Shown: positions 1 to 36,627 of the stretch, in pieces
Layout: each line of letters starts with the position of its first letter
Position numbering within the stretch: position 1 is the first letter of the stretch
From: a virus
Direction: 5' to 3' (one strand)
DNA: 36,627 bases
Virus record (IMG/VR): IMGVR_UViG_3300033141_003018
Coordinates: 1 to 36,627 of that record
The notes under the pieces: model-generated
The model's input: the letters and a program-made list of their open reading frames with translations, nothing else
The model's database searches: none
What the model was told of the DNA's origin: nothing
Position numbers and translations under genes: made by a program

Positions 1-33
1 TGTATCTATTATTCCCCATATTTCAATTTTCAT
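1..33 (-). CDS. Possible start of a leftward gene, cut by window edge
   Basis: An ATG at 33-31 on the minus strand opens a frame reading MKIEIWGIIDT to the window edge without a stop. It lies just past the terminator at 94-119, so it would begin a new transcription unit or be fed by readthrough. No convincing ribosome site is visible upstream (only a short A-rich GTA stretch). Eleven codons are too few to assign a function, and the frame may be chance. Confidence 0.3.
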   Translation of the reverse strand, partial: MKIEIWGIIDT

Positions 34-93
34 TTTACATACTTTTTAAATACATACATTTATCACTTTATAAAGACTTTTAGTTAGCGGGTA

Positions 94-119
94 TAAAAAA
101 ACGGGTTTCAATACCCGTT
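94..119 (-). terminator. Intrinsic terminator of the leftward unit
   Basis: Read on the minus strand, AACGGGT and ACCCGTT form a perfect 7-bp stem with a 6-nt loop (ATTGAA), followed at once by a run of T (the A-run at 94-100 on the plus strand). It lies about 57 nt past the stop of the 176-460 gene and so closes that one-gene unit. Confidence 0.85.
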
Positions 120-175
120 CATATTACATCTAAACTATATATAATGCCTTCAATATATGCCTTATACCCTATTAG

Positions 176-460
176 TTAGAGTGATTTCAACAATGCAAAG
201 GTTCGTTCGGCAAGGTTGAAGTGGGCTGATTTCCACTTAGTCATACCTTGTCTAAACGCTACTCCCTTTACTAACTGTTTACAAAGGTCTATTGTTTTGA
301 TTTCGGCTTTTACTTGAGCAAGAGGCAAACTTACACTACCGTCTTTATAATCTGATGAGGTAAATACGAGTTTATCTCCGTCAGTATTAACCATATGTTT
401 TGAAGACCGTTTTGGAACGCCTTCGTTTACCAACTTTTTAATATCTGTCATATGTATCAT
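176..460 (-). CDS. Hypothetical 94-aa protein on its own leftward unit
   Basis: I do not recognise this protein. It is 94 residues, mixed charged, with no clear membrane segment, cysteine cluster or helix-turn-helix; the middle has alternating hydrophobic residues (SLPLAQVKAEIKTIDL) and the C-terminus looks helical (LAERTFALLKSL). An AAAGGGG ribosome site lies 5 nt upstream of the first ATG, which favours that start over the second ATG four codons in. It is the only complete gene in the window on the minus strand. It has its own consensus promoter (567-596) and terminator (94-119), so it is transcribed away from the late genes. That suggests an independently expressed early or regulatory protein, by context only. 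Confidence 0.75.
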   Translation of the reverse strand: MIHMTDIKKLVNEGVPKRSSKHMVNTDGDKLVFTSSDYKDGSVSLPLAQVKAEIKTIDLCKQLVKGVAFRQGMTKWKSAHFNLAERTFALLKSL

Positions 461-483
461 TGTGTCCCCTTTATTGATAGCGG

Positions 484-512
484 TTGTATCGGCTATCGGT
501 TAGAGGATACAA
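484..512. repeat. Inverted repeat in the leader of the leftward gene
   Basis: TTGTATC (484-490) and GATACAA (506-512) are perfect 7-bp inverted arms around a 15-nt centre that also contains TATCGG repeated twice. The repeat sits in the roughly 100-nt leader between the leftward promoter at 567-596 and the start codon at 460. It could be an RNA hairpin near the ribosome site or a protein site; nothing in the sequence decides. Confidence 0.4.
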
Positions 513-566
513 GGCATATATCAAAGAGCAATTTTAAACTATCATCATAATTGTATTATTGTATAT

Positions 567-596
567 ATTATAGCACCTGATATATATATCTGTCAA
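567..596 (-). promoter_or_regulatory. Consensus sigma-70 promoter, leftward
   Basis: On the minus strand: TTGACA (596-591), an 18-bp spacer, then TATAAT (572-567), preceded by TGC, which makes an extended -10 element (TGnTATAAT). Both hexamers match consensus. It would start transcription near 560 and give a leader of about 100 nt before the 176-460 gene. Confidence 0.87.
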
Positions 597-671
597 GGAT
601 AAAATAAAAATAAATTGCTTATTATGTAATATAGCATATTTTAAATAAACGGGCTTTTGAGTAGATAAACC

Positions 672-701
672 TTGACAAAAATAAAAAAATAAGTTTAAAA
701 T
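672..701 (+). promoter_or_regulatory. Weaker candidate rightward promoter
   Basis: TTGACA at 672-677 matches the -35 consensus. TAAAAT at 696-701, 18 bp downstream, matches five of six positions of the -10. The spacer is almost pure A/T. Transcripts from here would also run into the terminator at 879-919. Confidence 0.45.
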
Positions 702-812
702 TCACCGATTATATCAGTAATGTAAATCTATGGCACCATCCCCAAAATACCGCATTCCATTTTCCCAGAACAGCTTATACAAGCTATGAGCTAGGCCTTT
801 ACATAGACGAAA

Positions 813-832
813 TGACCTGTTTTTCAAGGTCA
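813..832. promoter_or_regulatory. 20-bp inverted repeat upstream of the main promoter
   Basis: TGACCT (813-818) and AGGTCA (827-832) are perfect inverted half-sites separated by 8 bp, ending 2 bp before the -35 hexamer at 835. Size, symmetry and position fit a dimeric regulator site (activator or repressor). The cognate protein is unknown; the 68-aa helix-turn-helix protein at 1366-1572 is one local candidate. Confidence 0.45.
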
Positions 833-834
833 GT

Positions 835-864
835 TTGACAGAAAGGGCCCGGATATGGTATAAT
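835..864 (+). promoter_or_regulatory. Perfect sigma-70 promoter for the late region
   Basis: TTGACA (835-840), an 18-bp spacer, then TATAAT (859-864), with TG one base upstream of the -10 (extended -10). Transcription would begin near 871. No other promoter of this quality was seen upstream of the packaging and head genes. It is followed almost at once by the terminator at 879-919. Confidence 0.9.
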
Positions 865-878
865 ACACTTAACCTAAT

Positions 879-919
879 AAAAGGCCTTTTACTAGATGTA
901 CTAGTAGAAGGTCTTTTTT
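879..919 (+). terminator. Intrinsic terminator or attenuator just after the promoter
   Basis: GGCCTTTTACTAG (883-895) pairs over 13 bp (two G-U pairs) with CTAGTAGAAGGTC (901-913) across a 5-nt loop, followed by six T (914-919). The flanking AAAA can pair with the first T residues. Transcripts from the 835-864 promoter would end after about 50 nt unless the polymerase is modified or the hairpin is disrupted. Confidence 0.87.
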
Positions 920-1018
920 ATAGCTGCTGGAGCTTATTAGCGAAAGCCGAAAAATCGCGTCGCTTCGCGAAACAACGTGCAGCGCTAGCAAAGCTAGCTG
1001 CGAAAAAGGAGGGCACAA

Positions 1019-1192
1019 ATGAAGCATAAGCATGATTGGACAGTATATGCTGGATATATACTGAAGTGTGGTACATGTGGAAGGAAGGTTATAGTAGCAA
1101 AGAGACCGCCCAAAAGGAACGGCTGCAGCAGGAGCAACGTTGGAAGGCCACCTATAGAGCGGACAACCGAATTAATGTTGAAAGGAGTCTAA
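1019..1192 (+). CDS. Small 57-aa basic protein with CxxC pair
   Basis: This frame starts MKHKHDWTVYAGY and ends ELMLKGV. It has an excellent ribosome site, AAGGAGG, 5-6 nt before the ATG, and ends one base before the next gene's start. It carries a CGTCGRK motif (a zinc-knuckle-like CxxC around residues 17-20), then a Lys/Arg/Pro-rich segment with one further Cys. The residues fit a small nucleic-acid- or metal-binding phage protein, but no family is recognised. It is the first gene behind the late promoter and attenuator. Confidence 0.7.
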   Translation: MKHKHDWTVYAGYILKCGTCGRKVIVAKRPPKRNGCSRSNVGRPPIERTTELMLKGV

Positions 1193-1193
1193 G

Positions 1194-1391
1194 ATGAAGG
1201 ATAAGTATGAAGACCCGCAGGTTAAGTTTGTAGATAACAAAGATTATATATGGTATTGGGACGTATTTGGGGGAGAGCTGTTAGAGGTCAAGACTGAGCT
1301 TGAGGTACCTTTATGGAGAAGGATTATCACCTGGATATTCCTAGGTTCTAAGTGGAAGAGGCTCAATGAAGAAGCCAATTTACCTAAATAA
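1194..1391 (+). CDS. Hypothetical 65-aa protein
   Basis: Starts 1 nt after the previous stop, with AAAGGAG placed 6 nt before the ATG inside the end of that gene. The N-terminal half is acidic and aromatic (DYIWYWDVFGGELLEV). The C-terminal half is a Trp-rich amphipathic stretch (PLWRRIITWIFLGSKWKRL) that could lie on a membrane or pack against a partner. No family recognised. Its 3' end overlaps the next gene by 26 nt, indicating joint translation with the helix-turn-helix gene. Confidence 0.7.
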   Translation: MKDKYEDPQVKFVDNKDYIWYWDVFGGELLEVKTELEVPLWRRIITWIFLGSKWKRLNEEANLPK

Positions 1392-1572
1392 GCCATTTTC
1401 AGAGCTAAAGTCTAAGAAAAGAGCGACGTTAGTTCTTGCTATGGCTGGGTTTACGTATAGAGAAATCGCTAAATTACTCAATATGAGCACAAATACTGTA
1501 AACCGTTGGCTTAAAGAGTGTTACAGCAAATTAGGTAATAATATACCGGACACTAGTCGCTACGAGGCGTAG
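1366..1572 (+). CDS. Small helix-turn-helix protein, 68 aa
   Basis: Residues about 20-58 form a compact helix-turn-helix: VLAMAGFTYREIAKLLNMST followed by NTVNRWLKECYSKL. It resembles the DNA-binding half of sigma-70 region 4, LuxR-type or resolvase proteins. The protein is little more than this domain, so it is probably a DNA-binding regulator or a small packaging factor. The ribosome site (GGAAGAGG) lies inside the upstream gene. It sits three genes before the small terminase; it could bind the inverted repeat at 813-832 or a packaging site, both by inference from position. Confidence 0.8.
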   Translation: MKKPIYLNKPFSELKSKKRATLVLAMAGFTYREIAKLLNMSTNTVNRWLKECYSKLGNNIPDTSRYEA

Positions 1573-1581
1573 TAGTAGTGT
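1550..1581 (+). other. Intergenic RNA hairpin over the stop of the HTH gene
   Basis: ACACTA (1550-1555) pairs with TAGTGT (1576-1581). Inside, GCTACG pairs with CGTAGT (one G-T pair) around an AGG loop. The hairpin contains the stop codon of the upstream gene and is not followed by a U-run, so it is not a classic terminator. It may limit translation into, or stabilise mRNA before, the next gene, which lacks a clear ribosome site. Confidence 0.4.
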
Positions 1582-1605
1582 ATAGTGTAGCCGCAAATTA
1601 AAATT

Positions 1606-1818
1606 ATGAGAAATCCTTGTGAAAAGTGTCGAAAAAGAGATAGTTGCTCAGAGATATGTCCGAAGCTTGCACGGTTATTACCTGGTGTTAATCAGGGAAG
1701 CGATAAAAGAGAGATATCTGTCGACCCGGCACGTATTGAAAAATACAGCGAAAACATAAAAATAACTGGTTTGAATCCAGATGTCCTCACCGATAGATGG
1801 CATAGGGGAAAAGTGTGA
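1606..1818 (+). CDS. Cysteine-rich small protein, 70 aa
   Basis: The N-terminus has four cysteines (C5, C8, C13, C17: CEKCRKRDSCSEIC), a spacing that suggests a zinc or iron-sulfur site. The rest is polar with a possible short helix (PARIEKYSENI). No clear Shine-Dalgarno precedes the ATG; the leader is A-rich and follows the hairpin at 1550-1581. Function unknown. It lies in the cluster of small genes before the terminase and overlaps the longest possible version of the next gene. Confidence 0.62.
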   Translation: MRNPCEKCRKRDSCSEICPKLARLLPGVNQGSDKREISVDPARIEKYSENIKITGLNPDVLTDRWHRGKV

Positions 1819-1831
1819 AGCGGAGGTAGAA

Positions 1832-2164
1832 TTGAGAAAACCTAGCAAAATGAGCAGCGAAGAATTATGGTTTTACCTTACACATGGAAATTTTGTACCT
1901 AATTGGGCACTAGACAATCAGAAAAAGCGCATAGATGACTACAATAGAAGTAAGCGTATAGCAAGGCGCTCGGCTAAAATAGGAGAGTTCTTAGGTTTTA
2001 TAACAGTACTGATAATACATTCAGTACTTTTTTATTTTATATCTAAGCTTATATACCCACTGACTTTTATACAGAGCGTTGCGGTAGTTCTATTATGTGT
2101 ATGTATAGGTAAGATATTTAGTATGCCTATGATTCGTTATTTCGGGAGTAATGACAATGGGTAA
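1832..2164 (+). CDS. Two-helix membrane protein, 110 aa
   Basis: I choose TTG at 1832 because AGCGGAGGT ends 4-5 nt upstream; the ATG at 1781 has no ribosome site and would overlap the previous gene by 38 nt. The N-terminal half is soluble and basic (KKRIDDYNRSKRIARRSAK). Two hydrophobic segments follow (IGEFLGFITVLIIHSVLFYF and FIQSVAVVLLCVCIGKIF) with a short loop between. A small two-helix membrane protein just before the terminase could be a holin-like or superinfection protein, but nothing specific supports either. Its end overlaps the small terminase start. Confidence 0.65.
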   Translation: MRKPSKMSSEELWFYLTHGNFVPNWALDNQKKRIDDYNRSKRIARRSAKIGEFLGFITVLIIHSVLFYFISKLIYPLTFIQSVAVVLLCVCIGKIFSMPMIRYFGSNDNG

Positions 2165-2681
2165 ATATAACTTTCAAAATCATCCCTTAAAAGATGAGAT
2201 ACTCAAGATGTTCGAGGATGGCAAAAATCCTTATCATGTTGAGGACTTTTTAAAGAAAAGAGGAGATGAGTTTCTACTATCCCGACCAACCTTATATAAA
2301 CACTACAATAACTATAAACGGGCCACCAAAGTTGATGAATCCAAAAATAAAGACAGAGAAGAGTTTAAGAATAAGCTAACAGAGGAGCTTTGGACTACAA
2401 TCAAGTATTGTAATATTGCAATGCAGGATAAATCACTTACTCCAAAAGATTGGCAGTACTTTGACCAACAAAAGCAATCTGCTATAGAAAAACTAATGAG
2501 ACTTAAGGGTGGTAGTAGTAATGGAGAAGATGCTAGTACAATACTTGCTAAGTTCTTTCAAAAGTTTACAATTGATAAAGCCTTAAAAGAAGCAGAGAAA
2601 AAAGATGACGCAGCCGAAAAAGACGATAACGAGCAGGGGTCAAGCGGCGATTTACTTCCTGGAGAATCTGTGTCGGTTTGA
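2157..2681 (+). CDS. Terminase small subunit (probable)
   Basis: 174 residues counted from ATG 2157, which has GGGAG 8 nt upstream; the ATG at 2151 is too close to that site. The N-terminal part (residues about 10-55) is a helix-turn-helix-like region (DGKNPYHVEDFLKKRG then LSRPTLYKHYNNYKR) as in small terminases that recognise the packaging site. A middle helical region follows (LTEELWTTIKYCNIAMQDKS) that would oligomerise, then an acidic Lys/Asp/Glu-rich tail. Assignment rests on size, domain plan and position: its 3' end overlaps the large terminase by 77 nt. Confidence 0.75.
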   Translation: MGKYNFQNHPLKDEILKMFEDGKNPYHVEDFLKKRGDEFLLSRPTLYKHYNNYKRATKVDESKNKDREEFKNKLTEELWTTIKYCNIAMQDKSLTPKDWQYFDQQKQSAIEKLMRLKGGSSNGEDASTILAKFFQKFTIDKALKEAEKKDDAAEKDDNEQGSSGDLLPGESVSV

Positions 2682-5001
2682 AGGGGAACCGATTAAGTTA
2701 TACGATTATCAGAAGAAGTTCTTGCTTGATGAATCTACATATCGTATAGTAAACAAGGCAAGACAGCTGGGATTTAGTTTTATCATAGCAGCTGAGGCCG
2801 TGTTTGAAATGCTTACTATTCCTAACCACACTATACTAATAGTATCTACCGGTGAGAATAGCGCAAAAAGAGTTTTAGGTTATTGTTATAAGATAATTAG
2901 GGGAATTAAGTTTGCAGTAGAGATGTCTAAGGCAACTCAAGAAGAAATAGAAGTTCCAAATGGTTCTCGCATTATATCACTTCCAAATAATCCAAACTGC
3001 TACTCAGGTGACACAGAGATACTTACTGATAGAGGTTGGAAACGATTCGATGTATTAAGAGATAATGATGTTGTTGCCCAGGTAGATAAAGATTCACTTG
3101 AACTTTCTTATGTAGTTCCAAATCAAGTAGTACGATTACCATATGAAGGGGATATGTACCATCTAAAGAATAAGCCATTTGATTGTATGGTAACACCAAA
3201 TCACCGCATGCTTACATGTTCTTTTGATAAAACTAATAGGCGTGAACACAAAAAACGTATTGAGCATATATCAGAATTATCTAATGTGGAAAATTGGATG
3301 TATAAAGCAGTACATTATAAAGGCACTGAAATAAAAGAGTTTAAAATACCACATATATCTAATTGGTCTGAAGAAATAGTTTTATCTGGTGATGATTATT
3401 GCAAGTTTATGGGAATATGGATTGCAGAAGGATGTGTTTACAACAGAAAAGGTGTAAGTTATCAAGTGGATATAGCTCAGTATCCCGGTCGGAAGAAAGA
3501 TAAAATAAGAGAATTTTTAAAACAAACTGGAATTAATTTTAGTGAGAATAAATATAAATTTACAATCTGGAATAAAGATTTATATTCTTACTTATCGCAG
3601 TTTGGAAATAGTAAAACAAAGTTTGTGCCTCACGTTATAAAAAATGCGCCTGAAAGACAAAGAAGATTATTTTTGGATTGGTATGGATTAGGTGATGGTA
3701 ATTATAGAAATGGTAAATGGCGTTTTTTTACAATATCTAAGCAATTAGCAGATGATATTCAGGAAATTTTAATTAAATGCGGTTCTGGTATTAATGTTAG
3801 TAAAAGACGATATAATTTTGGTCAAACCGGTTTTGAAATAAATGAAAAACGCGATAAATATAGCAATCCAAGAACACTTGGATGGTTTAATAGAACAAAG
3901 CATATAAAGAAGGTTGATTTTAACGGTAAGATATACTGTGTATCAGTTCCTACTGGTCTTATTTTAGTAAGAAGGAATGGTAAAGCAGTTGTGTGTGGAA
4001 ACACAGTAAGAGGTTTTAACGCTGGTCGGGTTTATATAGATGAATCTGCTCATTTTATAAAGGATAGAGATATATTTCAAGCAATACAACCATCTATCTC
4101 TAGGGGTGGTAAAATGACATTATCATCTACTCCTAGAGGAAGAGCTAACATTTTCTATGAGAAATGGACAGATGATGATGAGTACAGTCATCACAGGGTG
4201 CACTATACAGAATGTCCCGATAAGAAGTATCAGCGTGAAGTTGAGAAGATGAGACGTACTATGTACGAACTCGATTTTAAGCAAGAGTATTGTTGCGAGT
4301 TCATGGCTGATGAGATGTCTATGTTTCCTAGAGATTTAATTGAACCATGTATTGATATGTCTCTAGTAAACGCAAGTGGGGATAATATAAAGGGCTCATG
4401 CTTCTTAGGAATAGATTTTGCTAAGAAGGTAGACTCAACCGTTTTGACTGTAGCAGAGTCTATACCGGGTCAGAAGATTGTTGTAAGATTCTTAAAAGAA
4501 TTAAAGAACATGCCATATGAGGCTCCTAATCCAGGGCTACCTAGTCAAATGAAAGAAATTACTAGGTTATTCAAGGTTTTTAGGGTACAGCGCATTAAGA
4601 TGGACTCAACTGGTGTAGGCGTAAAGCTAGAAGAGGATTTGGTAAGAAAGTTTGGTTCTATTGTAGAAGGAGTTCGGTTTGGTACTCAAGAAAAAGAAGG
4701 TTTAGTTACAAACCTTAGAATTGCATTTGAGAAACAATTAATAAGAATCCCAAATAACGAGCAGTTAATATCTCAGTTAATGAGTCTAGAGAGACACGTT
4801 ACCGAAACTGGAGTGCCTAGATATAAACACGTGCAAGGCAAGCATGATGATTATGTATGGTCACTGGCACTATGTATAAGTGCTGCAACTTTAGCATCTA
4901 TCGATATAGGATATAATTATGTAGGCACGATAGATTCTAAAGAGGTTAACGAAAAGGCATTCGAAAAAGAATTTGAGCAGCCTCAAATAATAGCATTTTA
5001 G
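2605..5001 (+). CDS. terL: Terminase large subunit precursor, interrupted by an intein
   Basis: ATPase-nuclease motor that packages DNA into proheads. The precursor is 798 aa; after splicing the extein would be 463 aa, normal for the family. The ATPase domain has a variant Walker A (KARQLGFSF, residues 51-59, no Lys in the usual place, as in Mu gp28-like terminases). Walker B RVYIDESAHF (475-484) lies just after the intein, followed by the coupling motif SSTPRGRAN. The RNase H-like nuclease shows Asp604 (GIDFAKK), Asp667 (IKMDSTG) and Asp748/749 (KHDDYVWSL). It starts inside the small terminase gene and is followed 8 nt later by the portal gene. Confidence 0.95.
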   Translation: MTQPKKTITSRGQAAIYFLENLCRFEGEPIKLYDYQKKFLLDESTYRIVNKARQLGFSFIIAAEAVFEMLTIPNHTILIVSTGENSAKRVLGYCYKIIRGIKFAVEMSKATQEEIEVPNGSRIISLPNNPNCYSGDTEILTDRGWKRFDVLRDNDVVAQVDKDSLELSYVVPNQVVRLPYEGDMYHLKNKPFDCMVTPNHRMLTCSFDKTNRREHKKRIEHISELSNVENWMYKAVHYKGTEIKEFKIPHISNWSEEIVLSGDDYCKFMGIWIAEGCVYNRKGVSYQVDIAQYPGRKKDKIREFLKQTGINFSENKYKFTIWNKDLYSYLSQFGNSKTKFVPHVIKNAPERQRRLFLDWYGLGDGNYRNGKWRFFTISKQLADDIQEILIKCGSGINVSKRRYNFGQTGFEINEKRDKYSNPRTLGWFNRTKHIKKVDFNGKIYCVSVPTGLILVRRNGKAVVCGNTVRGFNAGRVYIDESAHFIKDRDIFQAIQPSISRGGKMTLSSTPRGRANIFYEKWTDDDEYSHHRVHYTECPDKKYQREVEKMRRTMYELDFKQEYCCEFMADEMSMFPRDLIEPCIDMSLVNASGDNIKGSCFLGIDFAKKVDSTVLTVAESIPGQKIVVRFLKELKNMPYEAPNPGLPSQMKEITRLFKVFRVQRIKMDSTGVGVKLEEDLVRKFGSIVEGVRFGTQEKEGLVTNLRIAFEKQLIRIPNNEQLISQLMSLERHVTETGVPRYKHVQGKHDDYVWSLALCISAATLASIDIGYNYVGTIDSKEVNEKAFEKEFEQPQIIAF
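2998..4002 (+). mobile_element. Intein with LAGLIDADG endonuclease in TerL
   Basis: 335-residue self-splicing element, precursor residues 132-466. It begins with Cys (block A CYSGDTEILTDRGW), has block B TPNHRMLT, and two LAGLIDADG-like motifs: CKFMGIWIAEG (about 266-276) and LFLDWYGLGDG (about 355-365), each keeping its acidic residue. Block F is KIYCVSVPTGLILVRRNGK and block G is VVCGN, followed by Thr467 of the host protein. The penultimate residue is Gly, not the usual His. It sits between NNPN and TVRGF, a conserved terminase stretch before Walker B. No frameshift or stop is present, so splicing and homing may both be active. Confidence 0.93.
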
Positions 5002-5009
5002 GTAAAAAA

Positions 5010-6398
5010 ATGAAATTTATCGAACAAGCAAAGTTTAATATTTTCAAGAAGTTTTCCAAAAAACCAATCTCTAAAGAAGAGCTGAGTACTGATGTTGGTA
5101 GACAATCACCAAATTTTGATAAGTTAGCACAGGGTGCATACAATCCTGATAATATAGGTGTAGAAGTATATAAACATATGTATCATACAGATGCTCAGAT
5201 TAAAGCAGCTTTCTCGTTGATAAAGTTGGCTTTATTATCTAGAAAGTGGAAGGTCACATCATTAGAGTCATCTCAGGATATCGTAGAGTTTATTAAATAC
5301 AACTTTGAGCATATGGATAGCAGGCTTATGGGGTCTATAGCCAAGATAGTAACATCTTTGTTATATGGATTTAGTGTTAATGAAATTATATGGAAAGTAA
5401 TAGAAACCGGTAAATATAATGGAAAAATAGGTATAAAAAGACTAAAGTCTTTAGACCCAAATACAATCACATTTAAAGTAGACGATAAGGGCAATCTTGA
5501 AAAAGTATTACAGCGATATGATGATAATGAAATAGTAGAAAACACTGTGTCGCTTCCTTTAGAAAAACTTATTATACATACAGAAGATAAAGAGTTTGGA
5601 AATTATTATGGTAATAGTCGATTAAAGGCTATTTATAAAAACTGGTTTATTAAAGAAACTCTTATAAAATTTTGGAATATAGCATTAGAAAGATGGGGTC
5701 AACCACTTGTTATAGGCACTGTACCAACTACAGATGACCTAAAAAAGATGACCTCCATATTAGAGAATTTACAGAATAAAAGTGCAATAGCAAAGACCGA
5801 GGGGTGGGAAATAGCGGCATTGGAAACTGGTATTGGTAGAAGTTCCGGTGGTGATTATAAGGATTCTATTCAGTATCATAATGACCAAATAATCAAGGGC
5901 ATGCTAGTACCATCATTGATGATAGAATCTGGCAAAGGTTCTGGCTCATTTGGATTAGGTCAGACACATTTTGATATATTCACATTGATGATAAAGAATT
6001 TAGAGAGTGATATGTCTGGTATTATAGAAAGTTTTTTAATCAAACCGTTAGTAGAGTTTAATTATGGTGAGCAGAAAAGTTATCCAGAATTTCAGTTTGA
6101 GCCTCTTACAAGACAAGAGTTATTTAATCTCGCTAGAACATTTGCACTATTGGTTAAGAATGGAGTTATAGGTGCAGACGAGCAGTTTATGAGAGATATG
6201 ATGACCTTACCGCATCGTGAAGCAGCTGAAGCTGGTCCATCAACAGTAGCTGACTCAAAGCAAAAAGTTAAAGGTCCTCTACCTCCAGCTCAGACAGAGA
6301 TTAGAGAGATAAAAGAATCCGCAAAAAAGGGTTCTCAACAAATAAAGACTCCAAAATTGGTAGCTGATGGTCTAACAAAGAAAGAACCACGTGGCTAA
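5010..6398 (+). CDS. Portal protein (DUF935 / Mu gp29-like)
   Basis: 462 aa. Portal proteins form the dodecameric ring at the head vertex through which DNA enters and to which the neck attaches. The sequence has the plan of the DUF935 group: an N-terminal arm, a central alpha/beta clip and wing (ALLSRKWKV, LYGFSVNEIIWKV, RLKSLDPNTI), a helix with NYYGNSRLKAIYKNWFIKE and RWGQPLVIG, and a long C-terminal helical crown (QELFNLARTFALLVKNGVI). The tail is Lys/Pro-rich and disordered. It is preceded by AGGT about 6 nt before ATG. Position between TerL and protease supports the call. Confidence 0.9.
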   Translation: MKFIEQAKFNIFKKFSKKPISKEELSTDVGRQSPNFDKLAQGAYNPDNIGVEVYKHMYHTDAQIKAAFSLIKLALLSRKWKVTSLESSQDIVEFIKYNFEHMDSRLMGSIAKIVTSLLYGFSVNEIIWKVIETGKYNGKIGIKRLKSLDPNTITFKVDDKGNLEKVLQRYDDNEIVENTVSLPLEKLIIHTEDKEFGNYYGNSRLKAIYKNWFIKETLIKFWNIALERWGQPLVIGTVPTTDDLKKMTSILENLQNKSAIAKTEGWEIAALETGIGRSSGGDYKDSIQYHNDQIIKGMLVPSLMIESGKGSGSFGLGQTHFDIFTLMIKNLESDMSGIIESFLIKPLVEFNYGEQKSYPEFQFEPLTRQELFNLARTFALLVKNGVIGADEQFMRDMMTLPHREAAEAGPSTVADSKQKVKGPLPPAQTEIREIKESAKKGSQQIKTPKLVADGLTKKEPRG

Positions 6399-6462
6399 GT
6401 TTACCAAACCTAGAAAAATTAAAGGTTTAAAAAAACCTAAAAAACCAAAGGAGATGAAATAA
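6391..6462 (+). CDS. Possible 23-aa Lys/Pro-rich peptide
   Basis: A GTG at 6391, overlapping the portal stop, opens a frame of 23 codons rich in Lys and Pro (VAKFTKPRKIKG, then KPKKPKEMK) that ends in a TAATG overlap with the protease start. Ribosome signal is weak. It fills the gap exactly and could be a real micro-gene, or simply a coding-like spacer. Low confidence. Confidence 0.25.
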   Translation: MAKFTKPRKIKGLKKPKKPKEMK

Positions 6463-8126
6463 TGCCTTGGGAATCTAGTGATGCAAAAAAACATATTAAA
6501 GGTTTAAATTCCAGCCAGTCTGCTGCGTGGGCAAAAATAGCTAATTCTGTTTTAGCTAAGTGTAAGGCTAGTGGTGGTACTAATTGTGATGCTAAAGCTA
6601 TTAGAATCGCAAACTCTAAAGCTAAAAATGTTAAGAATGCAGACGACGTAATAACTGAAACATTTAAGTTAAAACGTATAAAGTGGAAAGATATTGATAC
6701 AGATGAAACTGAAGATGGTTTACTTGTAAAAGGTATTCCAGTTTTTAAGGCTGGTAAGCATCGTCAAACAAAATACGATGAAGAATATATTGATAAAAAA
6801 ATGATAGGCCAGTTTGACCCAGATGAAGATGTACCTCTACAGGCAGACCACTCAGATAGCTGGAAAGAAACTCTTGGTTGGGTTAAAAAACTGTATCGTA
6901 AGGGTAAATTGTTACTTGCTGATTTAATGTTAGTAGATGACAACGCAGTAGCCCGATGGAAAAAAGGACTGATGAAAAAATGGTCCGTAAGTATAAACAA
7001 GGAAACAGGCAAATTGCATGAGATTAGTGCTGTTGCGTTTCCATACGTAAAAGAAGCTGCAATACACGGCGATGTAGCGGAGGTAGGAATGAAAGATTAC
7101 GTAGTAGAAGAAAAAGAGTTAGCGAATAAACCTCCCAAAAAAGAAATTATCGAAATTGATGCACATGCTGAGAGACCTGATGCTGCTCATAAAGAGTTTA
7201 ATGAAGATGGTTCCCCTGTTTCAGATAACATCGTTAATAATGATGGTGGAGAGAAAGAGGAGAACAAATCTACTGTTAATACAATTAATTGGGCAGACGG
7301 AATAGATATTTCTATTTCTAGTAAAGGTACTCAAGATACTACAACCTTATCTGTAGACGGTAAAAAGATAAAGAAACCAGAAGATATATCTTTTAGTATG
7401 TATGGTACTTCTGTATTTCTCCGTTATTCTAAGAATGCGAAAGATGATAACGGTATGGTTAAGCGCATAAGTTATGAATACAGAACACCATACACAGATA
7501 GACCAGTCTATAATGAGGAACTCCCCGCATCTTCTCGAACTTCAACAGAATCCTCAAATGGTGAAGTAAGAGATACACAAGTTGAAAGTAATAGTGCTCC
7601 CTCCAATCAGCACTGTACTTCTGCAAACAATAACGAAGATACGGAGACAAATAACATGTCAGAAGAAAAGAAAATAGACGCAAAAGAACTTCTTAGAGAA
7701 GCTTCAGAAAGAGAAGAGAAACTTTCTGCTGAAGGTAAAGAGAAGGATGCTAAGATAGCTAAAATGTCAGAAGACATGAAAGCTAAAGAACGTGAAATAG
7801 CAGAATTTAAGGTTGACGGTGAAATAGCCGCGCTTAAAGCTGATGGTAAAATCACTCCTGCTCAGGAAGAAAAGATGAAGGAATTCATGCTTACTCTTAC
7901 TGAAGAGGCCAGAGCTAAGTTTATAGCTGTCCTTAAGGAAGGAAAGCCAAAGGTTGATTTGAAAGAGCATAGCTCTCAAGAATCAAAAAAAGAAGAGGAC
8001 TTAAAGCTTGATTTAGAAGCGATGAGTACAGATGAAATCGAAGCAGCAATCGAAAAGTATGCCAAGAAAGAGGGTATACCTGTAGAGGATGCTAGAGATA
8101 TATTTTACGAGAAAAATTCAAAATAG
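6462..8126 (+). CDS. Prohead protease fused to scaffold
   Basis: 554 aa in three parts. Residues 1-60 match the short ChaB-like module seen at the start of XkdF-type phage proteins (MPWESSDAKKHIKGLN, WAKIANSVLAKC, AKAIRIANS). Residues about 65-215 are a serine protease of the prohead type: the His region PLQADHSDSWKETLGWVKK, the Ser region KKWSVSINKETG, then HEISAVAFPYVKEA. Residues about 400-554 are charged coiled coil, expected for an internal scaffold. Between them, 225-395 contains an extra, acidic then beta-rich segment I do not recognise. It has a GGAG ribosome site and directly precedes the decoration and capsid genes. Confidence 0.86.
   Translation: MPWESSDAKKHIKGLNSSQSAAWAKIANSVLAKCKASGGTNCDAKAIRIANSKAKNVKNADDVITETFKLKRIKWKDIDTDETEDGLLVKGIPVFKAGKHRQTKYDEEYIDKKMIGQFDPDEDVPLQADHSDSWKETLGWVKKLYRKGKLLLADLMLVDDNAVARWKKGLMKKWSVSINKETGKLHEISAVAFPYVKEAAIHGDVAEVGMKDYVVEEKELANKPPKKEIIEIDAHAERPDAAHKEFNEDGSPVSDNIVNNDGGEKEENKSTVNTINWADGIDISISSKGTQDTTTLSVDGKKIKKPEDISFSMYGTSVFLRYSKNAKDDNGMVKRISYEYRTPYTDRPVYNEELPASSRTSTESSNGEVRDTQVESNSAPSNQHCTSANNNEDTETNNMSEEKKIDAKELLREASEREEKLSAEGKEKDAKIAKMSEDMKAKEREIAEFKVDGEIAALKADGKITPAQEEKMKEFMLTLTEEARAKFIAVLKEGKPKVDLKEHSSQESKKEEDLKLDLEAMSTDEIEAAIEKYAKKEGIPVEDARDIFYEKNSK
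7656..8126 (+). CDS. Nested scaffold start inside the protease gene
   Basis: Met399 of the protease-scaffold gene is preceded by ACGGAGAC about 8-9 nt upstream and opens precisely the 156-residue coiled-coil part (SEEKKIDAKELLREASEREE). Independent translation of the scaffold from an in-frame internal start is known in lambda (C/Nu3) and other phages. Here it would supply scaffold in excess over protease. The same protein part would otherwise come from the fusion alone, so this is a supported possibility, not a certainty. Confidence 0.45.
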   Translation: MSEEKKIDAKELLREASEREEKLSAEGKEKDAKIAKMSEDMKAKEREIAEFKVDGEIAALKADGKITPAQEEKMKEFMLTLTEEARAKFIAVLKEGKPKVDLKEHSSQESKKEEDLKLDLEAMSTDEIEAAIEKYAKKEGIPVEDARDIFYEKNSK

Positions 8127-8161
8127 AATTTCCTCAACAGTAACATCAAGGAGAGATAACA

Positions 8162-8578
8162 ATGGCAGTTTCTGAAACATATGGAGGCAATATTGTTGCT
8201 GTAGCAGGTCCTTGGGAATTTCAAGCTAAAGCTTCAGGTACAATTGGCGAAGGTGAAGTAGTAGAACAAAACACTGATGTACTCGATATGCTGACTGTTA
8301 AGCAGGGAACTGAAAATAGTCAGAAAATTATCGGTTACGTTGACGCTGATTGGGAAGCAAATGATATCGCTACTGTTTATCAGGGTGGTATTGCTAGGCT
8401 TGTAGATTCTGGTGCCGGTATAACAATCGGTGACCAAGTTGTGTCCGCTGGAAGCGGTGCGATTAAATCGTATGCTTCTGGTCTTGGAGCAGCTACCATT
8501 ATAGGTATAGCAACTGAAACAATTAGTGCTTCAGCTTTTGGAAAAGTTCTTGTTAATATTTCCCACAATGATGGATAA
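8162..8578 (+). CDS. Capsid decoration protein (DUF2190-like)
   Basis: 138 aa, small, Gly/Ala-rich, predicted all-beta (VSETYGGNIVAVAGPWEF, IGYVDADWEANDIATVYQ, GDQVVSAGSGAI, GKVLVNISHND). Size, beta-rich repeats around GEGEVVEQ and VYQGGIARLV, and the place immediately before the capsid gene fit head cement proteins that bind the outside of the capsid after expansion. It has a strong AAGGAGAG ribosome site. Exact family is inferred from plan and context rather than a decisive motif. Confidence 0.78.
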   Translation: MAVSETYGGNIVAVAGPWEFQAKASGTIGEGEVVEQNTDVLDMLTVKQGTENSQKIIGYVDADWEANDIATVYQGGIARLVDSGAGITIGDQVVSAGSGAIKSYASGLGAATIIGIATETISASAFGKVLVNISHNDG

Positions 8579-8594
8579 TCGGAGGATTTAAAAA

Positions 8595-9545
8595 ATGTTA
8601 GGTTATGAAATACAGAATGACTTACATCCAAAAAAACTCACCGGTATAGCCATCAAAAAGACTCAAGGTGTACTTTTCATGACAGACATTCTGCCTGAAA
8701 GGTCATTCCCTGAGTTTAGTGGTTATTACAAGAGCTATGGTTCCATTGCCTATGGGCAAATGGCTCCAGAAGTCGGTGAAGGCGGAGAAGATACACTCCT
8801 TAACACTAGTTACACTGAATCAAGTTTCACCATGAAGGAATATAGGATTGGTGGAAAGATTAGTGAAAGAGCAATTAAGTTCTTAATGAATAAGAACTCA
8901 AAGATAGCAGTGTCTGCAGGACGAGCACTCATAACAGATGAGGTCGAATTCCTAGCTGATACTCTAGCTCTTCGTGAAGAGAAGGTTATTCTCGATGCAA
9001 TAGTAGCTGGTGCTTCTGCAACAGCAGTAGCAGCTTCTGCTAATTGGGTAAGCGCAAGCTCTACCCCAGTATCTGACTTACGTAATGCGGCAAAGAATAT
9101 TCTTACGTCGCAGCATGTACAGCCAGATACACTTATAATCAGCCCTCAAGTTGAATTAGACTTGATGAACCATGCTGATGTTAAGGATATTTACAAATAC
9201 TCAGGCTTGACAACTAATATCGAGGCTCCAGTAGCTTCTGGTAGAAGTCGTTCAATCCCCAATATTGCAGGTCTAGATGTTTTTGTATCTGATGCTGTTT
9301 ATACAAGCGTTAATCAGTCAAGTGCTTCTGTACTTAGTGGCGCTACTGAAATCGCTATGCAGCCAGACACAAGTGCTATAGTTTGCAAAAGGGGCCCTAG
9401 CTTGGGTCTTACATATGTAGCTGAACCACTTACAGCACGTAGGTGGGCTGAAGAAGGTATTAGGTCTATAAGAGTTCAACTCTTTAAGACTTTCGTACCT
9501 GTTGTCTTCAGAGGTTATCAGATATGTATGATAACTAACATATAA
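8595..9545 (+). CDS. Major capsid protein, HK97 fold
   Basis: 316 aa. The plan fits HK97-fold capsids: an N-arm, an extended loop region (GQMAPEVGEGGEDTLLNTSY, then FTMKEYRIGGKISERAIKFL), a long spine helix (VSAGRALITDEVEFLADTLA), then the A and P domains with PDTLIISPQVELDLMNHADV, a typical capsid segment, and GLDVFVSDAV near the C-terminal third. No N-terminal delta domain is visible; scaffold is provided by the upstream gene. Ribosome site ATCGGAGGA. The gene is followed by a very stable hairpin (9561-9590), as expected for the most strongly expressed late gene. Confidence 0.9.
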   Translation: MLGYEIQNDLHPKKLTGIAIKKTQGVLFMTDILPERSFPEFSGYYKSYGSIAYGQMAPEVGEGGEDTLLNTSYTESSFTMKEYRIGGKISERAIKFLMNKNSKIAVSAGRALITDEVEFLADTLALREEKVILDAIVAGASATAVAASANWVSASSTPVSDLRNAAKNILTSQHVQPDTLIISPQVELDLMNHADVKDIYKYSGLTTNIEAPVASGRSRSIPNIAGLDVFVSDAVYTSVNQSSASVLSGATEIAMQPDTSAIVCKRGPSLGLTYVAEPLTARRWAEEGIRSIRVQLFKTFVPVVFRGYQICMITNI

Positions 9546-9560
9546 GTTAGTTTTAATATA

Positions 9561-9590
9561 TGGTGGGGTGGGATAAAACCCACCCTACCA
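9561..9590 (+). other. Stable hairpin after the capsid gene, no U-run
   Basis: TGGTGGGGTGGG (9561-9572) pairs over 12 bp with CCCACCCTACCA (9579-9590), one pair being G-U, around ATAAAA. The next bases are AACTAAG, so it lacks the U-run of an intrinsic terminator on either strand. It lies in the 66-nt gap between the capsid and next gene. A role in protecting the capsid mRNA 3' end is the likeliest. Confidence 0.7.
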
Positions 9591-9611
9591 AACTAAGAAA
9601 GGAGTAATCAG

Positions 9612-9803
9612 ATGCCTAGAGGTGATGGTACTGGACCAAACGGATTAGGACCACGAACAGGTGGACAACGGGGTAGTTGCCCCGGTGCAAGACCACGTAG
9701 AAGGCCTTTGGATGGTAGAGGGGGTGGTAGAGGCTGGCGTCGAGGTCATGGATGGGGCCGTGGCTGGGGTCAAGGTCAAATCCCAATAAATACAGTAGAG
9801 TAA
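9612..9803 (+). CDS. DUF5320-like Gly/Arg-rich protein, 63 aa
   Basis: The start MPRGDGTGPNGLGPRTGGQR is the hallmark of DUF5320, small proteins common in anaerobic bacteria and archaea and often near metal-related genes; their function is not established. Here the family's Met/Cys features are reduced to one Cys (SCPGARPRRR), and the rest is a low-complexity Gly/Arg/Trp tail (GRGWRRGHGWGRGWGQGQ). AGAAAGGAG precedes the ATG. It is unusual to find this in a phage structural operon; a basic Gly-rich tail could bind nucleic acid or the capsid. A shorter protein of similar character lies at 15231-15341. Confidence 0.75.
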   Translation: MPRGDGTGPNGLGPRTGGQRGSCPGARPRRRPLDGRGGGRGWRRGHGWGRGWGQGQIPINTVE

Positions 9804-9807
9804 TAAT

Positions 9808-10416
9808 ATGAGATGTCCACGAGATGGAAGTAAATTAAAAAAGCTCAAAATATCTTATGTATGCCCGAGATGCGATTATAAAATAACTCAACCAGACAAA
9901 AGGATATACCCAGAGCTTAATCGAACAGTTGTCACGCCAGAGAATATAGCTTGGGATAGTTATACACTAACAAACTGTACTGAGTCTAGTGGTGTAATAA
10001 GTCTAGATAGCGGTAAAACTAGTGGTACCATAGTGTCTCCGCAGTTAGCTAATATATCTCGTAGTAAATGGCAAGAAATTAATCGCGACATAACAAAAGT
10101 ATTATTTAGAAAATTAATAGGAGCAGTAAATAGCGGAAGAATACAAATAAGGGCATCAAATGACGGTGGTACTACATGGAAAAGAATTAAAGATGACGGG
10201 CAAGAGTGGAGATTAAACTATGGTCATGAAGGAGATTTTGGGGGAAGTTATCAGATAAAATATGATGACTTGAGATTACAATTTACACTTACTCGTAATA
10301 GTGCTGGCGATACGTCACCAACTGTTACGAGTTTTATTTTAGAGCATAACTACGTACCAGATGATAGGAGTACTAAGAGCAGAACAGACATAAACTCTTT
10401 AATACCGGGGAGATAG
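9808..10416 (+). CDS. Zinc-ribbon plus beta-rich domain protein, 202 aa
   Basis: Residues 1-30 are a zinc ribbon: MRCPRDGSKL, then YVCPRCDYKI. The remaining 170 residues look all-beta, with TVVTPENIAWDSYTLTN, SGRIQIRASNDGGTTWKRI and LRLQFTLTRNSAGDTSPTV. The 'SNDGGTTWKRI' stretch is like those of sialidase/BNR or carbohydrate-binding beta-sandwich modules found in virion fibres. It starts 4 nt after the previous stop and is followed by several small genes on the same strand. Likely a minor virion or accessory structural protein; I do not recognise a named family. Confidence 0.78.
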   Translation: MRCPRDGSKLKKLKISYVCPRCDYKITQPDKRIYPELNRTVVTPENIAWDSYTLTNCTESSGVISLDSGKTSGTIVSPQLANISRSKWQEINRDITKVLFRKLIGAVNSGRIQIRASNDGGTTWKRIKDDGQEWRLNYGHEGDFGGSYQIKYDDLRLQFTLTRNSAGDTSPTVTSFILEHNYVPDDRSTKSRTDINSLIPGR

Positions 10417-10417
10417 C

Positions 10418-10711
10418 ATGGAAAAAAAGTTTAAGAGCGAAGGGGAAATAAAAGATTATCTTAATAGTGAACAGGCCAAAGATGAAAAATATGAACAGAT
10501 ATTAAGTAACGCTTATTTTTTTGGTCAGTTTATGATGATGGACATAATTTTGAAATTACATCATATTAAGGGTACAGAAGCAGTACTTGCTTTTATCAAA
10601 AAGAAATATGTTGATATAGGAAAAACACATGGGCATTTTATAAAACAGGCGGAAAAGAACGATGGTCTAATAGAGAAATACTACTTAGATACGATGGCAA
10701 CTAAATTTTAG
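10418..10711 (+). CDS. Hypothetical helical 97-aa protein
   Basis: Preceded by GGGGAGAT 4-5 nt before the ATG, 1 nt after the previous stop. Charged at both ends with a Met/aromatic-rich central helix (YFFGQFMMMDIILKLHHI), then KGTEAVLAFIKKKYVDIG. Not long enough in its hydrophobic run to be a clear membrane segment. Function unknown. It forms part of the small-gene string between the capsid and the fibre-like gene. Confidence 0.75.
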   Translation: MEKKFKSEGEIKDYLNSEQAKDEKYEQILSNAYFFGQFMMMDIILKLHHIKGTEAVLAFIKKKYVDIGKTHGHFIKQAEKNDGLIEKYYLDTMATKF

Positions 10712-10720
10712 GAGGGTACT

Positions 10721-10999
10721 ATGAGTATAGAGGATAGAGTAAAAGCATTAGAAGAAAAGATTAAATCAGAAAGAGAAGCTATCGCGGAATTATCAGATAA
10801 ATCAAAGAAACTTGATTCTGAGATAGTAAGAATAAGGCAACTAAAACAAGCCGAATTACAACTTGCTAACCAGTTAAAGTCTATAGAAGAGCAGAAGAAA
10901 AAACTTAAAGAACATTACGAAAAACAAGAAGAGGCAATAAAGCAAGAAGGTGGCTCACTAGAAGAAGAAAAGGTTGAAGATGAGCACAGTAACTCATGA
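10721..10999 (+). CDS. Coiled-coil protein, 92 aa
   Basis: Nearly all Lys, Glu, Leu and Ile in heptads (VKALEEKIKSEREAIAELSD, LQLANQLKSIEEQKKKLKEH), so almost certainly one long coiled coil, probably a dimer or trimer. Excellent AGGAGGG ribosome site. Its end overlaps the next gene's start. Such proteins serve as chaperones, spacers or trimerisation stalks in phages; the neighbouring fibre-like gene makes a stalk or assembly role plausible, but this is inference. Confidence 0.75.
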   Translation: MSIEDRVKALEEKIKSEREAIAELSDKSKKLDSEIVRIRQLKQAELQLANQLKSIEEQKKKLKEHYEKQEEAIKQEGGSLEEEKVEDEHSNS

Positions 11000-11297
11000 T
11001 ATTCAAAAAGATTTCTACAATAACATAATTGTAGCTGGCAACACAGGAACTCAAGTACTTAGAGATGGTATGGCTAATGAAGTATTGCAGATTATAATTA
11101 TACCGCCCAGCGATGGCGCTACGTATAAGTTTTATATACAAGAGAGCGTTGATAATCTCAGGGTGTTTGAGCGTGATGAAGAGATAACGGGAACATATAA
11201 TGAGTTAATTAGCCCGCTTCCTGTTTGGGGAAATCACACATTCGTGTTATATGATGCTACGAATGGAACCTATAAGATGAGAATGGTTTACAGATGA
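10980..11297 (+). CDS. Beta-rich hypothetical protein, 105 aa
   Basis: I place the start at ATG 10980, six bases after AAAAGG, rather than the TTG at 10974. The sequence alternates hydrophobic residues (NNIIVAGNTGTQVL, NEVLQIIIIPPSDGATYKFY, NHTFVLYDATNGTYKMRMVY) and looks like a small beta barrel or sandwich. It overlaps the coiled-coil gene by 20 nt and the next gene by 4 nt (ATGA), so the three are translated together. Probably a small virion or fibre-assembly protein; no family recognised. Confidence 0.75.
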   Translation: MSTVTHDIQKDFYNNIIVAGNTGTQVLRDGMANEVLQIIIIPPSDGATYKFYIQESVDNLRVFERDEEITGTYNELISPLPVWGNHTFVLYDATNGTYKMRMVYR

Positions 11298-11695
11298 GCA
11301 ATGAAGGAACAGCTAGAGTAGCTAACCTTGTTTGGGATAATACCTTAAAGACATGGGTTAGAGAACCAAATCCAGAAGATGTTATGCAAACTATCAACAT
11401 TAGTGGTATAACTCCAGTTGGCGGAAAATTACCAGTAGATACCGAGATAACAGTAGAGGGTGATGTAGTAGTAGAAGATATTAAAATAAAATCCGCCCCG
11501 CTTACTGAGGTGTTTCCTAGTGGTATATATGCACAAATAGTTACAGCAGATGATTTAGTAACAACAATACAATACAATGAGTCAGATGCGAGAACCACTG
11601 TAAGTGGTATTAGTTATTCATCTTCAGCTCTTGGAACAAACGTGCTTGAAACATTTGTAAGTGGAGTAAATACCCTTACAATAACGAGGTCTTAA
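11294..11695 (+). CDS. Hypothetical beta-rich protein, 133 aa
   Basis: Begins in an ATGA overlap and ends in a TAATG overlap with the fibre-like gene, so it is strongly coupled to both. It is rich in Thr, Ser, Val and Ile (VEGDVVVEDIKIKSAPLTEV, GIYAQIVTADDLVTTIQY) and ends in a Ser/Thr/Gly-rich strand region (LETFVSGVNTLTITRS). It could be an adaptor to the fibre or a decoration component; neither is shown directly. Confidence 0.73.
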   Translation: MSNEGTARVANLVWDNTLKTWVREPNPEDVMQTINISGITPVGGKLPVDTEITVEGDVVVEDIKIKSAPLTEVFPSGIYAQIVTADDLVTTIQYNESDARTTVSGISYSSSALGTNVLETFVSGVNTLTITRS

Positions 11696-14600
11696 TGGCT
11701 ATAGGCGAACATATAAAAGAACATGCTATACTTGGTGTAAAGGATTTGGCATATATCGTGGCTAATTACGTCCCTTATACAGGTGCTCACTCTACAGTAG
11801 ACTTAGGCTCTAATAACTTAACCGCCGCAGGCACAATTAGTTTAACGGGAACAAATACTGGATTACTTGATTTATCTCTTGCCCAAACAGACCCTACAGC
11901 AGATAGTGATTATCAACCTTTCTTAACCTTATCTACCAAAACTGGTGGGACAGGTTATGCCGCAGGAGGATTACCAAGCGGTTTCTCAAAGTTTCGTGGC
12001 GATGAAGTTTATACTATGTGGACACCATCTTCAAACTTTACCTTTATGGGAGCTGGTGTAGATGGCGATGCTTATATGAGAATAAGAATGCAAGCATCAG
12101 GGAAAATGGAGTGGGGAGACGGAACAGCAGACGGGGATAACATATTATCCCGTCTTGGAGATTATGGAATGCAAATACAGGGAGATGTAGCAACTCCTTA
12201 TTACTGGGTAATAGACAATACAAACGCAGGGGCAGGTGCAGATACAGGTATAGCTTTGAGAATTGATGGCACAACAAAATGGGCTGAGATGGTTGATAAA
12301 ACAGATGATGTTTTATACTTTGCTCACACAAGCCCGTGGGCAAGGGCAAATGCTTTACTTACTCTTGATACCAGTGGTAATCTTGTCGCCACAGGCACAG
12401 GCGACTTCGGTAGTGGTATTTATTTAGGCACAGAGGCAGGAAGACCATTTATAGATGGTGATGTTGCCAGCATTTATTCAAGACTATTTATACAACCCGA
12501 GAGTGGAAATAATGTTATGAACTTCTTTGTTATGCCAAGTGGAACCGAAGACAAAGCAGGTTTTCAAATTCGTAATGATTCAGACATTTCAAATGGTGGA
12601 AGATTTATAATGGATATAGATGGGGCAAGTGCATACATTAAGACAGACCACGTAGGCTCAGGCACAGGCCCAACAAGCCTTTTTATCGGCGAGAAAGAAA
12701 GTTCAGGAGCAACCCTAAGAAAAATTAAATTTGGTTTTGGAGATGAAGTAACATATTTTCAAATAGACTTAGATGATAGTGGTAATACAGCATTAGTTAA
12801 GGATTCATTTCATATCTTAGACACAGCCGAAGGAATAGATAATGATGGCAAGGGTTTTGGAGCAACTTATTTAAGACAGCAGGTTAATAATTTGATATGG
12901 AACTCACAAAATCCAGCCACAGACATCTATACTATGGCAAACCAATTATACATATATGGTTTAACAGCAGACAGGGCACAAGAATATGGCTCTTTTAATA
13001 ATTTATTAAATATTCGCTCAAATAAAAACTTATCGGGAAAAGGTGCAGCATTAAGAAATAGAGTGAATTTCCACGATGCAGCAGATGCAACTTATTCTGA
13101 TGTAAATGTTCAATTTAACAGGGTTGAATTTGACGCAGGTGCAACAGGCACAGTTACTGACCTTAACTGGGCACACTTAGGTGTAATGTCAGGCACTTGC
13201 AATATGACCGTAGACACCGCTACGGCACTTAAAATAGATGCCCTTACAGTAGGAACAACTAAGTGGGGAATATATGATGCGGGTAATAATTGGTATTGTG
13301 GCGGTGACCTTACTACAACAGGCACAGTTACAATCGGTTCAGATACAACAGGACTATTAGACCTATCGCCTGCATATAATGCCGATAACCAAAAAGGAAA
13401 CATAATAAAGCTCTCAGATAGAACAGGTGCAACCACTGAACACTCAGGCACAGAGTTTGATGCTGGTGGTGGTTATATATCAGGATTTATGAAGTTTGAG
13501 GGTTCTGGTGCAAACCCAGGCAGAGAGTTCTTTAGATTATATGGTGATTCTTCATCTCACTCTTTATTTGGTGGAGGTGTAAATGCCGATACATATGATA
13601 GATTTGTTTTAAGAGCAAGTGGTGAGTTTGAATGGGGAGATGGAGCAAGTGTAAGAGATATTAGTATGTATAGAAGAAGCGAGAATAATGGCGAGTTATT
13701 TGTTTTTGAAGGTAACCAAGCAGATGATTTTAGATTTGCAATAAATAATCTTCACGCCTCTGGAGATGCTGTTTTATCTTGGATGTCTGAAACTTCTACA
13801 AAATATTCTATGGGAATTGACGAAGGAGATAGTGAATTACTAAAATTGACAGGAACATCAAGTGTGACAGGCTCTCCTACTATAATGATATTTGATAGAG
13901 CAAATACTTATGATGTTGTTATGCCCAATGATGACCAAAAACTTGCTCTCGGTGCAGCAGGTGCAACTGATAGTTATCTCCAATTCGGCGGGACTAATTT
14001 AGAATATTTTTCATCAGGACTTCACGAATTTACAGGTGGAGTTAAAATCATACCAAACTCTGCTGTTCCAACTGCCAATGTGGAATTTGAGTATAAGCTT
14101 CTTGGCGGAATGATTAGTATGGTTATGATGAATTTCAATGATAACTTCGGAATTGGTTTGGGCGGTGTATATGATAGATTATATATTTTGAATGATACTG
14201 CTCCGCAGTTGTATTTTGCTGACACAGACAATTCTGTTAATGCATATCTTGATTTTGATATTGCTACTGATACTTTCAGGCTTCAGCAAGCAGATGGTGG
14301 TTTGCATCTTAAAGCAGATGATATGCCCTTATCTTTAGGCACAGGGAAAGATGTTTCAACCTACTTTGACGGCGAAGATTGGATATTCAACTCCGAGAAT
14401 GTAACCGCTAATGATGAGATACACTTTACTAATTTTGATGCTTATACTTTTGACAATACAGTTAAAGCGGGAGATGGTGGAACTACAAACTACACAGAAA
14501 TAAAATCAGATGGAGAGATAAACCTACACGGAACAGCGAGAGTTAAAAAATCTTTATGGCTTCCTTTTGAAGTATTAAAGGCTCCGGGAACCAAACCAGC

Positions 14601-15039
14601 TGATTATATAGACCATGGAATATCAGGAGCATGGAGTTTTTCTGATGGAACAGATGATACTATTGTTTTTCTTGCTGAAGTGCCTCAAGATATGGATAGA
14701 AGCGTAGCTCCAACATTAAAAATTGGATGGTCTACAAATACAACAGCAACAGATGAAACAGTTGTTTGGCAACTTGAATATCTTTGGATGGCTTCCGGAG
14801 AAGATACAACTGCTGCAGCACAAGAGACTTTAACAGTTAATTCCAATGCAATAGCACAGGCAAATGGATTGATTGTTGCAGAAATTACAGGAATAGATGT
14901 TCCAGATGCGACTGATATTTGTGTTCACTGTAGATTAAAAAGATTAGGAGCTGATGGAAGTGATGATTTAACAGACACAGCAGAACTGCACGGAGTTTGT
15001 TTTAATTACACTTCAAATAAGTTAGGTGTAGCAAGCTAA
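11695..15039 (+). CDS. Large fibre-like structural protein, 1,114 aa
   Basis: The N-terminus (IKEHAILGVKDLAYIVANYV) would be the attachment part. From residue about 46 the protein is Gly/Thr/Asp-rich with strands typical of trimeric fibres (LTAAGTISLTGTNTGLLDLS, ASGKMEWGDGTADGDN). Residues about 46-152 and 543-662 are related to each other. The C-terminal 160 residues (LPFEVLKAPGTKPADYIDHG, EVPQDMDRSVAPTLKIGW) form a distinct, probably globular beta domain. Its place next to head genes rather than after the tape measure suggests a head fibre or neck appendage. Codon use differs from neighbours: AGGCACAG occurs at least seven times. Receptor binding is inferred. Confidence 0.8.
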   Translation: MAIGEHIKEHAILGVKDLAYIVANYVPYTGAHSTVDLGSNNLTAAGTISLTGTNTGLLDLSLAQTDPTADSDYQPFLTLSTKTGGTGYAAGGLPSGFSKFRGDEVYTMWTPSSNFTFMGAGVDGDAYMRIRMQASGKMEWGDGTADGDNILSRLGDYGMQIQGDVATPYYWVIDNTNAGAGADTGIALRIDGTTKWAEMVDKTDDVLYFAHTSPWARANALLTLDTSGNLVATGTGDFGSGIYLGTEAGRPFIDGDVASIYSRLFIQPESGNNVMNFFVMPSGTEDKAGFQIRNDSDISNGGRFIMDIDGASAYIKTDHVGSGTGPTSLFIGEKESSGATLRKIKFGFGDEVTYFQIDLDDSGNTALVKDSFHILDTAEGIDNDGKGFGATYLRQQVNNLIWNSQNPATDIYTMANQLYIYGLTADRAQEYGSFNNLLNIRSNKNLSGKGAALRNRVNFHDAADATYSDVNVQFNRVEFDAGATGTVTDLNWAHLGVMSGTCNMTVDTATALKIDALTVGTTKWGIYDAGNNWYCGGDLTTTGTVTIGSDTTGLLDLSPAYNADNQKGNIIKLSDRTGATTEHSGTEFDAGGGYISGFMKFEGSGANPGREFFRLYGDSSSHSLFGGGVNADTYDRFVLRASGEFEWGDGASVRDISMYRRSENNGELFVFEGNQADDFRFAINNLHASGDAVLSWMSETSTKYSMGIDEGDSELLKLTGTSSVTGSPTIMIFDRANTYDVVMPNDDQKLALGAAGATDSYLQFGGTNLEYFSSGLHEFTGGVKIIPNSAVPTANVEFEYKLLGGMISMVMMNFNDNFGIGLGGVYDRLYILNDTAPQLYFADTDNSVNAYLDFDIATDTFRLQQADGGLHLKADDMPLSLGTGKDVSTYFDGEDWIFNSENVTANDEIHFTNFDAYTFDNTVKAGDGGTTNYTEIKSDGEINLHGTARVKKSLWLPFEVLKAPGTKPADYIDHGISGAWSFSDGTDDTIVFLAEVPQDMDRSVAPTLKIGWSTNTTATDETVVWQLEYLWMASGEDTTAAAQETLTVNSNAIAQANGLIVAEITGIDVPDATDICVHCRLKRLGADGSDDLTDTAELHGVCFNYTSNKLGVAS
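11830..12150 (+). repeat. Fibre internal repeat, copy 1
   Basis: Encodes residues about 46-152 of the fibre-like protein: GTISLTGTNTGLLDLS, then SGFSKFRG, GAGVDGDAYMRIRMQASGK, and MEWGDGTADGDN. Lines up with copy 2 at 13321-13680 in order and spacing at the protein level; DNA identity is low, so the duplication is old. Confidence 0.7.
13321..13680 (+). repeat. Fibre internal repeat, copy 2
   Basis: Encodes residues about 543-662: GTVTIGSDTTGLLDLS, then SGFMKFEG, GGGVNADTYDRFVLRASGE, and FEWGDGASVRDISMYRR. The shared marks with copy 1 are TGLLDLS, SGF-KF-G, the G-GV--D-Y-R strand, and the -ASG--EWGDG turn. Confidence 0.7.
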
Positions 15040-15084
15040 GAAGCAACGTTATGGTAAAGTAGGGAAAACAGGAGCAGGAGCATA

Positions 15085-15231
15085 ATGAAAGAAACAATTA
15101 AAAAGATATTAGAACAAAGCCGAAGTAACTGTGAGTTCAAGACAGCTTTCATACCAAAGGGTTGGACTTGCGTTAATATAGAAAGATGTAGTAGTGATAT
15201 TGCAAAAGAACTTAAAAGGAGGAAGAAGTGA
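15085..15231 (+). CDS. Small 48-aa hypothetical protein
   Basis: Frame MKETIKKILEQSRS...; contains three Cys (SNCEFKTAF, GWTCVNIERCSS) and a basic C-terminus (AKELKRRKK). The ATG follows a purine-rich AGGAGCAGGAG ribosome region. It ends in a TGATG overlap with the next small gene, whose ribosome site (AAAAGGAGG) it contains, which supports both as real. No family recognised. Confidence 0.55.
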   Translation: MKETIKKILEQSRSNCEFKTAFIPKGWTCVNIERCSSDIAKELKRRKK

Positions 15232-15341
15232 TGGCAAGAGGAATTCCAAAAAGAAATGGTAGCGGTAGAGGGCGCAGGGCAAATAGAGGTAGGGGCGGAT
15301 GTTCAACTACAAGGAAGATTGGTAGGGGGAGAAGAAGATAA
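15231..15341 (+). CDS. 36-aa Arg/Gly-rich basic protein
   Basis: MARGIPKRNGSGRGRRANRG followed by RGGCSTTRKIGRGRRR. About half the residues are Arg or Gly, with one Cys. It has AAAAGGAGGAAG just upstream. Composition and layout recall the DUF5320-like protein at 9612-9803, although the family signature itself is missing. A strongly basic small protein may bind nucleic acid or the acidic capsid interior. Likely real because of the ribosome site and gene overlap. Confidence 0.58.
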   Translation: MARGIPKRNGSGRGRRANRGRGGCSTTRKIGRGRRR

Positions 15342-15362
15342 ATAAAAACTAAAGGAGAAAAA

Positions 15363-15650
15363 ATGGCAGACCAAGTGTTAACGTTTACAATACCAGATGC
15401 AAAAGTAGCAGTAGCGTTAGAGGGGTTCTTGAAAATATATCCTAATAATGAGACAATACCAGACCCTGAATGGGTAAAACCAGACCCTAATCCTGATGAA
15501 AAGGTAGCACCACAGATAGCAAAATATACCAACGCCCAATGGGTAAGAGAAAAGATACGCAGAAACATAGTAAGGGATATCAAACGGGGTTTACAGATGA
15601 AGGCTAACCAAGAAGCACAAATAGCAGAAGATAATGGAATAGTAGCTTAA
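15363..15650 (+). CDS. Hypothetical 95-aa phage protein
   Basis: AAAGGAG placed 5 nt before ATG. The sequence starts with a strand (DQVLTFTIPDAKVAVALEGF), has a Pro/Asp-rich middle (PDPEWVKPDPNPDEK) and a basic helix (WVREKIRRNIVRDIKRGLQM). This type of small protein is frequent near fibre genes in phages of this kind, but no role is established. It is followed 20 nt later by the next gene. Confidence 0.75.
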   Translation: MADQVLTFTIPDAKVAVALEGFLKIYPNNETIPDPEWVKPDPNPDEKVAPQIAKYTNAQWVREKIRRNIVRDIKRGLQMKANQEAQIAEDNGIVA

Positions 15651-15670
15651 CCAAAAACCGTGGGGGAAAA

Positions 15671-15895
15671 ATGGCAGACGAAGTAAAAAAAGATGCAGCA
15701 GTAAAAAAAGAATCAGTTACGTTAAAGGATTTATCAGTAAATAACTTAAAGGCTATGGCGTACGATGAGGGCGTAAAAATAGAAATAGCACGTAACAATT
15801 TACAAGTTTTGAATCAAGAAATAGCCAATAGGCAAAAACAAGTAGCGCCTAAACCAGCAACGGTTGAGCCTGCTAAAAAAGAAGAAAAGAAGTAA
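15671..15895 (+). CDS. Hypothetical 74-aa Lys/Ala-rich protein
   Basis: GGGGGAAAA precedes the ATG. It is a short helical protein with charged ends (DEVKKDAAVKKESVTLKDLS, LQVLNQEIANRQKQVAPKPA). The central part can form a coiled coil of about 40 residues and the C-terminus is Lys/Pro/Glu-rich and disordered. It could be a small chaperone or a clamp. No family recognised. Confidence 0.7.
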   Translation: MADEVKKDAAVKKESVTLKDLSVNNLKAMAYDEGVKIEIARNNLQVLNQEIANRQKQVAPKPATVEPAKKEEKK

Positions 15896-15953
15896 ACCTC
15901 CTCGCGGATAGGGGCAGCGGCGCGAAGGTTGCTCACGCAATAAGGAGAACAAT

Positions 15954-16391
15954 ATGAGTACAAGTATAATTAGAGGTGGCGATGGAAATCGTTATCCAGC
16001 ACTTGTAACGCAAGATGGAAGATTAAGAGTAGATAACAGTCTTGCTTCTAGCGGTATTAGTAATGAGTATTTTCAAGCAACTATGCAATCTTTTGATGCA
16101 ACTTCAGCTACACAGGTAAAAGAAGCAGTAGTAGGCAATCAAATGAATATAACCACACTTGTGATTAGTGCTAGTGGAGCATTAAGTGCCAAGCTACAAG
16201 ATGATGCTTCAGCTGTTAATACAATAATGGAAGAAGTGCATTTTGCTGCAAAAGATATACTCTCAGTAGGATTTGATAAATCGTGTCCATTAGTAGTAAC
16301 TTCAGGCCAAGATTTAGATGTTATAACCAATGTAGCTGGTGGAATAACAGTAACCATTGCAGGATATTTATCACCAGGACCGTCGAATTAA
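15954..16391 (+). CDS. Beta-rich structural protein, 145 aa
   Basis: The start follows AAGGAGAACAAT. The N-terminus, IIRGGDGNRYPALVTQDGRL, and the rest (QMNITTLVISASGALSAKLQ, GGITVTIAGYLSPGPSN) look like a compact all-beta protein of the kind used as decoration or fibre-tip modules. The upstream 58-nt gap is locally GC-rich and can fold (CCTCGCG with CGCGAAGG, one bulge). It is the last structural-looking gene before the glycosyltransferase operon. Confidence 0.74.
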   Translation: MSTSIIRGGDGNRYPALVTQDGRLRVDNSLASSGISNEYFQATMQSFDATSATQVKEAVVGNQMNITTLVISASGALSAKLQDDASAVNTIMEEVHFAAKDILSVGFDKSCPLVVTSGQDLDVITNVAGGITVTIAGYLSPGPSN

Positions 16392-16420
16392 AATCAGAGC
16401 CTACGCATAGTGCCCGTGCG

Positions 16421-16450
16421 GAGAGGGGTAGTTCCCCTGCTATCCCTCTC
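16421..16450 (+). other. Stable hairpin before the glycosyltransferase operon
   Basis: GAGAGGGGTAG (16421-16431) pairs over 11 bp with CTATCCCTCTC (16440-16450), one G-U pair, around an 8-nt loop. There is no U-run. It sits 29 nt before the start codon of the operon's first gene and may stabilise the upstream mRNA or tune entry into the operon. Confidence 0.6.
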
Positions 16451-16479
16451 ATGGCTCACAATATAGGGGAATGGGGAAT

Positions 16480-19400
16480 ATGAATAAGCCAAAGATACTC
16501 TTAGTAAGCGATTCAGCAGCAATAGATACAGGTATGGGTGTTGCAGCAAGAGAGATATGTTATAGATTAAACCTTAGTGGAAAGTATGAAGTTGCACAGT
16601 TCGGATGGTTTTGGAATTCAGCTAAACAACGTAGAATAAAATGGAAATTTCCTTGGAAACAATATACAACTAGCGATGCAAAAAATCCATATGGTCATCC
16701 ACTTGGATGGAATGGGAATTATGAAAATCCAACTGGTAATTATGAAAACTCTCCATTTGAACAAGTTTTAGAAGAGTTTAAACCAAATATAGTATTAGCA
16801 ATAGGCGATATATGGATGTGTGACTTTATCTACTTCTCGCCGAATAGAAAAGAGTTTAAATTTATACACGAGTTTCCGATAGATGGTGAACCGGTACCAG
16901 TTGAATGGATAGATTTAATTAAAAAAGCTGATTTACCAGTAGTAATGAGTGATTATGGGCTGAAAGTATGTCACGACATTAATCCCAGGGTATATATAAA
17001 AAAGATACCACGTGGTATTAATACTCAAACATTTAGACCATACCCTGATAAGAGCGCATTGCGTAAAAAGTATCTTCCATCTACTGAAGGGAAATTTGTA
17101 GTAGGGGTCTTTGACAGATATCAAGATAGAAAGCAGATACCAAGAGCAATAGAAGCATTTGCGAAGTTTAAAAAAATGCATAAGATTGATAATTGTGATT
17201 TATATCTTCATATGGATATAAATGATACTCACTCAATGCAGCAAAATAAATTTCTCTTAGGACCAAATGGTATAACAAATCGTTATGATATAAAACAAAG
17301 TATACTCATTAATCAAAATATAACTGTAGAAAAAGGTGTGCCATTACAAGAACTTGTTGGGTTATATAATTGTTGTGATATCAAGATGTCGTCTGCACAG
17401 GGTGAGGGTTGGGGATTAACTACAGTTGAGGCAATGTCATGTGGTATACCGTGTATAGGAACTAATTATACTACGTTTCCAGAACACTTTGCAGATGGTA
17501 GGGGCCTGTTGGCTAAAGTTGCTACATACATCACTGGACAATATAATGTAGAAAGGGCTCTCGTAGATACCAGTGATTTAGCTCGGGGTTTGGAGATTTT
17601 ATATCGTTCTACAGAACTTAGAGAAAATATTTCTAGAAAAGGGAGGGAGTATGCCCTATCCCTTGATTGGTCAAATATATTTAATATGTGGGAATCAGCC
17701 ATAGACACTCTTTTGAAAAAAAGGAGTTATTCATTACCTGTGCATACACCACACCCAAAGTTTGTTAGAGACAAACAGGAGATTAATATACAGGGTGCTA
17801 TATATGAAAATACAGGTTTTAGTATAGTAACAGCTGGTTTTGCAAAAGGATTAAATCGATTAAAACATAGTGTATCTATTACTCCTAGAATAGATAAACC
17901 AGTAGGATATGTAATAGATGAAGAATTACAACAGCTCATTGATAAAGAAAAATATAACGACGTTGAAATAATTAATCATATGCCAGACGAATGCGTAAAA
18001 AGGGTAAAGGAATCTATGGCACGTGTCAAGATAGCATATTCGCCGTGGGAGCTTACTGAAGTTAAAGATAGCTGGATAGATATGATTAATAGGGACGTAG
18101 ACGCATTCTGGTGTAACTCTAATTTCGTTAAGAACTTATTTGTAAGCAATGGTGCTTATGCTGATAAAATAACCGTTATACCAAATGGCATTACAGTAGA
18201 TAGTAACGCTAAACCTTATCCGTTAAAAACTAAGAAAAAATATAAGTTTTTAATGCTCGGTAATTTAGGTGATGTAAGAAAGAATGTACCAACACTTATA
18301 CAAGCATATCTTGCTACATTTACTAGCGACGATGATGTGTGTTTAATATTAAAATCTCAACCAGGACATGTTAATTCAGACCCCTCTGAATTATGCGAAA
18401 GTATGGTACGTGGAAGAAATAATATACCTGAGATTGAAGTTATACATGATGATTTTCCCGATTTATCTGGTTTATATAAATCGTGTGATTGTTTTGTAAC
18501 AGCATCTCATGCAGAGGGATTCTGTCAGCCAATTCTGAACTCATTGGCAAGTGGTATGATGGTAATAGCTCCTAATTATGGCGGTTATTTGGATTTTGCG
18601 TCTCAATCGAAACGCTTTATCGGTCTACCCGGTAAAATAGTGTCAGCAGATAAATCTCCAGTATACTTAGCTAGCTCAAAATGGTTTGATGTAGACTTTA
18701 ACTCACTTATACAGTTTATGAAAAAAGTATATACAGATAATATTAAAAATAATGGTGAGAATAAGGTACCTGAGTATAGGTGGGAAAATACAGGTATTAA
18801 AATAATAGATGCAATAAAAGCGATTGAGTCATCTCCAGAGAAATTTAAAGTGTATTATAAAAACTTCTCAAAAAATATGTGGAATGATGATAATAGAAAA
18901 AACATTATAAGATATGCTCCTCCACATATTGAATTTATAGATTCACCTACTGAAGCCAACTTACAAGTGATAGACATAGCAAAACTTGCTGATTTTAGAA
19001 ACATTAGTTGCAAGAATTTTATTATTAACTTTCATTGTAGGGGGGAGTGGTCAGAGGAGAATATACAGGATTATTTACCATATTTTAAAAAAGCTATAAT
19101 GGTATACTCGCATTTAGACTTGCAGAAAGAGTTACCAGAACTTACAAACTTTGTTAGGGGTCCATGGGGGACAAATCACAGAAATTTCTTTAATGTAGCA
19201 AACAACCGACATGAATTTATAATACTAAATACTGGTGTAGTGCCGCAATCAGAGGGTATATATGAATCTATAGCCGCTGCTGACGATGTAAACAAGAAAC
19301 TATTCCACACTGGTCCAAATTTAATGATAAAGAATAAATCTTATCATGTATGTAAAAAGTTTTTATCTGTAGAGCAGTTAAGGTACATGTACAACTCATG

Positions 19401-19704
19401 TTCTTATACGTCAGGCATGAGACGTATAGAAGGATTTGAAAAGACGGTAGCAGAAGGATTGCTATGTGGTTCTAGACCAATATGTTTTGATACACCGTTA
19501 TTCCGTTATTGGTATGGTGATTTGGTAGAATATGTCAAAGAGGGTACGCAGAAAGAAACAGTAATTGATATTATCAAAATATTTAAAGGAGATTACAGGG
19601 TGGTTACAGAAAAAGAACGTGAGATAGTAAGGAAAAGTTTTTCTTGGATGAATGTAGCAAAGCAATATTGGACATCATTGACAAAATTAATGGGGGAAAA
19701 ATAA
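16480..19704 (+). CDS. Triple-unit GT-B glycosyltransferase, 1,074 aa
   Basis: Start placed at ATG 16480, about 10 nt after GGGGA; ATG 16471 overlaps that site. Unit 1 (about 1-420) is a GT4-type enzyme: N-terminal KILLVSDSAAIDTGMGVAAR and the donor-site motif QGEGWGLTTVEAMSCGIP near residue 305. Unit 2 (about 430-800) repeats this, with HAEGFCQPILNSLASGMMV near 677. Unit 3 (about 810-1074) is a shorter GT-B-like half with RRIEGFEKTVAEGLLCGSRP near 980. Enzymes of this kind transfer sugars from nucleotide donors. Three units suggest ordered addition of several sugars by one protein. It opens the modification operon. Confidence 0.88.
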   Translation: MNKPKILLVSDSAAIDTGMGVAAREICYRLNLSGKYEVAQFGWFWNSAKQRRIKWKFPWKQYTTSDAKNPYGHPLGWNGNYENPTGNYENSPFEQVLEEFKPNIVLAIGDIWMCDFIYFSPNRKEFKFIHEFPIDGEPVPVEWIDLIKKADLPVVMSDYGLKVCHDINPRVYIKKIPRGINTQTFRPYPDKSALRKKYLPSTEGKFVVGVFDRYQDRKQIPRAIEAFAKFKKMHKIDNCDLYLHMDINDTHSMQQNKFLLGPNGITNRYDIKQSILINQNITVEKGVPLQELVGLYNCCDIKMSSAQGEGWGLTTVEAMSCGIPCIGTNYTTFPEHFADGRGLLAKVATYITGQYNVERALVDTSDLARGLEILYRSTELRENISRKGREYALSLDWSNIFNMWESAIDTLLKKRSYSLPVHTPHPKFVRDKQEINIQGAIYENTGFSIVTAGFAKGLNRLKHSVSITPRIDKPVGYVIDEELQQLIDKEKYNDVEIINHMPDECVKRVKESMARVKIAYSPWELTEVKDSWIDMINRDVDAFWCNSNFVKNLFVSNGAYADKITVIPNGITVDSNAKPYPLKTKKKYKFLMLGNLGDVRKNVPTLIQAYLATFTSDDDVCLILKSQPGHVNSDPSELCESMVRGRNNIPEIEVIHDDFPDLSGLYKSCDCFVTASHAEGFCQPILNSLASGMMVIAPNYGGYLDFASQSKRFIGLPGKIVSADKSPVYLASSKWFDVDFNSLIQFMKKVYTDNIKNNGENKVPEYRWENTGIKIIDAIKAIESSPEKFKVYYKNFSKNMWNDDNRKNIIRYAPPHIEFIDSPTEANLQVIDIAKLADFRNISCKNFIINFHCRGEWSEENIQDYLPYFKKAIMVYSHLDLQKELPELTNFVRGPWGTNHRNFFNVANNRHEFIILNTGVVPQSEGIYESIAAADDVNKKLFHTGPNLMIKNKSYHVCKKFLSVEQLRYMYNSCSYTSGMRRIEGFEKTVAEGLLCGSRPICFDTPLFRYWYGDLVEYVKEGTQKETVIDIIKIFKGDYRVVTEKEREIVRKSFSWMNVAKQYWTSLTKLMGEK

Positions 19705-20780
19705 TGGAATATCATGAACAGCAAAGTAATTTTGTAGAATTTTTCTATGACAAGTTTAAAGATAAGAACATTGCTTTTTTATCACCATATAAGTGTGAGT
19801 TTGGCATAAAGCAGACAGAGGTGGTAAATGGAATAACTGGCGTTCCTTTAACGTTCAAGAAAGATGGCGCAGACTTTTATTATTATCATGACTTAAAAGA
19901 TATACCTGATGCACAGTTAAGCCAGATATTGAGGCAGTATGATTACTTTATTTACCCGGTATATCCAGAATATTTTGATTTATTAGCACGCATTAAACCT
20001 AATTTCAATGGCACGGTTATAGGTGTAACAGATATACAAACACATCAACTTGCATATTGGTCAATAGATGTTCTTCATAAATTCGTGAAATCATTACGGT
20101 TATATGATTATATAATGTGCACAAATATTGATGAAGTAGATACCTTTAGAATTGCTCTTGATAACCATAGTAAGTGTGCGTATACTGGTTGGTCTATGTA
20201 TCCAGAACAGTTACATTATCCGCATATTAAAGAAGACAGAACGAAGCATAACGGAATATGTGTCTGTATTAATAATCCGGGAAGTTTTAATAGGGATTTA
20301 CTCACAAATTTAGAGGTCTATAAACGCTTGAAAAAACTTTTTCCCGAGATTAAGGGATGGATGTATTATATTACACCAAATAAGAAAGACGCATTACGTA
20401 AAATAATAGACGATGTTGGTGCAAAAGACTTTGAGCTTGTAGATGAATTACCGTACAAAGATGCTATTGAGTATTTATCAAATGCTTATATGGCAATACA
20501 TTTGTATACGTTCAAGGTTGTTGGAAGATTGGCGCAGGATTGTGCGGCTCTTGGGATTCCCATGGTTGGCACAATAGCTAATTTTCCAAATCGAATGTGT
20601 TTTCCTGAAACGTCTGTTAAGGATTATTATGTTAGCGGTGCGGTTGAGATAGCTGCGCGCCTTATGAAGGATAAATATTTTTATAGTAAGGTAGTCAATC
20701 AGTCAATCGAGGCATCAAGATTTTATAACTTAGAAAATACTCAAAAAAGGATATGGGCGCTGTTAAATGGGGAATTATAA
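19704..20780 (+). CDS. GT-B-like glycosyltransferase, 358 aa
   Basis: ATG 19704 is chosen because GGGGG lies 7 nt upstream and the codon overlaps the previous stop (TAATG); a start 60 nt earlier has no such site. The fold pattern is GT-B: an N-terminal half with FIYPVYPEYFDLL and TVIGVTDIQTHQLAYW, and a C-terminal half with GICVCINNPGSFNRDLL, KDFELVDELPYKDAIEYLSN and RLAQDCAALGIPMVGTIANF. The latter is the donor-binding helix-loop expected in GT4-like enzymes, though the classic E-x7-E is not kept. The acceptor cannot be told. Confidence 0.72.
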   Translation: MEYHEQQSNFVEFFYDKFKDKNIAFLSPYKCEFGIKQTEVVNGITGVPLTFKKDGADFYYYHDLKDIPDAQLSQILRQYDYFIYPVYPEYFDLLARIKPNFNGTVIGVTDIQTHQLAYWSIDVLHKFVKSLRLYDYIMCTNIDEVDTFRIALDNHSKCAYTGWSMYPEQLHYPHIKEDRTKHNGICVCINNPGSFNRDLLTNLEVYKRLKKLFPEIKGWMYYITPNKKDALRKIIDDVGAKDFELVDELPYKDAIEYLSNAYMAIHLYTFKVVGRLAQDCAALGIPMVGTIANFPNRMCFPETSVKDYYVSGAVEIAARLMKDKYFYSKVVNQSIEASRFYNLENTQKRIWALLNGEL

Positions 20781-21792
20781 TATACTATTGTGTGGTGATG
20801 TAGGTGATACGCAAAGCTGGGGCATTTCTACTATAGGTAACGCAACTGGATTTATAAGAAACCAACAGAATCTTGCAATATGGACTAAGGCGCATTATGG
20901 TTCATGTCCACAGTTTTTGGTAGACCATATTAATAGGGTGTATAAGTTTGATGTTGTTATAAATCAGGGTTTACCAACCCAGATGTTCTTTCTTAAAAAA
21001 ATACATGGAGACATATTTAAAGTAACGTTAAATTGTTGGGATTCTAGTCTTATACCAGAGAGTGCGGCAAATGATATTAATCAAGTAGCTGATGCATCTA
21101 TATGTATATCTAAGTTTACAGAAAAGGCTTTTAGGGATGCTGGTGTTACTATACCAATACACGTAGGTGGGCAGGGTGTTGATACGAATTTATTTAAATA
21201 TGTTGAAAGAAAGAAAAGTGACAAGTTCAGATTTTTATTTGTTGGTGTTGCACAAGGGCGTAAAGGAACAAATGAATTACGATACGTGTTTGAAGATACT
21301 CTAGGTGATAGAGATGATTGTGAATTAATTGTTAAGTCAACGGGATGGGGTAAGTTACCAGAAAAATCGAGGTGCAATAATGTTAGATTCATACACGATG
21401 AGTACAGTCGTACTCAAATCGCTGATTTATACACTGATTGCGATTGCTTTGTGTGTCCTACCCATGGTGATAGTTTTATGTTACCAGGTTTGGAAGCTAT
21501 GGCGACAGGGATGCCGTTACTCATCACTGATTTCGGAGGCCCAAAAGAATATCTTAACAATAGAACGGGATACCCGTTAAAATACAAAGAAATAGATTGT
21601 GAATATCTTCCTGGTAAGCAAGCTGAACCAGATAAAGAACATTTAGCATATTTATTAAAATATATATTAGAACATCAAAATGAAGCAAGGGAGAAGGGTA
21701 AGCATGGAGCACAGTGGGCAAGAGAATATTGGAACTGGGAATCAGACGCAAAAAGAATCATTGAGTTCTTTGATAAAGAAATACAACGGTAA
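20767..21792 (+). CDS. GT4-type glycosyltransferase, 341 aa
   Basis: Overlaps the previous gene by 14 nt. GT-B with a reduced N-terminal half (NILLCGDVGDTQSWGISTIG, VTLNCWDSSLIPESAANDIN, ICISKFTEKAFRDAGVTIPI) and a typical C-terminal half: FRFLFVGVAQGRKGTNELRY, then DLYTDCDCFVCPTHGDSFML and PGLEAMATGMPLLITDFGGP. The PGLEAMATGMP segment is the nucleotide-sugar donor site. Related to the units of the 16480 gene, suggesting growth of this cluster by duplication. Expected to act in the host cytoplasm. Confidence 0.85.
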   Translation: MGNYNILLCGDVGDTQSWGISTIGNATGFIRNQQNLAIWTKAHYGSCPQFLVDHINRVYKFDVVINQGLPTQMFFLKKIHGDIFKVTLNCWDSSLIPESAANDINQVADASICISKFTEKAFRDAGVTIPIHVGGQGVDTNLFKYVERKKSDKFRFLFVGVAQGRKGTNELRYVFEDTLGDRDDCELIVKSTGWGKLPEKSRCNNVRFIHDEYSRTQIADLYTDCDCFVCPTHGDSFMLPGLEAMATGMPLLITDFGGPKEYLNNRTGYPLKYKEIDCEYLPGKQAEPDKEHLAYLLKYILEHQNEAREKGKHGAQWAREYWNWESDAKRIIEFFDKEIQR

Positions 21793-22318
21793 GGCAGCAT
21801 TTGGTGTTGGTCATATTGATTTGCATGACCTTGGTTTTATTAATATAGATGTTAGGAAGTGGTCACATATAGACTTAGTGCTAGATGTCGGTTCGCCACT
21901 GCCGTTCGAAGACAACTCTCTAAGTGAGATACTTGCTGAGAGTGTCCTAGAACACATTAACCACAATATTATAGGCGTTCCACCTGCCTTTAGGATGACT
22001 AACTCTATTAAAGTTCTAAAAGACTGGCGTAGAGTTCTCAAGCCTGGAGGTACGCTAAAACTACGGGTACCTAATCTTGAGGGGGTATTTAAGCAGTATA
22101 TTGCTGGAAATATGTCTGCTATTGATTTAATCGGTTATGTGTATGGCGGTGGCGAATATAACGAAAACTATCACAAGGCTGGATTTGATAAAAGGATAAT
22201 GGGCGCATGTTTAAGGGCGGCTGGGTTTAAAGAATGGAAGATTGTTGATGCACATAAATATAAACATGAACTTGATGCTGATAAAGCATGGGAGATGGGA
22301 GTTGTGGCAATAGCATGA
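21704..22318 (+). CDS. SAM methyltransferase-like protein (COG4627-like)
   Basis: The start is uncertain. ATG 21704 has AGGGAGAAGGG upstream but overlaps the glycosyltransferase by 89 nt; the domain itself begins only near KKYNGKAAFGVGHIDLHDLG. The core is a short class I methyltransferase: INIDVRKWSHIDLVLDVGS, then PFEDNSLSEILAESVLEHI and LKDWRRVLKPGGTLKLRVPN. The usual Gly-rich SAM loop is reduced (FGVGHIDLH). Such proteins occur in polysaccharide clusters as predicted sugar methylases. It is a paralogue of 22878-23399, with the same block order. Confidence 0.78.
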   Translation: MEHSGQENIGTGNQTQKESLSSLIKKYNGKAAFGVGHIDLHDLGFINIDVRKWSHIDLVLDVGSPLPFEDNSLSEILAESVLEHINHNIIGVPPAFRMTNSIKVLKDWRRVLKPGGTLKLRVPNLEGVFKQYIAGNMSAIDLIGYVYGGGEYNENYHKAGFDKRIMGACLRAAGFKEWKIVDAHKYKHELDADKAWEMGVVAIA

Positions 22319-22881
22319 GAGTAGCAATGTGGAAAGCAAAAGAAGCTAGCAATGATAGAAAGGATATAGTTGGAGTAGAAGTTGGGGTAGACCAAGGTGT
22401 CCATGCTTGTGAAATATTACACGACTGGAAAGAGCTTAAAACATTACATTTAGTAGATAACTATAGTGCAAAAAACATTTCTAATCATGGTGATGCTAGA
22501 ATAAAACTTCAAATGTTTAATGATAGGGTCAAATGGCATTTACGGCCATCGCTAGAAGCAGCATTATCATTTGATGATAACTCTTTAGATTTTGTCTACA
22601 TAGATGCTAGCCATGTATTTATAGATGTTTTGCGAGATTGTATTGTTTGGTATAAAAAGGTTAAAGTGGGCGGAGTTCTCTGTGGACATGATTATAGAAA
22701 AGATTGGGTGAGTTTAGATAAACATTCTCCTACGTATATAAATTCTTATGGGGTTGTAAATGCTGTTGATAAATTTATAAAATGCAAAAATATTGAAATT
22801 GAAATGGATAAAAAGGGCAACAAACTGGTATTAGGAACAAAGACAGATGGTGGTTCAAGCGATTGGTGGGCTATAAAATGA
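22315..22881 (+). CDS. Class I SAM methyltransferase, 188 aa
   Basis: Begins in an ATGA overlap with the previous stop. Motif I is IVGVEVGVDQGVHACEILHD and the strand-2 acid is in LKTLHLVDNY; then DDNSLDFVYIDASHVFIDVL and VKVGGVLCGHDYRKDW. This block order fits the Methyltransf_24 type that often modifies sugars in surface glycan clusters. Methyl acceptor unknown. It is coupled on both sides by 4-nt overlaps, so it is expressed with the neighbouring methylases. Confidence 0.82.
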   Translation: MRVAMWKAKEASNDRKDIVGVEVGVDQGVHACEILHDWKELKTLHLVDNYSAKNISNHGDARIKLQMFNDRVKWHLRPSLEAALSFDDNSLDFVYIDASHVFIDVLRDCIVWYKKVKVGGVLCGHDYRKDWVSLDKHSPTYINSYGVVNAVDKFIKCKNIEIEMDKKGNKLVLGTKTDGGSSDWWAIK

Positions 22882-23399
22882 CGCTAATTGATAAAATACG
22901 CAATGTTGATTCTGGAAAATTAAAGTTATTATTTGGAGCTGGTACATCGAATTGGAACAGTGATGGATACGTAAACGTAGATATTCGACAAACGAAAACA
23001 GTTAACGTTGTTTGCGATTTATCTAAGAAGTTGCCATGGAAGGATAATGAGGTAGACGAGATACATGCAGAGTCTGTTATAGAACATATACCGATGGGCA
23101 AGGATTACGTTAATACTATTAGGGTTCTCACTGAATGGAATAGGATTTTAAAACCGGGCTGTTTATTGACATTAAAGATACCAGACTTAGCGGTACTTTG
23201 CAAGAGGTATGATTATGAATCTGGTACCGTAATAAACTATTTATACGGTGGGCAAGATTATCCAGAAAATACACATGTAGCTGGATTTAGCATAGCATCT
23301 TTTTATAGAATTTTTAAAGAAAGTAACTTCGAGTATGTTGGTTATGAAAAGCCAGAGAGTTATCCTTTAGAAATAGAAATTATAGGTAGGAAAAAATAA
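22878..23399 (+). CDS. SAM methyltransferase-like protein, 173 aa
   Basis: ATG 22878 lies in an ATGA overlap with GGTGGG 7 nt upstream. Core motifs: LKLLFGAGTSNWNSDGYVNV (reduced SAM loop), KTVNVVCDLSKKLPWKDNEV, EIHAESVIEHIPMGKDYV and RILKPGCLLTLKIPDLAVL. It matches the 21704 gene block for block, so both arose by duplication. It is shorter than ordinary methyltransferases and lacks their C-terminal cap. Likely sugar methylation, by context. Confidence 0.8.
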   Translation: MTLIDKIRNVDSGKLKLLFGAGTSNWNSDGYVNVDIRQTKTVNVVCDLSKKLPWKDNEVDEIHAESVIEHIPMGKDYVNTIRVLTEWNRILKPGCLLTLKIPDLAVLCKRYDYESGTVINYLYGGQDYPENTHVAGFSIASFYRIFKESNFEYVGYEKPESYPLEIEIIGRKK

Positions 23400-23989
23400 T
23401 GCCAACATCATCATATTTTGCATTAACACCTATGGTCCAAGCTATAAGCGCAACATCACCTAAGTCGGTGCTAGATATAGGCTTTGGTTATGGTAAGTGG
23501 GGATATTTTTGCAGAGAAATATTGGAAGCACATCCGGGCAATAGGGTGTATCCAGAGAATTGGGAAGTTAGGATAGATGGTATTGAGGTGTGGGAAGGGT
23601 ATGCAAAGAGACTTCCGTGGATTGAGCTTTTTTATGATAATGTGTACATTGGAAATGCCGGTGATGTTATAAAAACTCTTGGAAATTATGATTTAATAAT
23701 ACTTGGGGATGTAGTAGAGCACCTTGAAAAAGATAAAGGCATGGAATTACTACGCAACAGCATAAAAAGGGCTAACAAGTGCTGTCTGTTGAGTATACCG
23801 ATAGGCGATTGGACAGATAAAAAGGTTATATGCGACAACAACCATTTTGAAAACCATCTTTCCGCATGGTCCGAAGAAGAACTAATCGGAGTTGGTAGAG
23901 AATTTAATATTGATGTTGGTAACTATTTCATACAACGACAAAGAAATCCACAAAGAGCTGAAGTTTGCGTAATGGCGTTCAGAAAATGA
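23399..23989 (+). CDS. Class I SAM methyltransferase, 196 aa
   Basis: Starts in a TAATG overlap. Motif I is SVLDIGFGYGKWGYFCREIL (residues about 24-43), a normal SAM loop. Residues EVRIDGIEVWEGYAKRLPWI give the strand-2 acid, and NYDLIILGDVVEHLEKDKGM is the motif IV region, followed by CCLLSIPIGDWTDKKVICDN. The C-terminal segment (WSEEELIGVGREFNIDVGNY) resembles those of phage and capsule-cluster methyltransferases. Target unknown. Confidence 0.85.
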   Translation: MPTSSYFALTPMVQAISATSPKSVLDIGFGYGKWGYFCREILEAHPGNRVYPENWEVRIDGIEVWEGYAKRLPWIELFYDNVYIGNAGDVIKTLGNYDLIILGDVVEHLEKDKGMELLRNSIKRANKCCLLSIPIGDWTDKKVICDNNHFENHLSAWSEEELIGVGREFNIDVGNYFIQRQRNPQRAEVCVMAFRK

Positions 23990-24642
23990 AAATATACGAA
24001 AACATAAGACAAGATAAAAAATTTGTGGTTTGTTCGTTTTACACTAGTGGCGAATACTATGAGGGTGTGTTCTTGGATAAACTGTTCCCAAGTTTAAAAA
24101 AATATGATTTACCATATCATGTAGAGGAAATTGAAAGCTTGGGCGCATGGCAGCTAAATACTGGTTTGAAGTCCTTGTTTATTGAAAAAATGTTGATAAA
24201 CTATCCCACCACAGATGTAGTGTGGGTTGATGTAGATGGTGAATTTGTGCAATACCCCAAACTGTTTGAGAATATACCTGGAGAATATGATTTGGCTGTA
24301 GGATATACAGATATGGATAAGTGGTATAACACAACAAGATACCATGGTAAACAGCAACTTAATAGTGCAACGTGTATGTTTAGAGCTAAAAAAAAGACAC
24401 TGGATATCGTGCACGATTGGAGAGCTAGAATATTGGTAAACGCTACTGAGGTATGGGAACAGGAGCACTTACAAGTAGCAATAGACAGGTATAATGGCAT
24501 AAGTGTTTTTAGGTTACCGATTGAATATCATTACATAACAACACTTCCAGGCGGGGATATACCTCATATAAAAGTAGACGACCCGGTAATCTTACAACAT
24601 CAAGCTGGTAGAAGAGTAAACAGAAGATTAGAGACTGTATAG
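23986..24642 (+). CDS. GT-A type glycosyltransferase, 218 aa
   Basis: ATG 23986 in an ATGA overlap is chosen over TTG 23965. The domain looks GT-A: FVVCSFYTSGEYYEGVFLDK, then a DxD motif in TTDVVWVDVDGEFVQYPKLF, which would bind the metal and nucleotide sugar. LNSATCMFRAKKKTLDIVHD and VWEQEHLQVAIDRYN follow, as in nucleotide-diphospho-sugar transferases with a late catalytic acid. It is the only GT-A enzyme of the cluster; the other GTs are GT-B. Donor and acceptor unknown. Confidence 0.78.
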   Translation: MKIYENIRQDKKFVVCSFYTSGEYYEGVFLDKLFPSLKKYDLPYHVEEIESLGAWQLNTGLKSLFIEKMLINYPTTDVVWVDVDGEFVQYPKLFENIPGEYDLAVGYTDMDKWYNTTRYHGKQQLNSATCMFRAKKKTLDIVHDWRARILVNATEVWEQEHLQVAIDRYNGISVFRLPIEYHYITTLPGGDIPHIKVDDPVILQHQAGRRVNRRLETV

Positions 24643-24644
24643 CA

Positions 24645-25292
24645 ATGAAATTTGATTTCAATACTATTGATAATTTCAATGAGCACATAAGTAAATCTAT
24701 ACCAAATTATGATATTCTCCTTAATAGTTTAGTAAGATTGTCTAAGTATTTTATAGTGAATAAATACAGTGTGTATGATTTAGGTTGCTCTACCGCCACC
24801 CTACTATTTGAGTTATCTAAATTATATCCTAATATAAAAAAGATTGGTATAGATAATAGTGCTAACATACTTCCAGAGGAGCATTCTAAGGATATAACAT
24901 TTTTGTTGCATGACCTGAACAAGGGAATAACTTTAGAGTCATCGTGTTTAGTATTTTCAATATTTACGTTGCAATTTTTAGACAGGGGCATACGGCAGGA
25001 CATAATAAACGAAGTATATAATAAGCTATGCGTTGGTGGAGCGTTTATAGTAGCTGAGAAAACTTATGCAGATAGCGCTATTACGCAAGATATATTCACA
25101 TTTACATACTATGATTTTAAGAAGTCCGAGTTTACAGAAAAAGAAATCTTGGATAAAGAAAAAGACTTAAGGAGCATTCTTAGACCGAATAGAAGTGATG
25201 TAAATCTTAAAATGCTAAAAAACGCTGGGTTTAGTAATATAGAAAAATTTTATAAATATTTCATGTTTGAAGGTTATATCTGTATAAAATAA
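24645..25292 (+). CDS. CmoA-like SAM-binding methyltransferase
   Basis: 215 aa. The sequence follows CmoA, the enzyme that makes carboxy-SAM for tRNA wobble uridine modification: SKSIPNYDILLNSLVRLSKY, VYDLGCSTATLLFELSKLYP, KIGIDNSANILPEE, FSIFTLQFLDRGIRQDIINE, GGAFIVAEKTY, and a C-terminal LKNAGFSNIEKFYKYFMFEG. It is about 30 residues shorter than cellular CmoA. Aligned to E. coli CmoA from memory, the position of the carboxylate-binding Arg (Arg199) appears to be Glu here (DKEKDL). If right, the enzyme may use plain SAM. No CmoB partner is present. The ribosome site is weak. Confidence 0.8.
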   Translation: MKFDFNTIDNFNEHISKSIPNYDILLNSLVRLSKYFIVNKYSVYDLGCSTATLLFELSKLYPNIKKIGIDNSANILPEEHSKDITFLLHDLNKGITLESSCLVFSIFTLQFLDRGIRQDIINEVYNKLCVGGAFIVAEKTYADSAITQDIFTFTYYDFKKSEFTEKEILDKEKDLRSILRPNRSDVNLKMLKNAGFSNIEKFYKYFMFEGYICIK

Positions 25293-25304
25293 GGAGCATA
25301 TTTT

Positions 25305-25916
25305 ATGGGCAGTGAATATTTTGATAGGGATTACTTTGAAGGCAGCAATAGCAATAGAAAATCAGGATATTTAAAAAGTAGTTTTCGTCTCGGTAATGAT
25401 GTTTTTACTCACCAAGCTAATATGCTCTTTGATATATTAAAGTTGGACAATAAAGTAGTAATTGACCTGGGGTGTGCTAGAAATAACTTAGTTTATTGGT
25501 TAAGAAAGCGTGGAGTTCTTGCGTGGGGGCAGGATATATCAAAATGGTGTAAAGAGAACTCGTACGCTAAAGACTACCATAAGCGTGGAGACATTAGCAA
25601 GGAAATGCTTTTTGATGACAACTCTGTAGATGCTGTGGTCTCTTTTGAAACACTTGAACATATAGGAGATGTTGATAGATTATTATCTAACATCAGGCGA
25701 GTTTTAAAACCTGGCGGATATTTATTTGCAACGATAAGTAGTGATGGGCATGAAAATGACATATCTGCAGTTACGTTAAAAGATAGGCCTTGGTGGAATA
25801 GTAAATTTGGAGAGTTTTTCGTAAAACAAGATAATCTGATTGAAAAGTTTAATAGTACATATCTGGTTAAGTCATATTGCTGGAAAGTTTATTGCTATAA
25901 GGTGACAGATAAATGA
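25305..25916 (+). CDS. Class I SAM methyltransferase, 203 aa
   Basis: Has AAGGAG 8 nt before the ATG, one of the few independent ribosome sites in the operon. Motif I is KVVIDLGCARNNLVYWLRKR; LAWGQDISKWCKEN gives the strand-2 acid; DDNSVDAVVSFETLEHIGDV is motif IV; IRRVLKPGGYLFATISSDGH follows. This is a complete Methyltransf_11 layout. The N-terminal MGSEYFDRDYFEGSNSNRKS is typical of sugar and lipid-linked glycan methylases with a YFD-DYF start. Its acceptor is unknown. Confidence 0.86.
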   Translation: MGSEYFDRDYFEGSNSNRKSGYLKSSFRLGNDVFTHQANMLFDILKLDNKVVIDLGCARNNLVYWLRKRGVLAWGQDISKWCKENSYAKDYHKRGDISKEMLFDDNSVDAVVSFETLEHIGDVDRLLSNIRRVLKPGGYLFATISSDGHENDISAVTLKDRPWWNSKFGEFFVKQDNLIEKFNSTYLVKSYCWKVYCYKVTDK

Positions 25917-26707
25917 AATGCATGTTTTTAATTACTACTGAGTTGGCTGAGAGATTGTTTAAATTTATCTACCCGAAGATGGAAGAGAGAATCCTATTTA
26001 CGAAGTTTGATGACATAACTAAATTTGAAAAGCCAGATTTAATAGTTACTGCTGCTGCCCATGAGGATATAAACAAAAATATAATAAGCCATTTCGGAAG
26101 TAAATCTTTATTTGTGGTAGAGGGGTTAAATAATTGGAAATACATAAAGGGAAATTATGTAGATAGGGTAGCAGTCTGGGGCAAGAATATGAAAGAAGAT
26201 TTTATTAAGGCTGGATGGACAAAAGAAAAGATAGTTATTACCGGTTGTCCAAGATTCGAAACACATAAGCGAAGAGTGCTAATAGCACTGCCTGCTTATG
26301 GAAAATCTGAAATGAATAGTGAAATACTTATTTCGAAGATAACTAATTTCTTAAAAGACAGAAATGTTATTGTTAGTGTTAAACGTCATCCAGGTGTCTC
26401 AAATGAAAAACAGGACATTGTAGAGTGCTTAAGAGAATGTGAGATTGTAATAACCGGTGCTTCAACCATTGCCTTACACGCATTATTAATGGATAAGAAA
26501 GTTATTTGTTTTGATACAAATATGAATCTATTTGTAAGAGAGAAGCATTTTAGGGAGCTTACAAAGAAGATTAAAATCTGCTATTCATATACTGAAATAT
26601 TAAATGAGTTTGAGCAAGATGAAACTATTACTGATTATCTATACGATAGTTTTGGAGCAGCTGATAATATAATAAGGCTTATCAATGAAATGGGGGATGC
26701 TAAATGA
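25913..26707 (+). CDS. GT-B-like transferase, 264 aa
   Basis: ATGA overlaps at both ends. The N-terminal half (FLITTELAERLFKFIYPKME, PDLIVTAAAHEDINKNIISH) and the C-terminal half (IVITGCPRFETHKR, NVIVSVKRHPGVSNEK, CEIVITGASTIALHALLMDK, KVICFDTN) match the GT-B pattern of CDP-glycerol- or CMP-Kdo-type transferases and UDP-GlcNAc 2-epimerase-like proteins; VKRHPG and GASTIALHA are the expected donor-site loops. It is short for the fold and may be minimal. Probably a sugar or polyol-phosphate transferase. Confidence 0.72.
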   Translation: MKCMFLITTELAERLFKFIYPKMEERILFTKFDDITKFEKPDLIVTAAAHEDINKNIISHFGSKSLFVVEGLNNWKYIKGNYVDRVAVWGKNMKEDFIKAGWTKEKIVITGCPRFETHKRRVLIALPAYGKSEMNSEILISKITNFLKDRNVIVSVKRHPGVSNEKQDIVECLRECEIVITGASTIALHALLMDKKVICFDTNMNLFVREKHFRELTKKIKICYSYTEILNEFEQDETITDYLYDSFGAADNIIRLINEMGDAK

Positions 26708-27288
26708 TTAGAATAACCAAAGAACAGCGCGTTGCGGCAGAGCATAAATGGCGCGGTGAGCGTGGAGTACCATTAAATACAGAAGACCACGATAATATGC
26801 ACGTTAAGAGATATGACTTTGCTAATCTATTTTCAGAGAATAAATTAGTGCTAGACCTCGGTTGTGGTAGCGGTTATGGTTCCGCAATACTAGCAAAGAA
26901 AGCGTGGGGAGTACATGGGATTGATAAAACAGAAGATGCAATCGATTTTGCGAAAAGGTATTACGATAAAGGTAACGTGGAGTGGTTTGTTGAGTTTTTT
27001 CCGCTTATTCAAAAAGAAGACAAAAAATACGACGTAGTTGTGTGTCATGAAGTAATAGAGCATGTAGAGGATGACATGTTGCTATTACAAGAGATAAAGC
27101 GTGTGATGAAAGATGATGGCATATTTGTCGGTACTACTCCAATCAAGAAAGAGCACGAAGGACCGGCTAAGTGGCACATGCGTGAATATAGTATGAAAGA
27201 ATATAAGATACTTTTGAAGAGGGTTTTTAGTCAAGTAGATGTAATCTATTTTGACCACAATAAAAGTATGGGAATATGTAAAAAATGA
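26704..27288 (+). CDS. Class I SAM methyltransferase, 194 aa
   Basis: ATGA overlap with the previous gene. Full motif set: LVLDLGCGSGYGSAILAKKA (motif I), WGVHGIDKTEDAIDFAKRYY, KKYDVVVCHEVIEHVEDDML, IKRVMKDDGIFVGTTPIKKE. Closest in layout to UbiG-like and sugar methyltransferases. The C-terminal part HMREYSMKEYKILLKRVFSQ is the usual substrate-side helix pair. It has the best-preserved SAM loop of the cluster, so it is very likely active. Acceptor unknown. Confidence 0.88.
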   Translation: MIRITKEQRVAAEHKWRGERGVPLNTEDHDNMHVKRYDFANLFSENKLVLDLGCGSGYGSAILAKKAWGVHGIDKTEDAIDFAKRYYDKGNVEWFVEFFPLIQKEDKKYDVVVCHEVIEHVEDDMLLLQEIKRVMKDDGIFVGTTPIKKEHEGPAKWHMREYSMKEYKILLKRVFSQVDVIYFDHNKSMGICKK

Positions 27289-27557
27289 CAAAAGAAGACT
27301 TTATTGGTGCATGTGTCGATAAGGGATGGTTATGGAAACAAGAAGAAAAAAAAATTCTTATAAAGTTAAAGAATGAAAGGATTGTAGAGGTTGATACTAC
27401 TAAAGGACCGCTCTCAAAAGAACTAATCAAGCATATTGGTGCTCAAGATGTGGTACAGATGACACGAATCGTTGGTTACTATTCTAATGTTCATAACTGG
27501 AATAAATCCAAATTGGGTGAGTTGAAAGATAGGCATACTGGAGACTACTTTGCATGA
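27285..27557 (+). CDS. Small protein with NrdD-tail-like motif, 90 aa
   Basis: ATGA overlap with the methyltransferase. The N-terminal half is unknown (FIGACVDKGWLWKQEEKK). The C-terminal half, TRIVGYYSNVHNWNKSKLGE then LKDRHTGDYFA, resembles the last part of anaerobic ribonucleotide reductase and its small stand-alone relatives, where similar R-V-GYY-----NWN-SK-GE--DR stretches occur. The metal-binding Cys pairs and glycyl-radical motif of NrdD are not present, so it is not a reductase. Role unknown; regulation or folding of a partner is possible. Confidence 0.6.
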   Translation: MTKEDFIGACVDKGWLWKQEEKKILIKLKNERIVEVDTTKGPLSKELIKHIGAQDVVQMTRIVGYYSNVHNWNKSKLGELKDRHTGDYFA

Positions 27558-27847
27558 GGAAATGTCAGTTATGTGATAGGGAGAAATTAACTACTTGGTA
27601 TTACGAAGATGATATATGTTGGATATGTGAATGTAAAACGTGTCATAGTCCAATGGTAGTATTAAAAGCGCACAGAAAACCAATTAAAAATGAATTGGAA
27701 CACATGTTAAATAAAGCACGAAAGCTATTCAATATGAAAACACACACGTTTGATTTTAACATGAGAACAATTCCAGACCATTTCCATTTTCATTTAAGGG
27801 AATTTAATGGGAGAACAGATGAGCCTTTTGAATACCATTATTTCTAA
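27554..27847 (+). CDS. HIT-like / zinc-binding small protein, 97 aa
   Basis: ATGA overlap at its start. N-terminal RKCQLCDREKLTTWYYEDD and WICECKTCHSPMVVLKAHRK give a CxxC and a CxxC pair. The C-terminal part contains IPDHFHFHLREF, an alternating His triad as in HIT-family nucleotide hydrolases and transferases (HxHxH). Stand-alone proteins with this plan exist but are poorly studied. It could act on a nucleotide-linked intermediate of the cluster; this is inference from the His motif. Ends by overlapping the next gene by 41 nt. Confidence 0.65.
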   Translation: MRKCQLCDREKLTTWYYEDDICWICECKTCHSPMVVLKAHRKPIKNELEHMLNKARKLFNMKTHTFDFNMRTIPDHFHFHLREFNGRTDEPFEYHYF

Positions 27848-28106
27848 TTGCGGTATAGTTACGTCGTATATTTTAGAGGGTATATATTTAAGACAACCAT
27901 CTGAAATTAAAAAAATAGTTCCTGTTGGGGAATTAATAATTATGTATATTAAAAAAGATTGCTATACCCCAATGATGTGGAGAAAAGAGTTTCGAGAAAG
28001 TGGTTTTGAATTAGATGTTAAAGCTATTAACAAAATAATATCGCACGAGTTATATAGTAAGTTTAGCGAGAAATACGAAGTTTACTGTTACAGGAGAAAA
28101 CTATGA
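27807..28106 (+). CDS. Hypothetical 99-aa protein
   Basis: AAGGGAA lies about 6 nt upstream of ATG 27807, within the HIT-like gene. The pattern (VPVGELIIMYIKKDCYTPMM, WRKEFRESGFELDVKAINKI, then ELYSKFSEKYEVYCYRRKL) resembles the C-terminal end of class I methyltransferases, where a strand, a helix and a final beta hairpin follow the active site. No SAM loop is present, so it may be a remnant or a partner subunit. Coupled to the next gene by ATGA. Confidence 0.6.
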   Translation: MGEQMSLLNTIISNCGIVTSYILEGIYLRQPSEIKKIVPVGELIIMYIKKDCYTPMMWRKEFRESGFELDVKAINKIISHELYSKFSEKYEVYCYRRKL

Positions 28107-28555
28107 TAATGATAACTGCAATATTATTAGCAACAATTACAAGTGCCACACTATATAGATTAGGTGGTTCTGCTAAAAATGGTAGCTGGTATGATATATT
28201 AAAGAATACCAAAACAAGGGACCTTGGTTGTCCACTGATTGCTATGACTATTATGTCATTCTATATATTTGCCCCTTTATGGATACATGCTGTAAGCTTT
28301 CTTTTGTGTTTCGGAGCACTTACCACATATTGGGATAGGATATTTAAACACGACAACTTTTATATGCATGGACTTATGATAGGTCTTGCATATATACCAT
28401 ATGTTATGTGTATTCATTGGTATATGATTGTATTTAGGGCTATAATAATGGCTATTTTTATGGGGATTTGGTGTGAATTATTTAAAAATGATGTAGTCGA
28501 AGAGACTGGAAGAGGCTCTATAATAGCCTTAACGTTACCACTACTATTACTATAA
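28103..28555 (+). CDS. Polytopic membrane protein, 150 aa
   Basis: About five hydrophobic segments (ITAILLATITSATLYRLGG, LIAMTIMSFYIFAPLWIHAV, FLLCFGALTTYW, MIGLAYIPYVMCIHWYMIVF, AIIMAIFMGIWCELF) with short loops; LPLLLL ends the chain. Small inner-membrane proteins of this shape occur in many phages, often with lysis or envelope functions. Here it lies inside the glycosylation operon, coupled by ATGA, so export or membrane anchoring of a glycan intermediate is a possible role. No family recognised with confidence. Confidence 0.72.
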   Translation: MIMITAILLATITSATLYRLGGSAKNGSWYDILKNTKTRDLGCPLIAMTIMSFYIFAPLWIHAVSFLLCFGALTTYWDRIFKHDNFYMHGLMIGLAYIPYVMCIHWYMIVFRAIIMAIFMGIWCELFKNDVVEETGRGSIIALTLPLLLL

Positions 28556-28567
28556 GAAGAGGATGTT

Positions 28568-28858
28568 ATGAATGGTGAAATTCTACAATTATACAACAAA
28601 TTAAAAGAGGATTTTTCAATATTAAAAACTCAATTTGATGAAAGGTGGCGTGCACATGATATTGCGTCTCAAGAAAGAGCTAAAGACTATTATAAAAAAT
28701 TTGATGAACTAAAAGAGAGTCTTGGTGATATATTACGCAATCTTAGTGATGTTAAAACCCTTAAGAGCAGAGTAAATACGCTTGAGAGGTTAGTCATAGC
28801 AGTAATTATATTGGGTATTGCAATTGGTCTATGGGGAAGATATTTAATGGCGGGGTGA
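28568..28858 (+). CDS. XhlA-like coiled-coil protein with C-terminal membrane helix
   Basis: 96 aa: a charged coiled coil (KEDFSILKTQFDERWRAHDI, KDYYKKFDELKESLGDILRN, LKSRVNTLE) ending in one hydrophobic helix (RLVIAVIILGIAIGLWGRYL). This is the plan of XhlA/haemolysin-like membrane proteins that partner with holins. AGAGGATG-type ribosome site. No holin or endolysin gene is seen next to it, except the polytopic protein directly upstream, so a lysis role is tentative. It is followed 4 nt later by the nucleotidyltransferase gene. Confidence 0.7.
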   Translation: MNGEILQLYNKLKEDFSILKTQFDERWRAHDIASQERAKDYYKKFDELKESLGDILRNLSDVKTLKSRVNTLERLVIAVIILGIAIGLWGRYLMAG

Positions 28859-28862
28859 TGAA

Positions 28863-29453
28863 ATGAGAGTATTATTGCTTTGTGGTGGAACGGGAACAAG
28901 ATTATTACCATTAACGAAGTATATGCCAAAATCAATGGTGCCTATACATGGTAAGCCATTGTTATATTACCTGTTAAAATGGTTAAAGAATCATGATGTT
29001 GTACTTTCTATAGGGTACCAGAGAAATGCAATAAGGAACTGGTGTAAAGAAAATAATATAGTTGTGGAGTTTATAGATGAAATAGCGCCTCTGGGTACAG
29101 GTGGCGCATTACGAATAGCAGAACCATTCTTTAAGACTAATAGAAAATTTGCAGTTATAAATGGGGATACATTTATAGATGAAGACTTAACTAAAATCGG
29201 CAAAGCACATAAGGGTATAGCTACTATAGTTACTGCCAAATCAAAGTTAGATGGGAAAATAAGACCGGCTGGTATATATATTTTTTCTAATAAGATTTTT
29301 AAATATTTAGATAGACCTGCTGAATTTAATCTTGACGAAAGATTAAAGTGTATAGAAACCAATGACTACTTTTCTGAAAAAAAGTATCTTGATATAGGCA
29401 CGCACGAAGGGTTAAAATTTGCTAAAAAGAGTAGGCTCTTTAGGGAGAAGTGA
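28863..29453 (+). CDS. hddC: Sugar-phosphate nucleotidyltransferase, HddC-like
   Basis: 196 aa. The nucleotidyltransferase signature is LLCGGTGTRLLPLTKYMPKS with the conserved Lys in MVPIHGKPLLYYL. It has EIAPLGTGGALRIAEPFF and the metal/sugar Asp in INGDTFIDEDL, and ends with DYFSEKKYLDIGTHEGLKFA, typical of D-glycero-alpha-D-manno-heptose-1-phosphate guanylyltransferases. HddC joins GTP and heptose-1-phosphate into GDP-heptose. It is about 30 residues shorter than usual. The adjacent kinase makes the heptose assignment much stronger than for a generic RfbA-like enzyme, but mannose-type substrates remain possible. Confidence 0.78.
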   Translation: MRVLLLCGGTGTRLLPLTKYMPKSMVPIHGKPLLYYLLKWLKNHDVVLSIGYQRNAIRNWCKENNIVVEFIDEIAPLGTGGALRIAEPFFKTNRKFAVINGDTFIDEDLTKIGKAHKGIATIVTAKSKLDGKIRPAGIYIFSNKIFKYLDRPAEFNLDERLKCIETNDYFSEKKYLDIGTHEGLKFAKKSRLFREK

Positions 29454-30478
29454 TGATAAATCACAAAATACGCTCAGTTGCGCCATTAAGATTAGGTATT
29501 GCTGGTGGGTCAAGTGACCTAGATAGCTTTGTAAGAGAACATGGCGGCTTTGTATTAAATGCTACAATAAATAAATATGTATATGCTTCGCTTATACCAC
29601 GTACGGATGGAAAAATAAGCATAACTTCACATGATTATAACATCATAGTAAATGGTAGGGCAGATAAGAAAATGCCTTATGATGGTAATCTGGATTTAAT
29701 AAAAGCTGTTATTAACAGGATACATGGATTTCATCCTGAAGCAATATCCGGATTTGACATTGTAGTATCGTCTGATGCACCTCCTGGTGCTGGACTTGGT
29801 ACATCATCTACCGTAGTGGTAGCTATATTGGGTCTATTTAGAGAATGGCTTGATTTACATCTTAACGACTACAATATGGCACGTTTGGCATGGGAAATAG
29901 AACGTAGAGATTTAGCTATGGCTGGTGGTTCTCAAGACCAATATGCCGCGGTATTTGGCGGTTTTAATTTTATGGAGTTTCATACTGATGGTTCTGTTAT
30001 AGTCAATCCATTACGTATTAGAGAATGGGTACGTAGAGAATTACAGCATAATATGTTGTTGGTGTATACTGGGTTAACGCACATATCATCTGATTTGATT
30101 GAAGACCAAGAAAAAAAGACTACACGGAATGTAGAGTACATAAAACATATTAAGGGAATGGCTATAGCAGCAAAAGAAGCTTTACTAACAGAGGATTTAA
30201 GTAATTTTGGGCAGCTATTATCGTTAGAGTGGGATTATAAGAAGAAATTATCTGGAAAAGTTACTAATGATGTCATAGAGGCAATGGAAAATGTTGCGCT
30301 TGAACATGGTGCTGAAGGACTTAAGGTTACTGGTGCCGGTGGCGGGGGCATGATGATGATATACGCAGATTGGCAAAAGAAACATGGTATAGCAGAAGCA
30401 CTTAGAAAATTAGGTTGTCAACCATGGGATTTTGCATGGGGACACGGTGGAGTATATACATGGAGCATACGTCAATGA
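29453..30478 (+). CDS. hddA: GHMP kinase, HddA-like heptose-7-phosphate kinase
   Basis: 341 aa from ATG 29453 (TGATG overlap with the previous stop; AGGGAG upstream). GHMP layout: substrate loop APLRLGIAGGSSDLDSF (10-26), ATP loop PPGAGLGTSS (110-119), WEIERRDLAMAGGSQDQYAA (a typical heptose/fucose kinase segment), and C-terminal KVTGAGGGGMMMIY (about 291-304). HddA phosphorylates D-glycero-D-manno-heptose 7-phosphate at C1. With the HddC-like enzyme it forms the last two kinds of step to GDP-heptose; isomerase GmhA and phosphatase GmhB are not in the window and may be supplied by the host. Confidence 0.85.
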   Translation: MINHKIRSVAPLRLGIAGGSSDLDSFVREHGGFVLNATINKYVYASLIPRTDGKISITSHDYNIIVNGRADKKMPYDGNLDLIKAVINRIHGFHPEAISGFDIVVSSDAPPGAGLGTSSTVVVAILGLFREWLDLHLNDYNMARLAWEIERRDLAMAGGSQDQYAAVFGGFNFMEFHTDGSVIVNPLRIREWVRRELQHNMLLVYTGLTHISSDLIEDQEKKTTRNVEYIKHIKGMAIAAKEALLTEDLSNFGQLLSLEWDYKKKLSGKVTNDVIEAMENVALEHGAEGLKVTGAGGGGMMMIYADWQKKHGIAEALRKLGCQPWDFAWGHGGVYTWSIRQ

Positions 30479-30762
30479 AGATACCAGAACACATTAGAGA
30501 TAATGTAGAAAATATGGTAGTCACAAATAACCAATTTATTGTGGCGCCAACAACAGAAATAGGAGACGAAAATGCCAAAAGCAAAGATATCGAGGAAAGT
30601 AAGGGCGGCAAGAAGGGCCGAGAAAAGAAAAAGAAAATAAGAATGTGTAATAAAAACGGGGTGTGTCCATTTAAGAATGTATGGACACATCCTGATAGAT
30701 GTTATGCAACGTTTTCCGTTTGGCATACATGTCTTCATAAAGGTAAAGAACGCAAGGTGTAA
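30475..30762 (+). CDS. Small Lys-rich protein with Cys-rich C-terminus, 95 aa
   Basis: ATGA overlap with the kinase (ATG 30475). The N-terminal 30 residues are ordinary, the middle is Lys/Glu/Gly-rich (KDIEESKGGKKGREKKKK), and the C-terminal 39 residues carry four Cys and two His (CNKNGVCPFKNVW, RCYATFSVWHTCLHKG) that could bind a metal. An in-frame ATG at 30643 could start just that part. A different frame at 30572 has a better ribosome site, so real expression may be split. No family recognised. Confidence 0.6.
   Translation: MKIPEHIRDNVENMVVTNNQFIVAPTTEIGDENAKSKDIEESKGGKKGREKKKKIRMCNKNGVCPFKNVWTHPDRCYATFSVWHTCLHKGKERKV
30572..30640 (+). CDS. Nested 22-aa basic peptide, alternative frame
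   Basis: ATG 30572 preceded by AGGAG at 6-7 nt. The peptide MPKAKISRKVRAARRAEKRK ends RK and TAA, is almost all Lys/Arg/Ala, and lies inside the 95-aa gene in another frame. The ribosome site is better than those of the surrounding frame, which is why it is listed. It may be a small nucleic-acid-binding peptide or a chance frame. Confidence 0.35.
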   Translation: MPKAKISRKVRAARRAEKRKRK

Positions 30763-30765
30763 AAA

Positions 30766-31230
30766 ATGGCAAGAACATATTCGTACTGTTCAGCAGATGA
30801 CGACGTTAGAAAACTATTAAAAAAAGTTACTGATGCCGTAACCAGTGATACTGATGTAGATTACTTCATAGCGAGAGCTGATGATTATATAGATGCTAGA
30901 TTATATCAATTATATAATGTACCGTTTTCTTCAACACCACCAATTGTTAGAAGTATTTCTACTCACTTAGCATCGTATTATGTATTGCAAATGCTATATG
31001 TTCAATCAAGAACAACAGATAATGATGCTTGGATGAGTTCATTTAAAAATTATGCATATGATTTGTTAAAAGATATTCAGAAAGGTATAATTTTATTATT
31101 AGATTCTAGCGGAAATAAAATATCTAGAAAATCTGGTCGTGGTATACTTTCATCAACAGAAGATTTTTATCCAATATTTAGTGAGGGTGACCCACGTTCA
31201 TGGACAGTAGACCCATACAAAAATGATTGA
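30766..31230 (+). CDS. Head-tail connector (DUF1320 / Mu gp36-like)
   Basis: 154 aa. Follows the family layout: start YSYCSADDDVRKLLKKVTDA, then VDYFIARADDYIDARLYQLY, PPIVRSISTHLASYYVLQML, and the late segment DLLKDIQKGIILLLDSSGNK. Members form the ring under the portal in the neck. It resumes the structural order after the accessory block and is followed by tail completion, terminator and tube genes, as expected. Start follows AAGGTG. The C-terminal EDFYPIFSEGDPRSW is typical of the group. Confidence 0.86.
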   Translation: MARTYSYCSADDDVRKLLKKVTDAVTSDTDVDYFIARADDYIDARLYQLYNVPFSSTPPIVRSISTHLASYYVLQMLYVQSRTTDNDAWMSSFKNYAYDLLKDIQKGIILLLDSSGNKISRKSGRGILSSTEDFYPIFSEGDPRSWTVDPYKND

Positions 31231-31783
31231 TGTAAGATTAGTAAAAAGTGATTTACCCAGACTTATGCGAGCTAACAGTGCCGTAGCTAATAAGGTTGAT
31301 GATTGGTTAAGGAGCATTGGAGTGATGTTGTTGGAGTCTGCGCAGGAAGCTATGGATAAGAGTGGACCGAGATGGGTTGGTCACGCTAGAGAAACAGAAA
31401 GAAGATGGGGTATTCACAAGTTATTACACACGCCTGAAAGCGGGACATATAAGCGTAAAGATGGAACTCCATTAAGTGATATTAAAGCAAATTATAACTA
31501 CTTTATAGGAAATGTTTTTAAGGGTAAGGCAACACTAGAGATTATTGCTGTCACATCACATGCGAAAACGATGTACGATATACACAATAGACCTCGCGGT
31601 GACTATTTAACTGTTAATAATGGTGCACAGATTCCAGGTAGACCTTTTTTCAGATGGCGTACTGGACACACGCAGCAATCAGAAGAGCGTAAAGCTATCA
31701 AAATAACCAATGATTATATTAAAGATACTTTTTCTTCGCATGGTATAAGAGTTGGTAGGGTTATGCTGGACATTGGAGTATAA
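31223..31783 (+). CDS. Tail completion / virion morphogenesis protein
   Basis: 186 aa. Similar in plan to Mu gpG / HK97 gp10-type neck proteins: an N-terminal helical part (VANKVDDWLRSIGVMLLESA), DKSGPRWVGHARETERRWGI, and the hallmark IPGRPFFRWRTG late in the protein, followed by a C-terminal helix (KITNDYIKDTFSSHG). Such proteins complete heads or tails before joining. Overlaps the connector gene by 8 nt. It is preceded by connector and followed by terminator, the usual order. Confidence 0.78.
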   Translation: MIDVRLVKSDLPRLMRANSAVANKVDDWLRSIGVMLLESAQEAMDKSGPRWVGHARETERRWGIHKLLHTPESGTYKRKDGTPLSDIKANYNYFIGNVFKGKATLEIIAVTSHAKTMYDIHNRPRGDYLTVNNGAQIPGRPFFRWRTGHTQQSEERKAIKITNDYIKDTFSSHGIRVGRVMLDIGV

Positions 31784-31785
31784 AT

Positions 31786-32229
31786 ATGACTACAAATTAT
31801 GTTAGTTTAGTAAGCGGTATTGTTGATACATTAAAAACGAGTCCTCATCTATCAGGAACCTTAGCTTCTGCTGATATGTATTATGGGGGCCCACAACAAA
31901 CTGCTTTTGTAAATTTTCCTTGCCTTTCAGTAGAGCTGGATAGTGTTGCTGAAGTTGATGTAGCTATGCCAGCAAGAAAAGAAATGATATCAAGAGTTAT
32001 TGTAACAGCATATGATAACTCCCCAGATTATATTACAGGATTACAAAGTGTACAAAATATTACACAGAGAATAGATGATGCCTTGCAAGCTGGCTATACA
32101 GTCGGCTCTCAAGCTATCTATAGCCAGGTTACAAATCGTAGATTTGGACCTGCAGAATACGATAACATACCAATAATGGCCTGTCAGATGGAATATCAAG
32201 TCAGGACAAGGTTTGTCCGTGCTACGTAG
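31786..32229 (+). CDS. Tail terminator protein
   Basis: 147 aa. The pattern is that of small tail terminators (lambda gpU / HK97 gp11-like): a helical start (VSLVSGIVDTLKTSPHLSGT), a strand with NFPCLSVELDSVAEVDVAMP, a basic strand (EMISRVIVTAYDNSPDYITG) and a final strand (IPIMACQMEYQVRTRFVRAT). These cap the tail tube at the head end. It lies between completion protein and tube, separated from the tube gene only by the homing endonuclease. No decisive motif; order and size carry the call. Confidence 0.75.
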   Translation: MTTNYVSLVSGIVDTLKTSPHLSGTLASADMYYGGPQQTAFVNFPCLSVELDSVAEVDVAMPARKEMISRVIVTAYDNSPDYITGLQSVQNITQRIDDALQAGYTVGSQAIYSQVTNRRFGPAEYDNIPIMACQMEYQVRTRFVRAT

Positions 32230-32243
32230 CAAAAAGGAGATAT

Positions 32244-32948
32244 ATGTTACCGTGGACTGATAAAGAACTGAGTATTTTAAAGGAGCAATATGCTTCTGTT
32301 GGTGCAAATATTCCTTCCTTAATAAATCGCAGTAATCGCGCAATACAAGTAAAAGGTAGACGCCTAGGCTTAAGTGTTAGCAGGAATGCTAAGAAAAGGA
32401 TATACTGGCATAAACTATCAGATATTAGTAAAAAGAAAATATCAAATGGTCTTAAAACATACTACCGTTTATTTGGCAGTCATAGAAAAGGTAAAAAGTT
32501 TAGTAAAGCATCGAAAAGGAAATTAAGTAATGCAATGAAGGGGTTACTTGTTGGAACAAGAAATGGTATGTTTGGAAAAAGTTCCCCTTATTTATCAGGT
32601 GGAATAAAATGGCATATTTATAATAGCAAACAACACGGGGCGATTAAATTACATGGCACATACGAATTAGAATTTGCTACTTTTTTAGATAGTATTAATA
32701 TCAAATGGTATATGCAAGGACAATTCCCCCGATGGAAATATATTTGTAATGGTATTAACAAAACATATTCTCCTGATTTTTATGTACCAAGTTGGGAGAT
32801 GTATATAGATACAAAAGGATTTTTTAGCGAGAAAGACCAAGAAAAAATAAGACTCGTTAGAGAGTATAATACTGATAAGTATTTAATAATAGCTTCAAAA
32901 GATATTATGAAGCTATTTTATCAATTAAAAACAAAAGGAGATAATTAA
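32244..32948 (+). mobile_element. Free-standing homing endonuclease (SANT-like, NUMOD3, PD-(D/E)XK)
   Basis: 234 aa. Residues 1-44 resemble a Myb/SANT-like helix-turn-helix (PWTDKELSILKEQYASVGAN, RAIQVKGRRLGLS). Residues about 60-102 hold two NUMOD3-type DNA-binding repeats (SKKKISNGLKTYY and SKRKLSNAMKGLL). The catalytic core is PD-(D/E)XK/Vsr-like: E141/E143 in YELEFATFLDSINIKW, P177-D178 in YSPDFYVPSW, D189-T-K191 in MYIDTKGFF. Such elements cut intron- or intein-free alleles of a neighbouring site and spread by repair. It is inserted between tail terminator and tube genes, with its own AAAGGAG site. No intron is evident. Confidence 0.88.
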
Positions 32949-32949
32949 C

Positions 32950-33933
32950 ATGTCGCCCGCAATTGGAAGTAACGCGCAATTTGGATTTGCAGAAGAGACG
33001 GTTTGGGCTAGTGGTACACCTACCATTAATCATTTCATACCGTTTACTTCAGAATCTATTGTGCTAGAAAAAAATATTGTTACTACCGATGCAATCAGAG
33101 GAGAATCACGACGTTCTGTTTGGAGAGAAGGTGCTAGTAGAGTAGGTGGAGATTTAAACGCTGAAATACAGCCAACTCAAGAATTTAGTATTCTCATGGA
33201 ACATGCACTCGGTAGGTCTGAAACAGCTGGACCAAGTGGTTCACCATCAGCAACTTACGTTCATGATATTTATCCTTCAGGAACTCTTCCAGAGGGTCTA
33301 AGGCTAGAAGTATCAAGAGACGCAGGTGTATTTAGATATAGTGGTATGAAAGTTAATACCATGACTCTAAATTGTGCTGTCGGAGAACCATTATCAGCTA
33401 CTTTCAGCATGATAGGTGAGAGAGAGGTTACATCTGCTAATAAAACAACTGCAGATTCAATTTCTACCTTAAATCCTATCACATTTGACGAAGGTACTCT
33501 CTATGTAGATGGTACTGCTCAAGAAGTATCAGGATTTACCCTGACCGTTGCTAATAATTTAGCAGAAGATAAGGGTGAACTTGGTAGTAAATATAGAGCG
33601 GCTATACCTCGTAGTGGATTTAGAGACGTTACCGGCTCGTTAAATATGGAGTTTGATGACTTCACAATGTATAACAAGTATGTAAATGGCACTACTGCAG
33701 CCTTAGCGTTGCACTTTACATCAGATGATACAATCAGTACAGGTTCAGATACTTATAAGGTAAATATAGACTGCCCTCGCGTAGTCTTTACTGGAACGAC
33801 ACCTACTGTTGATGGACCAGATTTGATTTATCACGATATGCCGTTTACAGCACTTGCTACAGACTCTCCAACTGAAGATTGGAAGAGGTATGAAGTAAGA
33901 ATTAAAATACAGAATGCATCAAGTTCTGTTTAA
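32950..33933 (+). CDS. Tail tube protein, 327 aa
   Basis: Tail tube (major tail) proteins stack as hexamer rings. The layout fits siphoviral tubes: N-terminal NAQFGFAEETVWASGTPTIN, an insertion, strands SGFRDVTGSLNMEFDDFTMY and VNIDCPRVVFTGTTPTVDGP, and a terminal strand YEVRIKIQNASSSV. The middle contains PEGLRLEVSRDAGVFRYSGM and an arm region with Ser/Thr. AAAGGAG lies 9 nt before ATG. No sheath gene lies between the tail terminator and tube, pointing to a non-contractile tail. Followed by a stable hairpin and the chaperone gene. Confidence 0.87.
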   Translation: MSPAIGSNAQFGFAEETVWASGTPTINHFIPFTSESIVLEKNIVTTDAIRGESRRSVWREGASRVGGDLNAEIQPTQEFSILMEHALGRSETAGPSGSPSATYVHDIYPSGTLPEGLRLEVSRDAGVFRYSGMKVNTMTLNCAVGEPLSATFSMIGEREVTSANKTTADSISTLNPITFDEGTLYVDGTAQEVSGFTLTVANNLAEDKGELGSKYRAAIPRSGFRDVTGSLNMEFDDFTMYNKYVNGTTAALALHFTSDDTISTGSDTYKVNIDCPRVVFTGTTPTVDGPDLIYHDMPFTALATDSPTEDWKRYEVRIKIQNASSSV

Positions 33934-33942
33934 TATTAACCC

Positions 33943-33969
33943 GAGGGAGCGGCTAATACCCGCTCCCTC
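33943..33969 (+). other. Perfect hairpin after the tail tube gene, no U-run
   Basis: GAGGGAGCGG (33943-33952) pairs perfectly over 10 bp with CCGCTCCCTC (33960-33969) around CTAATAC. It is followed by AACGAAAC, so not a standard terminator on the plus strand. It occupies the gap between the tube gene and the chaperone ribosome site (AGGAGG), a good place to protect the tube mRNA while letting the operon continue. Confidence 0.7.
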
Positions 33970-33990
33970 AACGAAACAGGAGGCACGTAG

Positions 33991-34296
33991 ATGTCTATTT
34001 TTGCAGAAGATTATACCAAGGATGTTGTAATAGAAGATACAACCCTTACCATTAAAAAGTTATCCTTAAAAGACCAACTTGAAGCATCTAAAAAGTTTAA
34101 TGCTGGTGATGAAGGTGGCGGTAGTGTAGAACTATTAATTAAGTCTATCGTAAAGTGGGATGTTAAAGATAGCGATGGTAAGATTGTTCCTATAGACGAA
34201 GAGAATATTGGTAGAATAAGGGGAGAGATAGCTGTTAAAATTACAGAAGCTATTTCAGAATACAACTCTTTAAAAGATGCTGAAGTAAAAAACTAA
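33991..34296 (+). CDS. Tail assembly chaperone, short form (gpG-like)
   Basis: 101 aa, translated from ATG 33991 behind AGGAGG. Acidic to neutral, with a first strand pair (KDVVIEDTTLTIKKLSLKDQ), a helix (LEASKKFNAGDEGG) and a helical end (GEIAVKITEAISEYNSLKDA). This is the short partner of the lambda gpG/gpGT pair that binds the tape measure and brings tube subunits to it. The last codons (GAA GTA AAA AAC TAA) form the frameshift site. Located between tube and tape measure genes as in nearly all siphophages. Confidence 0.85.
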   Translation: MSIFAEDYTKDVVIEDTTLTIKKLSLKDQLEASKKFNAGDEGGGSVELLIKSIVKWDVKDSDGKIVPIDEENIGRIRGEIAVKITEAISEYNSLKDAEVKN

Positions 34297-34523
34297 AAAG
34301 GGCGGTACGAGCATCATTTAGTAATGCTTCATTAAAAAACCCGCCCAGAATATTAGATATCTTTTCTCTTTGTAGGGAATTTCATTGGACCATAGAAGAA
34401 GTCTATGCACAACCATACAAAGATATACAATCATTCCTAATTCTACTTCATGAGATACAAAAATCAGAAAAAGCAGAAGCAGAAAAGAATAAATCAAGGA
34501 TGCGAAGTATCCGTAGGAGATAA
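33991..34523 (+). CDS. Tail assembly chaperone, frameshift long form (gpGT-like)
   Basis: A -1 shift on A AAA AAC at 34287-34293 joins the short form to a second frame that runs from 34293 to a stop at 34521-34523, adding 76 codons after Asn100. The joined part begins LKRAVRASFSNASLKNPPRI, continues ILDIFSLCREFHWTIEEVYA, and ends with a highly charged segment (EIQKSEKAEAEKNKSRMRS). The long form is about 176 aa. Both frames are free of stops up to the join and the second frame overlaps the tape measure ribosome site (AGGAG). This matches the conserved tail-chaperone organisation. Confidence 0.88.
34287..34346 (+). promoter_or_regulatory. -1 frameshift signal (slippery heptamer plus stem)
   Basis: Slippery A_AAA_AAC at 34287-34293 is exactly in phase with the chaperone frame. 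After a 6-nt spacer (34294-34299, beginning with the stop TAA) comes GGGCGG (34300-34305), which pairs with CCGCCC (34341-34346). The 35-nt loop contains an inner hairpin AGCAT/ATGCT (34310-34314 with 34324-34328). All three parts of a classic -1 signal are present. Confidence 0.87.
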
Positions 34524-34525
34524 AA

Positions 34526-36627
34526 ATGCCTAAAGTTGACCTTATCATAGCCGCGCAAGCGAAGGGATTAGCGCAGGCGAATGCCCAGTTAACCAAAATG
34601 ACGAAGACTTTACAGGGTCTTACGAGGGCATCTGGAATGTCGGGTAAGGGGCCAATTACTGGTGCTGCAGCTACTAGTTTTATGGGAAAGCTTGGATTTA
34701 GCCCAAAACAAATGCAGCAACTTACTGCTTTTCAAAAAGACTATGATAAAGCTCTTAGAACTGGTTTGCCCGGTCTTGTTAATACGGTTAACTTTCAAAA
34801 ACAGCATGCCGACGCTTTAAGACTTGTGGGCATGAGAACAGAAAAACTTGGTAAGACTATGCGCACAACCGGTAGACAGACTTACTATGCCGGTATGATG
34901 GTGAGTAGAATGGGTTATGTTCTGGTGGGTTTAGCAGCCGCTCTTACAGGCATTGGTATAGCTAGTGTAAAGGCATTTGCTACTTTTGAGGCTAATTTAG
35001 CTGATATAAGGGGACTAGCTGGGCTTACAGTTGATGATATTGATGGTCTTGGCGAAAGCATGAGGCAAATGTCTAAAGATACTGTATTTTCAGCTACTGA
35101 GATTACTAAAGCTGGTGTTGCTCTTGCTAGAACTGGTATTATAGCCAGACAGGGCATGGAAGGCTATAACAAGGTTATGGAATCATCTATAATCCTTGCT
35201 GGTGCCTTCTGGAGACAGGGTGTTACATTAGAAAAGACTGTAGAATCTGTTACAAGAACCTTGAATCAGTTTGGATTTAGTGCAGATAGTGCTGGCAGAG
35301 TTATAAATGCATTAGCTGGAGCATCAGCATTTACACTTACTAATATACAAGACCTGCAAAAAGGATTGTCTTACGCAGGTGCGGCAGCTGCTAGTCTTGG
35401 TAAAGACATAGAAGAAACAGTAGCAGTTTTAGGTCTACTCGCTAATATGGGTATTGTTGGTGGTAGAGCCGGTCGTATGTATAGAAATATCTTAGTAAGG
35501 CTATCTAAGGCTATAAAGAGTCCTACTGCTAGACAGCAGGAACTTGCTGAAGCAACCAGACAAACAGGAATTGCATTTAAAGATTTAGATATAAAGGGCA
35601 GAAGCATAACAGAGGTAATGCAACTACTCAAAAAGACGAATCTGGACCTAGCTGATTCTACAGACTTAGTTAGGCAAAGAGCTGTTGTTGCTTTTATGAT
35701 ATTAATGAGAGAATCCGGACAGTTAGAAGAACTTACACAGCGTATCAAGAACGGTCAAAAAGCTTTTGAGATGTATGGAATACAGATGGGCACACTAGCA
35801 GCTAAGTGGAAAATATTTACAAATAACGTTCAGGCGCTTGGTATTACTCTTGGGGCCATACTTGCACCAGAATTAGCTAACATATTAGGTTTATTCACTA
35901 ATATGATTCAAAAAATAGATGACTTGAGTGTTGTTCAAAAAAGGGTACTTCTTATCGCTGGTGCGTTTACCACACTTGGTTTGGCTATTATGGGTATAAC
36001 TCTTATAATGGCTGGGTTCTTTATTGCTGCTCAGTTTGGTTTTAAATTTTTAATTGCTACCCTAGCACCAGTTCTTCTTACGACTGGTGCGATATTAGTG
36101 ATATTTGGTAGTCTTGTTGTTATAGCTATGTTGTTTAAGAGAACCCTAGAAGTAATGAAGGGTAGTATAGACGACACATTTATGAAACCATTTAGGGACG
36201 CTTTAGACACTACAGTAGAAGCTATAAAGACTATTGTTGATAATATAGTACGCTTTATACAGACCCTTCTTCAATTACCAGCTATAATAAAAAGTACTCT
36301 TAAAAAAATAAAACTTGGTGATGATAAAACAATTGGTGAGAATTTCGTAGATGCTGTAAAAGAAGAGTTTGGTAAAACAGAGGGTATGAAAAAATTATGG
36401 GAGCAAATAACATATGGATTTAATGAAGGTGTTAAAAAACCTATCATAGAAAGCGGAACGATAGTAGCTGAAGAATTAAAAGAAACATTCTCTGCACTTG
36501 GTGATTATCTTAAAACACAGTTTCCCGATGCAGTAGGCTATATAGATAAAGCTCTTGCTAGGGCTGAAGCTGGGATAAAAGATTTGTCAGCGATGTTAAC
36601 AGTACTTGGTGATAAAACTAATGAAGA
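34526..36627 (+). CDS. Tape measure protein, 5' part (cut by window)
   Basis: At least 700 codons, open to the window edge. The start follows AGGAG at 6-7 nt, located in the end of the chaperone frame. The N-terminus is helical (KVDLIIAAQAKGLAQANAQL). Residues about 125-420 match the conserved tape-measure core: TYYAGMMVSRMGYVLVGLAA, GLTVDDIDGLGESMRQMSKD, TVFSATEITKAGVALARTG, LQKGLSYAGAAAASLGKDIE, then AKWKIFTNNVQALGITLGAI. Strongly hydrophobic segments follow (LLIAGAFTTLGLAIMGITLI, LTTGAILVIFGSLVVIAMLF), likely those that enter the host membrane on DNA injection. Sets tail length. Confidence 0.93.
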   Translation, partial: MPKVDLIIAAQAKGLAQANAQLTKMTKTLQGLTRASGMSGKGPITGAAATSFMGKLGFSPKQMQQLTAFQKDYDKALRTGLPGLVNTVNFQKQHADALRLVGMRTEKLGKTMRTTGRQTYYAGMMVSRMGYVLVGLAAALTGIGIASVKAFATFEANLADIRGLAGLTVDDIDGLGESMRQMSKDTVFSATEITKAGVALARTGIIARQGMEGYNKVMESSIILAGAFWRQGVTLEKTVESVTRTLNQFGFSADSAGRVINALAGASAFTLTNIQDLQKGLSYAGAAAASLGKDIEETVAVLGLLANMGIVGGRAGRMYRNILVRLSKAIKSPTARQQELAEATRQTGIAFKDLDIKGRSITEVMQLLKKTNLDLADSTDLVRQRAVVAFMILMRESGQLEELTQRIKNGQKAFEMYGIQMGTLAAKWKIFTNNVQALGITLGAILAPELANILGLFTNMIQKIDDLSVVQKRVLLIAGAFTTLGLAIMGITLIMAGFFIAAQFGFKFLIATLAPVLLTTGAILVIFGSLVVIAMLFKRTLEVMKGSIDDTFMKPFRDALDTTVEAIKTIVDNIVRFIQTLLQLPAIIKSTLKKIKLGDDKTIGENFVDAVKEEFGKTEGMKKLWEQITYGFNEGVKKPIIESGTIVAEELKETFSALGDYLKTQFPDAVGYIDKALARAEAGIKDLSAMLTVLGDKTNE

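Follow-up and report, generated by a model that had tools for sequence, protein, structure and literature searches.

A consensus promoter closely followed by an intrinsic terminator ahead of the late genes of a virus fragment: a possible antitermination gate

The late genes and the region that precedes them

The window considered here is a whole IMG/VR record, a linear virus fragment 36,627 bases long; sequence upstream of base 1 lies outside the record. Genes on the plus strand form a nearly unbroken series from 1019 to 36.6 kb. They comprise small genes, a putative terS, terL, and the portal, major capsid, tail and tape measure genes, and all of them lie downstream of an intrinsic terminator, t1 (879–919, plus strand), which is itself preceded by a promoter, P835 (835–864, plus strand). 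To the left of this pair is a single divergent gene of 94 aa (176–460, minus strand), which is 42% identical in a related contig, L004 (IMGVR_UViG_3300035698_022766), and is followed by a terminator at 117–102 on the minus strand.

The first gene behind t1 (1019–1192) encodes a 57-aa protein with a CxxC motif and has the Shine–Dalgarno sequence AAGGAGG just upstream. A candidate late regulator follows at 1366–1572, a stand-alone helix-turn-helix (HTH) protein of 68 aa that resembles sigma region 4 and LuxR and is 62% identical in L004. The gene directly before terS (1832–2164) is membrane-protein-like. The terminase small subunit (2151–2681) is assigned by its position and has no family match; its L004 counterpart is 60% identical. 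The gene for the terminase large subunit (2605–5001) contains an in-frame intein-like insert with a LAGLIDADG domain at about residues 132–466. The TerL homologues of L004 and a second contig, L002, are uninterrupted, as is that of L003 over the part it covers. A cluster of sugar and methyltransferase genes also sits among the late plus-strand genes, with glycosyltransferase, methyltransferase, nucleotidyltransferase and GHMP kinase functions in a block (16471–30478) between the head and tail genes. Between tail genes, the gene at 32244–32948 weakly matches phage endonuclease I (E 1.8e-4) and is possibly a free-standing homing endonuclease.

A divergent promoter on the minus strand at 567–596 (TTGACA-18-TATAAT, 12/12 with TG) reads left toward the 94-aa gene. 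A second rightward promoter-like site, P672 (672–701, plus strand; TTGACA-18-TAAAAT, 11/12), has a predicted start at about 708. The −35 boxes of these two sites form an inverted repeat (TGTCAAGG ... CCTTGACA) with 71 bases between them. The original prediction drew attention to a 20-bp inverted repeat abutting the −35 of P835. Such a repeat is present at 813–832 (TGACCT-N8-AGGTCA, with perfect 6-bp arms, an 8-nt loop, and an end 2 bp upstream of the −35), but it is no more than chance would supply: among random 50-bp stretches of matched composition 11% contain a similar repeat, and shuffling the region gave at least as many in 59 of 300 cases. The idea that the repeat is an operator was set aside because of this chance level.

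The promoter, the terminator and the RNA between them

P835 consists of TTGACA (835–840), an 18-bp spacer (GAAAGGGCCCGGATATGG) and TATAAT (859–864), with the TG of an extended −10 at 856–857. This is a 12/12 match to the consensus, the only one on the plus strand of the window, and it bears out exactly the consensus extended −10 promoter that had been proposed at this position. In 300 dinucleotide shuffles, counting both strands, 12/12 sites arose 0.083 times per shuffled window and 12/12 sites with TG 0.010 times. A promoter scan of the plus strand between 919 and terS found no promoter-like site of at least 10/12. With all late plus-strand genes following t1 and no comparable promoter before terS, the packaging and head genes do lie behind this promoter and terminator, as had been claimed.

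The core stem of t1 pairs 883–895 with 901–913 around a loop at 896–900, and TTTTTT follows at 914–919. The hairpin has a 13-bp stem and a folding energy of −16.6 kcal/mol. Under d'Aubenton-Carafa-style scoring it reaches 18.0 and ranks first in the window on either strand, a level expected 0.017 times per shuffled window (300 dinucleotide-preserving shuffles), and the terminator originally called here is thus the best-scoring one. When the A–U pairs between 879–882 and 914–917 are included, the fold has a z of −4.7. A simple terminator scan overlooks t1, probably because these A–U pairs extend the stem into the T tract. The lambda terminator tR' (44724–44772), scored in the same way as a control, gives −21.0, which means that by that measure t1 does not count as weak. 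Viral contigs contain no match to the t1 arm AAAAGGCCTTTTACTAG.

The end of the −10 is 14 bases from base 879, close to the gap of about 15 bp first described, and 18 bases from the core stem. The predicted default transcript starts at about 871 and ends at about 916–919 on the plus strand, which gives 46–49 nt and agrees, as far as the positions of promoter and terminator can tell, with the RNA of about 50 nt that had been expected. The −10-like sequences TAACCT (870–875) and TAATAA (875–880) are candidate pause elements and are expected by chance in AT-rich sequence. A search of the locus against Rfam gave nothing above chance, and the leader behind t1 (920–1030) is structured no better than its shuffles (z +0.6).

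Only about 12 nt of RNA separate the predicted start (871) from the core stem (883), which leaves no room for an RNA element of the nut, put, conAn or canT type on the P835 transcript. The structured or recognition RNA that RNA-loaded antitermination requires upstream of the first terminator is therefore absent from this transcript. A leader RNA had been named as one possible agent of readthrough; on the P835 transcript this is very unlikely, and an RNA mechanism would be possible only on transcripts from P672. This leaves just three ways past t1: a factor loaded from promoter DNA in the manner of Q, AlpA or GafZ, plain leakiness of the terminator, or transcription from P672.

Relatives and terminators inside late genes

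Relatives were sought in viral contigs with the portal, HTH, TerS, 94-aa, Cys-rich and TerL proteins, and bacterial genomes were also scanned. Few close contigs were found overall, and L004 alone covers the P835–t1 site; L002 and the contigs L003, L007 and L012 begin inside TerS or TerL. The scan of bacterial genomes returned one distant portal (25%), and a phage collection held no relative at the DNA level. Portal relatives infect mostly Gram-positive bacteria, with the best matches in phages of Geobacillus, Bacillus and their allies. Six phages of Bacillus, Rossellomorea, Staphylococcus and Pectobacterium with portals 32–37% identical to that of the window lack a comparable cassette ahead of the terminase or portal genes.

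The gene order of L004 is that of the window: a divergent gene (92 aa), then the HTH, Cys-rich, membrane, TerS, TerL and portal genes. Its intergenic region carries TGGTATAAT at 3758–3766, an extended −10 with a poor −35, 58 bases before the first ATG, and no terminator was found in 3767–3824, before the first gene. With an extended −10 at the same place and no terminator, L004 indicates that the position of the promoter is kept and that t1 is not. The terminator at the homologous place that would mark a conserved late-control element is missing from the only relative that covers the site. Judged from the sequence of this sole relative, late control does not include t1 as a conserved element. 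L004 also has a 14-nt inverted repeat (3641–3654 and 3725–3738, 86%, with 70 bases between the arms) that ends where the −35 of the late promoter would be and is possibly an activator site.

Two further terminator-like hairpins on the plus strand lie within late genes. The first, t2 (2006–2027; GTACTGA-N8-TCAGTAC followed by T6ATTTT), is inside the membrane-protein-like gene and ranks second only to t1 among the terminators of both strands of the window, so that both t1 and t2 stand between P835 and terS. The second, t3 (10293–10330), is inside a gene (9808–10416) downstream of the major capsid gene. Shuffles of synonymous codons matched t2 in 0 of 1000 cases in one run and gave p 0.0025 in another; for t3 they gave 0 of 400 (p <0.0025).

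In L004, two of 13 genes have an intragenic terminator (p 0.0025 and <0.0025), and these are the homologues of the genes that hold t2 and t3. The hairpins differ from those of the window in sequence and in position within the gene. Coincidence in the choice of genes alone, two of 13, would be 1 in 78, a figure counted after the pattern had been seen. The hairpin rule had also been relaxed to allow one base between the stem and the T tract, a change made to include the t2 of L004, and the p values from synonymous shuffles depend on this rule. Counted post hoc and under the relaxed rule, the match in the choice of genes is suggestive. In L007, t3 recurs at the same position with a similar sequence. 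The hairpins in the gene after the major capsid gene (10293–10330 in the window, 6262–6299 in L007 and 11542–11576 in L004) are stronger than synonymous-codon shuffles allow.

Terminators that exceed codon chance and recur in relatives favour, at the level of sequence, a late operon that is processively antiterminated. Alternatively, t2 and t3 could set stoichiometry inside the operon.

How the terminator might be passed

The late genes probably need something that makes RNA polymerase ignore stop signals. A strong promoter that stands before the late operon and whose transcript aborts immediately is an architecture of the type found at lambda pR'–tR', at alpB and in the Caulobacter gene transfer agent (GTA), and the likeness to lambda that was pointed out at the start is supported by analogy in these respects, including the constitutive look of the promoter. 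As at late promoters of the Q type, a sigma-70 promoter and then an intrinsic terminator come before the late genes. In lambda and in phage 21, where Q and 21Q act at pR'–tR', there is likewise a strong promoter, a terminator in the untranslated leader, a late operon and a short aborted RNA. The differences are also clear. The stem of lambda tR' lies far downstream (44724–44772), whereas here it begins about 12 nt after the start; Q is codirectional in lambda, whereas the next upstream gene here is divergent; and the lambda late operon opens with lysis genes, in contrast to small genes and packaging genes here. Lambda and phage 21 have Q, whereas the window has no match to the Q families PF06530 and PF03589.

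The alpB promoter of Pseudomonas aeruginosa, with its terminator tB and the factor AlpA, has the terminator directly before the first gene, as here, and more terminators inside the operon. The GTA of Caulobacter, with GafYZ and terGTA, places a phage-type structural cluster behind a promoter and a terminator, as in the window; it needs activation by GafY and IHF, whereas the window promoter has consensus hexamers. Loading sites embedded in the promoter beside a downstream terminator are known for Q (PMC6606751), AlpA (PMC7969949) and GafZ (PMC11150451). They lie between the −35 and the −10 in phage 21, as direct 6-bp repeats (PMC6606751), at alpB (PMC7969949) and in the Caulobacter GTA (PMC11150451). 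No direct 6-bp repeat was seen by eye in the P835 spacer GAAAGGGCCCGGATATGG; different Qs use different sites (PMC6606751). The spacer sequence GGGCCC-N6-GGTA loosely recalls the GGGACG-N5-GGTA of AlpA, with no evidence of relationship.

Long operons that combine internal terminators with an antitermination system at their start are found in pLS20 (conAn; PMC8955417) and Tn916 (canT; PMC11658703). Both are operons of Gram-positive elements with several internal terminators (that of pLS20 exceeds 30 kb, and Tn916 has one terminator within a gene). They work via leader RNA, for which the P835 transcript, in contrast, has no room.

The reading that is tentatively preferred, and that is held with some doubt, is that P835 and t1 act as an antitermination gate, loaded at the promoter, before a long rightward late operon. 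By default, host RNA polymerase of the sigma-70 type would start at about 871 and stop at about 916–919, releasing an RNA that holds little beyond the t1 hairpin. Late in infection, a phage factor would alter the polymerase at or near P835, and the altered polymerase would pass t1 first and the intragenic t2 and t3 after it. With so little RNA made before the stem, a factor acting on P835 transcripts would have to load from promoter DNA, like Q, AlpA and GafZ. What the sequence shows is the two elements, their order, the late genes behind them and the return of t2 and t3 in the same genes of relatives; that transcription terminates in vivo, and that a processive factor with its own binding site exists, is inferred.

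Counting for the gate, the promoter and the terminator are each events of about 1–2% per window, and they stand 18 bases apart. Counting against it are the missing match to the Q families, the loss of t1 in L004 and the lack of a cassette in the six portal-related phages. P835–t1 is real as a sequence feature and plausibly an antitermination gate; a Q switch is not demonstrated, and the locus cannot be assigned to the Q-dependent class, among other reasons because t1 is not conserved in the one covering relative. The Q-like factor of the original prediction found no backing in matches to PF06530 or PF03589 in the window, L004 and L007 records, all of which are fragments (the upstream region of the window is absent).

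The lead for a factor is the 68-aa protein. It matches Sigma70_r4_2 (5e-8; 1.8e-5 for its L004 homologue), and its structural model (pLDDT 79) finds VpsT and sigma region 4 domains as best matches, with Z about 8; no phage 21 Q chain is among the matches listed, an outcome that speaks neither for nor against its being a Q. The protein is a lead because the HTH of phage 21 Q has been compared with sigma region 4 (PMC6606751). The modelled resemblance is a general one to sigma region 4 and LuxR, and the gene itself lies behind t1. The 94-aa protein was considered as a PC4-like or other known fold and gave no informative match.

A rather unlikely alternative is a leaky attenuator with no dedicated factor, in which a strong promoter and a t1 of limited efficiency would yield a fixed, modest level of late transcription and t2 and t3 would tune gene ratios. 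The weaker promoter of L004, without t1, fits this idea, as the two arrangements could yield similar output, and t3 follows the capsid gene, where a step down in expression makes sense. However, t1 outranks every other terminator of the window, and its 13-bp stem and six U predict low readthrough, at odds with the high expression that late genes require; a weaker promoter would also be a simpler solution.

RNA-type antitermination from P672 has distinctly less chance. Its transcript would carry a leader of about 173 nt (708–880) before t1 that, in the manner of put, EAR or canT, would let polymerase pass while P835 transcripts abort. P672 is a good promoter match, the leader folds better than its shuffles (z −2.2), and RNA-based systems exist in Gram-positive elements (PMC11658703). 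The leader also contains, at 793–807, a 15-nt near-copy (80%) of the 5' arm of t1 (882–896), 89 bases upstream of it. Against these points, the z is modest, the leader has no Rfam match and is not conserved in L004, and the longer RNA, folded to its energy minimum, retains the t1 stem. Disruption of t1 by the near-copy, in an alternative fold, is not favoured.

An insulator role is about as improbable: t1 would halt stray transcripts arriving from the divergent early promoter region, and behind it the late genes would be served by a promoter or sigma factor specific to the phage, for example by way of the 68-aa protein. The conservation of this sigma-region-4-like HTH protein and the insulating terminator at the end of Tn916 (PMC11658703) speak for it, but a consensus promoter 18 bases upstream is more than an insulator needs, the HTH gene is itself among those behind t1, and no shared motif behind t1 appears in the alignment of the window with L004. 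Least probable is a stand-alone small RNA gene whose product has its own role while the late genes use another promoter or a phage-modified polymerase. A promoter and a terminator with nothing between them do make a minimal gene of this kind, but the RNA would be almost only hairpin, with about 8–12 free 5' nucleotides and a 5-nt loop, and it is absent from L004 and Rfam.

A wider form of the preferred gate is itself unlikely on present evidence: a processive, promoter-loaded antitermination system of an unknown protein family, with a leader gate of about 12 nt and with terminators that selection keeps inside the same late genes, would control late transcription in a phage group related by its portals mainly to phages of Gram-positive bacteria, and the factor may be the 68-aa or the 94-aa protein. 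If the gate is true, a phage without a recognisable Q would have a Q-like late switch, and its small, testable promoter–terminator cassette would offer a way to find a new antitermination factor. Terminator hairpins that recur in the same late genes with different sequences may serve as a hint, readable from sequence, of operon-wide antitermination, and one that can be searched for in other phages.
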